Assembly (NCBI GenBank): GCA_016868315.1
Contig: VGHE01000001.1
Span: 1-64,000 of the forward strand
Reading direction: 5' to 3'
Source: Betaproteobacteria bacterium
Lineage (GTDB): Bacteria; Bdellovibrionota_B; Oligoflexia; Silvanigrellales; Silvanigrellaceae
DNA length: 64,000 nt
The notes beneath the pieces were generated by a model. That model saw only the letters and a program-made list of their open reading frames with translations, was not told where the DNA came from and made no database searches. This document shows positions 1-64,000 of the stretch, piece by piece. A program made the position numbers and the translations under genes. How positions within the stretch are numbered: position 1 is the stretch's first letter; each line of letters opens with the position of its first letter.

Positions 1-327
1 TCAGTTCACGAGAGATTGCGGAAAAAGTCGGACTCATGATCGTTCGATGACTGCAGCGATTGGACGGGCGGGGATGTCGACTACGAGTGGCCGGACTAAC
101 GAAGGCCCCTTCCGCATCCTAAAAAGCTCAAAACACCCGCGCTTGGCTCAGTTATCGAAACTGACCGAGGACGGCGGATGTTTGCCGTCCTTGACCCATG
201 TACCTCGGGATGGGTGGAGATTTGGGCGGTTGCACTTCCAAAATGCAAAATCGAGCACAAGGTCAGACGACGGCTGACGCAAAGGTGGGGTTGTGAAGGC
301 TGACAGGGGTGGATTTCTGAGGAGATC
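1..327. other. Stretch without a recognisable gene
   Basis: No complete gene is recognisable here. The first 50 bases on the plus strand read as a short helix-turn-helix-like tail (SSREIAEKVGL, then MIVR and a stop). It may be the end of a gene or transposase lying outside the window, but it is too short to assign. The rest, up to the stop codon of the thrA remnant, has no coding sequence with a plausible start and ribosome binding site. Confidence 0.4.
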
Positions 328-830
328 TCAAGGCGCGATTGGCATAATTTTGCCTAGCCACCCCAATAAACTCCGACTCATTTTCAGCAAGTCGGCATAC
401 AGTCCTGCAGCTGTCACTTCAAGACCAGCGCCAGGTTCCTGGACAATGAGTGGATTATCGCGGTATCTGGATGTTTTGAATTGAACCACATTATCGGCTG
501 GATTGAGGTTCGCAAAAGCATGGGTTGCAGGAAACGCCTTTAATTGAACGTTGGCTTGCCCCTGAGAGTTGAGAGTTGCAACGTACCTTAGAACTTGTCC
601 TTGCCGTTTGGCATTCACAATCAAGTGCTCAAAATAGCTGTCATACTTGTTCCAATCGCGATTAAATTGCGCGCTGAGCTCACTCGGGAGCAGCGGGTTC
701 GCTGAAACTTCTTCAAGACTCAACGGGATCTCAAATTGCCTTGCCAGGATTGTTAACTTTCGAGCAACGTCGAAACCCGAGAGACCAATCAATGGATCGG
801 GCTCCGTGTAGCCGTTCTCCTTGAACCTAT
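328..830 (-). pseudogene. thrA: 3' remnant of homoserine dehydrogenase (ThrA-like)
   Basis: The minus strand encodes about 167 residues that match the C-terminal catalytic part of homoserine dehydrogenase as found in bifunctional ThrA. Visible landmarks are NGYTEPDP followed by GLSGFDVARKL, and near the end NPLIVQEPGAG followed by EVTAAGLYADLL. The parent enzyme reduces aspartate semialdehyde to homoserine for threonine and methionine synthesis. The aspartokinase and NAD-binding parts are missing, and the reading frame has no proper start: it runs back into the truncated transposase near 830 and stops at 853-855. The natural stop codon is kept. I read this as a displaced 3' end and not a working gene; an intact thrA is expected elsewhere. 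Confidence 0.8.
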
Positions 831-1279
831 CAGACTGTCCGGGAATGGGCGATCACATCAGCCATTCGAGTCCTGTTCACTCTGCGCCGCCTTGAAGTGC
901 GTTTTCGGTGTTTGGCAATTCCCACCTCCAAACAACAGCGCCTGATGGTTGCATAGCTTGCCGCGAGGTCTTCGTCAGAGAGAAAATGCTCTCTCATATG
1001 GACAAAGTTAAAGTCGAAGTATTTCCTCTCGGCCAGGTCTGTGATCCTACGAGCGACCTCCTTCGGTGTCTTGTTCGGTGGCTCGCTTCCCACGTTTCCA
1101 TGGACCAAACCAGAAGGTCCTTCAGATTGTAGCTTTGCACGCAGTCGAGACACCAGCCGAACCGACAGCCCGAGCAGGCTTGCAGCTTGGCTTCTGGTGA
1201 TTTTGCCTTCCCTAAATCTCTGGATAACTCCCAGCGTCCTTTGCTCGCTCTCGCTCATGGCCCATGCCCTCTCTCGCAT
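830..1279 (-). pseudogene. Truncated ISNCY (IS1202-group) transposase
   Basis: The 149-residue product starts at an ATG preceded by a good ribosome binding site (GGGGGAG). Its N-terminal half is a helix-turn-helix (KITRSQAASLLGLSVR) followed by the GLVHG motif. Next comes the segment ending in the Arg-rich RRRRV stretch that precedes the DDE catalytic core in IS1202/ISNCY-type transposases. Family members are about 400 or more residues long, so the whole catalytic core is absent. The frame stops exactly where homoserine dehydrogenase sequence begins, which marks a deletion or recombination junction. The protein cannot be an active transposase, though it might still bind the IS end. Confidence 0.75.
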
Positions 1280-1416
1280 CCGCTCCCCCCGATCCTTGAG
1301 TCGAAATGATCTTCAGTTGAGGGGGCTTAGTTTACAGGGAGGGACATAATCGCTGAAAAGTTTCAGGAGTGCTACTCGGCCTGACATAATCGCTTGGGAG
1401 ATAACCCCTGACATTT
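830..1416 (-). mobile_element. Remnant of an ISNCY-type insertion sequence, one end retained
   Basis: The truncated transposase and its upstream region make up the surviving end of an insertion sequence. Upstream of the start codon the 12-mer gacataatcgct occurs twice in the same orientation (1343-1354 and 1383-1394, 40 bp apart). A shorter cctgacat repeat occurs at 1380-1387 and 1407-1414. Such repeats near an IS terminus are typical transposase binding sites. The other terminus is not visible because the element breaks off into the thrA remnant. The outer boundary near 1416 is an estimate. Confidence 0.5.
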
Positions 1417-1486
1417 TCAGTTGGTAATTACAAATTATTCAAGTCTCATCGCAATGTTTCCGATCAGTTCTAAGGGGGTATACACA

Positions 1487-2158
1487 ATGAATCAAAGAAG
1501 CGTTGCTTTTTTGTACATCGCATTGTTCTTGAACCTTTCTGCGTGTGCACCGGGATCGAACGCGGATCAAGTAAGTTTAACGGCATCTGCATCGTCCGGT
1601 CTTCCCATCATTGGGTCATGGTCTCCAGAGTCGTACGTGGGTTATTCCTACACGGCAATGAATGAGCGAGAAAATGCCATACTCGAAGTGGAACGACTGC
1701 GTTCAGAAGATTGGCAGATTGAATCGAACATTGATTCATCCGGTAACGGCTACCTCAAGACAAAAATATCCTGCAAACCGAATTCGGAAGCACTCGAAAA
1801 AAAGGTTGCGGGTATTCCATCGCCGCGCAGCTTGGGTCTTTTTCCGGATGCCGGCAAACTTAGAATTTGTGATAGTGGTAAACCAATTGAGCATCATCAA
1901 AACCATACCGTGCTCGCAATCTCCCGCACGGCTGTTCCCAGGAATCTGGGCGTGGACGGAAAGCCTCAATCTCTGCTTGAGAGTTGCTCCCGATTGCGTG
2001 GCCATCGGTTCATCCGACATCATACAGCATTCAATGCAAGACTCGGCTCAACAGGCTGCATAGGCTTCGCCGATTCGGCAGCAACACGACTGTCAATGTT
2101 GCTTGTACCGATGGGTGAGATTCACGCGGTACGAATCGATTTCAAGAGAATTCGCTGA
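1487..2158 (+). CDS. Lipoprotein with an L,D-transpeptidase-like cysteine motif
   Basis: A 223-residue exported protein starts at the ATG at 1487, which has a TAAGGGGG ribosome binding site 8 bases upstream. The signal peptide ends in the lipobox LSAC (Cys20), so the mature protein should be lipid-anchored. Near the C-terminus HH, LGSTGCIGF and a following GEIHAVRI strand resemble the catalytic block of YkuD-type L,D-transpeptidases (usually HG, then SHGCIRM, then a GTPV strand). Those enzymes cross-link peptidoglycan or attach proteins to it. The match is short and the His-Gly pair is altered, so the activity is uncertain. It lies beside the IS remnant and a second small lipoprotein gene. 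Confidence 0.55.
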   Translation: MNQRSVAFLYIALFLNLSACAPGSNADQVSLTASASSGLPIIGSWSPESYVGYSYTAMNERENAILEVERLRSEDWQIESNIDSSGNGYLKTKISCKPNSEALEKKVAGIPSPRSLGLFPDAGKLRICDSGKPIEHHQNHTVLAISRTAVPRNLGVDGKPQSLLESCSRLRGHRFIRHHTAFNARLGSTGCIGFADSAATRLSMLLVPMGEIHAVRIDFKRIR

Positions 2159-2206
2159 ATTCCAAAGTTAAATTTAATAATTTTATCCGTTATGTGAGGA
2201 TTCACG

Positions 2207-2845
2207 ATGAGAAAATCATGCAATGTACCCTTTGCGTCAGTGTTTTTTGCAGTCACTGCTTGTGGTTCTGGTGGACAAAATTCGAACCTCCAGAATACTG
2301 AATCCGTTTCCAACAGCGATTACAAAGGTCGCTATGCGATTTCGGCATCTGTTGTTTCGAGCAAAAATAGCGGTGAGTCGGAGTATTGTTTTCTCCAGCT
2401 CCGCGGTCTGGGCGATGCAGAGTTGAAGGCGGAAGATATGGGCGGTGTCACAGATGTAGCTGCAGTCTACCCGAAGTCGATTTCGTTCGCTTCGTTGAAG
2501 AACTTGCGTAGTCCGGAACTCCGGCGGGCAGTGAATCTTGCTAACGATGTCAGGACATCAACTGGGTGGAGAGCGTTGCAGGCTGATGTGAAGCAAGCAG
2601 CGGCCGGCACAGGATCAGCGGGCTTCGATTGCAATGCGACCGCGGACTCTGTCAAGGCGACGTTGGGACTGGCATCACCGAGTGAATCGTCTCTTGCATT
2701 CGGTAGCCGTACTTTTTGGGGAATGTGCATTTGGGCATGCGCGGTGGTCTCCCAACCACCTGCAGATTACTGGCCAACTCGAATGCCTCGTCACTCTGCT
2801 GGTCAAGGAATTGAACTGCCAGATTATCCGCGGAGAAGATACTGA
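2207..2845 (+). CDS. Small lipoprotein of unknown function
   Basis: This 212-residue protein starts at an ATG with a TGAGGA ribosome binding site. Its signal peptide ends in the lipobox VTAC (Cys19), followed by a Gly/Ser/Asn-rich linker typical of lipoproteins. I do not recognise the globular part. The last 40 residues are rich in Trp, Pro and Arg (CIWACAVV, then PRRRY) and look unlike the preceding segment. Another frame stays open past the stop to 2882, so a late frameshift is possible but not shown. It lies 48 bases after the preceding lipoprotein gene on the same strand, so the two may be cotranscribed. Confidence 0.5.
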   Translation: MRKSCNVPFASVFFAVTACGSGGQNSNLQNTESVSNSDYKGRYAISASVVSSKNSGESEYCFLQLRGLGDAELKAEDMGGVTDVAAVYPKSISFASLKNLRSPELRRAVNLANDVRTSTGWRALQADVKQAAAGTGSAGFDCNATADSVKATLGLASPSESSLAFGSRTFWGMCIWACAVVSQPPADYWPTRMPRHSAGQGIELPDYPRRRY

Positions 2846-3060
2846 CACTTGGAAATCAAACCCGGGAATTGTTCAGGTGTGACAACAGCCGTCCTCACAT
2901 TGAATCAACCGCATGCGCACACCTGACGGTTGCGGGTTACAATGAACTTGAAACTGATGTTCAGCGTTCGAACCAGCACGTTTGTACCTGACGTCTTTAC
3001 CGAACCCAAACCAATCACGTTGAACAATCGAGGTCATCGGTCTTCTTTTCACAAACTGAG

Positions 3061-3252
3061 TTAAAACTTACAAGTTCCCGGAACGCGCGGGAATGGAATG
3101 ACATCGCGCACGTTGCCCATTCCTGTGATCCAAACGAGCAAACGCTCAAGTCCAAGCCCGAATCCGCTAGACGAGTTTTGGGGCATTGATTTGCGCTGCG
3201 AAAATCTTGCATCATGCACTTGATAGAATTGTCCGAAAATCCAATGGAGCGC
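3061..3252 (-). pseudogene. asnS: 3' remnant of asparaginyl-tRNA synthetase
   Basis: The minus strand encodes about 64 residues matching the extreme C-terminus of asparaginyl-tRNA synthetase. Class II motif 3 is clear ([11 protein letters not shown]), followed by [14 protein letters not shown], a few more residues and a natural TAA stop. The frame is closed upstream by a stop at 3253-3255, so the rest of the enzyme, including ATP-binding motif 2 and the anticodon-binding domain, is absent. It cannot be functional. Like the thrA fragment, it is a 3' end with an intact stop on the same strand, about 2.2 kb away. Confidence 0.8.
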
Positions 3253-3274
3253 TCATAATCACGGAGCCTAAAGA

Positions 3275-4150
3275 TCAACGCACAGGAATCAATGGGTTTT
3301 TAACAAAAAAATAACCAACATTCCCTCTATAAAACGTCGTGCCCGAGGCATAAAGACCGACTCCGTAGCCCGTGGTGTTGTTGACCCACGTGTTGCCACC
3401 ATTGGTGGAAATGGAAAGCCCCTGACTCGTCGCCGCATATATCGTCTCGCCAACAGCGAAGACAGCACGGACCTGATTGCTTGCGATTGAGGTGAAGGAA
3501 GCAGAGTTTTGTGGAAGCACCCAAAACTCTGAGCACCTCACAACAACATTGGTAGCTGGCATCGCAGAAATTTTTCCGTTGTTGTTGTATAGGGCGCAGG
3601 TTTGCTCGGCTGGCTGAGTCTTGATTTGAACCGAATAAGTTGCACCCACAGACGTCGGGTTTGGAAAATTAAATGAACCGTTCGCACTCAGATTGAGAAC
3701 CTCGAGAGTGCCGTCGGGTCTTGTATTGTTGAGAACAACTGAGCCGGAGAGTCCTGTTACCTGAACAGGAACTCCAAAGGAATCAGTGATCGGTGCGCCG
3801 ACTCCAGTTGCCATTTCTCCTGCAGAATTTTTTGTTACGACTAGAAGGTGAGTTGCACCTTGAGGTTTTGCGGTGCTTGCCGGAATTTGAACTGACAACT
3901 TGCTCAGAGATTTTGAAAGAGTCGCGATGGGCGCAGAATTGAGTTTCGTTCGTGGTCCAGAACCCCAATACAGCACGTAGCTCGACAAAACGAGTTCATC
4001 ACTCGCCCTGGTTATCTGCACCTCGCCACTGAGCAATCCACCTCGTTCGGCCGTATCCGTGAAGGCCACGCTGGTTGCGGCACTGGTGGGTGGACGACCG
4101 CTCGCTATGAAGTCGCTGTTTGTGTCGTTCGGCAGTATTTGAAAACGCAT
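3275..4150 (-). pseudogene. Fragment of a surface repeat protein (extracellular lipoprotein-like)
   Basis: The 291-residue frame contains two domains that occur in long multi-repeat surface lipoproteins. The first is a VAFTDT...GGLLSGEVQITRA...YVLYWGS module. The second is a GLSGSVVLNN...LNLSANGSFNFP...QTCALYNNNG module ending in VVVRCS. A single beta-propeller-like repeat follows (IYAATSQGLSISTNGGNTW), then a degenerate copy and an early stop. There is no signal peptide at the N-terminus, and the propeller would need several more repeats. I therefore call it a gene fragment truncated at both ends. It could still be transcribed, but no export signal is visible. Confidence 0.55.
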
Positions 4151-4442
4151 TCATAGAATGCACCAGATTACATCGGAAACGAGGGTGTCAGCTCTCACAT
4201 GAATGCATTCTAGAAAGTTCACGGGGCTCCAGTACCTGTCCCTAAAGGTCTGTCGATTTATCCAAATGGGAGGCTCTGATGATGTTCCTTTCTCGCACCC
4301 AAATACCTCTGCTCCGATACTCGTCGGAGTCGTCCCAATTCTATACCGAGCAATCTTTTGAACGCGGAGAAAGCCAACTCAAGGAGGCTGAACGTCCCAC
4401 AGGGATTCCCTGCGGTCACAATTGAACGCAAATCGTTTTCCC
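4151..4442. other. Gene-free stretch next to tRNA-Ser
   Basis: About 290 bases hold no gene I can support. A gaatgca element occurs in inverted and direct copies near 4147-4160 and 4202-4214 (including the palindrome gaatgcattc). No integrase or second tRNA fragment is visible. The stretch separates the decayed region from the tRNA-Ser terminator. Confidence 0.35.
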
Positions 4443-4480
4443 AAAACAAAAAGCCCAAGCACTTCTTGTGCTTGGGCTTT
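4443..4480 (-). terminator. Rho-independent terminator after tRNA-Ser
   Basis: A perfect 13-bp stem (4450-4462 with 4468-4480, core agcccaagcac) with a 5-base loop lies three bases after the tRNA CCA end on the minus strand. A T-rich run (tttgtttt) follows it. Confidence 0.9.
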
Positions 4481-4483
4481 ACA

Positions 4484-4571
4484 TGGCGGAGAAGGGGGGA
4501 TTCGAACCCCCGGTACCTTTCGGTACGCCTGATTTCGAATCAGGTACGTTCAGCCACTCCGACACCTCTCC
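4484..4571 (-). tRNA. tRNA-Ser (anticodon CGA)
   Basis: The 88-base minus-strand sequence folds as a class II tRNA. It has an acceptor stem GGAGAGG/CTTCTCC, a D arm starting TCGGAGTGG, and the anticodon loop TTCGAAA with anticodon CGA. A long variable arm (gtacc/ggtac) and the T loop TTCGAAT follow. Discriminator G and an encoded CCA end are present. It closely resembles E. coli serV-type tRNA-Ser(CGA), which reads UCG codons. It borders the decayed region on its downstream side, a common position for integrated elements. Confidence 0.95.
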
Positions 4572-4737
4572 GCAGCTGTGCTGGGGTAGGTAGCATAGCG
4601 GGGCGAGGCTTGCAAAGCCCCCGCATAATTGTCCCCGACTGGAGTCTCTCGATAGTCCCGAAAACTGGAATTTTCGGAGATTTACCTGAACTCAAGGAGC
4701 TGCGGGGATACCGGGCTCTTGCGCTTTCTAGCAAGAA

Positions 4738-5337
4738 CTAGCTCACCTTCTCCGCCATAACCTGGACCACGGCACTTTGCCCGTGGTGTCCTTGGCCCTC
4801 GCGAACATCGCGTTCGATTTCCTGACCTACGACGAACGTGAGTCCGGTGAGTTCTTGCTTCAATTCAGCAAGCTGCATCAGCATGTCGGGTGCTTTGGGG
4901 CCACCCGTGCCATGTTTGAGCTGCGCAGGAGTGTAGGCTTCAAGAATCAAAAGCCCCCCGGGCTTGAGAGCCTTTACAATATCGGTATGCACCTTCTTGC
5001 GCAGCGCTGATGGCAGATGGCACCAAATGGAAACAATGACATCCCACTGTGCATTGCCGAGAGTGAAATCGTTGAGGTCTGCCAACAAGGTTTCTACGTG
5101 TGCATCTTTTTCTTGTGCGAGCTGCTGTGTTTTCTCGAGGCCGACTTTCGATGCGTCGACTGCCATCACGCTCGCTGTGGGATAGGTTGTCGCGATGTAA
5201 ACGGCATTTCGACCTTCGCCTTCAGCAAGGCACAGAACCTTATCGCCTGGCTTAATGTGAGCAACGCTCTCTTTCAGAAAATCGTTCGGTTCCTTGCCGT
5301 AAAAATAATCTGTGCCGGCGTATCGTTCATCCCACAT
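4738..5337 (-). CDS. SAM-dependent methyltransferase (TehB/class I-like)
   Basis: This is a 199-residue class I methyltransferase. The start is set at the ATG at 5337 (protein begins MWDERYAG) because GAGGT lies just upstream, and small methyltransferases of this type usually start with a W-x-x-R-Y-x segment. SAM-binding motif I appears as VLCLAEGEGRNA, the acidic end of strand 2 as MAVDASKVG, and the post-I region as WDVIVSIWCHLP, followed by LKPGGLLILEAYTP. The substrate is not evident; related proteins act on tellurite, thiopurines or small thiol/oxyanion substrates. The gene stands between tRNA-Ser and a secreted protein, with no obvious operon partner. Confidence 0.8.
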   Translation of the reverse strand: MWDERYAGTDYFYGKEPNDFLKESVAHIKPGDKVLCLAEGEGRNAVYIATTYPTASVMAVDASKVGLEKTQQLAQEKDAHVETLLADLNDFTLGNAQWDVIVSIWCHLPSALRKKVHTDIVKALKPGGLLILEAYTPAQLKHGTGGPKAPDMLMQLAELKQELTGLTFVVGQEIERDVREGQGHHGQSAVVQVMAEKVS

Positions 5338-5417
5338 TTTTACCTCAATACAGAAGGTATAAAGCTTGTGCTCAAGGGGTTTCCCATCTCGAGAGCACAA
5401 GCTAATGCGCTTACCCG

Positions 5418-5822
5418 TTAGCGTCCACTGGTACAGTTGAGCCAGCGGACTTGGTCGAGTGTGAACTCGCCTACGGTGATTTCCATTTCCAAATAAACAG
5501 AGTTGCCATCGAGGCCAGCGGGAACGGAGAGCTTAACGTTCGACTGCGCATCTTTTCCCGTGAAAATGAAGTGGCTCCAGGTTGTGCTTGTTCTGGTCAC
5601 TTCAAACTTGCCTTGCACAGCGGGTTGGCTTGCGTCGGGTGCAAAGCTGTAGGTGAACGTGCCTGCGTTGGTCTGTTCGCGGATTCGGAGCTCATAGCGA
5701 GTCTTCTCGGCAGAGTTTTCAAAGGCACAGATATACTGCGGTGCTGCATGTGCATAAGTTGTGGATAAAAAACTCAGCGCAAGTGCGGCGGACAAAAAAA
5801 GTGCGTGAACGTTATTTTTCAT
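5418..5822 (-). CDS. Small secreted protein of unknown function
   Basis: The 134-residue protein has a clear signal peptide (positive MKNN start, hydrophobic core, likely cleavage after YAHA) and a strong ribosome binding site (GGAGG). The mature part of about 108 residues is predicted to be beta-rich, with two cysteines (YICAF near the N-terminus and LNCTS at the C-terminus) that could form a disulfide. I recognise no family. It is transcribed away from the sulfur operon and is probably periplasmic or secreted. Confidence 0.6.
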   Translation of the reverse strand: MKNNVHALFLSAALALSFLSTTYAHAAPQYICAFENSAEKTRYELRIREQTNAGTFTYSFAPDASQPAVQGKFEVTRTSTTWSHFIFTGKDAQSNVKLSVPAGLDGNSVYLEMEITVGEFTLDQVRWLNCTSGR

Positions 5823-6129
5823 GATTGGAACCTCCTCCCGAGCGGGTACGAGAGCCTTTAGTGTGAGCTTTTAAAACCCGCAATTTAAAAGATCCAAATA
5901 TCCCCTTTCAGGCCGCGCGGCCGAAAATGCAGCGCGGAGAAGGAGCGGGGTCAGGCGGCCAGGAGCCCGCGGCCAGCGTGCCTGCCGCGAGAAAGTGCTG
6001 AGTCAAATTTATAACTAATCTAAATCAATTATTATGGAAACTTAATCCGCTTGTTTAATTATTTAATTAAATACTTGAATATAACTTCCGAAGAGACTAG
6101 CATCAGGAATCGAAGCATGGAGGTTCCCT
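5823..6129. promoter_or_regulatory. Divergent intergenic region upstream of the sulfur operon
   Basis: This 307-base region separates the secreted protein (minus strand) from the rhodanese operon (plus strand). The part from 5911 to 5997 is very GC-rich with several short inverted repeats (ggccgcgcggcc). The part from 6005 to 6085 is very AT-rich and contains the perfect 12-bp palindrome atttaattaaat (6061-6072). ArsR-family repressors of persulfide operons often bind AT-rich palindromes of this kind. The palindrome is therefore a candidate operator, possibly for the ArsR-rhodanese protein encoded at 12012-12746. A GGAGG site lies before the rhodanese start. Confidence 0.4.
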
Positions 6130-6438
6130 ATGACTCTTCTCAAAATGAACTGCCCGGAATTTATGGCTCGCTACAAAGCAGCCGCGCCCGGCAGCACTGT
6201 GATGCTGGATGTACGCAACAACGATGAAGTCGCAGCAGGCATGCTGCCCAACGCTGTTCATATTCCCCTCGGCGAGCTCCCTGCCCGCGCAGGTGAGCTC
6301 GATAAACAAAAAGAAATTTATTTGTATTGCCGCAGCGGAAACAGAACACAAATGGCCTTCGATATTCTGAAGCAGGCTGGGTTTTTAAATGTGATTTGTT
6401 CCGTGCAAGGCGGATATGACCTGCTGAAGACACTCTGA
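6130..6438 (+). CDS. Single-domain rhodanese (thiosulfate/persulfide sulfurtransferase)
   Basis: A 102-residue single rhodanese domain has LDVRNNDE near residues 26-33 and the active-site loop YCRSGNRT with catalytic Cys67. Rhodaneses of this size move sulfane sulfur between thiosulfate, glutathione persulfide and cyanide or protein thiols. It is the first gene of a five-gene run whose other members oxidise persulfide and export or import sulfur anions. Its likely job is to exchange sulfur between the glutathione persulfide pool and thiosulfate. No signal peptide is seen, so it is cytoplasmic. Confidence 0.9.
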   Translation: MTLLKMNCPEFMARYKAAAPGSTVMLDVRNNDEVAAGMLPNAVHIPLGELPARAGELDKQKEIYLYCRSGNRTQMAFDILKQAGFLNVICSVQGGYDLLKTL

Positions 6439-6450
6439 GGAGGCACTCAA

Positions 6451-7176
6451 ATGAGTAGAATTATCTTTGAGCAATATCTCGATGAAGAAACATCAACCTA
6501 TACCTTTCTGATTGCCGATCCTAAAACCCGTGAAGCAGCATTGGTTGACTCGGTGCGTGAGAACGTTTCTTTTTACAAAAAACGCGTTCAAGAGCTGGGT
6601 TTGAATCTGCGCTATCTTCTTGAAACGCATGTTCACGCCGATCACGTGACTGGCAATGGCCTCCTTCAAGATGCTTTCCCCAACGCTCAGGTCGGTTTGA
6701 GCGAGAAGGCAAATGTGAAGTTTCCGCACATTCCGTTGGCCGACGGCGCCACATTGAAGGTCGGTGAAATCGAAATCCAGACCTTCTATACACCTGGTCA
6801 CACCAGCGAGAGCCTCACGTTCCTTGTGGATGGCAATCGTCTCCTTACCGGCGACACCCTGTTTATTGGCTCATGCGGTCGTACCGATTTTCAAGCGGGC
6901 GATTCCAAAATGATGTTCCAAAGCCTCAAGCGTTTGGCTGCTCTGCCTGCTGAAACACTTGTGTATCCTGGCCACGACTACAATAAACGCTGGGTGTCTT
7001 CGATTGGTGAGCAGCTGGTGAGCAACAAGCTCCTTTCCATGACAGAAGCAGAGTTCATTGCGGAGCTCGACAGCTGGAAACTTCCGCCACCTCGGAAAAT
7101 CAAAGAATCAGTTCCGGCAAATCTTCTGAATGGTCGTTCGCCCGCTGAAGTTCGGTCTGCTGAGGCTCGGGCATGA
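6451..7176 (+). CDS. Persulfide dioxygenase (ETHE1-like metallo-beta-lactamase fold)
   Basis: The 241-residue protein has the ETHE1/Blh pattern: THVHADHVTGN (His60, His62, Asp64, His65), then YTPGHTSES (His117), GDTLFIGSCGRTDF (Asp135) and YPGHDY. ETHE1-type enzymes are mononuclear non-haem iron proteins that oxidise glutathione persulfide to sulfite using oxygen. Iron ligands correspond to His60, His117 and Asp135. It follows the rhodanese gene by 12 bases with an AGGAGG ribosome binding site, and its stop overlaps the next start (ATGA). The expected product, sulfite, fits the downstream exporter. Confidence 0.92.
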   Translation: MSRIIFEQYLDEETSTYTFLIADPKTREAALVDSVRENVSFYKKRVQELGLNLRYLLETHVHADHVTGNGLLQDAFPNAQVGLSEKANVKFPHIPLADGATLKVGEIEIQTFYTPGHTSESLTFLVDGNRLLTGDTLFIGSCGRTDFQAGDSKMMFQSLKRLAALPAETLVYPGHDYNKRWVSSIGEQLVSNKLLSMTEAEFIAELDSWKLPPPRKIKESVPANLLNGRSPAEVRSAEARA

Positions 7177-7982
7177 TGACCCCTTTATTTATCGTCGGGC
7201 TTTTTTTGAGCCTGCTCATTGGCGTCTCCCTCGGCCTCTTGGGAGGCGGAGGGAGCATCCTCACGGTGCCGATTCTGCATTATGTGTTCGGCTTGAATGC
7301 AAGTGAATCCACCGCACTTTCACTCTTCATTGTTGGTCTAACTGCAGCCGCGGGTTCGATTGCGTACGCGCGTCGCAAAGAGATTGCCTGGCGTGAAGGA
7401 TTGATTTTTTCCATCCCAAGCGTTCTGGCAGTGTATGCAACGCGCCGCTTTGCGCTTCCGGCGCTTCCAGCCGAGATGTCTGCCTTGGGTTTTACATTCA
7501 GCAAAGACACTCTCATTCTGCTCGTTTTTAGTGTTGTCATGTTGCTTGCGGCATCTGCAATGCTCAGGCCTTCCAAGGCAAAACCCTCCAGCGATGCTCA
7601 TTTGAATCTCGCTCGTGTGCTGCTCATCGTGCTGGAAGGAGCAGTGGTTGGTGGTGTCACTGGATTTGTGGGAGCGGGTGGAGGGTTTCTGATTGTGCCT
7701 GCGTTGGTGATACTCGTAGGCCTGGATATGAAGCGTGCGGTTGGCACATCGCTGGTGGTGATTGCATCGAAGTCCTTGATTGGCTTTGCGGGTGACCTTT
7801 CGGCTGGAACACACATCAACATGAATGTTCTCACGTTCATCACCCTGGCTTCGCTGGTGGGAATGGCTGTGGGAACAAAATTGGTGACGAAAGTTTCGAA
7901 TGAAAAATTGAAGCCAGCGTTCGGTTGGTTTGTTCTTATTATGGGAACATTTATTTTACTGAAGGAGACCCTACTCAAATGA
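7173..7982 (+). CDS. TauE/SafE-family membrane permease, likely sulfite exporter
   Basis: A 269-residue integral membrane protein with about eight transmembrane segments. It shows the TauE/SafE signature at both halves: SLGLLGGGGSILTVP early and VTGFVGAGGGFLIVPAL after the middle. The family exports sulfite, sulfoacetate or related anions. Its start overlaps the stop of the persulfide dioxygenase gene (ATGA at 7173-7176) and its stop overlaps the next gene, so translation is coupled. Export of sulfite made by the dioxygenase is the simplest role. Confidence 0.88.
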   Translation: MMTPLFIVGLFLSLLIGVSLGLLGGGGSILTVPILHYVFGLNASESTALSLFIVGLTAAAGSIAYARRKEIAWREGLIFSIPSVLAVYATRRFALPALPAEMSALGFTFSKDTLILLVFSVVMLLAASAMLRPSKAKPSSDAHLNLARVLLIVLEGAVVGGVTGFVGAGGGFLIVPALVILVGLDMKRAVGTSLVVIASKSLIGFAGDLSAGTHINMNVLTFITLASLVGMAVGTKLVTKVSNEKLKPAFGWFVLIMGTFILLKETLLK

Positions 7983-8431
7983 TGATGGCACTTTATGGTG
8001 GTCTTATTATTGGTTTAGCAGCAGTTTTGCTGATGATTTTCAACGGTCGAATCATGGGAATCAGTGGCATCGCCGGCACTTTTGTTAACATGCTTTTCAC
8101 GCCAAAAGCTCGCACTGCACAAAGTGGCGAATTCGCGTGGCGCGGATTCTTTATTTTAGGAATGCTTCTGGGCGGAATCGGTCTGTCTCAGTTCACAAAC
8201 ATCTTTACGGAAGCTTCCATGGTTTCAAGCAACCCCGTGGTTCTGATTGTGGCAGGTTTGTTGGTTGGTGTTGGAACGCGCATGGGCTGGGGATGCACGA
8301 GTGGTCATGGAATTTGTGGAATTGCACGTTTCTCTGGGCGCAGCGTGATGGCAACCATCATCTTTATTGCTGCTGGAATGGGAGCTGTTGCAGTGGCCAA
8401 TGCACTCTTTAATGCGACCGGAGGAAACTGA
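7979..8431 (+). CDS. YeeE/YedE half-transporter (PmpA-like)
   Basis: This 150-residue membrane protein has about four transmembrane segments. The start is the ATG overlapping the previous stop (ATGA, 7979-7982). It carries the YeeE/YedE Cys motif RMGWGCTSGHGICG, which in studied members relays thiosulfate or persulfide sulfur through the pore. Paired half-size proteins next to rhodanese and persulfide dioxygenase genes are known as PmpA/PmpB in persulfide regulons. It probably pairs with the following gene to make a complete sulfur-species channel. Confidence 0.85.
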   Translation: MMMALYGGLIIGLAAVLLMIFNGRIMGISGIAGTFVNMLFTPKARTAQSGEFAWRGFFILGMLLGGIGLSQFTNIFTEASMVSSNPVVLIVAGLLVGVGTRMGWGCTSGHGICGIARFSGRSVMATIIFIAAGMGAVAVANALFNATGGN

Positions 8432-8432
8432 A

Positions 8433-8882
8433 ATGAGTTCGACTTTTTATCGATCTTTTGTCGCCCTGATTTCCGGTGGGATTTTTGCCGTTGGTTTGGG
8501 TGTATCTGGAATGTTGAATCCTGCCAATGTGCGTGGCTTTCTTGATATTCTGGGTGAATGGAAGCCAGCTCTTATGTTTGTGATGGTAGGTGCGATTGCT
8601 GTTTATGCTATCAGCAACTTGCTTGCTCAGCGGATGCAGAAGCCAGTGCTCGAGAAGGATTGGAGCAACTTGCCACGACCCGGTTTCGATTTTCCAAACG
8701 TGGCCAAACTTGGTGCTGTGCTCTTTGGTGTGGGTTGGGGTATGGCTGGGTTTTGTCCTGGGCCAGCCATTGTTTCGCTCCCAAGCCTAAATCCAAGTGT
8801 CATCATTTTTACGATTGCTATGCTGGCTGGCTTCTATGGGTTTGCACTCTACGAGCGCATGAAACACAACAAAGCGCATTGA
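8433..8882 (+). CDS. YeeE/YedE half-transporter (PmpB-like, DUF6691)
   Basis: A 149-residue membrane protein, last in the five-gene sulfur operon. The ATG at 8433 lies one base after the previous stop and has GAGGAAAC as ribosome binding site. It carries the second-half YeeE signature GVGWGMAGFCPGPA with one conserved Cys. With the preceding gene it likely forms a full transporter for thiosulfate, persulfide or a related sulfur species. I see no clear terminator in the 145 bases that follow. Confidence 0.85.
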   Translation: MSSTFYRSFVALISGGIFAVGLGVSGMLNPANVRGFLDILGEWKPALMFVMVGAIAVYAISNLLAQRMQKPVLEKDWSNLPRPGFDFPNVAKLGAVLFGVGWGMAGFCPGPAIVSLPSLNPSVIIFTIAMLAGFYGFALYERMKHNKAH

Positions 8883-9027
8883 AAGTGAGAGGCATGTTGC
8901 GTAACTTTTCGGTTATACTTTTCTGATTACTTTTTGCACTGAGGGGAAATGCCCTGGAAGCTCGGCGAGGTTTTAAAGTAACTATTGTAGATCTTGAAAC
9001 CTGTCGCTTGCAGAAAACGCTTCAAAT

Positions 9028-9336
9028 TTAAATTTCTTGCCAGTTGGAACTGATCCTCTGAATGAATTCCGGGGACGCGGTTTGGACGTCCGTGAGGTCA
9101 AAGAGGAAGGGAAGGGTCGATTTGTCGAGCTCGTCCTTTATTTTATTCATTTCTTGCAAAGACAAGGATCGCCCGGCATCCAATGCAAGGTCACAGTCCG
9201 AGTCGCGACGCGGAGAGCCACCGAGCCGAGACCCAAATAAGTAAATGCGAAGGCCAGGCAGAACCTGAACAAGAGTGGTTTTGATCGTTGAAAGCTGTTC
9301 CTGATTAAGGTGCATGAGTCCAACCGCGTTTCTCAA
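9028..9336 (-). CDS. Minimal nucleotidyltransferase (MntA/HI0073-type)
   Basis: A 102-residue minimal nucleotidyltransferase with the family signature GSRLGGSPRRDSDCDLAL, in which GS is followed after ten residues by the catalytic D-x-D. Such proteins pair with HEPN-domain partners. In characterised type VII toxin-antitoxin systems the nucleotidyltransferase adds AMP groups to the HEPN toxin and silences it. The start used overlaps the upstream HEPN gene by 32 bases. A later ATG (protein MHLNQEQ) would shorten the overlap. A working pair depends on the HEPN partner, which appears short. Confidence 0.8.
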   Translation of the reverse strand: MRNAVGLMHLNQEQLSTIKTTLVQVLPGLRIYLFGSRLGGSPRRDSDCDLALDAGRSLSLQEMNKIKDELDKSTLPFLFDLTDVQTASPEFIQRISSNWQEI

Positions 9337-9559
9337 GAATTTCTATGAGCAAACGTAATTGCTTTGTAAACTTGAGAACGACTGAATAGACACGTTCCGA
9401 ATGAACTTCGTCATAGTTGTGGCTGGTTGAGTTTCGCGCTTCATGAAATTCGAGCCAGAGTTCAAAATTCTCGATCAGACGTTGCGCAAGTGCCTTACGG
9501 AATAAATCTCGGCGGGAAATGCCGTCAACTTCTGTACTACCAATCTCATCGCTGAGCAT
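9305..9559 (-). CDS. HEPN-like nucleotidyltransferase partner (HI0074-type), probably N-terminally truncated
   Basis: The 84-residue product matches the C-terminal two thirds of HI0074-type HEPN proteins: SRRDLFRKA, then LWLEFHEARNSTSHNYDE. It contains the R-N-x-x-x-H motif that is the RNase active site in HEPN toxins. Family members are about 130-145 residues, starting with a helix pair around R-D-x-V-I-Q-R-F-E-F that is not visible here. The upstream frame closes with a stop two codons before the ATG, and neighbouring frames hold only scraps. Either the gene lost its 5' end or it is a short variant. A type VII system role is therefore doubtful. Confidence 0.6.
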   Translation of the reverse strand: MLSDEIGSTEVDGISRRDLFRKALAQRLIENFELWLEFHEARNSTSHNYDEVHSERVYSVVLKFTKQLRLLIEILEKRGWTHAP

Positions 9560-9691
9560 CGCAAATTATGGCAAAAAAGGAATGTTAAGAAAGTCATTTG
9601 CGCCTCAGGTCTTTAGCGTCTCCTTACCGAATCCGCGAATGTTGAAAGAGTTTTGGAATCATACGGGATGCTCATCAATCCAAAATGCGTT

Positions 9692-10783
9692 TCAATTGCC
9701 TGCGCGTGCACAGCGCATTGAGTCTGGAAACGCCTTCGGGTGACCCGCTTTGTCTGAGCCTGCGAGGCGTATGAATTTCATGCCGCTGGTCTCAGGCAAG
9801 TTCCAAAACTCAACACGTTTTTCTTTGAGGAGCGCATCGGTGCGTGCATCGCGTGCACAAGGATCTGCGATGTTTTCGCAGATACGATTTTCGGCTCCCT
9901 TCCATTTTGCGCATTTCTTCTCGGTTTCCAGGGACGCCGGATTCTTGGTAAAGATGTCTTCTACAGCCTCAAGAGCATCGGTCATGGCGACTTTTGGCGA
10001 GCGCGGAGTGCCCGGAACTTTTGCCAGGGCCGCGGTTTTGTCTTTGATTTTAACTGCACCGTAGTTATCAATGTAGACAAAAGCCGAGCTGAGTTCCTTC
10101 CAGCCTGCGACCTGGATTTTGATATTTTCAAGTTTGCCATAGGCATACCAAGATTCCGGAGAATCTGAATCAATACCTTCGGAAGCATGCATCCGTTTCA
10201 TTTCCTCGTCATCGAGGAAGGTCATCCACACTTCACTTTCGGCACCTGCGTTGTACGCGATTCCCGCAGGAAAGCTTCCATTTACTGGAACAAAGTGGGC
10301 GGCATGGACCACTTCAAAGTTCTTGAGAGTCGCTTTTAAAACCGGAAAAATAGCCCATCCGCGGCTAAACTTTTCGCTCATGAACTTGCGGTTGAGGGCG
10401 CTTACGGCTGCGTTGGAACCATAGGCAATAATAGCTGTGCGCTTGCTCATGGGTTCAGGCCGCGGTTGCTTGTCTGAGCGTGAAAGATCGTTGAGGAGGG
10501 TGTCGACCTGAACAACCTTTCCACCCACGCGCACGGTGCCGTCTGCGAGGGGGTCTTTGCCGAGATATTCGTACGGGTATGGTTTGCCATTGACGAACAG
10601 GTATGAACCCGATTCGCGTTCGTAAGGGTAGCTTAAACCGAGGGCAATTGTGTCTGCGAGAGCCTTGTCGGCTGATTCATTGGAACCACTGCGCAGTTGG
10701 CTTTTGCTATTTAAAAGCTGACATCCACTAAGACTCATGAGCAACACAGAGAGAGACAGCAGCTTGATGGTGTTGTGCTTCAT
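9692..10783 (-). CDS. Lipoprotein with a GGCT-like (gamma-glutamylcyclotransferase fold) motif
   Basis: The 363-residue protein starts at the ATG at 10783 (GGAGAA ribosome binding site) and not at longer upstream starts. The signal peptide ends in the lipobox LSGC (Cys21). Residues 118-124 read IAYGSN, the nucleotide-loop-like motif that opens the gamma-glutamylcyclotransferase/AIG2 fold. About 90 residues later FLDDEEM...ASEGI resembles the acidic part of that fold. If the fold is right, the protein would act on gamma-glutamyl groups outside the cytoplasm, which is unusual. The similarity is limited and the rest is unfamiliar. It is last in a minus-strand run after another lipoprotein gene (47-base gap). 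Confidence 0.5.
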   Translation of the reverse strand: MKHNTIKLLSLSVLLMSLSGCQLLNSKSQLRSGSNESADKALADTIALGLSYPYERESGSYLFVNGKPYPYEYLGKDPLADGTVRVGGKVVQVDTLLNDLSRSDKQPRPEPMSKRTAIIAYGSNAAVSALNRKFMSEKFSRGWAIFPVLKATLKNFEVVHAAHFVPVNGSFPAGIAYNAGAESEVWMTFLDDEEMKRMHASEGIDSDSPESWYAYGKLENIKIQVAGWKELSSAFVYIDNYGAVKIKDKTAALAKVPGTPRSPKVAMTDALEAVEDIFTKNPASLETEKKCAKWKGAENRICENIADPCARDARTDALLKEKRVEFWNLPETSGMKFIRLAGSDKAGHPKAFPDSMRCARAGN

Positions 10784-10830
10784 GTTTTCTCCTCGACCCT
10801 GTTTTGGTGCATGCAAATGAAGAGCATCGT

Positions 10831-12015
10831 TCAATTCCAGCCTGAACAAGGAAACAGAGCCTTCAAAACCTCAGGTTTGCCCATGTGGAACGGGTTGGCC
10901 ACAGTGCGCATCGAGAGAGCTAGATACTCATCTGGTTTGAGTTTCCTTTTTGCTCTGCGCTCTTTGAAGTCTTTGAATGCCTCATCGGCAAGATTTTGAA
11001 AATCAAAGAACACGTCCCAAAGCGCCGTGCCGTTCACAAATTCCGTTTTGCTCCAGTCGAGGCTTTTTACTGAGCGCTTTGCTAACATGCGGTTTGTTCG
11101 AGCCAAGTCGGCCTCGCCAGCCTCAAGAGCCTTGCGTGCCTTCACGGCCTCTTCAGTTCCCGCTTTACTTGTCACTATTTTCCGGTTGCTCTCGATTTCC
11201 TTCTTGAGTCCAGGCAGGTTCTCTACAATGCCCTGGAGTCCAATATAAATGGTGAGTTCTTTGAGCTTTACGCCATTGCAGGTGCTGCCCTGTTCTTCGC
11301 ACGACAACCACATCTCGAAGAAGTCCATCACATGCACATTAACGCTGTGCGCTGACTTGTGCGCCATGCTCCCACCTGGAGCGAATGCGACATCAAGAAA
11401 GGGCGATTCCTTTTCAACCAGATGACCGTAAAAAGGAACAGCCGTGAGAAAGGCATCAGGCAGCGGCTCTGGGGGGCGTCCGTATTTGTGGAGGACAAAA
11501 TCTTTCAGGAGTGAATTGAGCGTCTCGGCGCGCGGATTTTTGCCATCTTGGCTCAGCGCACAAGAGCTTTTACCGAGCCCATTTTTTGCTTCCACAATCT
11601 GCTCGATAAGCTGCTCGAGAACAATACGGCGCTGAATCTTCAAAATGCCATTGCCACGTTGCGATTCAAGCAATCTCTGCATTGCAGGCTGGAATTCAGT
11701 TGGAATGTTTGTGGGTAAAATGGAGAGAGGTTGTTCCTCGATGGCCAGTTCAGTGGGTAACGATGCTAATTTCGTTTCAGCATCATTGACTGCCTCTTGG
11801 ATCCGTTCCCAATTGAACTTGAATCCCGGTTTGGCTTTAGCTTCGATTTTTGAAAGAAAATTATTCATATCAGCGGTGTAAGCGACATTGATACTGCGCA
11901 CTTCGGAGGTGTTGAACTTGCGATTTTGGCAGGCACTGATGGGGGCAATAATCGCGGCTCCGAGAGAAAGCAAAAGAATCCGATTCTGTGGAGTTTTCGA
12001 AAAGGAAATCTTCAT
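10831..12015 (-). CDS. Large lipoprotein of unknown function
   Basis: A 394-residue exported lipoprotein: the hydrophobic signal ends in PISAC (Cys29), followed by QNRKFN. A similar CKPRTFN segment follows the lipidated Cys of the FAD lipoprotein at 18033-19754. The body is mostly helical with a long Glu/Lys/Arg-rich stretch near residues 270-320 that may form a coiled coil. I recognise no catalytic motif. Its start overlaps the stop of the ArsR-rhodanese gene by four bases (ATGA), so the two are probably translated together. This ties a surface or periplasmic protein to a sulfur-responsive regulator. Confidence 0.6.
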   Translation of the reverse strand: MKISFSKTPQNRILLLSLGAAIIAPISACQNRKFNTSEVRSINVAYTADMNNFLSKIEAKAKPGFKFNWERIQEAVNDAETKLASLPTELAIEEQPLSILPTNIPTEFQPAMQRLLESQRGNGILKIQRRIVLEQLIEQIVEAKNGLGKSSCALSQDGKNPRAETLNSLLKDFVLHKYGRPPEPLPDAFLTAVPFYGHLVEKESPFLDVAFAPGGSMAHKSAHSVNVHVMDFFEMWLSCEEQGSTCNGVKLKELTIYIGLQGIVENLPGLKKEIESNRKIVTSKAGTEEAVKARKALEAGEADLARTNRMLAKRSVKSLDWSKTEFVNGTALWDVFFDFQNLADEAFKDFKERRAKRKLKPDEYLALSMRTVANPFHMGKPEVLKALFPCSGWN

Positions 12016-12746
12016 TCGTCACTCTCCGTAATTGAAGTTCTGTTCTTCTTTGGTTTGATTACGGTTTCGTTCTCGTGCGGACGCTCAATTTCAAGTGCAG
12101 TTTCTCTTAGACACCAGGCTTGTCGACCCTGTGAACGAAGGAATTCAGCTGTCCGCGATGCAGTAATGCAATAAGCTCCGCGGCAGAAAACATACACAGG
12201 TTTATCTTTGGGTGTGGCTTGCAGCACCTTCTCGAGGTCGGTTTCGCTTTCCACTGGGATTTGCAGTGCCAGATTCACTGGTGTCGCCGACTGCTCCTTT
12301 GAGGTGCGTACGTCAATGAGCGCGGCTCGCTGTTGAACAACATCTGCAAGTATGTCCGCAAGGGGCTCGGTTGCCCGTAATTCCGGTGCCACAAGGGTGT
12401 CTTCTGCTTTTACAACCTCTGCCGATATCTCGCGTGCGAGTTCTTGGAGAGCAACAACCACCTTTTGGACTGTCGGTGAGGCCAGTGCATAAAGACGCTG
12501 CACCCCTTTCTTCTCGGATTCTACGAGGCGGGCGTTTTTGAGTTTGGCGAGATGCTGCGAAACGTTGGCCATGGATTGACCGGTGAGGTCCGCCAGCTCT
12601 TCAACCGTGCGCGGCGACTGAACCAATGTAGAGAGAATAACGAGGCGCACAGGAGTTGAGAGCATCAACGCTGTGTTCGCTAAATAAGAATTGAGGAGTT
12701 CTCGTGACTCCCCAACCTTTCTCTCTTGCGCCGATTGCTTGGTCAC
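12012..12746 (-). CDS. ArsR-family regulator fused to a rhodanese domain
   Basis: The 244-residue protein has an ArsR/SmtB winged helix in its first half (LSTPVRLVILSTL, then GQSMANVSQHLAKLKNA). A rhodanese domain fills the second half (ALIDVRTSKEQ near 142-152, active-site loop FCRGAYC with Cys188 and Cys193). ArsR-rhodanese fusions are known and are thought to sense sulfane sulfur or metalloid by modification of the rhodanese Cys. The start is a GTG at 12746 with AGGAG upstream, 5 bases after the sigma-54 activator stop. A plausible target is the rhodanese operon at 6130-8882, but this is inference. Confidence 0.85.
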   Translation of the reverse strand: MTKQSAQERKVGESRELLNSYLANTALMLSTPVRLVILSTLVQSPRTVEELADLTGQSMANVSQHLAKLKNARLVESEKKGVQRLYALASPTVQKVVVALQELAREISAEVVKAEDTLVAPELRATEPLADILADVVQQRAALIDVRTSKEQSATPVNLALQIPVESETDLEKVLQATPKDKPVYVFCRGAYCITASRTAEFLRSQGRQAWCLRETALEIERPHENETVIKPKKNRTSITESDE

Positions 12747-12751
12747 TCCGT

Positions 12752-14338
12752 TCAGTCTCCTGAAGCTTTTCTGTAGTCATCGTGTTTGTCGAGACCAAAT
12801 TTTTCGCACTTCATAATGAGGCCAGCGCGGCTGATTCCAAGAATCTTCGCAGCTCTGGATTTGTTCCAGTTCTCGCGAATAAGAACCTCATAGATCATCT
12901 TACGCTCGAGCTCTTCTATTGCATCTTTGAGCTTACCATCGACACGCAATCCAGGAAACTTCTCTTCCTTCTTTGAGCGTACTCGATCCGAAAGCATGTC
13001 ACCCGAGACTTCGGAGTCGCTTCCTGCAAGAACGCACAGGCGCTCAACTTCATTCTGTAATTCGCGCACATTACCTGGCCAGTCGTGACCCTCGAGTTTT
13101 TCAAGACATTCGCGAGCCATCTTTTTGCGCGGTGCATTAGTAGCGATGGCATAGTCGTCGAGGAATTTGTTTACAAGCAGTGGAATATCTTCCTTGCGTT
13201 CGCGCAGCGGAGGAACTTTAACGGGAATCACATTGAGCCTGTAATAAAGGTCTTCGCGGAAAGTTCCATCTTTGACCATTTGCTCGAGGTTTTTGTTTGT
13301 TGCCGCAAGGATGCGCACATCAACTTTCCTTTGCTCGGTTCCGCCTACGGGAATGAATGTTCCCTCTTGCAGAACACGCAAGAGCTTCACCTGCATTGCG
13401 GGCGAAGTATCGCCGATTTCATCGAGGAACAATGTGCCTTTGTCGGCGAGTTCAAACAGACCTTTCTTGTCTTTGATGGCACTTGTAAAGGCACCCTTCA
13501 CATGACCGAAAAGTTCGGATTCGAGGAGATTGTCGTTCAGCGCGCCGCAGTTTTGCACCACAAAGTTCTGCTTTTTGCGCTTGGAATTAAAGTGGATGGC
13601 GCGTGCAATGCCTTCCTTACCCGTTCCGTTCTCACCTGTAATCAGGATGGTTGCATCTGATTCGCAGACCTTGGTGAGCAACTTGAACAGCGACACCATC
13701 GGTGTCGAGCGTCCAACCATTTTGCCGAAGTCCCATTTTTCGCTCAGCTCTTGCGAAAGTGCTTCGAGACGTTCGCCCGACTCACTCAGAGTTTTGCGCA
13801 ACGTGAGCACTTCTTCGATGACCACATCCACAAGCTCGGTGAGATAGTCGAGCTCTTTTTTGCTCATGATAGGCAGTGAGTCGATGTAGGTCTCAAGCGC
13901 TTGTGCATCGTTCGGGAATTTACCTTTCAGGTAGTCCCGCAGCTTGAGCTTTTGTTGTTCGGCTGTCTCCTGCATGAGGAAGCCGTCGGCAAACAGTGCA
14001 CCCATGAATTTCCCTTCAATGCGCAAGGGAATGGTCAGCGTGCTGAAGCCTGCATGGCATGTTCCGCTGCGCGGATTGGCAGCTTCGCTTGTCGCCGAGG
14101 TGCATTGCCGTGCGGTGGACATGCAGTCTTTGAAGCCTTCATTGTTTTGCGTAATGAAAGCGCACACACGGTTTGCAGGGTTGAAGAACCGCCCTTGGGG
14201 TACTCCGCGCAAGAATCCGCGTGCATCGGTAAAGTTGAGCTGGACTTTCCACCAGTTGCCCACAATTTGGCGCATCCGACGTACCACGTGAAGTCGCTCG
14301 AACTCCTCGTAATTCATGATGTTGGTTGAATCAGCCAT
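12752..14338 (-). CDS. Sigma-54-dependent activator with an N-terminal PocR sensor domain
   Basis: The 528-residue protein starts at the ATG at 14338. An upstream TTG is possible but lies on the ribosome binding site. Residues 1-170 form a PocR-type sensor with the usual cysteines (59, 72, 79, 94). A helical linker is followed by an AAA+ core with Walker A GENGTGKE (235-242), the sigma-54 contact loop GAFTSA (282-287) and Walker B TLFLDEIGD. The C-terminus is a Fis-type helix-turn-helix (NKSRAAKILGISRAGL). It should activate sigma-54 promoters in response to a small molecule bound by PocR. It is first in a four-gene minus-strand run with ArsR-rhodanese and two lipoproteins. Confidence 0.9.
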   Translation of the reverse strand: MADSTNIMNYEEFERLHVVRRMRQIVGNWWKVQLNFTDARGFLRGVPQGRFFNPANRVCAFITQNNEGFKDCMSTARQCTSATSEAANPRSGTCHAGFSTLTIPLRIEGKFMGALFADGFLMQETAEQQKLKLRDYLKGKFPNDAQALETYIDSLPIMSKKELDYLTELVDVVIEEVLTLRKTLSESGERLEALSQELSEKWDFGKMVGRSTPMVSLFKLLTKVCESDATILITGENGTGKEGIARAIHFNSKRKKQNFVVQNCGALNDNLLESELFGHVKGAFTSAIKDKKGLFELADKGTLFLDEIGDTSPAMQVKLLRVLQEGTFIPVGGTEQRKVDVRILAATNKNLEQMVKDGTFREDLYYRLNVIPVKVPPLRERKEDIPLLVNKFLDDYAIATNAPRKKMARECLEKLEGHDWPGNVRELQNEVERLCVLAGSDSEVSGDMLSDRVRSKKEEKFPGLRVDGKLKDAIEELERKMIYEVLIRENWNKSRAAKILGISRAGLIMKCEKFGLDKHDDYRKASGD

Positions 14339-14509
14339 GCCCACCCCCCTCAAATACAGTTCTGTCTAAAGTTTCGGCAGTCTGTGTTGGAACTTGAGAG
14401 GGGTGTCTGACAGGAAGACAATCACCGCAAAAATGTAGGTAATTTTTTAGACAGCGAGGGAGTGAAGTTACACTTGACGTGGTGAGAACGCTGCGGCCAT
14501 ACTGAGAAT
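14339..14509. promoter_or_regulatory. Promoter region of the PocR operon with a long-spaced inverted repeat
   Basis: Between the activator start and the candidate RNA lies a 9-bp perfect inverted repeat, ctgtctaaa (14363-14371) and tttagacag (14447-14455), about 75 bases apart. Further tgtctgacag-like copies lie between them (near 14405). Such spacing suits binding and looping by a dimeric regulator, perhaps autoregulation. On the plus strand ttgacg (14474-14479) and catact (14498-14503), 18 bases apart, could serve as promoter for the RNA candidate. Confidence 0.35.
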
Positions 14510-14660
14510 GCCTCAGGTGAGCTTGGTTAATATGCCGGTGAACCTACAACGTAAGACACGGGAGCCAAAACGTCCTCGGTGTGCAAGCCCTCCGACTCAG
14601 TGCGATAGAGGGAAGCCTGAAGAGGCCGAAAGCGGCACCCACTTTAAAAAAGTGGGTTTC
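14510..14660 (+). ncRNA. Candidate structured RNA, possibly 6S-like
   Basis: About 150 bases between a possible promoter and a terminator do not look coding. A closing stem can be drawn between gcctcagg...ctt near 14508-14525 and aag-cct-gaagaggc near 14613-14627. Internal hairpins are ggtt/aacc, acac/gtgt and ccctc/gaggg. The gaagcct segment on the 3' side resembles the same region of 6S RNA. Such a long irregular hairpin with a central bulge would fit 6S RNA, which binds sigma-70 RNA polymerase. The identification rests on my own folding and on short similarities only. Confidence 0.4.
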
Positions 14661-14665
14661 TCTGT
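14637..14665 (+). terminator. Hairpin terminator after the candidate RNA
   Basis: An 8-bp perfect stem (cccacttt / aaagtggg, 14638-14645 and 14649-14656) with a three-base loop is followed by ttt and a pyrimidine-rich tail. It would end transcripts of the plus-strand RNA candidate. A possible extra hairpin (gccg-aaag-cggc) lies just before it. Confidence 0.55.
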
Positions 14666-14713
14666 GCTCTTTTTCCTCTCACCTGGGGTTTCTTCTTTTT
14701 CTTTTTTTTCCAA

Positions 14714-15967
14714 TTAGAAGCTAATCACAAAGCCCGCGGAAACGGCTCTGCTGGAGTGGTTGTAGGAAACATCGGTTTTGTTGGAATCGTCGACTCTATA
14801 ACTATACGACGTTGTGCGTTCCTGCGATGCTTCGTTGTGCGTTACGTTAAGTGCGTGTCTCTTCCATGGAACTCTGTAACCCCAAACTATATTCGATGTG
14901 GAAGCCGAGCGGATATCCGGAATTTCTGCGAACATCAGTTCCTGCGATTCGGTTGCGCGCAGAGCGAATTGATTTTGCCCATCGACCACGCGTCGCTCGG
15001 CTCTCATATTGACCTTTGTGAAGGGAATATGCTGAAGACCGGCTCTGCGAGTTAGGTATTGAACGGTCGTGAAGGCTGACGCATCTTCGCCGTCTTGCGC
15101 CGATGTTTCGGCCGTGGTTTGGGTTTGTTCGTTGGATTGTGCACTGGCAACTGGGTCAAAGGTTTCTCGCAGAACACGTTTGGCGCGCGTTGGTTTTCTG
15201 CTCAGCCAATGGGGCGATTGCGAGTCGTCGACACTTCCAGCAGGTAAACGTCCGACGCTCGCAATGTATTTGCGTTTGTTTAAGGGTGCAGGGGTGTTGG
15301 GAGCGGTTTCGAGCTCAACCACATAGCGCGGGCGTGGTGTTTCCTGCGAGGCTTTTTGCGCCTGAGGTGTCCACAGCTTTCCAAATCCAAAATCAATTGA
15401 AATTCGACCTTGGATAATGTCTGCGAGTGTTTTGTTCCTATGCGCAAGGTCGTTGATGGAGCGTTGCAACAAGCGTTCGCGAGCTGCTGTGCTGATGCTT
15501 GTCCATTGCAAACCGCCGCCGAGCGGCGATAACGCATATCCTTGCGATTCCGGGTTCGATTGAAACCGTTCGTCGAACAGAACGGCCTGCCTGTTCTTGT
15601 GCTCTTCCATGCAGGAGTATGCAAAATTGCTGTAATTTTTCTCGAAGAATGACGGAATGCGGCTTGAGGTTTCGCACACGCCAAACGAGCCCGAGCCGTA
15701 AAGTGAGTGCAGGTCCTCGTTTCTAAAAGCTTTTCCGAGCACATCAGAAACGCGAGGATGTTGTCCAACTCCACCCGGCACAGGCGGTTGGTTCATGAAA
15801 ATCGTTGAGGCTGGCAATGTGCGCACAGGGCTTTGTTGATTAGAAGCGTTGGTTTGTTGCTGCGGAGGGAGCTGCGCTGCCAGGCTTTGGGGGGCGACAA
15901 TTGCTGTCAGCACGCCGGCAACCGTGGTGAGTTGAGTTTTAGATTTGTAGAAAGTCTGGACACCCAT
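14714..15967 (-). CDS. Exported protein, possible outer-membrane barrel at the C-terminus
   Basis: The 417-residue protein starts at the ATG at 15967 with an AGGAGGGG ribosome binding site. A signal peptide is followed by a Gln/Pro-rich segment. The middle is unfamiliar. The last 60 residues alternate polar and hydrophobic residues in short strands and end in a terminal Phe (AGFVISF), the usual signal for insertion of outer-membrane barrels. It might be a small barrel with a soluble domain or an adhesin-like surface protein. I cannot name a family. Confidence 0.5.
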   Translation of the reverse strand: MGVQTFYKSKTQLTTVAGVLTAIVAPQSLAAQLPPQQQTNASNQQSPVRTLPASTIFMNQPPVPGGVGQHPRVSDVLGKAFRNEDLHSLYGSGSFGVCETSSRIPSFFEKNYSNFAYSCMEEHKNRQAVLFDERFQSNPESQGYALSPLGGGLQWTSISTAARERLLQRSINDLAHRNKTLADIIQGRISIDFGFGKLWTPQAQKASQETPRPRYVVELETAPNTPAPLNKRKYIASVGRLPAGSVDDSQSPHWLSRKPTRAKRVLRETFDPVASAQSNEQTQTTAETSAQDGEDASAFTTVQYLTRRAGLQHIPFTKVNMRAERRVVDGQNQFALRATESQELMFAEIPDIRSASTSNIVWGYRVPWKRHALNVTHNEASQERTTSYSYRVDDSNKTDVSYNHSSRAVSAGFVISF

Positions 15968-16212
15968 TGTGGACTCTCCCCTCCTGCGGCTCGTGTAGCA
16001 AGCTCTGAGCCAACGAGAAAAGTATGATCTCGCGCTTGCGTGGTCTGAGAATTCAACGCGAAAATCGTACGTTTCCCACACAACTGTGTTTTTTTATCGA
16101 TAATGCAGCTGAGGTCAAGTAAAAAGAATGGCTCAAGAACTTGGCAAAATTTTCGACACTGTATAGTTTTTTGCAGAAGAGTGTCTTGTTTCAATACATA
16201 CGGGGATGTCTG

Positions 16213-16539
16213 ATGAGCATCTATGAAAAGCATGTTTTTGTCTGTGAAAACCAGAGACCTGAAGGCGATCCGCGCGGTTGCTGCGCTTCAAAAGGCGCCT
16301 CTGCATTCACTTCGGCTCTTAAACAACTCGTAAAAGATGCAGGGCTCAGTAAAAAGGTGCGTGTGAACAAATCGGGATGTCTCGACCAGTGTGCTTTTGG
16401 AGCAGTGGCAGTCGTTTATCCTGAAGGCACATGGTACCGAGGCGTGACTGAAAAAGACGCACTCGAAGTTTTTGAGCAACATATTCGTGGTGGCAAGCCC
16501 GTGGAGCGCTTGCTGCTTAAGCGTCCCGAAAAAAGTTGA
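16213..16539 (+). CDS. Thioredoxin-like [2Fe-2S] ferredoxin
   Basis: The 108-residue protein (ATG at 16213) matches the shethna/thioredoxin-like [2Fe-2S] ferredoxin family. The conserved cysteines are Cys11 (VFVCEN), Cys23/24 (RGCC), Cys56 and Cys60 (GCLDQC). These proteins carry one electron on a [2Fe-2S] cluster. It lies 9 bases upstream of cobT, so the two are probably cotranscribed. The ferredoxin might supply electrons to a step in corrinoid metabolism, but nothing in the sequence proves this. Confidence 0.85.
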   Translation: MSIYEKHVFVCENQRPEGDPRGCCASKGASAFTSALKQLVKDAGLSKKVRVNKSGCLDQCAFGAVAVVYPEGTWYRGVTEKDALEVFEQHIRGGKPVERLLLKRPEKS

Positions 16540-16548
16540 GGTCATCAT

Positions 16549-17667
16549 ATGTTTTGTTTGCCACACTCTCCTGAGCGCAGCGCTCTCTTTTTACGCTCAC
16601 TTGAATTGACCATGCCGCACGGAGCTCTTGATGCTCTCATGCTGCCCGTGTTGCGTATTCATGCTCAGCGTGAATCATCAAATGCCGAGCCTCTGAAGGC
16701 TGCAGGATTGTTGTTTGCAGGTGATCACGCTGTGGCTCGGCACCATGAGGTCAGCGCCTACCCCGTAGAAGTCACACCACAGATGGTGGCCAACATTGTC
16801 AGGGGTGGAGCGGCGATCAGTTGCCTTTCACAGCGCCGGCAGACGCCGCTGTGGGTCTGCGATGTGGGAGTGGCAGCAGGTTTTGATTCGCTCTTGAATT
16901 TCGACGAACACACACCAGTGCGTTTTGTGAGCCGTAACATTCATAAGCGCTTTCCTGAAGGAGGGTTCCAGCATGGTAGCCGGGATATCTTCGCTGTTGC
17001 TGCTCTTTCGCCCGAGGCACACCAACACTGCTGGGATTCCGGTGCTGCGCTGGCAGAGGAGATCATTAACGCCTCAGGCTGCGATGTTCTTTTTCTTGGA
17101 GAGATGGGAATTGGCAACACAACGCCTGCAAGTGCGCTTGCGGCACTTGTACTCAACCTGCCCGCAGCACAGTGCGTGGGCCGTGGCACTGGTCTGAACG
17201 ACGAGGGATTGAGCAGAAAGGCTCGCGTGGTTGCGGCGGCTGCTGAGCGTTTCAATGCTGCTTTCGGCACGCCTGTTTTTGCGAGTGTTGATGCAGCTCA
17301 CTGCGTGATGCGTGAGGTGGGTGGTGCGGAGCTGAGTGCGTTGGCAGGTGCAGCTTGGCGAGCTGCGCAATTGGGGCGTTTTGTTCTCCTCGATGGGCTG
17401 ATTGTGACGGCGGCAGTTGCTCCCTATGCACTAGCGGAAGTGAACTTTTCGAAGTGGTTGTTGGCAAGTCACCTGAGTGCTGAGCCGGTGCACGAACAAT
17501 TGTTGAAGGCGCTTGAGCTCTCACCGCTCTTGAAGCTCGGACTCAGGCTCGGCGAGGGCAGTGGCGCTGCTCTTGCGCTCGGACTTCTTCAAGATGCGGA
17601 TTTCCTGCTGCGCAACATGGCTACTTTTTCGGGAGCTGGTGTCAGCTCAGGCGATTCAGCCCAGTAG
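16549..17667 (+). CDS. cobT: Nicotinate-nucleotide--dimethylbenzimidazole phosphoribosyltransferase
   Basis: The 372-residue enzyme shows CobT motifs in order: AGDHAVARHHEVSAYP, QMVANIVRGGAAI, VCDVGVAAG, LGEMGIGNTTPASAL, GRGTGLNDEG and LRLGEGSGAALALG with the catalytic Glu. It transfers phosphoribosyl from nicotinate mononucleotide to dimethylbenzimidazole, giving alpha-ribazole phosphate for the lower ligand of cobalamin. No other cobalamin genes are in the window, so salvage of corrinoids is as likely as full synthesis. Its 3' end overlaps the convergent response-regulator gene by 12 bases. No B12 riboswitch is seen upstream. Confidence 0.93.
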   Translation: MFCLPHSPERSALFLRSLELTMPHGALDALMLPVLRIHAQRESSNAEPLKAAGLLFAGDHAVARHHEVSAYPVEVTPQMVANIVRGGAAISCLSQRRQTPLWVCDVGVAAGFDSLLNFDEHTPVRFVSRNIHKRFPEGGFQHGSRDIFAVAALSPEAHQHCWDSGAALAEEIINASGCDVLFLGEMGIGNTTPASALAALVLNLPAAQCVGRGTGLNDEGLSRKARVVAAAAERFNAAFGTPVFASVDAAHCVMREVGGAELSALAGAAWRAAQLGRFVLLDGLIVTAAVAPYALAEVNFSKWLLASHLSAEPVHEQLLKALELSPLLKLGLRLGEGSGAALALGLLQDADFLLRNMATFSGAGVSSGDSAQ

Positions 17668-18036
17668 ACTCAAAATATTTCTGAGATTAAGTGGCTTTGA
17701 AAAAATATGCTTTATGCCGGCTAAACGTGCTGCGCGAACCTCGGGCGAGTCTTGGGTGTAGCCCGTAATAACGATGAATGCAGGTTTGTTCTGTTTGCTG
17801 TTGCTGAGCTCGTAGAGCGCGATGCCTTTGGGATCGTTGGGTAGGTTGAGATCACAAAGAACTGCTGAATAATTCTTCTCACTCAACTTTTTTTGTGCTT
17901 CTTCGCCGTTGGCGGCTAAATCAACAGCAAATCCTGATTTCTGAAATTTCATTTGAAGTAGCACACGGAGTTCAAGCTCGTCATCAACGATCAGAAGATG
18001 CCCCTTGGGCTCCGTGTGAGTAGAGCTCGAAGTCAT
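17656..18036 (-). CDS. Single-domain response regulator
   Basis: A 126-residue receiver domain without output domain. It has LLIVDDE (acidic pair), the phosphorylation site in AVLCDLNLP, the Thr of VITGY and the Lys of FSKPL. Stand-alone receivers act by protein contact, as in phosphorelays or motility control. It overlaps the upstream FAD lipoprotein gene by four bases (ATGA), an odd partner because that product lies outside the cytoplasm. No histidine kinase is nearby. Confidence 0.9.
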   Translation of the reverse strand: MTSSSTHTEPKGHLLIVDDELELRVLLQMKFQKSGFAVDLAANGEEAQKKLSEKNYSAVLCDLNLPNDPKGIALYELSNSKQNKPAFIVITGYTQDSPEVRAARLAGIKHIFSKPLNLRNILSLLG

Positions 18037-19754
18037 GGGAAGACCCGTGCTCCGAGTGTCCAGTTGATGGGCTGATATTTTGAGATGCGGGCTTGAACAT
18101 CGCCAATGTTTTCGAGTGCGAGCTGTGAGCTAATTTGATACTGATTCATGTGTGCAGCAGCGACTCCTGCTGCAATCCCGGAATGCCACTCAATGGGATG
18201 CAGACGTGTTGCCGCATTTGCGTGGAAAGACTGCGCCATGGTTTTTCCGGCAACAAGCAGGTTGTCGAAGGCTTTGTTGGTGAGTGCGCGGAACGGAATA
18301 AAGAAGGGAAGAGTGGCTGCTTTGTTCATATAGGCCGGTAGATTGCAGGTTTTGAGTCCATGAAAGTCGGCAACGTATGAGCCAATTCCGACCCGATCAG
18401 CAAACTGTTCACCTGTAATGTCTTTGGGCTCACTCTTGCTCAAATCAGAAAACTTCAAAACGAAGTCATTGAGCCCGATGCTGCGGCGGGTGTCGCGCAT
18501 GTAAGGAACCTTTGAGAGTCCGGTGTCTGTTCCAAACACTTTCCATGCGCGAGCAACTCGCTTTTGCACGTTCTCTGGAGCCTTCGATTTGAAATAGTAG
18601 TACCAGCCAATGGCGTGGCGCTCAGCTCCCTTCAGCACATTGATATCGACACCACCTAGCCAATCAGATTTCTGTGCAGTTGTTTTCTCCTTGGAAAGAA
18701 AAACGTAGCCGTAGGGATAGTCATTGCCTGGGTTCCAGTTCTGCATCGAGATGTCGCCTGTCGATGCACCTGTGAGTGGCTTGCCGCGCAAGCGCCGGTA
18801 GCGCCAGATTTCGTCCCAGGAAAACGCACGAGATACGGTTTTAAAATTGTAGAAATCTGGGTGTTCCACTTTGAACGGATTGGCGCCCTCAGCGACAGGC
18901 TCAGCGTTGAGTACAGCGGCAATCGGGTAAACAATCGCTTGACCACAGGTGTCGTTGTCATTCTCAATCGCGCCGTCGGTTTGCTCTGTTCCCTGAAGCC
19001 ACGGCGAGCCCGAGGTCACCAGCACGTCGCCAAACTCAGTGGCATCAATAAAAACAGGCATTTTTCCGTCGCGGCCGCGGAACGTAAGAACTGTTTTGAT
19101 GAAGTTTTTGCTGTTGTTGGTTGAGTACCAGTCGGCGATGTCCTCAGAAAGGTAACGCTCATACCCTGTGCCCTGTATAGGAGCACGGGAGATTGAAGTC
19201 AGGGCGACAATTTGCTTGTCTTTGGTTTCAACCGACTTCACGACAGTATTGAGAAAGACCTTGAGATTCGGCTCGGCATCGATTGTGGGGCGGATGAGTT
19301 TGTTGACGAATGATTCAGGTTCATAGCACTTATCTGATACCCAACATGCACCTGGGTTTCCGGGCAGTGCTCGCATCCACTTGTAGAACGTAGATTCGAG
19401 ATTCTCAGGCCGCTGACTTTCCTTGCCAAGCATCACACCATTAGAATTGATGTGTGAAAAGTCGATTGCACTGACTCCCGATGAGGTCAGCTGCCCTCCA
19501 GGCCAGTCCGTGGGCTCGAGCAAACAGGTCACGCGCTGTTCACGTGCGGAGGCCAAGGCAGCGGCGAGTGCAGCGGTTGAACCGCCGGCAACGATAACGT
19601 CGCATCGCGGAGAAGCAAATTCGAAAGAAAAGTTGCCTTGGGTTTTGTCGCTCGCGTTGAATGTTCGAGGTTTGCATCCCAAAATTGAAGTGAACAGAGC
19701 ACCGGCCAGAAGCACGAAGTTTGCGACAGGCAGACGTGAAGCGCGCAGGATCAT
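18033..19754 (-). CDS. FAD-dependent oxidoreductase lipoprotein
   Basis: The 573-residue protein has a signal peptide ending in SILGC and then an FAD-binding Rossmann motif, VIVAGGSTAALAAALASAREQ, matching the FAD_oxidored family (PF12831-like). Other family marks are DWPGGQLTSSGVSAID, FIDATEFGDVL and a C-terminal AGKTMAQSFHANAATR with GIAAGVAA. The lipobox means it acts at a membrane facing the periplasm or the surface. FAD enzymes outside the cytoplasm usually travel folded by the Tat system, but no twin-arginine motif is seen. The substrate is unknown. It shares CKPRTFN with the other lipoprotein family of this region. Confidence 0.8.
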   Translation of the reverse strand: MILRASRLPVANFVLLAGALFTSILGCKPRTFNASDKTQGNFSFEFASPRCDVIVAGGSTAALAAALASAREQRVTCLLEPTDWPGGQLTSSGVSAIDFSHINSNGVMLGKESQRPENLESTFYKWMRALPGNPGACWVSDKCYEPESFVNKLIRPTIDAEPNLKVFLNTVVKSVETKDKQIVALTSISRAPIQGTGYERYLSEDIADWYSTNNSKNFIKTVLTFRGRDGKMPVFIDATEFGDVLVTSGSPWLQGTEQTDGAIENDNDTCGQAIVYPIAAVLNAEPVAEGANPFKVEHPDFYNFKTVSRAFSWDEIWRYRRLRGKPLTGASTGDISMQNWNPGNDYPYGYVFLSKEKTTAQKSDWLGGVDINVLKGAERHAIGWYYYFKSKAPENVQKRVARAWKVFGTDTGLSKVPYMRDTRRSIGLNDFVLKFSDLSKSEPKDITGEQFADRVGIGSYVADFHGLKTCNLPAYMNKAATLPFFIPFRALTNKAFDNLLVAGKTMAQSFHANAATRLHPIEWHSGIAAGVAAAHMNQYQISSQLALENIGDVQARISKYQPINWTLGARVFP

Positions 19755-19870
19755 TGGAATGTCCTCTATTTGGCTTTGCTGTGTAGAATAATAATGTGAA
19801 AATGGGAGAACTGCAGGCTCTTGGGCCTGGTTAAGGTCATGTCAATTCATTGGCAACAAGAGGAACAGAG

Positions 19871-20779
19871 ATGAAACAAGGCGTTGTTTTTCTGGATGGT
19901 GAATTGTGCCGCCTTGATGAGGCTCGCATTCCAATCACAGACCGAGGCCTACTCTTTGGCCATGCCATTTTTGAAACACTTTTGTCCCTCGACGCTGGTC
20001 TGGTGCTCTGGGATGCGCATTTTGCACGCCTCAGGGCAGGTGCCTTGCGTGCGCGTCTGCGATGTCCCGAGGAAGACGAATTGCGCAAGGCACTGCAGAA
20101 ATCTCTGAGCTTCTTTGCTCGCGAATTTGGGGCGGCTGCAGCAAAGCGAGTCTCAGTGCGCCTGCTTCTCACAGGAGGTGATAGCCTCACTCTACAGCCC
20201 CGGCGTGATGATGCCGGTGCACTTCTACCCGCCCGGCTTATTGTTATCTGCAGAAGTGCTGTGACATCCGAGGATGAGGTTTTTCACCGCGGCTACGCTC
20301 TCAAAACGTGCTTAGATGCGCGTTCCAAGGAGCTTGTCGATATCAAGAGCTGTTCCTACCTGTGGAACCTCATGTGTCTCGATGATGCTGTCCTTGAGGG
20401 CTTCGACGACGCTCTTTTTGTTAATCCGAACGGTGAAATTTCGGAGTCGACCACGGCAAGTTTTGTGTGGATGAGCAAAGGAGAAAAGATCCTTTACTCA
20501 GCACCACAGGAAAATAACGTGCTGCCTGGAACAACTTTGTTGTGTTTGCAGAATGCGCTTGAGGCATTGGGGCATCCGGTTTACTGGAAAGCTCTCAGGG
20601 TTGGCGAGTTCGACAAAGTACTTGCCTGTGCCATTGTTTCCTCGGTGCGTGGTCTTGTTCCAGTGCGCAGAATAGATGATTTTATTTTTGATACAGCAAC
20701 AAGCCGAGAACAGTTAACTCTCTGGAATCAGGCTTTGCGTGAAGAGCAGCTCAGGAACTGCGAATCTCCACTGAAGTGA
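19871..20779 (+). CDS. Class IV aminotransferase (branched-chain / D-amino acid / PabC-like)
   Basis: The 302-residue PLP enzyme starts at the ATG at 19871 (AGAGGA upstream). Fold type IV marks are FLDGEL, ITDRGLLFGHAIFETL, catalytic Lys159 in VDIKSCSYLWN, ESTTASFVWM and VLPGTTLLCLQ. Members transaminate branched-chain amino acids or D-alanine, or release pyruvate from aminodeoxychorismate; the sequence does not decide which. It is monocistronic. Its 3' end overlaps the convergent gene by 29 bases. Confidence 0.85.
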   Translation: MKQGVVFLDGELCRLDEARIPITDRGLLFGHAIFETLLSLDAGLVLWDAHFARLRAGALRARLRCPEEDELRKALQKSLSFFAREFGAAAAKRVSVRLLLTGGDSLTLQPRRDDAGALLPARLIVICRSAVTSEDEVFHRGYALKTCLDARSKELVDIKSCSYLWNLMCLDDAVLEGFDDALFVNPNGEISESTTASFVWMSKGEKILYSAPQENNVLPGTTLLCLQNALEALGHPVYWKALRVGEFDKVLACAIVSSVRGLVPVRRIDDFIFDTATSREQLTLWNQALREEQLRNCESPLK

Positions 20780-22517
20780 TTTTATCACCCGACGATAGGA
20801 TGCGGCCTTCCTGTTGCGCGGAGTCAATTAAGGTCAGCTCTCTGTTCTTCCAATCGTAAACTCGGACAGCAATTTTATAATTGAATAAAGCTCTTTTCTT
20901 GACTGTCACTTCACGCGGAACGCCGTCGAGTGATGGAAGTTTGAGCACATGCCTGCTGTCGTCCATGCTGTGCAGGATTTCATCGAGTGGAAGGCGCCAT
21001 GTCTGTTTACCAATGCGTGCAGCTGTTTCTGTTACCTCGGGCGCAATATGAAAGGATTCCCAAACGCGGAAAGACAGACCTTTTTTATTTTTTTCCCAAC
21101 GTGTTTCGCGCTCGATTTCTGCAACTTCGATTTTTCTTTGGCCTTTGTTTTGGTCGTCTTTGGCAAGCTGATAGCACCGACCAAGCCATTTGCCCGCGGA
21201 ATAGTTGAACCGCTCGCGCAAGCGTTCTTTGAGCCACTCTTTAAGCCGGTCTTTGAGCACGTAAACGATAACGTTGCCAGCAGCAAAGATGGCGAAGGCA
21301 ACCAGACCACTCTCCTGCAGCGCCGTGCCATCCTGGAATGAACCCAATCCCAATCCCTGGTAGTGAATCCAGGCGAATGTTCCGAGAAAAGCGAAGGCTG
21401 CAGACACACCGGCTGCGCCACCACCAATCCAGAAATCCACCTTCTTTTCATTGGCCACTAGGTCGGTCTTCAAGTCCCAATAGGCGTAATGAAGGCGTTT
21501 GAGCTCGCGCAATCTTTCAAAGTACTCGGCTGCCATCTGTGCGTCGGCAGCGATGTCCATCAGTGATGGCAATTTGCACATGATGCGCCATTCACTGACT
21601 ATACGAGCCCACTCGGAGAGCCAACGCTGCTCCCTAACAACGCGTCGGAGGTTGTTTTTGGTGAACTCGATTGAAGCATCCAGTTCGATTTTGGAACTGA
21701 TGCTTCCCGAGCGAAGAACGGCAAAGTGGCTTTCATATGCATCGTGCGTGTCGCGCATAGAACTCTGGAGTTCGCCGATAGTTGCAGTCGCAAGCATAAG
21801 AACAAACTCTGCCAGATTTGCGAGCGCGGGTGTAAAGTCTTCAGCATCGTGCTCGCTGATTGTGGCTTCTGATTTTTTATCAGCTTTGATTTGGTTCTCT
21901 TCAGCGCACAGTGCTTCCCATTGATGATGTGCGTGAATGATACGAAATGCTGAGCGCAGACTGCTGAGCAATTCGTGTTTTGCGCTTGCGTATTTTTCCC
22001 AGTCCATGCCGTTATCAACATCGCTTGTTTGGACAAGCTTTTTGATGGTGGAGCGGCAACGCTTCAAGTCAGACTGAAAGATGATTCCCAGTCGGGGCAG
22101 AAACGCCTCGCTCCAATAGTCCTTGGCTCTGTGGAGAAAGAAGCGTCGCGCACGTGGCACCAGGTTTCTGTCCAGACTTTCTTCGTGATGAGAGTCTTTG
22201 CCGAGAACTCCCAGGAGCCACAGTGTGTCGCGGTAATAAATGAGCGATTGGAAGCGCACCGACGAAGCAGAGTCAGCAAAACTCAATCGAGTTGTAGAAA
22301 GGTTCGCTTCAGAAAGTGCAGCCCGGGCCGCGCCAGGAACCTTGTCGCTCGGGAAACTCAGTTCGAACTCCCCTTCAATTTTCTGACCTGGTGCAATGGG
22401 AAAATGATAAGACCACTCAATCGAGTAATTGCCGTGGGCTTCAACATGCGGGTTGATTCTGACTTTCTGGGCAGTGGACGAAAGACGTTCACTTGTGTTC
22501 ATATCAAGATCACACAT
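20751..22517 (-). CDS. Unknown two-TM membrane protein
   Basis: The 588-residue protein has a long soluble N-terminal part with several helical segments and two closely spaced hydrophobic helices (a Gly/Ala-rich one, VDFWIGGGAAGVSAAFAF, and GLVAFAIFAAGNVIVYV). A basic amphipathic stretch (LKEWLKERLRERF) and a beta-rich C-terminus follow. No signal peptide is present, so both soluble parts probably face the cytoplasm. I know no family with this layout. Two starts are possible (22517 or the Met at 22502). The start lies only 24 bases from the divergent rsmD start, so both promoters must sit inside the neighbouring genes or a bidirectional one is used. Confidence 0.65.
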   Translation of the reverse strand: MCDLDMNTSERLSSTAQKVRINPHVEAHGNYSIEWSYHFPIAPGQKIEGEFELSFPSDKVPGAARAALSEANLSTTRLSFADSASSVRFQSLIYYRDTLWLLGVLGKDSHHEESLDRNLVPRARRFFLHRAKDYWSEAFLPRLGIIFQSDLKRCRSTIKKLVQTSDVDNGMDWEKYASAKHELLSSLRSAFRIIHAHHQWEALCAEENQIKADKKSEATISEHDAEDFTPALANLAEFVLMLATATIGELQSSMRDTHDAYESHFAVLRSGSISSKIELDASIEFTKNNLRRVVREQRWLSEWARIVSEWRIMCKLPSLMDIAADAQMAAEYFERLRELKRLHYAYWDLKTDLVANEKKVDFWIGGGAAGVSAAFAFLGTFAWIHYQGLGLGSFQDGTALQESGLVAFAIFAAGNVIVYVLKDRLKEWLKERLRERFNYSAGKWLGRCYQLAKDDQNKGQRKIEVAEIERETRWEKNKKGLSFRVWESFHIAPEVTETAARIGKQTWRLPLDEILHSMDDSRHVLKLPSLDGVPREVTVKKRALFNYKIAVRVYDWKNRELTLIDSAQQEGRILSSGDKITSVEIRSS

Positions 22518-22541
22518 TGATGCAGGTGGAGTAAAAAATAA

Positions 22542-23141
22542 GTGAGAGTGATTGCCGGAAAGTACAAAAGACGACTCCTCAAAACGCTCCCTGGTACCGA
22601 TGTGACTCGCCCCACATCTGATCGAGTCAAAGAGAGCCTCTTCAACATGTTAGCACCCGATATTCAGGGTGCAATCGTGTGGGATTTGTTTGCCGGCAGT
22701 GGTGCCCTCGGACTTGAGGCGCTCAGCCGAGGCGCAGCCCATGTTACCTTCGTAGAGGAGTCTCCTGCTGCGCAGCGAATTATTCAGGAAAATTTGAAAA
22801 CTTTGAACGTTCCCGCAGAAACTTGCCGGGTTGTGGGCGCTTCCGTGCAGGATTTTCTGAGGGGGCAGACGCACCAAAAAGCGAGTGACAATACGGCAAA
22901 TCATGCCGGGTTGGTCTCTGTCGTCTTGGCAGATCCACCCTACCAATCGAGTTGGTATGATGAGGCACTGGAGTCATTGGCCGTCTCTGGGGGCTGCGAG
23001 CCTGGTTGTTTGGTGGTTCTCGAGATGAAAACGGGAAGAACACTTCCACAGCCGTCGCACGATTCCTGGGAGCTCGAAGACGAACGCAAGTATGGCATTG
23101 CGCAGCTCCACTTTTGGCGTTTTCTTGGACGAGGAGGATGA
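22542..23141 (+). CDS. rsmD: 16S rRNA (guanine966-N2)-methyltransferase
   Basis: The 199-residue enzyme begins with GTG (MRVIAGKYK, the family start). It has the RsmD marks RPTSDRVKESLFN, WDLFAGSGALGLEALSRGA, VEESPAA and the catalytic N6/N2-amine motif DPPY. It methylates G966 of 16S rRNA in the 30S subunit. The stop is followed one base later by the start of the next gene with GAGGAGG between, so the two form an operon. Confidence 0.95.
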   Translation: MRVIAGKYKRRLLKTLPGTDVTRPTSDRVKESLFNMLAPDIQGAIVWDLFAGSGALGLEALSRGAAHVTFVEESPAAQRIIQENLKTLNVPAETCRVVGASVQDFLRGQTHQKASDNTANHAGLVSVVLADPPYQSSWYDEALESLAVSGGCEPGCLVVLEMKTGRTLPQPSHDSWELEDERKYGIAQLHFWRFLGRGG

Positions 23142-23142
23142 A

Positions 23143-24159
23143 ATGAAATTCATTCGTTGTGCACTCAAAATGAAGCTGTGCGTTGTGGCGTTTGCGGCTT
23201 TTATTGTTGCTGCATGTGCGACCACTCCAAAGCAGGATGTGACCCGGTTGTTGCTTGATGGCAATTCAGCGGCACTCCGTGGCGACTACTCTGCTGCTGC
23301 AAATTCTTATGAAGCGGTTCTCAAAATCGCACCCGAAAATTTGCCTGCAAAGAGAAATCTCGGGATTGTGTTGGTCAAAATTGGTAACTTTAAAAAGGCA
23401 CAGAAAACTCTTCTGAGCATTCAAAACGAATACAAAGAAGACCTTGAGGTATTCTACTTTCTGGGTGAAGCAGCTCGGGGAGCAAATGACCACAAGGGCG
23501 CTTTGGCGAACTACCAGAAGGCTGCCAAAATTAACTCTCAAGATCTCCGCGTGCAGAAGGCGCTGGCGTGGAGCCACTTTCGGCTTTCGAACCTTGAACG
23601 TGCTTCTTCGCTCGCACACCGTCTGAACCGCACTCACGCAGATGACCTTCAAGTCAAGTTAATCTTTGCAAGCGTTCTGAATCGTCAGAAGAAGTTCGAA
23701 GAAGTTCAGGCTCTCCTCGTGAACGTCGAACGCTCAAATTTCAGCGTGCAAAGCAAAGACAAAGTCAGCGCTGTGACCGAAAGAACGCTGCTTATGAATG
23801 CGCTTGCTGAATCCTACGTGGGCAGTGACAACTGCCCCAAGGCAGAACCCCTCTATAACGAAATTCTTAAGGCGCGGCCGTTCTTGTCATCTGCACTCGT
23901 GGGTGCAGCTAAGTGCGACGTCAAGTTCAATCAGAGAACCCGTGCCATCAGCCGCCTCGAGCGTGCAACAAAGTCAGATCCCGACTCCGAGGAGGCCTAT
24001 TTTATTTTGGGTCAGCTCTACGAGAGTTCCGATAAGAGCAAGGCGACTTACTACTACCGGCGCTTTTTAGTGCTCGCCAAAGATAATCCTCAATTTGTGA
24101 GTGAATCGAGGATCACGCGCTCGAATCTTGCGAATCTTGAGCGTGGTACGACGCGCTGA
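23143..24159 (+). CDS. TPR-repeat lipoprotein
   Basis: The 338-residue protein (ATG at 23143, GAGGAGG site) has a signal peptide ending in the lipobox VAAC. About seven tetratricopeptide repeats follow (for example LRGDYSAAANSYEAVLKIAP and LVKIGNFKKAQ). TPR lipoproteins of this kind act as scaffolds for pili, cell-division, secretion or outer-membrane complexes. The upstream partner is rsmD, which gives no functional hint. Confidence 0.8.
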   Translation: MKFIRCALKMKLCVVAFAAFIVAACATTPKQDVTRLLLDGNSAALRGDYSAAANSYEAVLKIAPENLPAKRNLGIVLVKIGNFKKAQKTLLSIQNEYKEDLEVFYFLGEAARGANDHKGALANYQKAAKINSQDLRVQKALAWSHFRLSNLERASSLAHRLNRTHADDLQVKLIFASVLNRQKKFEEVQALLVNVERSNFSVQSKDKVSAVTERTLLMNALAESYVGSDNCPKAEPLYNEILKARPFLSSALVGAAKCDVKFNQRTRAISRLERATKSDPDSEEAYFILGQLYESSDKSKATYYYRRFLVLAKDNPQFVSESRITRSNLANLERGTTR

Positions 24160-24161
24160 AG

Positions 24162-24223
24162 CCTCTCTGTGTTTGCCGTTGGGAAAATGGCGCCGAGCCA
24201 AAAAAGCGGCAAACAGGGAGAGG
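24162..24223. repeat. Long imperfect hairpin between two genes
   Basis: cctctctgtgtttgccg (24162-24178) pairs with cggcaaacagggagagg (24207-24223) at 15 of 17 positions, with a loop of 28 bases. No T-run follows. It may be a processing or weak terminator structure between the TPR lipoprotein and the MinD-like gene. Confidence 0.5.
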
Positions 24224-24304
24224 GGCAGGGCGAAGGCTGATAGCATTCTAGTGAAGTGGGCTTATGGTTTTTCGTGTTTTCCTTCATGCAACAGGGGTTG
24301 AGGA

Positions 24305-25549
24305 ATGTTTTCTTCAATTTCGAGAGGAATGTTCAAGCGGCCAGCGCGCGATGCGCGTCATGCTTTGAGCAGGAGCTATAACGAAGTGTCACGTGCAGCG
24401 GTTGAAATCACCAGCGTGCCGCGTGCTGAATTCGGACAGGCTGTACGCGCGCAGGAATTTCCACAAACTGAGCGTGAGCCAATCACACCGCGCAGCATGG
24501 CAGGACGGAGCACGGGCAACTTTGGCAACGACTCTGGCCATGGCGATGAATCTGGATTCAACGAGAATGCCCGTAGTTCGCATCACGGCGGCGGCGGTCG
24601 TGGAGCAGCGGGTCCGCGCATTATTTCCGTAGGTGGCGGTAAGGGTGGTATTGGCAAGAGTTTTCTCTCGGCCAACTTGGCTGTCTCTCTGACGCGCCAG
24701 GGCTATCGCGTTGCGCTTGTTGACCTTGATTTCGGTGCGGCTAACCTGCACACCTGCTTGGGTGTTCCCAGTCCAAAAATTGGCCTTTTTGATTTCGTAA
24801 GTGGCCGGATTGAAAACCTCGAAGACGTTGCTGTGTCTGGCGGAGTTCCTGGACTTACGCTTTATGGCGGCGGACAGGAGTTCTGGCAGCAGATTCGTCC
24901 ACAAGCAGCGCAGAAAATTCGCTTGATCAGCCGGCTTCAGCGCTTGGATGTTGATTATGTGATTCTCGACCTGGGTGCAGGAACTCACGTCAACACGCTC
25001 GACTTCTTCATTTTCTCGCATGCGGGAATTGTTGTTGTCGTTCCCGAGCCAACGAGTATAGAGAATGCATACGTATTCCTGAAGAGCGTGCTTTACCGCA
25101 AGCTTCAAAGCATTGTGAAGGCGATTCACCAGGAAGAAGCAGCCGAGCGACTGCTACAGAGCCTGGGCGATCCTCGCTTTGCAACTCCACCTCTTGCGCA
25201 ATTGCAGAAGTTTGCAGCCGAGGAACCAGAAATCGGTCAGAAGATTCTCAACCTGATTCAAATGACTCATCTCGGGGTGGTTATGAATCAGGTGCGCACA
25301 CAGGCCGATGCTGAAATCGGTTCTTCTATTACCCAAATCAGTCAGCGCTATTTTGGATTCTCTGCTGAGTTCTTGGGCGCTGCCATTTTCGATGATGTGG
25401 TGTGGAAGTCACTTCGCAACCGCCGACCTGTCTGTGTTGATTTCCCGGATTCCAATGTCTCTCAGGGGCTGATGTCAATCGCGAGAACGCTCGCGACCCG
25501 ATTTGAGCCTGTCGTACCGCAGCATCAGAACGTGAGTGGAATGGGTTGA
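24305..25549 (+). CDS. MinD/ParA-family P-loop ATPase
   Basis: The 414-residue protein has an unusual first 100 residues, rich in Arg, Gly and His with a GGGG tract. It then carries a deviant Walker A GGGKGGIGKS (110-119), followed by VDLDFGAANLHTCLG and VILDLGAG. MinD/FlhG/ParA ATPases bind membrane or DNA in their ATP form and position division sites, flagella or chromosomes. The tandem HTH protein and RluD downstream lie within 30 bases of each other. Its N-terminal extension is not part of the common ATPase and may bind a partner. An alternative Met (codon 9) would shorten it. Confidence 0.85.
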   Translation: MFSSISRGMFKRPARDARHALSRSYNEVSRAAVEITSVPRAEFGQAVRAQEFPQTEREPITPRSMAGRSTGNFGNDSGHGDESGFNENARSSHHGGGGRGAAGPRIISVGGGKGGIGKSFLSANLAVSLTRQGYRVALVDLDFGAANLHTCLGVPSPKIGLFDFVSGRIENLEDVAVSGGVPGLTLYGGGQEFWQQIRPQAAQKIRLISRLQRLDVDYVILDLGAGTHVNTLDFFIFSHAGIVVVVPEPTSIENAYVFLKSVLYRKLQSIVKAIHQEEAAERLLQSLGDPRFATPPLAQLQKFAAEEPEIGQKILNLIQMTHLGVVMNQVRTQADAEIGSSITQISQRYFGFSAEFLGAAIFDDVVWKSLRNRRPVCVDFPDSNVSQGLMSIARTLATRFEPVVPQHQNVSGMG

Positions 25550-25567
25550 AAAGGGGTTCGCAACCAA

Positions 25568-26455
25568 ATGGGTGAGCGAGTGGCAAACACACCAGCAGAC
25601 ATCATTGGCCTGACAGGTGAATTGACTCTGGACAATGTGCATCAGAGTTACCGCAAGACGCGGGAGCGTATCATTAGTGGCGGCCGTGCCTCTGAGCTCG
25701 ACCTCGAAGAACTCGACTGGGCTTATCGGGCAATGATCACCGAAATCGAGCAGCTCAGTGTCAACGATTCGGAAGACAGCGTTGTTTCTGCGCTTCTGTT
25801 GCCGCAGCTATCGGCTGAGTCGATTTCTCAGCTCGATCAAGATGAAAATGTTTTTTACCTGAAGCGCGATGGCAGCGGAGGGAACACATCACCTGCTGCT
25901 CCCATGAGTGCTCTTGATTTGCCTGAACTCAAAGGCGCGTTCTCTCCGGCACGTTTGGGGGCTTCGGGGCGCACGACACGAGACTCTCGTTTGGGTTCAA
26001 TGCATACGCATGCACCACTTGACGCTGTGACTCCGGTGCGTTCCGGCGAGCCCTCTGCCTATCAGCCACCTCGTCGCCTGAGAACTCTGGTGGGCGAGCA
26101 CGACAAAGATGTGGTTGACGTGTGTGCCAAGGCTGCAGCTCAGCCAGAGGCTGTGAACATGCTGAACAACATCATTGATTCCGCCGAACAAATCACCGGA
26201 AGCATGCTCAAGAAATTACGTGAGGAAATGGGTGTGGGAGTCGATGAGATGTCGAGCCGTACCAAGATTCCCCGCAAGTATTTGCTCGCCATTGAGTCCG
26301 ACAGCTATGAACAGTTGCCTGCAGCCGTTTACTTCAGAGGCTTTCTAGTGTCTTATCTGCGTTACTTGAATCTGAAACGCGAGGACATCATCGATGCCAT
26401 TACCGAAAACTACCGCTCCCGTCTTCGCATTCAGGCTCGTACAACACGCCGTTGA
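25568..26455 (+). CDS. RodZ-like helix-turn-helix protein, paired with the MinD-like ATPase
   Basis: The 295-residue protein has a helical N-terminal part (residues 12-60, a possible small J-like or partner-binding domain). A disordered Ser/Pro/Arg-rich middle follows, and then a C-terminal HTH_25 domain (LKKLREEMGVGVDEMSSRTKI, then YFRGFLVSYLRYL). RodZ and its short relatives use this domain to bind MreB or DNA. No transmembrane segment follows, so unlike full RodZ it is soluble. It begins 18 bases after the ATPase stop and likely works with it. Confidence 0.75.
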   Translation: MGERVANTPADIIGLTGELTLDNVHQSYRKTRERIISGGRASELDLEELDWAYRAMITEIEQLSVNDSEDSVVSALLLPQLSAESISQLDQDENVFYLKRDGSGGNTSPAAPMSALDLPELKGAFSPARLGASGRTTRDSRLGSMHTHAPLDAVTPVRSGEPSAYQPPRRLRTLVGEHDKDVVDVCAKAAAQPEAVNMLNNIIDSAEQITGSMLKKLREEMGVGVDEMSSRTKIPRKYLLAIESDSYEQLPAAVYFRGFLVSYLRYLNLKREDIIDAITENYRSRLRIQARTTRR

Positions 26456-26474
26456 TTTTCAAGGAACATGATTC

Positions 26475-27512
26475 GTGAGTCACTCAACTTCGATGGAGAG
26501 TGAAGACAAAGTCACGTTGGTTGTGTCCGAAGATGAGGTCGGACTACGGCTCGACTTCGCACTCACGCGTTTGCTAGAGCTCATTCCAAGTCGTTCATTT
26601 GCTCAGAAACTTTTAGAATCGCAAGCTGTCTTGGTGAGTGGAAAGCTACGAAAATCGTCGTGGATTTTGAAAGCAGACGATGTGATTGAGGTTGATCTTT
26701 CGGCTCTCAAGCCCCCACCTTCTGTCCCTCAGCCACAAACTATTCCGCTCGACATTATTTTTGAGGATAAGGATATCTTGGTCATCAATAAGCCTGCGGG
26801 CTTGGTGGTGCATCCAGGTGCGGGGGTGCCCGATGGAACGCTTGTGAATGCTGTTCTTGCTCATACCGGAGCGACGCTACCAAGCTTGGGCGATCCGCTG
26901 CGCGCAGGCCTGGTGCATCGGCTGGATCGTGATACCAGTGGGGTGATGGTGGTCGCCAAAACCCAGCGTGCACTTACAGAACTCTCGCGGCAGTTTGCGG
27001 AGCACGCCCAACTGCGTCGATATCTTGCACTGGTTTTTGGTGAACCTACACACACACCTCGTGTTGTTGAAACGTGGCATGGACGCGATCCCAAAAACCG
27101 ACTCAAATACGCAGTGCTGCCGGAGGGGCAGGGCAAGAGCGCACGCATGCAAATAAAAACAGAAAAAGTATTTGCCGGCGGCAAAGCGAGTTTGGTTGTG
27201 TGTGAGCTCTACACGGGGCGCACACATCAGATCAGGGTTCAGATGGCTCATCTTGGGCATGGTTTGTTGGGCGATGCGCTATACGGTGCATCGGCCACGT
27301 CCGGTTCGGCGACAGGGGCAAACGCAATGATGAAAGATAAACCCTTATGGGCAAAAGTACGTGCAGCAGCACCCCGACAAATGCTGCATGCAGCTCTTCT
27401 TGGGATAACGCATCCAGTCTCTGGCGAGCGCCTGGAGTTCGAGACACAACCACCCCAAGACTTTCAGGTTCTTGAAAAATTGCTCGGCGATTGCGGAGCC
27501 GAAAAAACTTGA
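26475..27512 (+). CDS. rluD: RluA/RluD-family 23S rRNA pseudouridine synthase
   Basis: The 345-residue enzyme starts at a GTG with AAGGA upstream. An N-terminal S4-like domain is followed by the catalytic part with GLVHRLDRDTSG (catalytic Asp), INKPAGLVVHPG and LYTGRTHQIRVQMAHLGHGLLGD. RluD makes pseudouridines in helix 69 of 23S rRNA. Near the C-terminus there is a Ser/Gly/Ala-rich insertion between GDALYG and the RQMLHAALLG block. Exact site specificity cannot be read from sequence alone; RluC-like is possible. Confidence 0.88.
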   Translation: MSHSTSMESEDKVTLVVSEDEVGLRLDFALTRLLELIPSRSFAQKLLESQAVLVSGKLRKSSWILKADDVIEVDLSALKPPPSVPQPQTIPLDIIFEDKDILVINKPAGLVVHPGAGVPDGTLVNAVLAHTGATLPSLGDPLRAGLVHRLDRDTSGVMVVAKTQRALTELSRQFAEHAQLRRYLALVFGEPTHTPRVVETWHGRDPKNRLKYAVLPEGQGKSARMQIKTEKVFAGGKASLVVCELYTGRTHQIRVQMAHLGHGLLGDALYGASATSGSATGANAMMKDKPLWAKVRAAAPRQMLHAALLGITHPVSGERLEFETQPPQDFQVLEKLLGDCGAEKT

Positions 27513-27627
27513 TTTTTTTTCTCAGGTTTCGGATTGTTCAGCCGATACGAACTCGACATCAGGGCGCAAGCTCCCGAAATGAGACGGGTGATGTTGCCGC
27601 GATGGAGAATGAGGTGAATGCGGGGTC

Positions 27628-30600
27628 ATGAAAGCAATCAAGCCAAGTGCATTCCACAAGCACATGTTTACGGTTTGGATGGTTGTGGGTGCAGCTCTGT
27701 GCAGCTCTGCGACTTTGGGAATTGTAGCCGCTCCTGAGGCGCACGCTGAGGTGGCTCTTTCTGCAAAAGCTGCCACGAAGTCGAAAAAGGCACCATCAGC
27801 CAAGCCTGTTGCGTCGCAGTTCGCGAGTCCGACGTGGACGCCAGCATTTCCGGCGCTTTTTAAATCTCCGCTTAACCCGGCTCGAACTTATTACATCGAC
27901 GTTGTGGGCACAGATGCATCCGTGCTCGACGGATTTACTCCGGGTCGACAAGCAGCGGCAACCCGAGCTGTTCAGATTCGTCAGATGGAATCTGAATACA
28001 AACTCCAACCTGCAAAATCACAACAGGCACTTAACGTGGGTTTGAAGCTTGTCCGTTTGCTTGAGGAACAAGCGCTCTACATTGAAAACTTGCGTGCTAC
28101 CGGTGGACTCGATCAGAAGTATCCTGACCTCAACCACTATGTGAAGGCTTCGAGAAGTCAGTTAGTGAACGTTATCGATGGACTCATTCGCAGCTTTCCG
28201 AAAAACGATCGCCTACCGAGCTTGCGTGCGACGCAGTTGGTCTCGCGCATGAAGGCAGGAGACCCAACGGCACGCGAAGAGGCATTGCGCTTTGTTGGCT
28301 CTGGGAGAAACACAGACCAGCAGCGCGTTGCATTAACTGGAATCATGCTCGATTTCGAATCTGGGCGCAGCTCGAGTCCGTTTGGTAATCTGGAATTTGC
28401 CTCTCAAAATGCGAGTGACTCTTCAGCGCGGGCAGCATTTCGCTATTTTGCAGGAGAGGCAGCTTTCAACCGTAAACAGTATTCGCAAGCCTCTGCACTT
28501 TACCAAGAAGCATTGAAGGACATGGGTCGTCTGAAGCGCATTGAGGGCAAAGCAGGCCCATTGCTTGCGCGAGTGATTTACAGGCTGCACCAGGTGTCGG
28601 TGTTGCGCGACCCTCTGAACGTGGATGCTGAGGCAGTCGCCTCTCTGCAAGGTGCTGGTGCGATAGATGCAGCTCGGCACTATTCCGAGCAGGTGGCGCT
28701 CAACAATGTGCAAAAGCAACCAGGCCGTGCGGCACAAATATATGCTGACGTGCAGAATCTGGGCGATTATTCCAAGTCGTTCAATGCCTATCTGGAGCTG
28801 CGGATTCTGGACATCCATTTGGCGTCGCGCGACCTGATTATGGGTCAAGCGCAGTGGCAGCGAGTTGGTAAACTGGGCGATGTGTTGGACAGTGTTGTTC
28901 CTGGACGCATTTTTTACACGCAGAATCTTGCGCTGAGTCAGGCTCAGGCAAAGCTCGATGGCGAGAATATTGCACGATTCGTTTCACTGCATGACTTTTT
29001 TGTTCAGAATTATCAGGTCTACGCGGAACGTGAAGATTGGGTTATCAAGGTGATTGAATTGCTCTGGAAAGCTCGTCGTGCAAACGATGTTGCAACCCGA
29101 GCCGATGCATTGGCAGGCCAGACCAAGAACAAAGAAGTTTTGCTCACAGCGCTGCGCTTTTCACTGCGTGCGCGCGAGTCGATTCTTGGACTCAGCCCGG
29201 AGCCAAAATTTGTACGTAGCAAGAAGCTGGGTGGCGATGATCAGGTTGCTCAGGCTTACGTGGTCACACTCGACAAGATGAACGGAGTGGCTGCGGGCGC
29301 TGAACTCGAACAATCGGTATTCCAGGCAGCTTATGTGACCCATTTGCTCGGCCAGGAGAATCCAGCGCGGCAACGGTTTGAAGGTGGTCTAAACAGTATC
29401 CCCAAAACACGTCTTGCAAGCGATTCGGTCAGCTTTCTTCTCGATGGCGCTGATTCTAAAAAAGATTGGTTGTATGTGGAGAAAATCGCAAGGCTTGCGA
29501 TGAAGTTAAAGATTGTTCCGTCGAAGCCGGTGCACCGCAATCTGCGAGTCATTCTCGAAAACGCGGTTTATTCGCATGCACAGCAGCTCTCTGCCCAGGG
29601 ACAGTTCGAAGCCTCTGCAAATCGTTTTGTGGCTTTTCAACAAGAGTTCCCAAAGCACCAGAGCGCTGCCACAGCTCTCGACCTCGCGGCTAAGAACTTT
29701 CTTCAAGCCAAGAAAACTGATTCCGCTGTGACGCAAATGGAGTCTTTGCTCAAGAGCTATCCGAGCTCTGGATATGTGAAGGAAACGACTTGGCAGGCAG
29801 CCGAGCTTTCACGTGGCATTGCGCAATTCTTGCGTGCCGCGAAACACTACGAGGATTTTGCGCGCAAGTACTCCCAGGAGGGAGCAAAACGCAATGCGTG
29901 GTTGAAGTCGGCAGAGATGCACAAATCACTGGGACGTTTTGCCAACGCAGTGTCGCACTACGAAAATCATTTGGCTCAGGTCAGCAGCCCATCCGAGAAG
30001 TTGCGTATTGCACGCGAGATTGCAGATATTCACTTCAAGTTTGGTCGTTCCGCCGAAGCGATAGCGGCCTATGAGCGGATGATGAAGTTCATTTCCAACA
30101 GTGACGATGAACTCTATTTGCGTTCACAAATACTTCTCGTTCAAAACCGTCAGGGTCTTGAACCACAGGTGCGCAAAACGATTGCGCGCATGCTGAGTTT
30201 GAAGCCGAACTCACAAGATGGTTTCAGACATCAGGCCAAAGCTAAATTTACTCTGGCACGTCTTGATGCCCCGGCCATTCGCGACCGCAATATTCAGGAC
30301 CAAAAAGATTTGGGCAAAGCGGTTCGTACGGTTGCCTCCGACTACGACCGGGTGAAGTCGTTGTTCCTCGCTTCTTGTGAAGTTCCCGGACTCGAATGGT
30401 GCTCGGCAGGCTACTACGAGACCGCACGCTTGGCGGAGGAAGTTGCCAAGACCCTCTTTGCGGTTGAATTGCCTCCGACATTGAACCCGGTTGAGGTGAA
30501 TGGGATTCGAACAGCACTCACCCAAACGGCTGAACGCCTCCAGACCGATGCCAAGAGCTTTGCCGCTCAGGCGGAGCAGGCCTTGGACAATGGAGCGCCG

Positions 30601-30681
30601 GACGCCGAAATGGCAGAGCGGATTCGCACATATGCTCAGCAAATGCGCGGAGACTCTAAGGAAAATTCCGGCCAGCAGTAA
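27628..30681 (+). CDS. Large periplasmic TPR-repeat protein
   Basis: The 1017-residue protein has a signal peptide (hydrophobic segment ending near EAHAEVAL). It is almost all alpha-helical repeats, clearest between residues 640 and 830 (for example SANRFVAFQQEFPKHQ, AKHYEDFARKYSQ, AISYERMM-like units). Such long TPR arrays serve as scaffolds; some are gliding or secretion components. The start at 27628 is the first ATG and has only a weak GAGGTG site 14 bases upstream. The gene ends 70 bases before a large exported protease. Confidence 0.7.
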   Translation: MKAIKPSAFHKHMFTVWMVVGAALCSSATLGIVAAPEAHAEVALSAKAATKSKKAPSAKPVASQFASPTWTPAFPALFKSPLNPARTYYIDVVGTDASVLDGFTPGRQAAATRAVQIRQMESEYKLQPAKSQQALNVGLKLVRLLEEQALYIENLRATGGLDQKYPDLNHYVKASRSQLVNVIDGLIRSFPKNDRLPSLRATQLVSRMKAGDPTAREEALRFVGSGRNTDQQRVALTGIMLDFESGRSSSPFGNLEFASQNASDSSARAAFRYFAGEAAFNRKQYSQASALYQEALKDMGRLKRIEGKAGPLLARVIYRLHQVSVLRDPLNVDAEAVASLQGAGAIDAARHYSEQVALNNVQKQPGRAAQIYADVQNLGDYSKSFNAYLELRILDIHLASRDLIMGQAQWQRVGKLGDVLDSVVPGRIFYTQNLALSQAQAKLDGENIARFVSLHDFFVQNYQVYAEREDWVIKVIELLWKARRANDVATRADALAGQTKNKEVLLTALRFSLRARESILGLSPEPKFVRSKKLGGDDQVAQAYVVTLDKMNGVAAGAELEQSVFQAAYVTHLLGQENPARQRFEGGLNSIPKTRLASDSVSFLLDGADSKKDWLYVEKIARLAMKLKIVPSKPVHRNLRVILENAVYSHAQQLSAQGQFEASANRFVAFQQEFPKHQSAATALDLAAKNFLQAKKTDSAVTQMESLLKSYPSSGYVKETTWQAAELSRGIAQFLRAAKHYEDFARKYSQEGAKRNAWLKSAEMHKSLGRFANAVSHYENHLAQVSSPSEKLRIAREIADIHFKFGRSAEAIAAYERMMKFISNSDDELYLRSQILLVQNRQGLEPQVRKTIARMLSLKPNSQDGFRHQAKAKFTLARLDAPAIRDRNIQDQKDLGKAVRTVASDYDRVKSLFLASCEVPGLEWCSAGYYETARLAEEVAKTLFAVELPPTLNPVEVNGIRTALTQTAERLQTDAKSFAAQAEQALDNGAPDAEMAERIRTYAQQMRGDSKENSGQQ

Positions 30682-30751
30682 ACATTTCGATTGACGGGCG
30701 AGCTATAAAAGCCTATCCCTCGGCCAATGAGCCAAGTACGGGGAGGGACTC

Positions 30752-33700
30752 ATGCTCGCTCGGCCAAATTTTCCGTTTGTGTCCGCCGTTCTGGGATTGC
30801 TGACTACATCAGCAGGCTGTCACCTTTTGAATGACTCGCGTGTGAGTCCAGATTTGGCTGCTCCTGTGCCTGGGCTGGAACCTCAGCCTCAAACGGGGCG
30901 CACAAGTCTCCCCGAAACTCCCCTGCCGGCTTTGAGAGCGGGCGAAGATCGCATTCGCACATCTTCTGATTCATTCATTCCCGTGCGCTATGCCGCCGGC
31001 CGTGCATTCATTCCCGTTGAAGGTGTGCTCGTCGATACGGGCTTTGTGCGAACACAGGCCAACGCGTCTCTCGCTCAGCTTTCCAATTCTGAAAAAGACG
31101 CTCAGATGCACAAACTGTTGAGCAAGGTTGTCGACAGAATTGGGCTTGAGGTTTCATTGAGCGATGTTTTTGTCGCAGCCGATGTGGGTTACTTTTCTGC
31201 GTGGGTTGCTCTTCAGGAATATCCTGAGTTGAAGAATGTAGGTCAGTTGCCCATCGACGTTAAAATTGCACCTGTGCTCCAGGCGGAGCAGCGACCACAC
31301 AATTCAGTTAGCGTCGAAAAACCAACCTTGTCCTCCGCAAAGGCTTCTTTCGCCGACTTCAGCGGAATCGAGCGAATGGGTGTGAGCGCATTCACGCGTA
31401 AAGTGAAAAGAGAGCTCGGGCTCGAGCCAACAGGCCAGCGCGTTAAGGTGGGTGTCACTGATACTGGAGTTACCTATGGCCACCCGGCGTTCAGCAACAA
31501 GCTAAACGGTCAGTCGCGTGTGGTTTATATGAAAGACTTCACCAGTGAAGGGGCGGGATACGTTTCTTCGCTGTCTAAAATCAGCGTGCAGCGTCAGGCA
31601 GACAACTCTCGAGTTTCGGCATCGGCTACGATTCCTGTGACTGTGAATGCTGAATATCTCGAGTTCGATGCACTCCAAAAATTAAGTTCCGGCGACCAAC
31701 AATCGTTGCCATTTTCAAGCGTCAGCAATGAAGTTTTTCTGCTCCCCAGAGAGCTGGTTGAGCTTCTCGAAGTTCCAGAAACTACAGTGCGCCTGGGAGT
31801 TGTTTCGGAATTGTCGTTTGCAACAAAAGACGAGCAGGTTGACGTTAATGGGAACGGTAAAACAGATGACTCTTTCTATTTCTTTCACGCTTCCGCACAG
31901 GGGCGTCGTGCAGAGAAGGTTTGGATTGATTTCAGTGGCACGGGGAATTTTAAGGCCAGCAAGGCCTTGAGGGATTTCAATGCTTCGGGTGATGTTCAGG
32001 AGGTTCTGAGCGAACGTATTGGATTGTCGTTCACTGAGATGGATATTACTCCTCCCAAGCAAAACGACCTCACTTACAAGTTGAAGAAAGTGGCTCTGGT
32101 TGGATTCGATCCGGGCAATCACGGAAGTCACGTGGCCGGAATTATTGGTGCCACAAAGACTCTCAGCAACGACAAAGATTCAACCCTGGCTCGAGGAGTT
32201 GCTCCCGATGTGAGTCTGATGGTGAACCGGGTGTGTGCGAATAACTCGGGCTGCAATGCCACCCGTGCCATTATCGATTTGGCGCAAAATGGAGCCCGTA
32301 TCATTAACATGTCGCTCGGTGGGCTAACCTCTGAGAATGATGGATATGGCATTCAAGAAACAATCATCAACCGCCTAACAGAAATCTACGATGTTCTTTT
32401 CGTGATTTCAGCAGGCAACTCAGGTCCGGGTCGGCAAACGGTGGGCAGGCCATCGACCGCGCGGCATGCGCTGAGCGTGGGAGCCACAGCGACACCCAAA
32501 ATGATTCTGCGCCAATACAACTGGCTTGGTCGTGGTGCGCCAGCAGAGATTGCAGAAAAAGGCGATGATGACTTTGTGATGTATTTCAGCTCACGCGGTC
32601 CCAGTGCTGCAGGTGGTTTCAAACCGAATATTTCGGCACCCGGAACGCAACTTAGCGTCATCCAGCTAAATTCAACTTTAGGCTCACGTGCCGGAACAGA
32701 TATTTATTGGGGTACCTCGATGGCAGCGCCTGCAGCCGCGGGTGCTGCTGCACTCCTCTTGGATGCAGCATTGGCTTGGAACGAAAAGAACCCCGGACGC
32801 CCCTTGCCAATCGATGCCCTGACTTTGCGGCGTGTGCTGATGGATTCTGCGCGGCCGTTCCAGGTATCGTCGTTCAAACCAGCGACGGGTGAAGTGCGCA
32901 AGGGAATCTACTCTTGGATTGATCAGGGCTACGGCATGGTCGATTTGCCCGCCGCATGGGAGCTTTTGAAGAAGAAAGCAAACCTTGGCTTGAGCACGGG
33001 TGTTGTTTCAGCCGAGGGCAGCGGTGCCGTGGCTCAAGCAATCACGCCAGATTATCAGGTGCGCGTGCTGCGTACGATGGGCAACGGAAAGAAATACGAT
33101 GGGAGTCAAAGCTTTAAAACCGGCACGCTCTTGGGGGAGGAGTCCAGCGAGCGGAAGTTCGGTCAGGGAATTTGGTTGAATACCGCAGAGGCAGACAAGT
33201 TGGTTGAAGTGCATTTCAGCCGCAAGCTTCCTTTGAAAGCCATGGCACAGAAGAATGTGGGTGAGCTGCTGCGGCAACTGAACACCAGCTCAGAATCCTT
33301 CGAACTTGAAACAACGTATTTTGGTTCACGCACGGAATGGTTGAAGGTGGGAGTGCCACAAAGCGCCCTGTGCGATGAAGATACAACCCCTGTCAACAGC
33401 ACCTTGACGCTGCTTGGAGCGGGCGCTCTTGAAACTCCCGTTACAGGTGAACCTGGTCCAGCACTGAATCCGTTGCGTGCAAGCTCGTTGTTTGTGTGTC
33501 TCAGGAAGACAGCCTTCACAGAGCTTCAACCAGGTGACCACGCGGCACTCATTCGTGCGTTCCGTGTTGTTGATGGCAAACGCGATGCGCTCGCTTCATT
33601 TGAGGTCCCTGTCTACATGACAGTTCCTCATCATTCTGCGGCACTGCAGGCAAAGTTCAGTGTGCAAAGCCAAATCAAGAGCTTTATGGTTGATCGCCAC

Positions 33701-34696
33701 TATGTGCGCGTTCCGGCAGGTGTGAGCGTTCTGCGTGTGGCGCTCGAGGTTCCCCAGAATGATGCAAGCATTCAGTCGCCGTGTTCAGCAGCGAGCCTGA
33801 TGGTGCTCAAGGGCAACAACACTTCGAGTCCGGGAGATTTGGCGGGAGCAGGAGGAGTTGCTTCGAACTGCACTTCAGCGGGAGCTCCTGTTGCCAATCG
33901 GCGTGTCGCCAAATTCACTGAAATGAATCCAAACTCAGGGATTTGGGACATACATGTTCTGGGACGTTTTCAATTCCCCATCAGCAGCTACAAACTCGAC
34001 ATCGACTACGCGACCTTCGCAGAAATTGCGCCTGTCAATCTCAATGCTCAGAGTGATGTGAGCGGAGCATTCGATGCAGTTCTTAAAGAGAGTACCTTTG
34101 ATGCTCAGCCAGATGCAGTAAAGAGCGATATTCGCCTTTCATCGCTGCTGGGGCGCACCAAGCACGAGATTGGCAAGGATGCGGGGCGGATTGTTATTCC
34201 CTCAGCAGCGGGACAGGTGGCACGCACCTACGCGGCCGATGCTGGTACGGTCACTATCACCACAACCTCCATTGTATCTGGGCTCGACATCGATGTTTAC
34301 GTTGATGAATGTGAAGATGCTGAGCTCAAAGTTTGCAAGCAGGTCGCTGAAAGTGGGAATCCTGCATCCGAGGAGCGTGCGGTGTTTCTGCCCCTCAGCG
34401 GGAAGTTCTATGCGGTGCGCGTTGACCCCTACGAAGTACCCTCGGATAACGCACTATTCTCGGCAACAGAGGTTATCAATGCTCCATTGCCTGAGGCAGG
34501 ACGTTTGAAGATCATGGCGCAGGAGTCAGCGCCTGGTGCGTTCAAAGTGGAGTTTGGCTTCGACCGCAGCACAAGCAAGCTTCTTCAAGATGAGCTGTTC
34601 CGCAGCGGAAAATATGAAATTCTGGGCGAGTGCAAGCTTGCCAACTCAAGTGGCTTGACTCTCGTGAAGGTGCCCGTTCACGTGCTCGCAAAGTGA
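30752..34696 (+). CDS. Subtilisin-family (S8) serine protease, lipoprotein
   Basis: The 1314-residue protein has a signal peptide ending in TTSAGC, so it is lipid-anchored. The S8 triad is complete: Asp237 (VTDTGVTYGHP), His457 (GNHGSHVAGIIGA) and Ser656 (WGTSMAAPAAAGAA), with the oxyanion Asn in ISAGNSGPG. Asp and His are about 220 residues apart (about 30 in subtilisin), so a large extra domain sits between them. A C-terminal part of over 500 residues is beta-rich and may be a set of binding modules. A GGGGAGGG ribosome binding site lies upstream. The protein probably degrades extracellular or prey protein. Confidence 0.9.
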   Translation: MLARPNFPFVSAVLGLLTTSAGCHLLNDSRVSPDLAAPVPGLEPQPQTGRTSLPETPLPALRAGEDRIRTSSDSFIPVRYAAGRAFIPVEGVLVDTGFVRTQANASLAQLSNSEKDAQMHKLLSKVVDRIGLEVSLSDVFVAADVGYFSAWVALQEYPELKNVGQLPIDVKIAPVLQAEQRPHNSVSVEKPTLSSAKASFADFSGIERMGVSAFTRKVKRELGLEPTGQRVKVGVTDTGVTYGHPAFSNKLNGQSRVVYMKDFTSEGAGYVSSLSKISVQRQADNSRVSASATIPVTVNAEYLEFDALQKLSSGDQQSLPFSSVSNEVFLLPRELVELLEVPETTVRLGVVSELSFATKDEQVDVNGNGKTDDSFYFFHASAQGRRAEKVWIDFSGTGNFKASKALRDFNASGDVQEVLSERIGLSFTEMDITPPKQNDLTYKLKKVALVGFDPGNHGSHVAGIIGATKTLSNDKDSTLARGVAPDVSLMVNRVCANNSGCNATRAIIDLAQNGARIINMSLGGLTSENDGYGIQETIINRLTEIYDVLFVISAGNSGPGRQTVGRPSTARHALSVGATATPKMILRQYNWLGRGAPAEIAEKGDDDFVMYFSSRGPSAAGGFKPNISAPGTQLSVIQLNSTLGSRAGTDIYWGTSMAAPAAAGAAALLLDAALAWNEKNPGRPLPIDALTLRRVLMDSARPFQVSSFKPATGEVRKGIYSWIDQGYGMVDLPAAWELLKKKANLGLSTGVVSAEGSGAVAQAITPDYQVRVLRTMGNGKKYDGSQSFKTGTLLGEESSERKFGQGIWLNTAEADKLVEVHFSRKLPLKAMAQKNVGELLRQLNTSSESFELETTYFGSRTEWLKVGVPQSALCDEDTTPVNSTLTLLGAGALETPVTGEPGPALNPLRASSLFVCLRKTAFTELQPGDHAALIRAFRVVDGKRDALASFEVPVYMTVPHHSAALQAKFSVQSQIKSFMVDRHYVRVPAGVSVLRVALEVPQNDASIQSPCSAASLMVLKGNNTSSPGDLAGAGGVASNCTSAGAPVANRRVAKFTEMNPNSGIWDIHVLGRFQFPISSYKLDIDYATFAEIAPVNLNAQSDVSGAFDAVLKESTFDAQPDAVKSDIRLSSLLGRTKHEIGKDAGRIVIPSAAGQVARTYAADAGTVTITTTSIVSGLDIDVYVDECEDAELKVCKQVAESGNPASEERAVFLPLSGKFYAVRVDPYEVPSDNALFSATEVINAPLPEAGRLKIMAQESAPGAFKVEFGFDRSTSKLLQDELFRSGKYEILGECKLANSSGLTLVKVPVHVLAK

Positions 34697-35724
34697 GAGC
34701 ACTGTGGGCTCTGGATTGCAGAGACGGCGTTTGCCGTGATTGAATATTCTTCCGAACGCTTTTGTTGCCAAGCAGCAAAAGCGTTTTTGATTTGCAGATA
34801 AAAGCTCAAGAGTTCACGCCCTTCCTCGGCATTGATTTTGTGTTCAATGCAGCTGAAGTAGTCGCTCAATAGTTCGCGCAGTTCTTGAAAATCTTCGTTG
34901 TAGACGGCTTGCGCTGAAGAGAGTTTTTGCGCTTCGAGAAAGGCAAAGCATCGGCACCAGCGAGCAAATTCACTGCAATCGTTCCAGGAATCGACCTGGA
35001 GGCTGAGTGTTTTTTCGAGCGCTGCTTGCATTGCTGAAGACGTGCTGCGTCCCTCGAACCAACCCGCGAACCACGCTCTGTGGCCGGTGTGGCTAGTCCA
35101 GAATTCGCCCAGGTCGAGCCTGAGTGCCTTGGGGATGTTCTTCAGGCGGAAAAGCGCTGCATCGCCAATGTACAGCCGAGCCTCCGGAAAGGGCTTCTCA
35201 GGGTTGGGTGAAGTGAATGCCTCGGTTTCGCCGAGAACTTTCACATCGAAGCCCGCCATCGCGCACAAGACGCGGAACATCCAAACTGATTGTGCGCTTT
35301 CACCCGCGGTGCGCAGAATAACGGTACCGTGGCATTCGTGCAGTTGGAAAGCAGCAATTGGGTTCGGATGGCGGTGTATCCACAGTTCTCGGAGCTGGTT
35401 CCAGAAGTTCAGATGCGATTCTTTGTGCAGAACGGGCTCAACAAACACACTCATCACCGGTCCTTTGGAGAACACGCCATGTTTGAGTGTGAGAGGTGTT
35501 TTTCCAGCATCGAGTCCGGCAATCAGCGATGAACAGTAAGCATCGAATTTTGCGCTTTCCGCGTTGAGTGCCTGAGGTGAAACAAACAAAGTGAACTGGC
35601 TCTTCTCGAAAAAGAACGGCAGCATGTTCAGGTAGGCGACCGCCGCGATTTCAGGTGTTGTGGCCGGAGCCGCAGCAGCATGCGTGGACGCTGTGGATTC
35701 TGAAAGCGCGTTTTGTGCTGTCAT
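34678..35724 (-). CDS. MqnA-like protein (chorismate dehydratase family, futalosine menaquinone pathway)
   Basis: The 348-residue protein shows MqnA-family marks: VAYLNMLPF at the N-terminus, GVFSKGPVMSVFV, YIGDAALFR and LDLGEFWTSHTGHRAWFAGWF, then a C-terminal helical part. MqnA converts chorismate to 3-(1-carboxyvinyloxy)benzoate, the first step of futalosine-pathway menaquinone synthesis. It is longer than usual (about 280), with an extended N-terminus and several variable residues, so it may be a relative with another ligand. Its start overlaps the recN stop by four bases. Menaquinol would feed the alternative complex III encoded nearby. Confidence 0.65.
   Translation of the reverse strand: MTAQNALSESTASTHAAAAPATTPEIAAVAYLNMLPFFFEKSQFTLFVSPQALNAESAKFDAYCSSLIAGLDAGKTPLTLKHGVFSKGPVMSVFVEPVLHKESHLNFWNQLRELWIHRHPNPIAAFQLHECHGTVILRTAGESAQSVWMFRVLCAMAGFDVKVLGETEAFTSPNPEKPFPEARLYIGDAALFRLKNIPKALRLDLGEFWTSHTGHRAWFAGWFEGRSTSSAMQAALEKTLSLQVDSWNDCSEFARWCRCFAFLEAQKLSSAQAVYNEDFQELRELLSDYFSCIEHKINAEEGRELLSFYLQIKNAFAAWQQKRSEEYSITANAVSAIQSPQCSHFAST
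34755..34788 (+). terminator. Terminator of the protease gene, inside the convergent gene
   Basis: A 14-bp stem (aacgcttttgttgc / gcagcaaaagcgtt, one wobble pair) with a short loop is followed by TTTTT on the plus strand. It lies about 60 bases after the protease stop and inside the coding sequence of the convergent mqnA-like gene, within its last codons (encoding AAWQQKR). Confidence 0.8.
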
Positions 35725-37490
35725 GAATTCAGAACTCCCTGGGCTTCATTGAGCAGCGCCTTGGCTTGCGCGAGGCTTTCGCGTGTTACCCGCTCACCCG
35801 CGACCATTCCGGCCAGCGCGTGAATGCGCTCCTCTGTGGATGCTACCTTTATTTCTGCCACCGTTTTTCCTTTTTTCAGGTTCTTCGTGGCAATAAAATG
35901 GCAGTTCGCAAAGCAGGCCACTTGCGCAAGGTGAGTGATACAAAGAGCTTGTCGATGGGCGCAGAATTCAGCCATTTTACGGCCGACTTTTGAAGCAATA
36001 CTGCCGCTAATTCCGGTGTCGATTTCATCGAAAACGAACACGCTCACTGCTCCGTCTTCAAAGAGAATGCTCTTGATTGCAAGCATCGTGCGAGAAAGCT
36101 CACCACCACTGGCAACACGTTCAATGGGTTGTGGGGCAAGTCCTGCGTTTGCACTCATGAGGAATTGTGCTCTTTCAGCTCCATTACGGCTGAGCTGAAG
36201 AAAAGCTTCCAGATCTTCGGCGGGGATATTCTCGACTGTTTCAGAGCCAACATGCCGCGGTACAGATTGGGTTGAGCCACGCTGCAGCTCGCACAAAAAG
36301 CGCGCCTGAGGCATCCCAAGTTCTGCGAGAGCCTTTTGTACTGCTGAGCTCAGCGCACTGAGACCCGAGCGGCGTCGGGTCGATAGCCCGCGTGACAATT
36401 CCAGAGATGTGCGGATGGCCGCAGTGAGCATGGTTTTCTTTTGCAGAATTTGCTCGCGCAGAGCATCGTTCAATGAGAGTGTCTGGATGCAACGTTCCCG
36501 ATGCGCGCGTACGTTTTCGAGATTAGGTCCGAACTTCTGCAAAACAGTATTGTAGATTTCCGAGCGTGCAAGACATTCCTGAAGTTCCTGTTCATCGATG
36601 CTGAAGGCGTCTTCCGTGGCGTCTACCTGCTGCAAAAGCTCCTCAAAGTGCGCTGATATTTCGTCGATTTTTTCAAGACCCAAGGGGATTTGTTGGCTAG
36701 CAGAGAGTTTGAGGAGGCGTTCAATGGAGCGGCGGCACATGCTCAGTTGTGACATGCAGCTGGTTTCTGCATCAGAGATCATCTGCTTGAGCTCAGAAGT
36801 GTGGCGCGCAGCCTGCGCAGTTTTCTGACCCAAGGCAACAACCCGCTGCACACGAGACCATTCGTCATCACGCAAATCTGCTTGATCGATTTGGTCGAGC
36901 TCAAATTGGCAAAGATCCTGCTCGCGCCTTTGCAAAGCTAGCTCTTTTTCGAGCCGTTCAATTTCGCCCACAAGTGTCCAGGCATTTTGCCAAGACTGCT
37001 GAAAAGACTCCCGGACATCTGTCGTTTCAACAAATTCGTCGAGGTAGAAGGTGTGGGTTTCAGGATTGAGAAGTTTTTGGTTTTCGAACTGGCTACTGAT
37101 GTCGATGAGCTCCGAGGCAACTTCCTGCATGACCCGGGCACTGATTTGAGTGTCGTTCAGGTAGCTGCGGTGCTTGCCGCTGCGGTTGAGCACGCGCCGC
37201 AATGTGACTTCGTCCGGGGCATCCTCGTCTTTGAGGCAACCATGTGCTTCGAGTTGTCCCCACACATTGGAGGAGGCAGGGAGCTTGAAGGTTCCTGTGA
37301 CGGAAGCCGATTCATTGCCGTCGCGGATGAGCCCAACGTCGGCTTTGTTGCCCCGCAAAAGAGCAAGACCATCGACGAGGAGTGATTTACCCGCGCCGGT
37401 CTCTCCGGTGATGATATTGAGGCCATGTGTCAACGAGACGCAAACGTTCTCGGCAATGGCGAGATTCTGGATGTGCAGTCGGATGAGCAT
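35721..37490 (-). CDS. recN: DNA repair protein RecN
   Basis: The 589-residue SMC-like ATPase has Walker A ITGETGAGKSLLVDGL, a long coiled-coil region, LASGGELSRTMLAIK (signature) and Walker B VFDEIDTGISG. RecN gathers broken DNA ends and promotes RecA-dependent repair. The start overlaps no other gene, and the next gene downstream (MqnA-like) is translationally coupled. No LexA box is identifiable by eye. Confidence 0.95.
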   Translation of the reverse strand: MLIRLHIQNLAIAENVCVSLTHGLNIITGETGAGKSLLVDGLALLRGNKADVGLIRDGNESASVTGTFKLPASSNVWGQLEAHGCLKDEDAPDEVTLRRVLNRSGKHRSYLNDTQISARVMQEVASELIDISSQFENQKLLNPETHTFYLDEFVETTDVRESFQQSWQNAWTLVGEIERLEKELALQRREQDLCQFELDQIDQADLRDDEWSRVQRVVALGQKTAQAARHTSELKQMISDAETSCMSQLSMCRRSIERLLKLSASQQIPLGLEKIDEISAHFEELLQQVDATEDAFSIDEQELQECLARSEIYNTVLQKFGPNLENVRAHRERCIQTLSLNDALREQILQKKTMLTAAIRTSLELSRGLSTRRRSGLSALSSAVQKALAELGMPQARFLCELQRGSTQSVPRHVGSETVENIPAEDLEAFLQLSRNGAERAQFLMSANAGLAPQPIERVASGGELSRTMLAIKSILFEDGAVSVFVFDEIDTGISGSIASKVGRKMAEFCAHRQALCITHLAQVACFANCHFIATKNLKKGKTVAEIKVASTEERIHALAGMVAGERVTRESLAQAKALLNEAQGVLNS

Positions 37491-37642
37491 AAGCGGATTC
37501 CTCTGAACTCTACTTGCTTAACATCATTGCAGGCAGCCCGCCAATCCGCACAAGCCTGGTGGAGAAAAAATTGGGCAAAACCCGTGAATCCGGGTAAACT
37601 CCGTGAGTTGTCGCTGACGTTTTCCTCAGGCTGGAGAAAGAC

Positions 37643-38677
37643 ATGGAAAAAACAACTGTGCGAACCGTAGTGCGGGGGGTGGGTCACAATGTGCCCCCCC
37701 GGAGCGTGACCAATGTGGAACTCTCCAAACTGATGGATACGAGCGATGAATGGATCATTGAGCGCACGGGAATCCGCGAACGACGGTTTGTTGAGGCCGG
37801 CACAACCACCACCGACCTCGCCCTGCCGGCTATCGAAATGGCTTGCCAGCGTGCAGGTATCAAGCCTCAAGACTGCGACATGATCATCGGTGCCACTCTC
37901 TCTCCTGATTTCTTTTTCCCAGGCATCGGAACCGTTCTGCAACATAAGCTTGGGATGGGTCATGTTCCCGCGCTCGATATTCGCGCCCAATGCAGTGGGC
38001 TCATCTATGGGTTGGCAACTGCGGACGCCTATATCCGTTCAGGGATGGCCAAGCGCATTCTTTTGGTGTGCTCGGAAGTTCAGTCTCCCATTCTCGATAA
38101 AACCAACCGCGGCCGAGACATGGCTGTGCTCTTTGGCGACGGTGCCGGCGCTTTGGTGATTGAATCTCAGCCTTGTGCAGGCGAGCCACCTCGGGCGAAC
38201 AACCAGGTTCGTGGTGTGATTGACTCCATTATGGGAAGCGATGGTTCGGGCGCACAGCTGTTGTTTTTGAAGGCTCCCGGGTCAATTGTTCCAGGCTTCA
38301 TGACCCAAGCGGCAGTGGACGCAGGTGACATTCATCCAAAGATGGACGGACGTGTGGTTTTCAAGAATGCGGTCACCAGAATGGTGGAAGCCGCCAATGC
38401 GATGCTTGAGAGAAATGGAATTTCACCCAGTCAGCTCGACTTGGTGCTTCCGCATCAGGCCAATTTGCGGATCAACGAGGCAGTGCGAGAGAAGCTTGGC
38501 ATTGCTGAAGATCGGGTATTTAACAATATTCAGAAATACGGAAATACAACGGCGGCCACTATTCCAATCTGCATGTCCGAGGCGGTTGAACAGGGTAAAT
38601 TGAAAGAAGGCCATTTGGTTCTCACATTGGCATTCGGAGCTGGTTTCACCTGGGGCTGTAACCTCATTCGCTGGTGA
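37643..38677 (+). CDS. fabH: 3-oxoacyl-ACP synthase III (FabH)
   Basis: The 344-residue enzyme has the FabH active site: Cys117 (AQCSGLIYG), His271 (LPHQANLR) and Asn301 (YGNTTAATIP). FabH condenses acetyl-CoA (or another starter) with malonyl-ACP to start fatty acid synthesis. It stands alone between recN and the cox cluster, and a terminator hairpin lies downstream. The starter specificity (straight or branched) cannot be read here. Confidence 0.93.
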   Translation: MEKTTVRTVVRGVGHNVPPRSVTNVELSKLMDTSDEWIIERTGIRERRFVEAGTTTTDLALPAIEMACQRAGIKPQDCDMIIGATLSPDFFFPGIGTVLQHKLGMGHVPALDIRAQCSGLIYGLATADAYIRSGMAKRILLVCSEVQSPILDKTNRGRDMAVLFGDGAGALVIESQPCAGEPPRANNQVRGVIDSIMGSDGSGAQLLFLKAPGSIVPGFMTQAAVDAGDIHPKMDGRVVFKNAVTRMVEAANAMLERNGISPSQLDLVLPHQANLRINEAVREKLGIAEDRVFNNIQKYGNTTAATIPICMSEAVEQGKLKEGHLVLTLAFGAGFTWGCNLIRW

Positions 38678-38737
38678 TTCCATCACTGCGAAAAAGGCTG
38701 CTCCTGCAAGTGTTCTGCAACGCCTTTCGATTCAATG

Positions 38738-38775
38738 AAAAGACCCGGTGAGTCAGTCGACCACCGGGTCTTTTT
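38738..38775. terminator. Bidirectional terminator between fabH and coxD
   Basis: aaaagacccggtg (38738-38750) pairs with caccgggtctttt (38762-38774) in a perfect stem flanked by A and T runs on the two sides. It can end both the fabH transcript and the long respiratory transcript coming from the other direction. Confidence 0.9.
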
Positions 38776-38797
38776 AATTTTCGGCGTTTGGTTGGAT

Positions 38798-39217
38798 TCA
38801 CTTCTTCTTCATGAATTCCTGACGCAGCAGGGTTCCATCTTGAGAGAAGAAGCTCTCTTCTGGGTTGACCTGCCCGCGTGTGAGAACGTCCATGGCCGTG
38901 AACACGAAGAAGAGCACCAAGAAAAACAACGAAATAATGAAGATGAGGCTGTAAAACCGATCGTCGAACTTCAGGTGCATGAACCACAGAATCACGAGCG
39001 TCGCCTTCGCAGCTGCCACGGCCATCGCAACAACGATGGAGAGTGTTGGCGGCAAGCCAATAACGGACACAACGACCGTGAGTATGGTCAGAACGAGCAA
39101 TGAACCAAAGACTACGAAGTAGGTTTTCAGGGGAAGAACGTGTGGTTCATTCCCGTGATCACCGGAGTGTGAGGCAGACGCTGATTTATGGGCGAGACTA
39201 CGAAGTTTTTCGAACAT
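38798..39217 (-). CDS. coxD: Cytochrome c oxidase subunit IV (caa3-type)
   Basis: The 139-residue protein starts at the ATG at 39217 with GGAGGACA upstream. It has three transmembrane helices and the bacterial COX4 pattern (KATLVILWFMHLKFDD). It is the small accessory subunit of the caa3 oxidase and helps assembly. It is the last gene in a 12-gene respiratory run. Confidence 0.85.
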   Translation of the reverse strand: MFEKLRSLAHKSASASHSGDHGNEPHVLPLKTYFVVFGSLLVLTILTVVVSVIGLPPTLSIVVAMAVAAAKATLVILWFMHLKFDDRFYSLIFIISLFFLVLFFVFTAMDVLTRGQVNPEESFFSQDGTLLRQEFMKKK

Positions 39218-39234
39218 TGTGGGTGTCCTCCGGC

Positions 39235-39927
39235 TCAGCGTACGAGATAAAGAAGTGGGAACAAGAAAATCCAGATGAGGTCTACGATGTGCCAATAAAG
39301 ACCCACGTTTTCCAAGTAGACGTGATTTTCAGAGTTGAAGTCGCCGCGTTTGATGCGAATCAGCAGCCAGATCATGAGACCCATACCGATAAGCACGTGC
39401 AAGCCGTGTGTGCCCGTCATGACAAAATAAATGGCAAAGAAAATCGCTGGAGCTCCAGGAATATTTGCCGGTACGCCATTGTGCATGGCTTTGGCTGCAT
39501 CGAAGAGTTTTCCAGGTAACAAGCCATCATGGAATTTGTGGGTGTATTCGAAATACTTGACCACCATGAATGCGCCACCGAGAATCAGCGTGGCCATGAT
39601 GTTCCAGTACATCTGCTTCTGGCTGTTGACCTGAGCGCCACGCACGGCAAGCGCCATGGTGAGTGAGCTCGTGAGAAGAAAGACTGTATTGAGTGCACCC
39701 AACTTCCAATCGAGCAGCTCGTGGGCCGCGAGGAAGGTCTCCGGATAGAAAATACGCGCAAGAATGTAAGCCAAAAACAGACCACTGAAAAACAACACTT
39801 CCTGGCCAAGGAACAGCCACATGCCAAGCTTTCCTGCGGCGTTTTGCTGCGCCATGGATTCGAAGTGGTGTGCCAAATACTTTGGATGATGACCCGCAGT
39901 TGATGCGTGAGCTGTTTGTTGACTCAT
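39235..39927 (-). CDS. coxC: Cytochrome c oxidase subunit III
   Basis: The 230-residue membrane protein has the COX3 features: GMWLFLGQEVLFFSGLFLAY with the conserved acidic residue, FMVVKYFEYTHK, and GTHGLHVLIGMG. It surrounds the oxygen and proton paths of subunit I and carries no redox centre. It lies three bases after coxA and 17 bases before coxD. Confidence 0.92.
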   Translation of the reverse strand: MSQQTAHASTAGHHPKYLAHHFESMAQQNAAGKLGMWLFLGQEVLFFSGLFLAYILARIFYPETFLAAHELLDWKLGALNTVFLLTSSLTMALAVRGAQVNSQKQMYWNIMATLILGGAFMVVKYFEYTHKFHDGLLPGKLFDAAKAMHNGVPANIPGAPAIFFAIYFVMTGTHGLHVLIGMGLMIWLLIRIKRGDFNSENHVYLENVGLYWHIVDLIWIFLFPLLYLVR

Positions 39928-39930
39928 GTC

Positions 39931-41619
39931 TCAGTGGCCTCCGCGGGGTGCTTGTGAGTGGTCGATCTCAGGGAACTCGTATGGACCATGCGTCACGACA
40001 GGCTGATGATGGAAGTTGTGCTCGATGGGGGGTGAATCAGTTTCCCACTCGAGTGAACGACCACCCCAAGGATTGGGAGGAGCCTTCTCGCCGTTGATAA
40101 GCGACTGAATCATGTAGCAAAGCGTAATGAAGAAACCGAGGCCCAACAGATATGAACCAATGGTCGAGATTTGGTGCAGGTATTGGAACTCAGGAAGGTA
40201 GTTGGCATAGCGGCGCGGCATGCCTTTGGTTCCGAGAACAAATTGAGAAAAGAAGGCAATATTGAAGCCCGCAAACACGAAGAAGCAACTTACCTTACCC
40301 CAGAATTCATTGAGCATGCGACCGGTCATTTTCGGCCACCAGTGGTGAAGTGCTCCAACGAACGCTGTCATGGTTCCGCCCATCATCACGTAGTGAAAGT
40401 GAGCAACCACAAAGTAGGTGTCATGCAAGTGGATGTCGACCGAAAGGGTTCCCAGGAACAATCCCGTGAGACCACCAATTGTGAAAAGAAAGAGGAATGC
40501 CTGCGCGTACCACATTGCAGAATTCATGCGCAAAGAGCCGCCATACATTGTGGCAACCCAGCTGAATGTTTTGATGGCTGTGGGAACAGCAACTGCAAAC
40601 GTGAGGAATGAGAACACGGCTGCGGCGAGTTCTGACTGGCCACTGGTGAACATGTGATGGCCCCAAACCAGGAAGCCAATCACGGCGATGGCAACACTCG
40701 ACATAGCAATCGCTTTATAGCCAAAGATTTGCTTGCGGCTGTTGATTGTGATGATTTCAGAGATCACGCCGAAAGCTGGAAGAATCATGATGTAAACAGC
40801 AGGGTGCGAGTAAAACCAGAAGAAGTGCTGGAACAGAACAGGGTCGCCGCCAAGCTTGGGATCGAAAATTCCCACGCCAATAGTTCTTTCGATAGCAAGA
40901 AGCATGAGCGTAATTGCCAAAACCGGGGTGGCGAGAACCTGAATCAGGGATGTTGCGTACTGAGCCCAAACAAACAAAGGGAGGCGCACCCATGTGAGGC
41001 CGGGAGCGCGCATTTTGTGGATGGTCACAATGAAGTTCACGCCGGTTAGAATCGAAGAGAAACCCAAAATGAACACACCCAGGACAGCAGAAACAACCGA
41101 AGTGGATGTGGTTGATGAGTAGGGTGTGTAGAAGGTCCAGCCGGTATCGACTGCACCCGTAAAGATGGAAAACAGAAGAAATGCACCGCCCAGAATGTAA
41201 ACGTAGAAGCTCATCAGGTTGAGCTTCGGAAAGGCTACGTCTTTTGCGCCCAACATGAGGGGCAAAAAGAAGTTACCGAGGCTGGCTGGGATAGAGGGAA
41301 TGATGACGAGGAACACCATCACTGCGCCATGCAGAGTGAACAGCTTGTTGTAGGTTTCGCCGCTGAATAGCCACTCTTGCTTTCCGGATGCGCCTTTGAA
41401 AATAGGTCCAAGCAGCTGCGTACGCACAAGCAAAGCAAAGATTCCGCCAACGGCAAAGAATCCAAGCACGCCAACGAGATACATAAGACCAAGGCGCTTG
41501 TGGTCAACGGTAGTCATCCACGACCAGATGCCCTTGTGTGCATTGATGTAGTTTGGCTCAGCTCCGCCAGCTGTCGCTGCGTGCGCGCCTTGAGGTACAT
41601 TTTTGCGGTTGCTTTCCAT
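39931..41619 (-). CDS. coxA: Cytochrome c oxidase subunit I, A2-type (caa3)
   Basis: The 562-residue haem-copper oxidase core has all metal ligands: His97 and His409 (low-spin haem), His407 (haem a3), and His272, His321 and His322 for CuB. Tyr276 in SHPAVY can cross-link to His272. The helix VI motif is YSHPAVY and not GHPEVY: the D-channel Glu is replaced by a Tyr-Ser pair (270-271), which defines the A2 subtype. It reduces oxygen to water and pumps protons. It is encoded between coxB and coxC. Confidence 0.95.
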
Positions 41620-41630
41620 GATGGAGTTCC

Positions 41631-42623
41631 TTATTTCAATGACTTCATAAATTCGATGAGCGCTTCAATTTGTTTGTCGTTGAGCTGGCCTTGGTAGCTG
41701 GGCATGACGCCCGGATAACCAGCTACGACCTTAGCATTGGGAACCAAAATAGATTCACGCATGTAGTTCTCATCGGCTGCAGGAAGAGATGAGCCATCGG
41801 CAAACTGACGTGCAGTTCCGAATGCGCCCTTCCAAGTTGGGCCGACTTTTTTAGATCCATCGATTGAGTGGCACGCCACGCAGCCGCGCTGTTCCCAAAG
41901 TTTCTTGCCCTTCTCTGCCAAAGGTACGCCTGCACCGCCGGCTTCTTCGCCGCCGTTGGCGATCCATTCTTCGTACTTCGCGCTCGACATAACTTTCACT
42001 TTCGAAAGCATGTTCGAGTGCTCGGCGCCGCAGTATTCGGTACAAAAGATTTGGTGTGTGGCTTCTTCTTCTGGTTTGAACCACAAAACGGTGTACTTGC
42101 CCGGAATAACATCGCGCTTAATGCGGTAATCAGGGATGTAGAAGCTGTGCAAAACATCGGTGGAGGTCATGACGAGCTTCACTGTTTGGCCAGCAGGAAC
42201 CACAAGGTCTGGCGAAACAATTCCGTCTTTCGGATAAGTGAAGGTCCAGTTCCACTTTTGCCCTGAGACGCGCACTTCCATCGCATTCGCAGGAACCACC
42301 GCAATGGCCAGCCAATCTTTGAAACCCCATGCAAAAATCAGCACGAGCAGAATTCCGGGAATCACACTCCAGACAATTTCCAGGGTGTGGTTGCCCTTGA
42401 TGGGGCTTGTGCGCTCAGGTCCACTGCCCTTGCGGCGGTATTTCACGATGAAATAAACCATCGCACCGACAATCAGGACAAAGAAAAAGAAACAAAGGTA
42501 CATAATGAAGTTGAACAGGGTGTCCACTGCAACAGCGTGGCTAGAAGCTTGCATGGGCTTCCACCACGATGCGGTATTAGCAGCCTGCGCCATCATGTTT
42601 CCAAGAGCAGAGCCAAGGTTCAC
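41631..42623 (-). CDS. coxB: Cytochrome c oxidase subunit II with fused cytochrome c
   Basis: The 330-residue protein has two N-terminal transmembrane helices and a cupredoxin domain with a complete CuA site (His159, Cys194, Cys198, His202, Met205). A C-terminal cytochrome c domain (haem motif CVACH, 248-252, Met ligand near VMPSY) follows. The fused haem makes this a caa3 oxidase, so electrons can pass from the ActE or ActA haems straight to CuA. The gene overlaps the SCO gene by four bases. The haem-copper path fits the upstream alternative complex III genes. Confidence 0.95.
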
Positions 42624-43510
42624 TGTGCATACTCCTCGCGACGAAGTGCCTTCTCTTTACGAAATAAGGCAACAACCAAAATCAATAAGCATAAACTGAA
42701 TAAGATGCCAGCCACGCGCATGGAATTCATGGCGATGGGTGTGTACTTCCCCGCGAGTTCGTCAAAGTGGAAGCAACGAAGAATGAGCTTCTCGAGTGTT
42801 GAGCCCATGCGTCCCTGGGAAGCATCGAGAAGAGCGAATTTCATGTCACGCGGTGAGTATTGGAGACCATACAAATACCGCATCACTTTAAAGTCAGGAG
42901 ACAAAAAGAAAATTGCCGCAGTGTGGGCGAATTGATCTGTTTCCGGATCATATTTGTACTGAAAACCCACAGCGTCGGTGATTTGGTCGATGGATTTTTG
43001 CTCGCCCACAAGGAAAGTCCAGGCAGCTCCCGGGCGGCCGAGGCTTTCGAGGTAGTTCTTTTCCTTCATCTGCGCCAAAGAGGCGCTGTTGCGCGCGTCG
43101 AAACTCACGCTCAGAAGGTTGAAATCACGTCCGGGCAGGTAGTCGAGTTTTTTAAGTCCATCCACGAGACCGTTCAATTGCAGTGAGCAAAGTGCGGTGC
43201 ACTGGTAGTAATTGAGCGTAAGAAGTGTTGGTAGTCCTGGGTTCAGGTGCTTGTCGAGCGACAGAGCCTGTCCTCCGGGGGTGCGGCTAAAGAGCATCTC
43301 GCGCGCCGGCAGCACTGTTCCAAGCTTCTCAACGATTGTCACGTTTTGGAGCTTCTTGGGGACTTCTAGGTCAGGTCGAGTTGCTTCTGACGCTGGAAGG
43401 TCTTGTGCCAACCCCGCCAAAGGAAACGCCGAGACAACAGCCATCAAAAAAAGTCCAACACCGCAACGGATGAGGGCTTTGGTTTTGAAGTTTTGGCTCA
43501 GCCTCAGCAT
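42620..43510 (-). CDS. SCO1/SenC-type copper chaperone, two-anchor form
   Basis: The 296-residue protein has a signal-like N-terminus and a C-terminal transmembrane helix. Between them is a thioredoxin fold with the copper site CTALC and a His in FAHTAAIFFLS. SCO proteins deliver copper to the CuA centre of subunit II. It sits directly before coxB with a four-base overlap, consistent with that role. A second, shorter SCO is encoded at 51692-52321. Confidence 0.88.
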   Translation of the reverse strand: MLRLSQNFKTKALIRCGVGLFLMAVVSAFPLAGLAQDLPASEATRPDLEVPKKLQNVTIVEKLGTVLPAREMLFSRTPGGQALSLDKHLNPGLPTLLTLNYYQCTALCSLQLNGLVDGLKKLDYLPGRDFNLLSVSFDARNSASLAQMKEKNYLESLGRPGAAWTFLVGEQKSIDQITDAVGFQYKYDPETDQFAHTAAIFFLSPDFKVMRYLYGLQYSPRDMKFALLDASQGRMGSTLEKLILRCFHFDELAGKYTPIAMNSMRVAGILFSLCLLILVVALFRKEKALRREEYAQ

Positions 43511-43528
43511 GGATCCTCACTCTGACTT

Positions 43529-43864
43529 TCAGTTGCCATTCCGCTGGACGTAAAGCTTCATGGCCTCGTCGATAGGCAGACGATAAATGCCCTTTTGTTG
43601 ATCGACAACGTCATAAGTCGTCAGCACGCTTTGGTCAGCTGCGTTGAGTGTTTGGAGCAGGGTGTTGGGTTGATCTAGCTCAATTTGCTGAACGGCTTTT
43701 GAACTCGTGAACCAATACAACTGGTTCACACCGATAACCGTTCCGACCACGATGATAACCAAAGCAACGACAGCCCATCCAATGGTGCCAACAGGCAGAT
43801 TGTCGGGCTCGATGCCCGCGTGGCCAGAAGCTTGTTGGTGTTGGTCGAGAGTTTCTTTTTTCAT
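43529..43864 (-). CDS. Small single-TM membrane protein in the ACIII position of ActG
   Basis: The 111-residue protein starts at the ATG at 43864 (AAAGGGA upstream). An acidic N-terminus is followed by one transmembrane helix (GWAVVALVIIVVGTVIGV) and a periplasmic tail with the ending PIDEAMKLYVQRNGN. Small one-helix subunits (ActG) close the ACIII gene set in some bacteria. The position between actF and the oxidase genes fits, but sequence similarity cannot be judged by eye. It may instead belong to the caa3 oxidase. Confidence 0.5.
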   Translation of the reverse strand: MKKETLDQHQQASGHAGIEPDNLPVGTIGWAVVALVIIVVGTVIGVNQLYWFTSSKAVQQIELDQPNTLLQTLNAADQSVLTTYDVVDQQKGIYRLPIDEAMKLYVQRNGN

Positions 43865-43878
43865 GGGTGTTCCCTTTC

Positions 43879-45114
43879 TCACATATTCTCGAAGGACATC
43901 GACTCGGTAAGTCGCGGATCCTTCTGAGGCACGAGGCTTTTGCGCTTGAGGAGAAGTCCGGCGACTCCAAAGAACAATCCACCAATGCCCACGAGAGTCA
44001 GCACGTCGATGATTCCAAACGAATTCAGTTCGTTGACCCAGTTGGGGCGAATCAGCCAATGGATGTCGACGTAGTGAATAATCAACATCCATGTTGCACC
44101 AAGACCAACAAGAAGAGGTTGGCGCTTGATGTGACGAGACATAAGGAACAAGAAGGGAACTGCGAAGTGTCCAACCATGAGGGCGATGCTCCAGGGCAAC
44201 CATTGTGCACCGCCATAGTCAGCAAGTGAGCGCTTCGCGTAGAACAGGGTTTCTTCTGGGATGTTGCCGTACCAAATGAGGAAGTACTGCGAAAATGCAA
44301 TGTAAGTCCAGAACACGTTGAATCCGAACAACAGCTTGCCGAGGTCATGGATGTGCTCAACCGTAACGTAATGAGACATCTTGGTTCTGCCGCGCACAGC
44401 CAATGTTGTGAGGAGCAAAAGTGCGTAAACTACCATGATGCTACCGGCAAAGTAATACACACCAAACATCGTAGTGTACCAGTGCGGGTCGAGCGACATA
44501 ATCCAGTCGAAGGCGCAGAACGAAATGCTCAATGCGAACAATGCGATGCTTGGGTAGCTCGACTTCTGCAGCTTAACTGTAATGGACTTATCGCCGGTTT
44601 CATCTTGGCGCACAGAGTTGCGATAGTAGTAAACGCCGATGATGCTCCAGATGAGAACATAGATAAATCCACGCACAACGAAGAAAGGTACGTTCAGATA
44701 CGCACTCTTCGCTGCGATCAGAGGATCCGCTTTGTATTCCTCACCTGTCCAGTGATGAAACAAGCTGTGGAAGCCTGTGAGCATGGGCAAAAACAATAGA
44801 GCAAAAAGTGGCAGTGTTGCAGCGTAGTTTTCCGCGAAGCGGCGCACAACAACAGACCATCCAGCACGCGTTGCAAATTGCACGAGCACGAAGAAAAGCG
44901 CGCCCAGAGCCATACTCAGAAAATAAAGATATGACGTGTGGAAAGACCACTGGAGGAGTTCAACCTTTTCGTGGCTTCCCAAGGACATCGCAAGCGCAAT
45001 TCCCAGAGCGACCAGACCCAAGACAAGAGCGACAACAGGAGTTTTGCTCAGCCAGTGCGACTGGGGAAGCATCACTTCAGAGGGGTTGATGGCTTTTGAG
45101 TGGTTTGAGCTCAT
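43879..45114 (-). CDS. actF: Alternative complex III membrane subunit ActF
   Basis: The 411-residue integral protein has about ten helices and the ActF/NrfD-like fold, with HW, RNSVRQDE and DPHWYTTMFG segments common in ACIII membrane subunits. The start (45114) overlaps the actE stop (ATGA); a longer start at 45123 has no spacing for a ribosome binding site. ActF and ActC together bind menaquinol. It is followed by the small membrane protein. Confidence 0.85.
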   Translation of the reverse strand: MSSNHSKAINPSEVMLPQSHWLSKTPVVALVLGLVALGIALAMSLGSHEKVELLQWSFHTSYLYFLSMALGALFFVLVQFATRAGWSVVVRRFAENYAATLPLFALLFLPMLTGFHSLFHHWTGEEYKADPLIAAKSAYLNVPFFVVRGFIYVLIWSIIGVYYYRNSVRQDETGDKSITVKLQKSSYPSIALFALSISFCAFDWIMSLDPHWYTTMFGVYYFAGSIMVVYALLLLTTLAVRGRTKMSHYVTVEHIHDLGKLLFGFNVFWTYIAFSQYFLIWYGNIPEETLFYAKRSLADYGGAQWLPWSIALMVGHFAVPFLFLMSRHIKRQPLLVGLGATWMLIIHYVDIHWLIRPNWVNELNSFGIIDVLTLVGIGGLFFGVAGLLLKRKSLVPQKDPRLTESMSFENM

Positions 45115-45749
45115 CGCTTCCATCCTTTCGAGGTAGCAAGGTCAGAGGGAACATTGTCGATCGTGCCGCGCTGGCTCAGCTGAAGCGCCTGAATGTAAGC
45201 GACGATCGCCCAGCGATCTTCAACGGGGATAGCGTAGGCGTAGGAGGGCATGTTTCCGCGAACACCATTCTTAATGGCATCATAAACCTGCCCGGCGGGC
45301 ATGTTGACGAGGCGCTCTTCATGAATGCTGGGTGGCTTGAGCATGCCTGCGTTGCGTTGAATCACGATGCCGTTGCCTTGGCCGGTTTTGCCATGACACA
45401 CCGCACAGTAGATGTTGTAGCGTTCTTGGCCACGTTCTACGAGCGGTAGCGAGATGCCGACTGGAATTTTGGTGACAAATGCTTCGCCGCTTTTACCGAG
45501 GTGAAGCGCGGAGTCTTCCTTCAGTTGTCCCTGAGCTACAGTTCCGGCAACAGGCAAGCGCATCGCACGACCGTCTTCAAAGAACTTGTTTTCCTTTTGA
45601 GGGCGATACTTGGTCTGAAAATCCATGTTGAGATTCGGGTGAATCGGTGGATTCTCTGAGGGCTGGCCTTGGCAACCCGACAGCGTACTCAGCGTCAAAG
45701 CAGCCGCACAGAGGCTCAAGCTTGAGATTAATTGTGTAGAGAGTTTCAT
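45111..45749 (-). CDS. actE: Alternative complex III monohaem cytochrome c lipoprotein ActE
   Basis: The 212-residue lipoprotein (Cys26 of LSTLSGC) has a cytochrome c domain with haem motif CAVCH in IYCAVCHGKTGQGNG and a Met ligand region (GNMPSYAYAIP). It is the haem exit of ACIII, passing electrons to the caa3 oxidase. The start is set at the Met at 45749 with GGAGCA upstream. Confidence 0.9.
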   Translation of the reverse strand: MKLSTQLISSLSLCAAALTLSTLSGCQGQPSENPPIHPNLNMDFQTKYRPQKENKFFEDGRAMRLPVAGTVAQGQLKEDSALHLGKSGEAFVTKIPVGISLPLVERGQERYNIYCAVCHGKTGQGNGIVIQRNAGMLKPPSIHEERLVNMPAGQVYDAIKNGVRGNMPSYAYAIPVEDRWAIVAYIQALQLSQRGTIDNVPSDLATSKGWKR

Positions 45750-45751
45750 TT

Positions 45752-46291
45752 TTATTGCTCCACCAATTCCACATGGGTTGCACCAAGTTCTGTCAGCATC
45801 TTGGACGTTGCGGTCGGGTCGAATTTTGGATCGCACGCTTCGATGGAGATGAAAAACTTGTCATCCGTGACCTTTTCAAAGCGCTGTGAGCGGAACAGCG
45901 AGTGATACCACATGGGCAATCGGTTGATGAAAAGCATTCCGAAGACAGCACCGAAAGCACCCAGCAGAACGCCGAGCTCGAACGTCACAGGCACAAAGGC
46001 CTGCCAGCTAAATAATGGTTTTCCGGAGATAACCAGCGGGTAGGCTTGGGTGTTGATCCACCACTGCAACAACATACCGCCGCTCGCACCCGAGAGACCC
46101 AGGACAAGCACAATCCAGGGCACCTTACTGGGCTTCAGACCCATAGCTTTTTCCAAGCCATGAACAGGAAAAGGTGTATGCGCGTCCCAATTCTTAAAGC
46201 CCTTGTCACGAACCTTCTCGCAGGCATGGTAAATGGCAGACGCTGTAGGAAACTCGGCAAGCACTCCATAGAGGTTTTGTTTCTGGCTCAT
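45752..46291 (-). CDS. actD: Alternative complex III subunit ActD (DUF3341)
   Basis: The 179-residue protein has a soluble N-terminal part, two transmembrane helices and a cytoplasmic tail (EACDPKFDPTATSKML) typical of DUF3341/ActD. It has no cofactor and stabilises the membrane part of ACIII. It overlaps the actC stop (TGATGA) and precedes actE by two bases. Confidence 0.9.
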   Translation of the reverse strand: MSQKQNLYGVLAEFPTASAIYHACEKVRDKGFKNWDAHTPFPVHGLEKAMGLKPSKVPWIVLVLGLSGASGGMLLQWWINTQAYPLVISGKPLFSWQAFVPVTFELGVLLGAFGAVFGMLFINRLPMWYHSLFRSQRFEKVTDDKFFISIEACDPKFDPTATSKMLTELGATHVELVEQ

Positions 46292-47694
46292 CAGTGTGCT
46301 CCTGCTTTGGTGTCATGGCCATGAGGATCTGCTTCGGGCATCACAGTTTTGACTTCCGCAATCGCAACAATTGGCAAGAAGCGAACAAAAAGCAGGAAAA
46401 GCGTGAAGAACAGACCGAACGAGCCAATGAACGTTGCAATGTCAACGAACGTCGGTTGGAAATAAGCCCACGACGAGGGCAAGAAAGTGCGGTGCAGCGA
46501 CGTTACGATAATCACGAAGCGCTCAAACCACATTCCGATGTTCACAAAAATAGAAATGATGAACAGAGCCCATAGGTTGGTGCGGATTTTACGCACCCAG
46601 AAGAGCTGCGGGATAATCACGTTACAGGTGATCATCGTCCAGTAAGCCCAAGCGTATGGTCCGGTTGCGCGGCTAATGAAGATGTAGCGCTCGTAGGGGT
46701 TACCACTATACCAGGCAATGAAGAATTCCATTGCATAGGCATAACCGACCAACGAGCCGGTGAGGAGAATGATTTTGGCCATGTTCTCGAAGTGGCGCAT
46801 GGTCACGAGATGTTCGAGCTTGAACACCCAGCGGCAGATGACCATCAGGTTAATGACCATCGCAAAGCCCGAGAAGATCGCACCAGCAACGAAGTAGGGC
46901 GGGAAGATGGTGGCATGCCAACCAGGTAGCTGAGAGGTTGCGAAGTCGAAACTCACGATGGTGTGCACCGAAAGAACGAGAGGAGTCGAGAGAGCTGCAA
47001 GAATGAGGTAGGCGCGTTCGTAGTTCAGCCAATGGCGGTGAGAGCCGCGCCAGCCAAGGGCAAACAGACCGTACACAAATTTACGCACACCCTTCGAACG
47101 ATCGCGGAAAGTTGCGAGGTCTGGAATGAGTCCGACAAACCAGAACAGCGTAGACACAGTGAAATATGTAGAGACTGCAAACACGTCCCAGAGCAGAGGG
47201 CTGCGGAAGTTAGGCCACATCACCATCTGGTTAGGAATTGGGAACAGCCAGTATGCAACCCACACACGGCCAACGTGGATGCCTGGGAAGATCAGCGCGC
47301 AGATCACGGCGAAGATGGTCATCGCTTCTGCGGCTCGGTTAATAGACGTACGCCACTTCTGGCGGAACAGGAACAAGATGGCCGAAATCAGCGTTCCAGC
47401 GTGGCCAATACCAACCCAAAAAACGAAGTTGGTAATGTCCCATGCCCAACCGACTCGGTTGTTCAAGCCCCAGACCCCAACGCCTTCCCAGAATAGGTAG
47501 GCAATTGCCGCGCCTAGGACACCGCAACCTGCCAGAGAAATGAGGAATAAAATCCACCACGCTTTGGGCGTAGCCATTTCCATGGGGCGAGCAACGATGT
47601 CTGTGACCGACGAGAACGTCTCGCGCCCCAGAACGAGTGGTGCGCGTTTGTCGACGTGTTCTTCAAGATTCGCAAGCGTAACTGATGTTTCCAT
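46291..47694 (-). CDS. actC: Alternative complex III quinol-binding subunit ActC (NrfD family)
   Basis: The 467-residue protein has about ten transmembrane helices and the NrfD/PsrC pattern ([29 protein letters not shown]). It binds menaquinol at the periplasmic side and passes electrons to the iron-sulfur centres of ActB. It lies 14 bases after actB and overlaps actD. Confidence 0.93.
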
Positions 47695-47708
47695 GTGCGC
47701 TCACCACT

Positions 47709-50700
47709 TCAGAGTTTGGTTGATGGTTCAAGTTCAGGATTTGTGTTGCGGACCTTCGCAAGGAAAGTTGTGCGTGGCTCGAGGGCGAGCTCAGAGAGCA
47801 CAACGTAGTTGCGAGGTGAAGCCTTGAGCTGCTTCACGCGGCTGTCCACATCGTCTGCCAAGTTTCCGAAAGTGATGGCGTCTGTGGGGCATACCTGCTG
47901 GCACGCCGTGACCACTGAGCCCTCGCGGAGAATTTCTTCGCCACGAACTTTCGCGTCGATGCGGGCTGCGTTGATACGCTGTACACAGTAGGAGCACTTC
48001 TCGATAACACCGCGGAAGCGAACCGTAACGCGAGGATTCTTCTGCATCGCGTAGAGCGGATTCGACTCATCGTTCTCTTTTGCGAAGTTAAAGTAGTTGA
48101 AGCGGCGCACTTTGTAAGGACAGTTGTTCGCGCAATAGCGGGTACCGATACACCGGTTGTAGGCAATGTCGTTGGTTCCTTCGATACCGTGAACCGTTGC
48201 TGCAACAGGGCAAACCTGCTCACAGGGCGCTGTTTCGCAATGCGCACATGCCATGGGTTGGAAGACCGCTTGAATGGAATCTGGATTATCTACCTGACCC
48301 GTGAAGTACCGGTCGATACGTATCCAGTGCATTTCACGCGCTTTCAGCACGCGTTTTTTACCCACAACAGAGATGTTGTTTTCCGCCTGACAAGCCACTG
48401 TACAGGCATTACAGCCCGTGCAGGAGTTCAAGTCGATGGTCATACCCCATTGGTTGCCCCGGGTTTCGTTCGGTTTCTTCCAGAGAAGAGTTTTGTGCTT
48501 TTTCGGGTCGCCGAGGTTGAATTTCTTGAAAGTATTTTCAAGCGTTGGATCGGCTTTGTAGGCTGCCAGCGTGAGTTCGCGGGTCACGCCGCGTGTTTCA
48601 ATTGCTTCGCGACCAACCATGGTGTCGTATTGGTAGTCGGACACACCGTGTTCCTGGGTTGTTGCCAGTTCGTACGTTCCCGCAACCTTCTTTACATCGG
48701 CACCAACAGCATAGACTTCATCACGACCCAAAAGCGTGTAGCCGTTGAAGCCGGCACCTGTGGAAACGCGGCCATTGAAGGTACGGCCATAGCCGAGAGG
48801 CACGACCACCGTGTTTTCTGCGACTCCAGGCACCACGAAGGCAGCGATCTTGAGCTTGCGTTCGCGATCTTGTTTGATTGTAATTTCTACGAAGTCGCCC
48901 GTTTTGATGCCCTTTTCTTTTGCTGTCTTGGGGCTCAGGAGAGCTGCGTTGTCCCATGTGAGTTTGGTGACAGAATCGGGCACTTCCTGCATCCATGCGT
49001 TGTTTGCATAACGGCCGTCGTACACACTGCGGTCGAGTGTCAATCGGACTTCAAACTGCGCTGATGTTGGAACGGGAGATTCACCCAAACCTGCAATCAA
49101 CTGGCTCAGTTTGTCGAATTCAGGTTTGCTGGTGAGAACCTGACCCGTCGTTCCAGTGATGATTCCATCATGCAGCCAGCGGCGCCACGCTGCATCGAAA
49201 TTTGCGGGTGTAGACTTCTTCCATTCCGCTTGCACGAGTTCGTAGCCGTTCTTGTTCACTCCCATCAGGCCTGCAAGGAACTCAACGTCACTGAGCGAGG
49301 GGAAGAGGGGTTCGATGATGGGCTGCACGAGTGCTGCTGTGCCGTCGGCGCTCACGAGATCGCCCCAGCTTTCGAGCATGTGGCTGCGTGGGAAATGCAT
49401 GGTGCATGCCAATGCAGTTTCATCAGCATGGTAGCCGAGGTGAATGCTTGTTTTGACCTTCTTGAGAGCTTCAGCGAACTCGAGGTCAGCAGATGACGAG
49501 TAGACAGGGTTGGCATCCACGATAACCAGGGTCTGGATTGCACCGCGGTTGATTTCGGTGGTGAGCTCAGCAAGCGTCGCAGCACTCGGAAGTGGACTTG
49601 AGCGCACAACGACACTCTGGCCAACGTTGCCCAGAGCGGAGTTGATTGCGAAAGCCACAGCGTGAACCCATGCACGTTGTCCATGGCCAACCATAACAAC
49701 ACTCTTGCCCTTGTTGAGCATGAGGTCAGTTGCAAGACCCTTGATCCATTTTTCGTTAGGGCTCTTCACTTGGTTAGCGCGTGCAACGATGTCTGCAGGT
49801 AGGCTCAGGCCCTTGGCTGCGAGTTCGGACGCGAGTGCGAGAAGAGATTCGCCAATTGCGGAGGTGCGCAGGCTCAAGCGGTGGTCTGCGACAACGCCCG
49901 TATTGGTGAATGCAGATTCAACCACATACAGGCGGGACATGTTTCTTGATTCATCTACGCTTCGGCGCTTGGTTGCGAATGTTTTCGAGTTGCGAACAAC
50001 ATCACCTTCGATGCCGAGCGGGTCAGCATCGAACATGGCCAGCACATCTGCTTCTTCGAGCTTGTGGATAAGCCCTGCGCTCTTTAAACCAAGAGACTCA
50101 AGCGCAGTTTTTTCGTTCCAGTGCATTGCTGGATCGTGAATCGCGACCATTGTTTTTGGATACGCAGCTTGGAAGTCGCGCACGAGTCCGAGAAGTGTAG
50201 GTGATGGAACGGCTTCCATCAGAATTGCCATTCCTTGCGAAGCGCCGGCACGTACTTCGGCAGCAGCTGCAGCAAGTTTTTCTTTGAGACTTTTTGCTGT
50301 GAGGCGTGCTCCATCGACGCTTTTGCCATTTTGCAACACGCGTTGGCTGCGGTCGGGGTCATACACATCCAGAACAGCTGCCTGAGCGAATGTGTTTGTG
50401 CCGCCGAGGCTCATAGGATGTGTTGGGTTGCCGTCGATTTTGGTTGGTCGACCTTCGTAGCTCGTAACCAATAGACCGAAAACGCTGCCACCGAAACGGC
50501 CAACAGACGCATAGAATTGCGGTTTGCCTTCGATCAGATCTTCAGGGCGCTTGTTGTATGGAAGAATTTTTTCGGCTGGTTTGCGGATGCAGCCTGTTGT
50601 GGTCGACAGACCAGCGAACGCTGCGGATGCGCCGATGATTCCTAAGAAGGAGCGGCGGTCGACGCCGGGTGTAACTTCGAATTCAGCCGCACCGGATGGA

Positions 50701-50804
50701 AATTCGTTTTTCATGCGTGCAAGGAGTTCAGGTGACTCAGCCATCTCCTCGAGGCTTCGCCAGTATTTCTTGCCGCTCTTTTCCTGATTATTTTCAGACT
50801 GCAT
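47709..50804 (-). CDS. actB: Alternative complex III iron-sulfur protein ActB (molybdopterin-like plus 4Fe-4S)
   Basis: The 1031-residue protein (ATG at 50804, CTGGGGA upstream) carries a Tat-type signal (VDRRSFLG, Arg50-Arg51, then Cys72). A molybdopterin-oxidoreductase-like B1 domain follows, which in ACIII lacks a cofactor. The C-terminal B2 domain has four cysteine clusters: CTGCNACTVAC, CAHCETAPCEQVC, CSYCVQR and CQQVCP. These bind iron-sulfur centres that move electrons to the haems of ActA. It is the largest subunit and follows actA by 30 bases. Confidence 0.95.
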   Translation of the reverse strand: MQSENNQEKSGKKYWRSLEEMAESPELLARMKNEFPSGAAEFEVTPGVDRRSFLGIIGASAAFAGLSTTTGCIRKPAEKILPYNKRPEDLIEGKPQFYASVGRFGGSVFGLLVTSYEGRPTKIDGNPTHPMSLGGTNTFAQAAVLDVYDPDRSQRVLQNGKSVDGARLTAKSLKEKLAAAAAEVRAGASQGMAILMEAVPSPTLLGLVRDFQAAYPKTMVAIHDPAMHWNEKTALESLGLKSAGLIHKLEEADVLAMFDADPLGIEGDVVRNSKTFATKRRSVDESRNMSRLYVVESAFTNTGVVADHRLSLRTSAIGESLLALASELAAKGLSLPADIVARANQVKSPNEKWIKGLATDLMLNKGKSVVMVGHGQRAWVHAVAFAINSALGNVGQSVVVRSSPLPSAATLAELTTEINRGAIQTLVIVDANPVYSSSADLEFAEALKKVKTSIHLGYHADETALACTMHFPRSHMLESWGDLVSADGTAALVQPIIEPLFPSLSDVEFLAGLMGVNKNGYELVQAEWKKSTPANFDAAWRRWLHDGIITGTTGQVLTSKPEFDKLSQLIAGLGESPVPTSAQFEVRLTLDRSVYDGRYANNAWMQEVPDSVTKLTWDNAALLSPKTAKEKGIKTGDFVEITIKQDRERKLKIAAFVVPGVAENTVVVPLGYGRTFNGRVSTGAGFNGYTLLGRDEVYAVGADVKKVAGTYELATTQEHGVSDYQYDTMVGREAIETRGVTRELTLAAYKADPTLENTFKKFNLGDPKKHKTLLWKKPNETRGNQWGMTIDLNSCTGCNACTVACQAENNISVVGKKRVLKAREMHWIRIDRYFTGQVDNPDSIQAVFQPMACAHCETAPCEQVCPVAATVHGIEGTNDIAYNRCIGTRYCANNCPYKVRRFNYFNFAKENDESNPLYAMQKNPRVTVRFRGVIEKCSYCVQRINAARIDAKVRGEEILREGSVVTACQQVCPTDAITFGNLADDVDSRVKQLKASPRNYVVLSELALEPRTTFLAKVRNTNPELEPSTKL

Positions 50805-50834
50805 TTGTGCATTCCCCAGGTTCAAGTCTAGTTT

Positions 50835-51482
50835 TCAGTAGTGGCAGCCGGAGCAGTGTTGCGGAGGATTCACGCCGCGATGACGATGCGGGTCTTTCTC
50901 CGGATCATAGCCTGCTTTGGCGGCGTCGAAGGCAAGGTTTGTGACCTGATTCTTGGGCACCAGGTTTGGCAGTGGATTGCGATGGCAATCGAGACACCAA
51001 CCCATGCTCAGAGGCTGCGCCTGACCAACCACTTTCATTTGGTCGATGCGTCCGTGACACGACACGCAGTTCACGCCCGCGGTCACGTGCGCAGAGTGAT
51101 TGAAGTGGGCATGCTCAGGAAGCATGTGCACCTTGACCCATTCAATTGGTTTTCCGGATTGGTAGGAGTCGCGCACAAGCTGAAGGCGAGGGCTCTTCGC
51201 TTGAACCATGCTGTGGCAGCCCATGCATGTTTCCGTGGGAGGAATAGACGCGAACGCTGCTCGCTCAACCGTGCTGTGGCAGTAGCGGCAGTCCATTCCC
51301 ATTTGGCCAGCATGGAGCTGATGGCTGAACGCAACAGGCTGCTTCGGTGAGTAGCCCACATCGGTCCATTTGGGTGAGAAGAAATACCAAATAACAAGAA
51401 CAACACTGACAAGGGCAATGGGGGCACCAATCGCAACCAATGTTGGGATTTGATTGGTCCACTTAGGAAAAATGGGTGTCAC
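50835..51482 (-). CDS. actA: Alternative complex III pentahaem cytochrome c ActA
   Basis: The 215-residue protein has one N-terminal transmembrane anchor and five CxxCH haem motifs (CRYCH, CMGCH, CVSCH, CLDCH, CSGCH). The start chosen is the GTG at 51482 because AAGGTG lies 6 bases upstream and ActA proteins start close to FPKWTN; an ATG at 51500 is the alternative. ActA leads the operon and gathers electrons from the iron-sulfur centres of ActB. A promoter is expected in the 200 bases upstream. Confidence 0.93.
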   Translation of the reverse strand: MTPIFPKWTNQIPTLVAIGAPIALVSVVLVIWYFFSPKWTDVGYSPKQPVAFSHQLHAGQMGMDCRYCHSTVERAAFASIPPTETCMGCHSMVQAKSPRLQLVRDSYQSGKPIEWVKVHMLPEHAHFNHSAHVTAGVNCVSCHGRIDQMKVVGQAQPLSMGWCLDCHRNPLPNLVPKNQVTNLAFDAAKAGYDPEKDPHRHRGVNPPQHCSGCHY

Positions 51483-51691
51483 TCTATCACCTTCACACAT
51501 GAGGGTTTGACACACGAAACTCGCGACTCCGGGAAGGAGAATCTCGACCCGTCGCGCGATTTCTCTATTTCATCCAATGTACGCGAGCAAGTCTCGCACC
51601 AAAACAATCTCAAGAGAAATTTTCAAAGGCGAGTTGATCTGAATCATAATGGAGGGTGAGCGAGATCTACGGTGTCAAAAAATCGCACGTG

Positions 51692-52321
51692 TCAGAAAAA
51701 GCGTTCGCCCGAGATCGCCTCAGCGCGTGAAAACACTTCGTCCACACCATTTGGAGTAGCGTCATAGAAGCCGCGGATTTTTCCCTTCGCATCGACCAGC
51801 ACGAGCTTCTGAGCATGAGCGATGTCCATGAGCCCACCCATCATGCTCGCTTCACCGACGGCCATCATGAAGCCACCTTCGATGATCTGGGTCAAAATTG
51901 CTTTTTCAGCGGTTAGAAAAATCCAGTGAGCTGGATCGCTCGGAATTGTTGCACCATGCGCTTTAAGTGTTTCTGGCGTGTCGTGTTCAGGGTCAACCGT
52001 GAAGCTGACAATATTCAGGGGCAGGCTTGAGACTTTTATGCGCTCCTGAAGGGTTTTTAAGTGTTGAAAGATCATCGGGCAGGCGGTTTTACAGCGCGTA
52101 AAAATGAAACTTACCACATATGCTTTCCCAGCAAGTTGTTTGGAACCAAAAGCTTCACCATTTTGGTTGATAACCGAGAATTCGGGAACCTCGGCAATGA
52201 CGGGTGGAGGTTCGGGAACTCGGCGGGTGAAGGGTGTCAGAATTGTGATGACCAGCATGCAGATGATGGCAGACCAAAAGTAAGGGCGACTTTTGAACTT
52301 CTCGACAGCCTGCTCAAACAT
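51692..52321 (-). CDS. SCO1/SenC-type copper chaperone, short form
   Basis: The 209-residue protein has one N-terminal transmembrane helix and a thioredoxin fold with the CuA copper site FTRCKTACPM and His in IAHAQKLVLVD. SCO proteins load copper on the oxidase subunit II or act as thiol reductants. It is last in an operon of ABC transporter, CtaB and a Cys-rich protein, separate from the SCO inside the act-cox run. The two copies may serve different steps. Confidence 0.88.
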   Translation of the reverse strand: MFEQAVEKFKSRPYFWSAIICMLVITILTPFTRRVPEPPPVIAEVPEFSVINQNGEAFGSKQLAGKAYVVSFIFTRCKTACPMIFQHLKTLQERIKVSSLPLNIVSFTVDPEHDTPETLKAHGATIPSDPAHWIFLTAEKAILTQIIEGGFMMAVGEASMMGGLMDIAHAQKLVLVDAKGKIRGFYDATPNGVDEVFSRAEAISGERFF

Positions 52322-53087
52322 GACGAGCCTTTCTGTTTCGGGTCATGAGGGTAGTGAAATAAACGCAAACCACTGCCTGCAGCATCAGAGGTGTGAGATG
52401 CGACCAGAGTTGAGATGCTGTGGGTGGATCGATTAAGGCGAAGCGAAAAAGAGAAGCAATGTGTGTCATGGGGTTGAGGATTGCTAAAAAAGCCATGATT
52501 CCCTCTGAGGGAAGTGGAAACATCGCTCCGGAGACGATCCAGAGCGGAAAGAGAATAAGCCCCATGATGGCGTGATACCCTTGCACGGAATTAATAAGTA
52601 GCGCTGCGCCCAAATTGAGGCCAGCCAAAGCAGTGCTTCCAAGGACTGCCGAGAGCGCCAGTATTCCCCAATTGAGCGCCGTGAAACTGAGCCCGGCTAA
52701 CGGGACGAACAACAGCAGAATGGCCAGTTGAGCTAACACTAAGGTGACAAGACCTGCGATTTTCCCAGCTGCAATACCCAAACGCGGAGCAGGCGAAGCA
52801 AGTATGGCTCGCAGGAACCCGCTTTGTGCATCTTCAATCAGGCTGATTGCGCCAAAGAGTGTGGTGAAAAGCACACACATGACCAGTGATCCTGAAAAGA
52901 AAAACTGAAGATAATTGCCGTTGGATTCGGGAAGTGAAACAACGCGGTTGAGACCAAAGCCTATCAGGAACCAGAACAGGAGCGGTTGAGAAACCAGCCC
53001 CAACCAGCGTGAACGCTCTTTTGCAAAACGCAACATGTCGCGCTGCCAGAGTGCACCTGCCACCTGAAGGATGTGCTGACGGTTCAT
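52314..53087 (-). CDS. ABC-2 type transporter permease
   Basis: The 257-residue membrane protein has six predicted helices and the ABC-2 pattern (RSRWLGLVSQPLLFWFLIGFGLN, FLRAILASPAPRLGIAAGK). It lies between sco and the ATPase gene and overlaps both, so it belongs to one transporter with the ATPase. NosFY-like transporters with SCO proteins and CtaB take part in maturation of oxidases. Its substrate may be haem, a copper ligand or a thiol carrier; the sequence does not decide. Confidence 0.85.
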   Translation of the reverse strand: MNRQHILQVAGALWQRDMLRFAKERSRWLGLVSQPLLFWFLIGFGLNRVVSLPESNGNYLQFFFSGSLVMCVLFTTLFGAISLIEDAQSGFLRAILASPAPRLGIAAGKIAGLVTLVLAQLAILLLFVPLAGLSFTALNWGILALSAVLGSTALAGLNLGAALLINSVQGYHAIMGLILFPLWIVSGAMFPLPSEGIMAFLAILNPMTHIASLFRFALIDPPTASQLWSHLTPLMLQAVVCVYFTTLMTRNRKARHV

Positions 53088-54025
53088 CGGTTTGCTCCTG
53101 ATTCAATCAGCGTTCCCGCTCCGACTGCTTCGTGTGTGGAAAAAAGTTGGCGGAGCACAACGTCGGCCAAATTGGTTTTGCGGATTGTGGTGGCTTCAAT
53201 TGCGTCGTGTACACCGCTGATGAGTTTGAGTTTTGAAACAACAGCTTCGGCCTCATCGACGTGAATGAGCAACTTGTTGTGCATGGGCTCGGTGACAGCA
53301 AGCGAAAGGGCCTGTTGCAAGAATTCTTTGACCTGCTGCGCCTGAAATGTGGTTATCTCGAGCGTTTCGGGTGGAAGTTTGGAGAGCAATTCTTCTCGTT
53401 TTACGTCGAGTTCCACACGCCCTTGCTCGAGAAAAAGAAAGCGTTCAAATAGGCCGAGCTCTGCCGCGTGGTGAGAGGCGCAGATGAGCGTTAGTGCTGG
53501 GTTGAGATTTTTTGTTTGGGCTAAAAGAGCCCAGAATTCGCGTTGCGCAACAACATCGAGCCCAGTGGTGGGTTCGTCGAGAAAAAGTATTTCTGGCTCA
53601 GAGAGCAGCGCTCGCGCAAGATCAGCACGCCGTTGTTGGCCTCCCGAAAGCGATCCGACTGTTTTCTGAAGAAGACTTTCAAGGTCAAGCAGCTGAGCCA
53701 ATTGCATCGTTCTGTGCTCGATTTGCGCCCTCTTGAGACCCCAAACTTTGCCGAAAATGAGCAGGTTCTCAAGCACTGTGAGCTTTTTGTCGAGGCAGGG
53801 GGTCTGAAATACGAGAGCAACTTTTTGGGGTTCAACTCGGCACGCGCGCTTGCCCGATGAGGCCTCGAAGACTCCCGAGAGACAATGCAGAAGAGTAGAT
53901 TTGCCCGATCCGTTACGCCCCACGAGCGCAATTTTTTCGCCTGCAGCGATGTCCAATTTCGGAACCACAAGCGCGTTGTTGTCAGGATTATAGGCGAAAG
54001 AAAAATCAGAGAGTGAAACAATCAT
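53084..54025 (-). CDS. ABC transporter ATPase (DrrA/NosF-like)
   Basis: The 313-residue ATPase has Walker A GRNGSGKST, signature LSGGQQRRADLARAL and Walker B EILFLDEPTTGLD. It is of the DrrA/CcmA type with a C-terminal part of unknown role. It overlaps the permease by four bases and the ctaB gene by four bases. It powers the two-component exporter tied to oxidase assembly. Confidence 0.9.
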   Translation of the reverse strand: MIVSLSDFSFAYNPDNNALVVPKLDIAAGEKIALVGRNGSGKSTLLHCLSGVFEASSGKRACRVEPQKVALVFQTPCLDKKLTVLENLLIFGKVWGLKRAQIEHRTMQLAQLLDLESLLQKTVGSLSGGQQRRADLARALLSEPEILFLDEPTTGLDVVAQREFWALLAQTKNLNPALTLICASHHAAELGLFERFLFLEQGRVELDVKREELLSKLPPETLEITTFQAQQVKEFLQQALSLAVTEPMHNKLLIHVDEAEAVVSKLKLISGVHDAIEATTIRKTNLADVVLRQLFSTHEAVGAGTLIESGANR

Positions 54026-54915
54026 TTTAGCAGCACATCAATGGCCAGGCTGATGGTCAGAACTGGCAGGTAGACAAGTGAGACAAAGAAAAGCTGACGC
54101 GCCCAGGTTACGTTACGTTGCGGATTGAAGCCGCGCAGACTCATCCACACCATCCAAAGACCCAATCCGAACGCGGTCACTCCGTAAACGTAGCCCGCAA
54201 ACTCCGCCTGACACAAAAGCAAGCTCACGGGCACGAGTGCAATTGAGTAAGAAAGCGCTTGAATTGTTGCTGGACGCAAACCACGTTCTCCAGGCCAGGT
54301 TTTAATGCCGGCGTTTTTGTAGTCGGTTTCATGGTTCACCGAAATCGCGATGAAGTGAGGAATTTGCCAAATAAGCAGAATTGCGAAGAGAACTAAGCCA
54401 GGAAATGAAATTTCATTGGTGGCTGCTGTCCATCCCAACAGGGGCGGCATGGCTCCAGGAATGGCTCCAATAAGCAATGCATGCGGAGTCACACGTTTGA
54501 GCGGGGTGTAAACGAGGACGTACGAGAGAAGCGCAAAAAGGCTGAGCGCGGCTGTAAGGGTGTTCACCCACTGAGCCAACACCAGAACCGATGCGACACC
54601 CAAAACCAATCCAAAAACCAATGCATTGAGTGAGGCAATGCGGCCTGCTGCGAGCGGACGCATTGCCGTCCGTTTCATGAGTTTATCGGTTTCGCGTTCC
54701 CAGTACATGTTGAGCGTGTTGGCTGAACCCACAGAGAGCGCAGTGCCCAATAATGTGGCGAATACGGTCGGCCAAGGCAAAGACTCGGGTGCAAGTGCCA
54801 TGCCACCGAGGGTCATCAACAAACAGAAGAGATTGATTCGCGGTTTGGTGAGTTCGTAGTAATCCCGCCAGAAACGCAATGGCGGCTCGAATGTGACTTC
54901 AGATGCTGCGCTCAT
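54022..54915 (-). CDS. ctaB: Protohaem IX farnesyltransferase (haem O synthase)
   Basis: The 297-residue integral enzyme has the CtaB motifs NTLNMYWERETDKLMKRT, RPLAAGRI and the second block NHETDYKNAGI. It makes haem O, the precursor of haem A for the caa3 oxidase. It overlaps the ABC ATPase gene by four bases. CtaA (haem A synthase) is not in the window. Confidence 0.93.
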   Translation of the reverse strand: MSAASEVTFEPPLRFWRDYYELTKPRINLFCLLMTLGGMALAPESLPWPTVFATLLGTALSVGSANTLNMYWERETDKLMKRTAMRPLAAGRIASLNALVFGLVLGVASVLVLAQWVNTLTAALSLFALLSYVLVYTPLKRVTPHALLIGAIPGAMPPLLGWTAATNEISFPGLVLFAILLIWQIPHFIAISVNHETDYKNAGIKTWPGERGLRPATIQALSYSIALVPVSLLLCQAEFAGYVYGVTAFGLGLWMVWMSLRGFNPQRNVTWARQLFFVSLVYLPVLTISLAIDVLLK

Positions 54916-55400
54916 TTTTTGTACTTCTCAATTGATGCGGGCAGATATCCTAGCCCGCGGCAATGCAGGTCTAATGTCTTGTAAGAATTTCCGCAAACCT
55001 TATTTAGACTCCGGCTCAGCATCCGTGCTTCACACTCCTTGAAGCCAAAGTGTGCGTCAGCAGGGCGATCTCTGAGAGCCTCGCACTCACTGACCCGGCT
55101 CTGCCCTGCAAGACAGCTGTCCATGATTCGGGGCACGGCTCCCTCGCAAAGTGCTTTCATCCCGTTGCATTTGGGCACCCACTGAATGACCTCGTCGATG
55201 CACTTCTCCGCCGAGGCCTGCGTGCCAAGAGTTTTGAAATAAGTGTACATCTCCACCAAATGAACGTCGGTTTGGCGGTAGGCAACCGCTGTAATGCCGG
55301 ACATGATGACCGAAAACACTGCCAATCCGCCCAGCACCCACCATGCTTTGTGCTTGCGGGGTTGGGACGTTGGAGCTGCTTCGGTTGGGTTGGACGTCAT
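54912..55400 (-). CDS. Cys-rich single-TM membrane protein of unknown function
   Basis: The 162-residue protein (ATG at 55400) has one helix near residues 23-42 and a 115-residue periplasmic domain with eight cysteines. Neither a CxxCH nor a CxxC motif is present. Paired cysteines suggest four disulfides. It is first in the ctaB-ABC-SCO operon and overlaps ctaB by four bases, so a role in oxidase maturation is likely. I know of no family. Confidence 0.6.
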   Translation of the reverse strand: MTSNPTEAAPTSQPRKHKAWWVLGGLAVFSVIMSGITAVAYRQTDVHLVEMYTYFKTLGTQASAEKCIDEVIQWVPKCNGMKALCEGAVPRIMDSCLAGQSRVSECEALRDRPADAHFGFKECEARMLSRSLNKVCGNSYKTLDLHCRGLGYLPASIEKYKK

Positions 55401-55439
55401 GGTGCGACCCCACAATAAAGGTTTCGCCGCACAATAGAC

Positions 55440-58400
55440 TCAGTGGGCCGCGACCTCAAGCCGGGAGTCGGCCAAATAGCCTGCGAAAACCCCCTTCTTG
55501 TCGGCCATCAACTCTCCGGGTGAGGCACATTCAACGATTCGACCGCTTTGCATCACCACAACCCTGTCGCAGTGCATGACCGTATTGAGCCGATGGGCAA
55601 TGGTCAGAATTGTACAGCCCGCGAATTCATTTTGGATTGTGGTTTGAATGAGGGCGTCGGTCTGGGTGTCCACGTTCGCGGTGGCTTCGTCCAGAATCAA
55701 AATTTTCGCTCTCCTGAGTAGGGCGCGCGCCAGGCAGACCTGCTGCCTTTGTCCAACGCTCAGATTGCATCCGCCTTCCTGAACGGGTGTTTGCAGACCC
55801 TGTGGAAGACTACCAATGATGTTCCATAAGTGAGATCTTCTGAGCGCATGCAACACGTCGGCATCGGTATATTGGTCGAAGGGATCGACGTTCTGGCGGA
55901 ATGTTCCGGAGAACAAGATTGGGTCTTGGGGAATAATGGCAATGCGGCTGCGGAGGGTTTCGAGCGGCAGCGTTGAAATATCGACGTCATCTATAAGCAC
56001 ACTGCCGCTCGGTGGCTCAACAATTCTAAAAAGAGTTTGTACCAGCGTGCTTTTTCCGGCTCCTGTGCGTCCCACAATTCCAATACGTTCGCCGCCGCGC
56101 ACCTGCAAACTGACTCTATCTAGGACGGGAGGTAGCTCGGGACGGTAGCGCAAAGTCAGAAGTCGGAATTCGATGCGTCCGGTTGAGGGCCAGGTTTCTT
56201 GAGGAGTTATTCCATTCCAGCGCTCGCTGGTTGTGTCGGAATAATGTTTGACGCGCTCAATGGCATTCATGCTGCTTTCCAATTCGCTGACCATGCGAAC
56301 GGCCCAGTTCAGTGCTCCTGTCACAAGAAGTGCATAGGTCAGCGATACACCTGCAAAGGCTGTCGTAATTTGTCCGTGCAAAAGCATTGATGAAGCAGCA
56401 GCCGATCCCACGACAAGTGCACCAATGAATTCAAGGCGTGTACCCAGCCATCGGTTGATGGAGATCATTGTGTAAAAAGCACGCTGGTTACCCTCGAAGC
56501 GTCTGACACTCTCGCGCAGAAAAACAGTTTCACGCTGAAAGGCTCGAATCACACTGACACCGGAAAGTGATTCAGAGAAATGTGCGTAAACTGGAGAGCG
56601 CGAAATTGACTCGAGCCTTTTCACTTCTCTAGATGTGAGACGGAAAAGATGTTGAATTTTTAAATAGACGAAACCGAGGGGAACAAGTGCAAGCAAAGCG
56701 ACGGGAGTGGCTATCGTGATGACCACCAAAGTCGCACCAATCGTAAAGAGGCACGCGAGTGCTTCCATTAGAGTATTGGGGATGTGTTGATCGATGGCTT
56801 CGGTATCTTTGCCGAATCGATTGAGAATGCGTCCAGTTGGAGTTCTTTCGAAGAAACTCATGGGTGCTTGAAGCACGCCTTCGAGGAGCCGCTCATGCAG
56901 TGTACCCGCAGCGCGCACACCACCACGCGCAGTCACGAGGGTGCGTAGAAAGGTCATGAGAGCGGCAGCTGTTCCGAGAAAAGCGAGAACTAAAAGGAAA
57001 AATCTTACGCTCTCGGCCTTGTGTGTTGTCCACCAGGCAAGCCAAGAGTCGCTTCCTGCGTTGAAAACTTCCCTCAACACAAAAAGGCTCGCGAGCAGTA
57101 AGAGGGCACGACCGGGAGCGAGTTCGCGCAGGTAATCTGAGTAGAGCGCGCGCTCTACAGCACCCACTTGTCTTTCTTCGTCGACCACCAGTCGTCCGGC
57201 TGTTGGGTTGTGCATGCGTGCCGGAGATTGAGCCGGATGAGCTGTAACAGGCACGACCGTAGGTGTACGAAACTCAAAAAGTTGGCCTGGGGTTAGGCTT
57301 TCAGCAGAGTTGTGCAACGGATCTGCGGTTTCTAGTTCAGCCGCACGCACGTTGGATGTCGACGCTTCCGAAGCGGATTCAAGATGCGCTTGCGCTTTGC
57401 GTAGTTCAGCTATTTCCTCGGGTGTGAGCTCGCGCACAATTCCATCTTGAACCCACAAAACCCGATTCGCCCATGCTGTGTGTTCGCTGTTGTGAGTCAC
57501 AAGGATTCTGGTTTTCTTGGCGAGAAGCCCCCGCAAGCAGGTTGTGAAGATTTGTTTTCCAACCTTGCTGTCCACCGCACTCAGGGGACTATCGAGCAGA
57601 TAGATGTCGGCCTCTGCAAATACCGCACGTGCGAGTGCTATGCGTTGTTTCTGGCCACCTGAGAGATTTACACCGCGCTCACCGATTTCAGTTTCATCGC
57701 CCGAGACGAGTTGTGAGAGGTCGTCTTCGAGGCAACACGCTGCAATTGCATTCCTATAAACAAGACTCTTTTCCTCTTCTCCCAATTGAATATTCTCACG
57801 CACAGTGCCGTTGAGAATCCAAGGGAGCTGCGGAACATAGGCGAATTGACCTGCACTGCGGATGAGGTGATTTGAGTTGCTGAGCTCGTTCATAATGCTG
57901 TGAAGCAGAGTCGATTTGCCACCGCCTACGGGACCGAGCACAACCACGAGCTCGCCTGGTTGTATTTGCAGTTCGGGAATATGTATGCCAGGCTTCGAGG
58001 CACCCCAGGTCACAGCACCAGCCGTGAGGCGAATTTCACCGGGCTTGAGTTCGGAGGCAACGGCGCGTTCGGGAAATGTGCTGCGTCCAAGAAAGTCTTC
58101 GACTCTCTTCACGGCAATGTTAGCATCAATGTAGCCTGAAAAGGTCATTGGCATTTGCGACATGATAGGCCGCAGGATGCCAAAAAAAGCGAGCGCGCTG
58201 AAAACATCTTCGACGTTCAGAGAGCCATTCAATATGAGATGGGCGGAGAATGTTGCAATGCCGACAAAAATCGGAGTGCTGAGAAAAAGAATGTTGACCA
58301 GCGCTGATTCGCGCGCCAGGCCATTCAGTTCTCCAAGTTCCTGCGAGCGAAAGCCACGTATGCGCGATACAAAACTTTTTTCCCATGCATAAAACTTTAT

Positions 58401-59207
58401 GACTCGAATTCCTGCGAGAATTTCATTCATCAGACTGACGCGTTGATCGCTGAATTCCATCAGACGGCGTCGGCCTCTCATCATTTTTTTTGCACGCCGC
58501 GAAGAAAACCAAAGCAGCAGGATCATCACGCCCAAGCCTGCGAGAGTTGAGGTTCCAAGAATATAAAAGAGCGCAACGAGGATGACGATTGTTTGTAGTG
58601 GAAGCACCCAAGCGGAGTGGAGCATGCTTGCGACGTTGTAAACGCGAGCAGCATCGTTGGCCATGAGGTTGACTATTTCGCCTGTACTCGAGTGTGCTCG
58701 CGCAGCAGGGTCGAGCTGTAGCGACTTTTTATAGATAGAAACCACAAGGCCTGCGCGGATACGCATGCCAAGCTTGAGTGAGGCATGGTAAACGTGGTGG
58801 ATGCTAAGATTTGCAAGCAAAGCGCTCGCTGTAAGGGCAGCGGCGAGAAGCCAGCCAGAGGCACTGATGGAATCGGGAGATTTCAATGTTTTGAGAATCT
58901 CACGAATTATAATCGGGTTTAGCGTGACAAAAAACAAGTTTAAAAATGCCAAGCAGCTGATGAAGTAGAAAGTCTTTTTGTGCAGTGACCACATTGTACG
59001 CAGCACTGGGCGTGACTTACGCTGTTGATATTTTTGCAGCGTCGTGAAAAATCTCTCGCCGCACTCCGCAGAGTCTTCGCTGGAGTTGAGTTCGAATAAA
59101 TGCTGATCGGAAACATGTTCACGTTTCCCAACTGAGATGAGTGGGCTCACCCAGTGGAAAAGAACACGTTTATACCAGGGGCTGTGTTCTTCTTTGGTGA
59201 AGTTCAT
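55440..59207 (-). CDS. Full-length MRP/ABCC-type ABC transporter (TMD1-NBD1-TMD2-NBD2)
   Basis: The 1255-residue single polypeptide contains two membrane domains and two ATPase domains. NBD1 has Walker A GPVGGGKS (425-432), LSGGQ (515-519) and Walker B LLDS with Ser540 at the catalytic Glu position, as in MRP and CFTR NBD1. NBD2 has GRTGAGKS (1046-1053), LSVGQ (1149-1153), ILDEATANVD (Glu1174) and IAHRLNTV, very close to eukaryotic MRP/ABCC sequences. TMD2 has PMSFFERTPTGRILNRFGKD, again ABCC-like. Such full-length ABCC proteins export conjugated lipids or glutathione adducts in eukaryotes. The gene overlaps the glycosyltransferase gene (ATGA at 59204-59207). Confidence 0.92.
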   Translation of the reverse strand: MNFTKEEHSPWYKRVLFHWVSPLISVGKREHVSDQHLFELNSSEDSAECGERFFTTLQKYQQRKSRPVLRTMWSLHKKTFYFISCLAFLNLFFVTLNPIIIREILKTLKSPDSISASGWLLAAALTASALLANLSIHHVYHASLKLGMRIRAGLVVSIYKKSLQLDPAARAHSSTGEIVNLMANDAARVYNVASMLHSAWVLPLQTIVILVALFYILGTSTLAGLGVMILLLWFSSRRAKKMMRGRRRLMEFSDQRVSLMNEILAGIRVIKFYAWEKSFVSRIRGFRSQELGELNGLARESALVNILFLSTPIFVGIATFSAHLILNGSLNVEDVFSALAFFGILRPIMSQMPMTFSGYIDANIAVKRVEDFLGRSTFPERAVASELKPGEIRLTAGAVTWGASKPGIHIPELQIQPGELVVVLGPVGGGKSTLLHSIMNELSNSNHLIRSAGQFAYVPQLPWILNGTVRENIQLGEEEKSLVYRNAIAACCLEDDLSQLVSGDETEIGERGVNLSGGQKQRIALARAVFAEADIYLLDSPLSAVDSKVGKQIFTTCLRGLLAKKTRILVTHNSEHTAWANRVLWVQDGIVRELTPEEIAELRKAQAHLESASEASTSNVRAAELETADPLHNSAESLTPGQLFEFRTPTVVPVTAHPAQSPARMHNPTAGRLVVDEERQVGAVERALYSDYLRELAPGRALLLLASLFVLREVFNAGSDSWLAWWTTHKAESVRFFLLVLAFLGTAAALMTFLRTLVTARGGVRAAGTLHERLLEGVLQAPMSFFERTPTGRILNRFGKDTEAIDQHIPNTLMEALACLFTIGATLVVITIATPVALLALVPLGFVYLKIQHLFRLTSREVKRLESISRSPVYAHFSESLSGVSVIRAFQRETVFLRESVRRFEGNQRAFYTMISINRWLGTRLEFIGALVVGSAAASSMLLHGQITTAFAGVSLTYALLVTGALNWAVRMVSELESSMNAIERVKHYSDTTSERWNGITPQETWPSTGRIEFRLLTLRYRPELPPVLDRVSLQVRGGERIGIVGRTGAGKSTLVQTLFRIVEPPSGSVLIDDVDISTLPLETLRSRIAIIPQDPILFSGTFRQNVDPFDQYTDADVLHALRRSHLWNIIGSLPQGLQTPVQEGGCNLSVGQRQQVCLARALLRRAKILILDEATANVDTQTDALIQTTIQNEFAGCTILTIAHRLNTVMHCDRVVVMQSGRIVECASPGELMADKKGVFAGYLADSRLEVAAH

Positions 59208-60436
59208 GTTGTTGAATGACTTTCTGAAAAGGGCTCAAGAGTACGTGCCCAGGTAACAAGCCCGCTCCATCCCTCGGGGCCAAAACGCCGGCCATGCTCA
59301 AGCGCGTTGCGCCGCATCATTGAAAAAGCATCGGGTTGGTTGAAAAGAACCAGCGCTTTTTCAAGAGCGGCGGCAAGCTCCTGAGAATTGTTCGACTCAT
59401 AAATCAGAGCGCAGCTGCGGGGAAGGACTTCCGCCAGAGCTCCGACATTGCTGCTCACAAGGGGAGTCCCCTGTTGCAGAAACTCAACTGCAACCCGACA
59501 GATAACCTCGCTGCCCAAGCTTGGGATGAGTCCAAAACTCGACTGTCGCATCCATACGGCGATGTCGCGCAGCCGTTCGTCGAGCACCAGCAAACGAATG
59601 CGCTTTTCCGGCGCTTCAAGAAGCCAGCGGCTATCCGTGATTTTCTTTGCAGTCACATTGAAAGTGTTTTGAGCAAGTTCAATGAGCCGAGATGCTGAAA
59701 TATTTTGCGACTCGCCAATGAACACTATTTGGATCCATTGGTCGTTTCTCAGGTAGCTTTGAAAGTTGGCAAGTGACAAGGCCTGAATTGTTTCTGAGTG
59801 ACCTTTAACCGGATCGTAGCGTGCCACAATAGTGAAGGTCGGATGCGAGAAATCGAGCGAAAATTCGCGGGAAACAGCAATCTGGCGCGGCGCGGATTCG
59901 AGTGCAACTGCGGGTTCAGTTACCTTTGCTGTGCAATAGAGATGCACCCGTCGCTGCTTTTCAGGAACATCAAAAGCTGTGCGCTGCCTGACAATCTCTG
60001 CCGCAAAAGCAACACCGGAAACACCGCGAGTATAAACCCATTTATTGAGTAAAGAAGGAGCAACCGGAGAGGCCTGACCACGCACACGTATGATGCGTGT
60101 TTTGCTCCATAAACGCTTGTGAATAAGTCTGTGCACAGCGCAGAGCGTGTGTTCGCGACCTTCGAAGACCCAAACGACAGATGGTTTGTGGCTGCGGACA
60201 AGCTCACCGAGTGCGTGCCAGGCCGCAAAAAAACGTGCAAGCGTGAAGGGGAACAAAGGGATGGGGTTGGTTGGCAGAGCTGACTGATCCGCTTTGCGCA
60301 GTGCAATGCTGCCTGCTGGCGCGCAGTAAACAACACGCGTCGTTTGCCTCGTGGAAACGAACTTGGCTAACTGGAGGCTGTAATCCGTGACTGCCGAGAA
60401 CCACGGATTGGAATTGAGAACAATGTGAAATTCCAT
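59204..60436 (-). CDS. Glycosyltransferase family 4-like protein
   Basis: The 410-residue protein has a two-Rossmann GT-B layout. The N-terminal half has LNSNPWFSAVTDYSLQLAKF. The C-terminal half has the nucleotide-sugar site PSLGSEVICRVAVEFLQQGTPLVSSNVGALAEVL (Glu pair of GT4). It would transfer a sugar to a lipid or polyketide acceptor. The gene overlaps the methyltransferase and transporter genes by one and four bases, so it is part of one operon with them. The sugar and acceptor are unknown. Confidence 0.85.
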   Translation of the reverse strand: MEFHIVLNSNPWFSAVTDYSLQLAKFVSTRQTTRVVYCAPAGSIALRKADQSALPTNPIPLFPFTLARFFAAWHALGELVRSHKPSVVWVFEGREHTLCAVHRLIHKRLWSKTRIIRVRGQASPVAPSLLNKWVYTRGVSGVAFAAEIVRQRTAFDVPEKQRRVHLYCTAKVTEPAVALESAPRQIAVSREFSLDFSHPTFTIVARYDPVKGHSETIQALSLANFQSYLRNDQWIQIVFIGESQNISASRLIELAQNTFNVTAKKITDSRWLLEAPEKRIRLLVLDERLRDIAVWMRQSSFGLIPSLGSEVICRVAVEFLQQGTPLVSSNVGALAEVLPRSCALIYESNNSQELAAALEKALVLFNQPDAFSMMRRNALEHGRRFGPEGWSGLVTWARTLEPFSESHSTT

Positions 60437-61461
60437 CAGGCGTTGCCGACCTTCTTGAAGACAAGAACTATGTTGGTCGAGATATTGCCACGTTCCTCTT
60501 CGTCGACAAGTGTTTGTATGGAAATTTGGGGATGTGATTGTACGTTTAGCCAGCCAAGGTCGTAGCTTTTTGCTTTGTAAGCGACCAGTTCAAGTCCGCA
60601 CTGAGAGGCCCATTTCAAGGTGTCGCGCAGACTGAGGGCGTGATCGGACGGGTGCAGAAAGGCATCAGCCAAGCGGGCACGAGAGAGACCAATGTAGCGA
60701 AAGCGTTTTGATTTCGCGCCCGAACCGAGCATCGGTAAACACAGGCGCCACAAAAAGAGTTTGAACGCAACCCATTTCAAATGCAGGCGTGTGGCCAAGG
60801 GTGCCGAGGTACTTTCGCTGTGCTCGGAGGTCAGAGATTGCCAAAAGTTGTGGAAGCGTCTCTGCAAACCGCGCTCGAGTTGTCTGCCCTTGGCAGAGTA
60901 AATCATCAGCCGCAGGGTGCCATTTGATTTCAGTGCCTTGGACATCGCTTCGAGAAGGCTACGTGGCTCGGGCTGATGATGAAGCACCCCAAAGCATTGG
61001 ATGTGGTCGAAAACGCCCTCTTGCTTGAGCACACTTTCCGCATCGCCATGAATGAGCATCACGGGCTTTAACCTGTGCCACCTTATTTTTTTCTCGGCTC
61101 GCAATAGTGAGCGGTGACTGAGGTCGATTGCGACGATGGGATTGTGCGGGTGCAGTGTCCTGAAGAGCAAAGGTTCATCGGTTCCACAGCCTACCAATGC
61201 AATGCGTTTGTTCACCGGGAATGCGTGCCGGGCATCACGCAACTGTAGGTCGTCGATGTTGCCTCGGAATGGGCTGGTTTCCGAATTGGCAAGAATGTGA
61301 GCATAGCCAGCATGTGCTTCGATTGAACCCTTTGGATCAGGTCGAAGGAAAAAAGGTCTGTTTGGATAGGGAAACAGTTCGTAGAAGAACTGCATCCGAT
61401 CCAGAAAAAAGGCTGCAGAGTGAGTGCTTTTATCGCTCAATGAATTTTCGTCAGAACGCAT
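60436..61461 (-). CDS. Class I SAM-dependent methyltransferase
   Basis: The 341-residue enzyme has SAM motif I as ALVGCGTDEPLLFRTL, acidic strand 2 VAIDLSHRSL and post-I HIQCFGVLHHQPEP, followed by ALKSNGTLRLMIY. A long C-terminal helical part (residues 200-300) may form the substrate pocket. Its 5' end overlaps the ketosynthase gene by 25 bases, so translation is coupled. O- or C-methylation of an acyl or sugar product of its neighbours is the simplest idea. Confidence 0.82.
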   Translation of the reverse strand: MRSDENSLSDKSTHSAAFFLDRMQFFYELFPYPNRPFFLRPDPKGSIEAHAGYAHILANSETSPFRGNIDDLQLRDARHAFPVNKRIALVGCGTDEPLLFRTLHPHNPIVAIDLSHRSLLRAEKKIRWHRLKPVMLIHGDAESVLKQEGVFDHIQCFGVLHHQPEPRSLLEAMSKALKSNGTLRLMIYSAKGRQLERGLQRRFHNFWQSLTSEHSESTSAPLATRLHLKWVAFKLFLWRLCLPMLGSGAKSKRFRYIGLSRARLADAFLHPSDHALSLRDTLKWASQCGLELVAYKAKSYDLGWLNVQSHPQISIQTLVDEEERGNISTNIVLVFKKVGNA

Positions 61462-63071
61462 GATGAGATCCCGCCAATCCCCATGCTCAGTTTGCCGCAG
61501 ATGAGGCCGTTTGGCGCTTCAACTGTCAGCGGCTTGTCTGTTGCAAGGGTACGACCCACATCGCGAATGCTTGGGTGGACGCGAGCGGACTCGATCCCCG
61601 TGCCAATCAATGTGAACTTCGAGCCTTGTTTGCGTGTTGTAAAAAGCTGAGCCGTGAGTTCCCATCCGCCGCAGGTCGACATGCCGTGACCAAAGATTCC
61701 TTTGCGTGCCGTGATGATTGTTGAAGAGGGCAGGTTGTCAATCAGCTTGAACTCAGACCAGTCACCCGGCGTGCCTGTGGCATGCATATCCCAGGTGTGT
61801 ACATGAGCCGGTTCGATATCTGCCTGTTCGAATGCATCGCGAATGCAGAGTTTTGGTCCTTCAAGCGAAGGGGTGATGATGTGCTCAGCGTCGGAACTCA
61901 GACCCACTCCAAGGATTTCAATACCAAGTGATTTCTGTCCGAGTTTCTCCATAGCGTCGTCGGCCGCGAGAATCCAGGTGCAGGCTCCTCCAGCCACATG
62001 TGTGCCGCGCAGGTTGCACAGGGGAATGCCCACCTCGCATCCTGCAGCCAGAACCTTAGCTGCATTGAAGCCGGCGACCATTTCGGGTGGTGGATTCAGG
62101 TCGGTTGAACCGATGATTGCAGCATCATATCGGCCGCTGCGGATGCCATCGAAGGCTTGGCGGAGAAGCAAACCAAAGGTCGCACATGCGCCGATGGCAG
62201 CATAGGAAACGCCATGAATGCCATGCAGCATGGAGACCTGAGCGGCAGGTGCGTTTGGCAAGTTCCACAGCAGGTTGGCGTTCACCGCTTCCCAGGGTGG
62301 AGTTGGGTTCTTCCATTTGTCTGCCAGTGCTTTCTTGGCTTTACTCTTCGCACGAATAACGTTGAGTTTGTCGTTGGCAACATCGGCACCGATGGTGATC
62401 GATTCCATTTCATTGAACTCACGCAAATATTCTTTCAGGCCATCCGATTTCTCGGTCCAATAGCCATTCCAAACATCCCATGCCGCTGCGCGTTCGGGAG
62501 AATCGATTTCGAATGTGGAAGGTGACGCTGGCACGTTGTCGAAGTTCTTTTTGCCCGAGATGTGTTCGGCAAGTGCAGTATTGCGCTCAGGATGAGCCCA
62601 GAATTTGTTCCATGCGCGCTCGGCTGCTTTGTATTCATCGTGTGCTTTGAAGCTCGACTCTACGTCGCCAAAGCCGCTGCCGTAGCAAACAAAAACACGA
62701 GGGTCGATTTTCTTGAGAGCTTGTTCGAGGCCCGGATTGCTTTCGAGGGCGTCAATCGAAGTGCCAATCGCCATGCGAACATGCGTATAGCCCTTATCCG
62801 AGAGTTGCGAAAATTTGTTGGGGGCATGACGTTCGGCAATCCAGCCGCGGTAGGCTTCAAAATCGAATTTGGGTTTCCCGACCAAAAACGCACCATTGAA
62901 TTCGCTCATTGGGCTGAGTGCTGGTGCGCCCTCTTGGACTAACGCTAGGAATTCACGCAGGTTGGCTGCTCCAGGAGACACCACGCCAACTCCATACAGC
63001 GAAATCTTTCGGGATTTTTCAGCTGTCTGTGACTTTCCTGCTGAAGAGCCAATTTGCGCAGTAGAGACCAT
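61437..63071 (-). CDS. Beta-ketoacyl synthase (FabF/KS-like) with a large insertion
   Basis: The 544-residue protein has a KS triad: Cys near 296 (IGACATFG), His near 430 (MHATGTPGDW) and the second His/Lys block KGIFGHGMSTCGGW. KS enzymes of FabF type are about 410 residues; here about 130 extra residues (140-270), rich in Lys, Glu and Trp, are inserted between the first helices and the active Cys. No acyl carrier protein, ketoreductase or acyltransferase is next to it. It leads an operon with a methyltransferase, glycosyltransferase and ABCC transporter. The ATG at 63071 (GGAGGG site) is chosen over a GTG one codon upstream. Confidence 0.85.
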   Translation of the reverse strand: MVSTAQIGSSAGKSQTAEKSRKISLYGVGVVSPGAANLREFLALVQEGAPALSPMSEFNGAFLVGKPKFDFEAYRGWIAERHAPNKFSQLSDKGYTHVRMAIGTSIDALESNPGLEQALKKIDPRVFVCYGSGFGDVESSFKAHDEYKAAERAWNKFWAHPERNTALAEHISGKKNFDNVPASPSTFEIDSPERAAAWDVWNGYWTEKSDGLKEYLREFNEMESITIGADVANDKLNVIRAKSKAKKALADKWKNPTPPWEAVNANLLWNLPNAPAAQVSMLHGIHGVSYAAIGACATFGLLLRQAFDGIRSGRYDAAIIGSTDLNPPPEMVAGFNAAKVLAAGCEVGIPLCNLRGTHVAGGACTWILAADDAMEKLGQKSLGIEILGVGLSSDAEHIITPSLEGPKLCIRDAFEQADIEPAHVHTWDMHATGTPGDWSEFKLIDNLPSSTIITARKGIFGHGMSTCGGWELTAQLFTTRKQGSKFTLIGTGIESARVHPSIRDVGRTLATDKPLTVEAPNGLICGKLSMGIGGISSCVLTKIH

Positions 63072-63211
63072 CACTCACACCCTCCGGTAGCATACGCCGC
63101 GGGCAGGACACCCCCGATTCGACGTTGCAAGACGCTATAGTCTGCCTATGTCCTGATAAATGGGTTAGTGTTTCATGCCTGAATTCAAGGAGACCGGCAA
63201 GCAGACAGCTC

Positions 63212-63240
63212 TTGACTAATGGAACCCAACTGGTTAATGC
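63212..63240 (+). promoter_or_regulatory. Promoter of tRNA-His
   Basis: A -35-like ttgact (63212-63217) and a -10-like taatgc (63235-63240), 17 bases apart, lie 17 bases upstream of the tRNA 5' end. Confidence 0.55.
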
Positions 63241-63256
63241 CTCGGCAACCGTCGTG

Positions 63257-63332
63257 GTGGCTGTAGTCAAGCGGTTAAGACAATGGATTGTGATTCCATC
63301 ATGCGCGGGTTCAAATCCCGTCAGCCACCCCA
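63257..63332 (+). tRNA. tRNA-His (anticodon GTG)
   Basis: The 76-base sequence folds with an acceptor stem GTGGCTG/CAGCCAC, anticodon loop TTGTGAT (anticodon GTG) and T loop TTCAAAT. Discriminator C and encoded CCA are present, with a G at 63256 that can serve as the -1 G typical of tRNA-His. It lies divergent to the ketosynthase gene. Confidence 0.95.
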
Positions 63333-63337
63333 TCTTC

Positions 63338-63865
63338 CTATCTCGAATCCCCGGTAAGAAAATTCTTAATGCGCCAGATGTCGGTCAAACCGATTCCGGA
63401 AGACGCCCATTTTATTTTGCCCTGCGGGGCAATCAGGAAGAGCGTAGGGGTCATGTTGACATCAAGAGCGCCAGCCAGGAGTGCGTCGGGGTCGACCAGC
63501 GCGGGAAAGCTGAATCCGTGTTTCTTCATGTGAGCATCAACAGCCTCAGCTGAGCCTCCCACGTGCACAGCGAAAACCTGCTCCGGGTTTAGCTCTTTTT
63601 TGGCAACGGCTCTTTGAATTCGATCCATTTCAAGTTTGCATGGACCACAGTGGATAGCCCAGAACACCGCCACTGTTGGTTTTTCAGGATGGGGTGGAAA
63701 ATCGATGGTTGCCCCTGCGCTTGTCAGAAGTTGTGTGCTCGGAAAAACCGCGCCTTCGATTGCAAAGTTCTTGGAGACCTGAGGTGCGCGTTGCCAAGCA
63801 ACAAAAGCCAAAAGCAGCAAAGTGACTATCCAGCTCCAGGGAATCCGCTTCAGTTTTTCTCTCAT
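63338..63865 (-). CDS. TlpA/thioredoxin-like membrane-anchored disulfide reductase
   Basis: The 175-residue protein (ATG at 63865; a start at 63901 is possible) has one N-terminal helix (WIVTLLLLAFVAW) and a thioredoxin fold with the redox site WAIHCGPCKLEMDR. The family (TlpA/ResA) reduces cytochrome c apoprotein or other periplasmic thiols. It begins its coding end five bases after tRNA-His on the opposite strand. Many haem-c proteins in the window would need such reduction. Confidence 0.82.
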   Translation of the reverse strand: MREKLKRIPWSWIVTLLLLAFVAWQRAPQVSKNFAIEGAVFPSTQLLTSAGATIDFPPHPEKPTVAVFWAIHCGPCKLEMDRIQRAVAKKELNPEQVFAVHVGGSAEAVDAHMKKHGFSFPALVDPDALLAGALDVNMTPTLFLIAPQGKIKWASSGIGLTDIWRIKNFLTGDSR

Positions 63866-63966
63866 GACCTGTTCCCACTTCTGTTCTGCGACACTGAGCA
63901 TTGCCCGCGTGACTTAATCAAACAGTTTTTCTAAATCCGCTTGAGCAACATAGAACGCATCGTAGG

Positions 63967-64000
63967 ATGAGCATGCCGATGCCTTCACCAGGTTCGAGGG
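63967..64000 (+). CDS. Possible start of a gene running off the window
   Basis: An ATG at 63967 (or 63973, with TAGGA upstream) opens a frame reading MSMPMPSPGSR to the window end. It is too short to assign. Confidence 0.2.
   Translation, partial: MSMPMPSPGSR

Follow-up and report, generated by a model that had tools for sequence, protein, structure and literature searches.

A ketosynthase-methyltransferase-glycosyltransferase-ABCC gene run at the head of a respiratory cluster in one genus of Silvanigrellaceae

Among described systems, those closest in concept to the locus studied here are the heterocyst glycolipid (HglE/HglT/DevBCA) and mycobacterial phenolic glycolipid clusters, which rely on multidomain PKSs with their own carrier domains and on dedicated exporters. 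Two kinds of transporter also bear on it: CydDC, which exports a thiol or heme-related compound for cytochrome bd, and the eukaryotic MRPs, which carry glutathione conjugates. The locus itself comprises a ketosynthase (KS), a SAM methyltransferase (MT), a GT4-type glycosyltransferase (GT) and an ABCC exporter, for which the original prediction had proposed a single pathway that makes and exports a methylated, glycosylated acyl product. A literature search returned nothing that links these genes to any cluster already described; the genome paper on Spirobacillus mentions carotenoids, and its main text names no polyketide, glycosyltransferase or gene cluster (PMC12321486). Our analysis tells a real, genus-specific operon apart from the pathway claimed for it, and the locus should therefore not be listed among biosynthetic clusters.

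Extent of the run

The window, by which we mean the whole 64,000-nucleotide stretch that was analysed, lies on contig 1 of a 3.24 Mb genome (27 contigs, 94.8% complete) whose nearest relatives are the Silvanigrellaceae (Bdellovibrionota). The coordinates given originally for four overlapping genes on one strand proved exact, Table 1, with overlaps of 25 bases between KS and MT, 1 between MT and GT, and 4 between GT and ABCC, and domain searches agree with all four enzyme classes as named, the catalytic motifs being intact. Position 55440, which had been taken as the end of the block, is not its end: after a gap of 24 nt the run goes on into orf167 and from there, through successive overlaps of 4, 4, 4 and 8 bases, into ctaB, the ABC ATPase, the ABC-2 permease and SCO1, so that neighbours among the nine genes of the run all overlap or are separated by no more than 24 nt. 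Since the genes of alternative complex III (ACIII), and then those of a caa3 oxidase, trail this run down to 38798, the four genes form the front end of a respiratory cluster. Their spacing suggests that the four are co-transcribed. A scan for promoters and terminators found sites no commoner than in shuffled sequences, and the operon boundary can therefore not be read from it; no repeats or tandem arrays were found near the genes, and searches of plasmid records with KS and ABCC gave no match.

Table 1 Features of the window, listed along the run from KS to SCO1 and then elsewhere
Feature	Position	Strand	Basis or remark
KS ketosynthase, 544 aa	61437..63071	-	ORF list, domain search, alignment, structure model
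SAM methyltransferase (MT), class I, 341 aa	60436..61461	-	ORF list, domain search, alignment
GT4-type glycosyltransferase (GT), 410 aa	59204..60436	-	ORF list, domain search, alignment, structure
ABCC (MRP-type) full-length exporter, 1255 aa	55440..59207	-	domain search, motifs, similarity scores
orf167, membrane-anchored, 8 cysteines	54912..55415	-	domain search, locus comparison
CtaB, heme o synthase	54022..54915	-	TIGR01473, 285 bits, cut-off 210
ABC transporter ATPase, ABC-2 type exporter	53084..54025	-	
ABC-2 type permease	52314..53087	-	
SCO1/SenC copper chaperone	51692..52321	-	closes the tightly packed run
caa3 oxidase, SCO1-like proteins, NrfD-type and other ACIII genes, with ABC-2 exporter and ctaB beside them	38798-52321	-	
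FabH-like ketoacyl synthase III	37643-38677	+	putative, by sequence reading; adjoins oxidase genes
1314-aa protein with subtilase domain	30752-34696		PF00082
6S RNA	14506-14694	+	Rfam RF00013, 52 bits
tRNA-His (GTG)	63257-63332	+	just upstream of KS start, divergent

Gene order within and beyond the genus

To the question of a conserved neighbourhood, the genus itself gives a clear answer, as the order KS-MT-GT-ABCC was found in all three sampled species. In the two species other than the source (L031 and L032) it is kept at identities of 80-83% for KS, 60-68% for MT, 68-75% for GT and 70-77% for ABCC, and the arrangement is thus not a matter of chance; retention of the translational overlaps in three species implies that expression is probably coordinated. 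The four-gene order was found only in the three g1 genomes, and in the remaining four genera of Silvanigrellaceae the genes lie apart or in pairs. In seven g5 genomes MT and GT are adjacent, usually overlapping, with ugpQ and a sugar ABC importer next to them, a site at which G013 has GT alone; in the g5 genomes the pair shares a contig with ctaB, at a distance of 30-50 kb, and KS is found at a third site. MT and GT are also paired in G003. The exporter is placed directly upstream of orf167-ctaB in three genomes (G003, G007 and G012), and in five others (G006, G008, G009, G010 and G011) the order reads HAD-orf167-ctaB without ABCC in between. These five genomes, which are 96-98% complete, contain KS, MT and GT, and a search for ABCC found none in them at E<=1e-100 and none at the ctaB locus.

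Scattering of the four genes among relatives, which the original prediction had itself counted as evidence against a pathway, is thus what we observe outside the genus, though not within it, and signs of an earlier linkage persist: in G004 KS adjoins MT (L040), the MT-GT pair of G003 lies about 6 kb from ABCC-orf167-ctaB (L088), and in G005 GT sits directly upstream of orf167-ctaB (L100). Long branches and unresolved deep forks in the gene trees leave the genera unordered, and the trees therefore do not settle whether an ancestral set was eroded or the linkage was built stepwise.

With a probability of about 0.6, we read the locus as a genus-level, co-transcribed patchwork of three separable units (MT-GT, ABCC and KS) heading the ctaB/alternative complex III/caa3 oxidase cluster. 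The separability is seen directly in the gene orders; any function shared by the units would be a further step. The pairwise linkage traces in G004, G003 and G005 suggest something beyond chance assembly, and, together with the overlaps kept in three species and the co-occurrence of KS, MT and GT in all 11 of the Silvanigrellaceae genomes that have KS, they count against the patchwork. The same observations, along with the recurrence of each adjacent pair or near-pair in another genus, favour a dedicated pathway, in which KS would make an acyl chain, MT methylate it, GT glycosylate it and ABCC export the resulting glycolipid, the ancestral set having been broken up elsewhere. We regard this as doubtful, however, because the exporter does not follow the biosynthetic genes in the five near-complete genomes above, because KS stands alone in other phyla, and because G003 (91% complete) has MT, GT and ABCC, but no KS was found in it. 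No dedicated carrier was detected either: a PF00550 search of the source genome returned one PP-binding protein, on contig 7 rather than on the contig of the window. The proposed pathway would require a carrier protein as well as a dedicated exporter. With a single carrier detected, on contig 7, and an exporter that does not follow KS, MT and GT, one exported product is conceivable but not supported, and neither is a dedicated exported-glycolipid pathway acting as a unit; what stands of the original claim is the conserved operon.

Possible roles of the separable units

As the sole functional pair found family-wide, MT and GT are the likeliest functional core of the run. MT (PF08241/PF13847) carries a glycine-rich SAM motif, VGCGTDEP, conserved in 10 sequences, as in class I SAM methyltransferases, and a conserved N-terminal FPYPNRP motif; GT (PF00534) has the GT-B fold and an EX7E motif with invariant E310 and E318, in line with the GT4 family. 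The two would glycosylate and methylate one acceptor, probably an envelope glycan or lipid. The structure of GT was discarded as a guide to this acceptor, its structural neighbours (HepE, BshA, PimB' and PglA) being mixed. One could also speculate that the pair targets protein, with MT as a protein methyltransferase and GT as a protein or peptide glycosyltransferase, given that MT has four weak matches in the PDB, of which two, 8hkr (33 bits) and 5dnk (22 bits), are protein lysine methyltransferases. The best of the four, however, is an unassigned methyltransferase (3mgg, 36 bits), the matches span mainly the common SAM-binding core, and GT4 enzymes act mostly on sugars, lipids and small molecules, which together with the mixed neighbours of GT makes a protein target very improbable.

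The KS unit is best described as a widely distributed, stand-alone condensing enzyme, which may carry out decarboxylative condensation on an ordinary acyl carrier protein as part of general acyl metabolism. KS is present in 12 of 58 Bdellovibrionota genomes, and relatives at 40-44% identity occur as stand-alone genes in Myxococcaceae, Acidobacteriota and Deferrisomatales; within one phylum, whose name we infer to be Myxococcota, matches were found in 68 of 195 genomes, nearly all of a single family, Myxococcaceae. In that family the insertion-bearing KS is near-universal and stand-alone (loci L134-L143, L036, L037, L039 and L042), and no characterised function was found for it. The relatives in other phyla have no partner genes in common, and their neighbours (a sigma factor and helicase, a CobW-like protein, an Elp3-like radical SAM protein) were rejected as a guide to function, as they share no theme. 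Worth keeping as a by-product of the analysis is this uncharacterised family of ketosynthases, which share a conserved helical insertion and occur across Myxococcaceae.

The third unit, ABCC, would be an MRP-like exporter of broad specificity, present in some genomes and absent from others just upstream of orf167-ctaB, with organic anions or lipids as its predicted cargo, not specific to the MT-GT product. The adjoining orf167 has no Pfam match and, in those Silvanigrellaceae loci that were inspected, immediately precedes ctaB (it was not seen for G004); it could be an uncharacterised oxidase or copper assembly factor. A different role for the exporter is conceivable, in which ABCC and the Cys-rich orf167 serve cytochrome oxidase biogenesis, for example through thiol- or heme-related export, and have nothing to do with KS, MT and GT. 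The synteny of ABCC, orf167 and ctaB in three genera, the neighbouring ctaB, SCO1, ACIII and caa3 genes and the established transport of glutathione conjugates by eukaryotic MRPs are consistent with this idea. The five genomes that keep orf167-ctaB-ActA-ActB without ABCC indicate, however, that ABCC is not required there, and similarity to generic ABC exporters does not reveal a substrate, and we thus consider such a role unlikely. Equally improbable in our judgement is a combination of these ideas, in which an ancestral KS-MT-GT-ABCC-orf167-ctaB module would have produced a methylated glycoconjugate and exported it, in a process coupled to the biogenesis of respiratory complexes; its MRP-type exporter would have come from a eukaryote, and other genera would have kept only fragments.

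Comparison with known proteins and clusters

At the level of the single protein, KS (PF00109/PF02801) is closest to FabF/KAS II. Without its insertion, the AlphaFold model superposes on FabF with a Z of about 44 over 388 residues (Foldseek, VIA-align), which identifies a KAS II fold, and the Cys-His-His triad and Lys (C296, H430, H462 and K457) are invariant among 14 aligned sequences. The insertion noted originally is real: it covers approximately residues 133-265, comprises some 130 residues that FabF lacks, lies before the catalytic Cys, and is conserved and, in the model, all helical. KS further differs from FabF in a HATxTPGD loop that is one residue shorter and in a GVGG loop without Phe, at the place where FabF has its gate Phe. 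Its score against the FabF model TIGR03150 is 94 bits, short of the equivalog cut-off of 493.75, and a separate FabF-like gene is present elsewhere in the source genome.

The exporter resembles the ABCC/MRP family (MRP1, YCF1, ABC transporter C family member 2) in having TMD-NBD-TMD-NBD in one chain (two PF00664 and two PF00005 stretches), a degenerate NBD1, whose catalytic Glu is replaced (IYLLDS), and LSVGQ in NBD2, as in a full transporter of this family. It differs in being bacterial, in lacking TMD0 and in staying below the equivalog cut-off of TIGR00957 (1006.5 against 1470 bits), although this is its best-scoring family. Its orthologues in G003, G007 and G012 score 986-1272 bits, animal MRP1 875 bits and ABC transporter C family member 2 806 bits, whereas other ABCC proteins of Bdellovibrionota reach at most 702 bits. 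As MRP1 thus outscores the other ABCC proteins of Bdellovibrionota, these similarity scores, which are not a tree, suggest a eukaryotic affinity and a possible transfer from eukaryote to bacterium; this closeness is a second by-product worth keeping. A search of 117 Myxococcota genomes at 1e-120, run without a positive control, found no ABCC. The source genome has a second ABCC paralogue, of 33% identity, on contig 9 (G000:C9:12990-16610, L061).

At the level of the locus, the downstream genes match the ctaB-SCO1-ACIII-caa3 oxidase cluster, the content and order of which are largely kept across Silvanigrellaceae, whereas KS, MT and GT head it in this genus only (in G005, GT does so alone). With the heterocyst glycolipid and phenolic glycolipid clusters the locus shares, as leads only, the concept of a ketosynthase and a glycosyltransferase, in part with a methyltransferase, joined to ABC export; it differs from them in having a lone KS, one carrier genome-wide and an exporter that is often absent.
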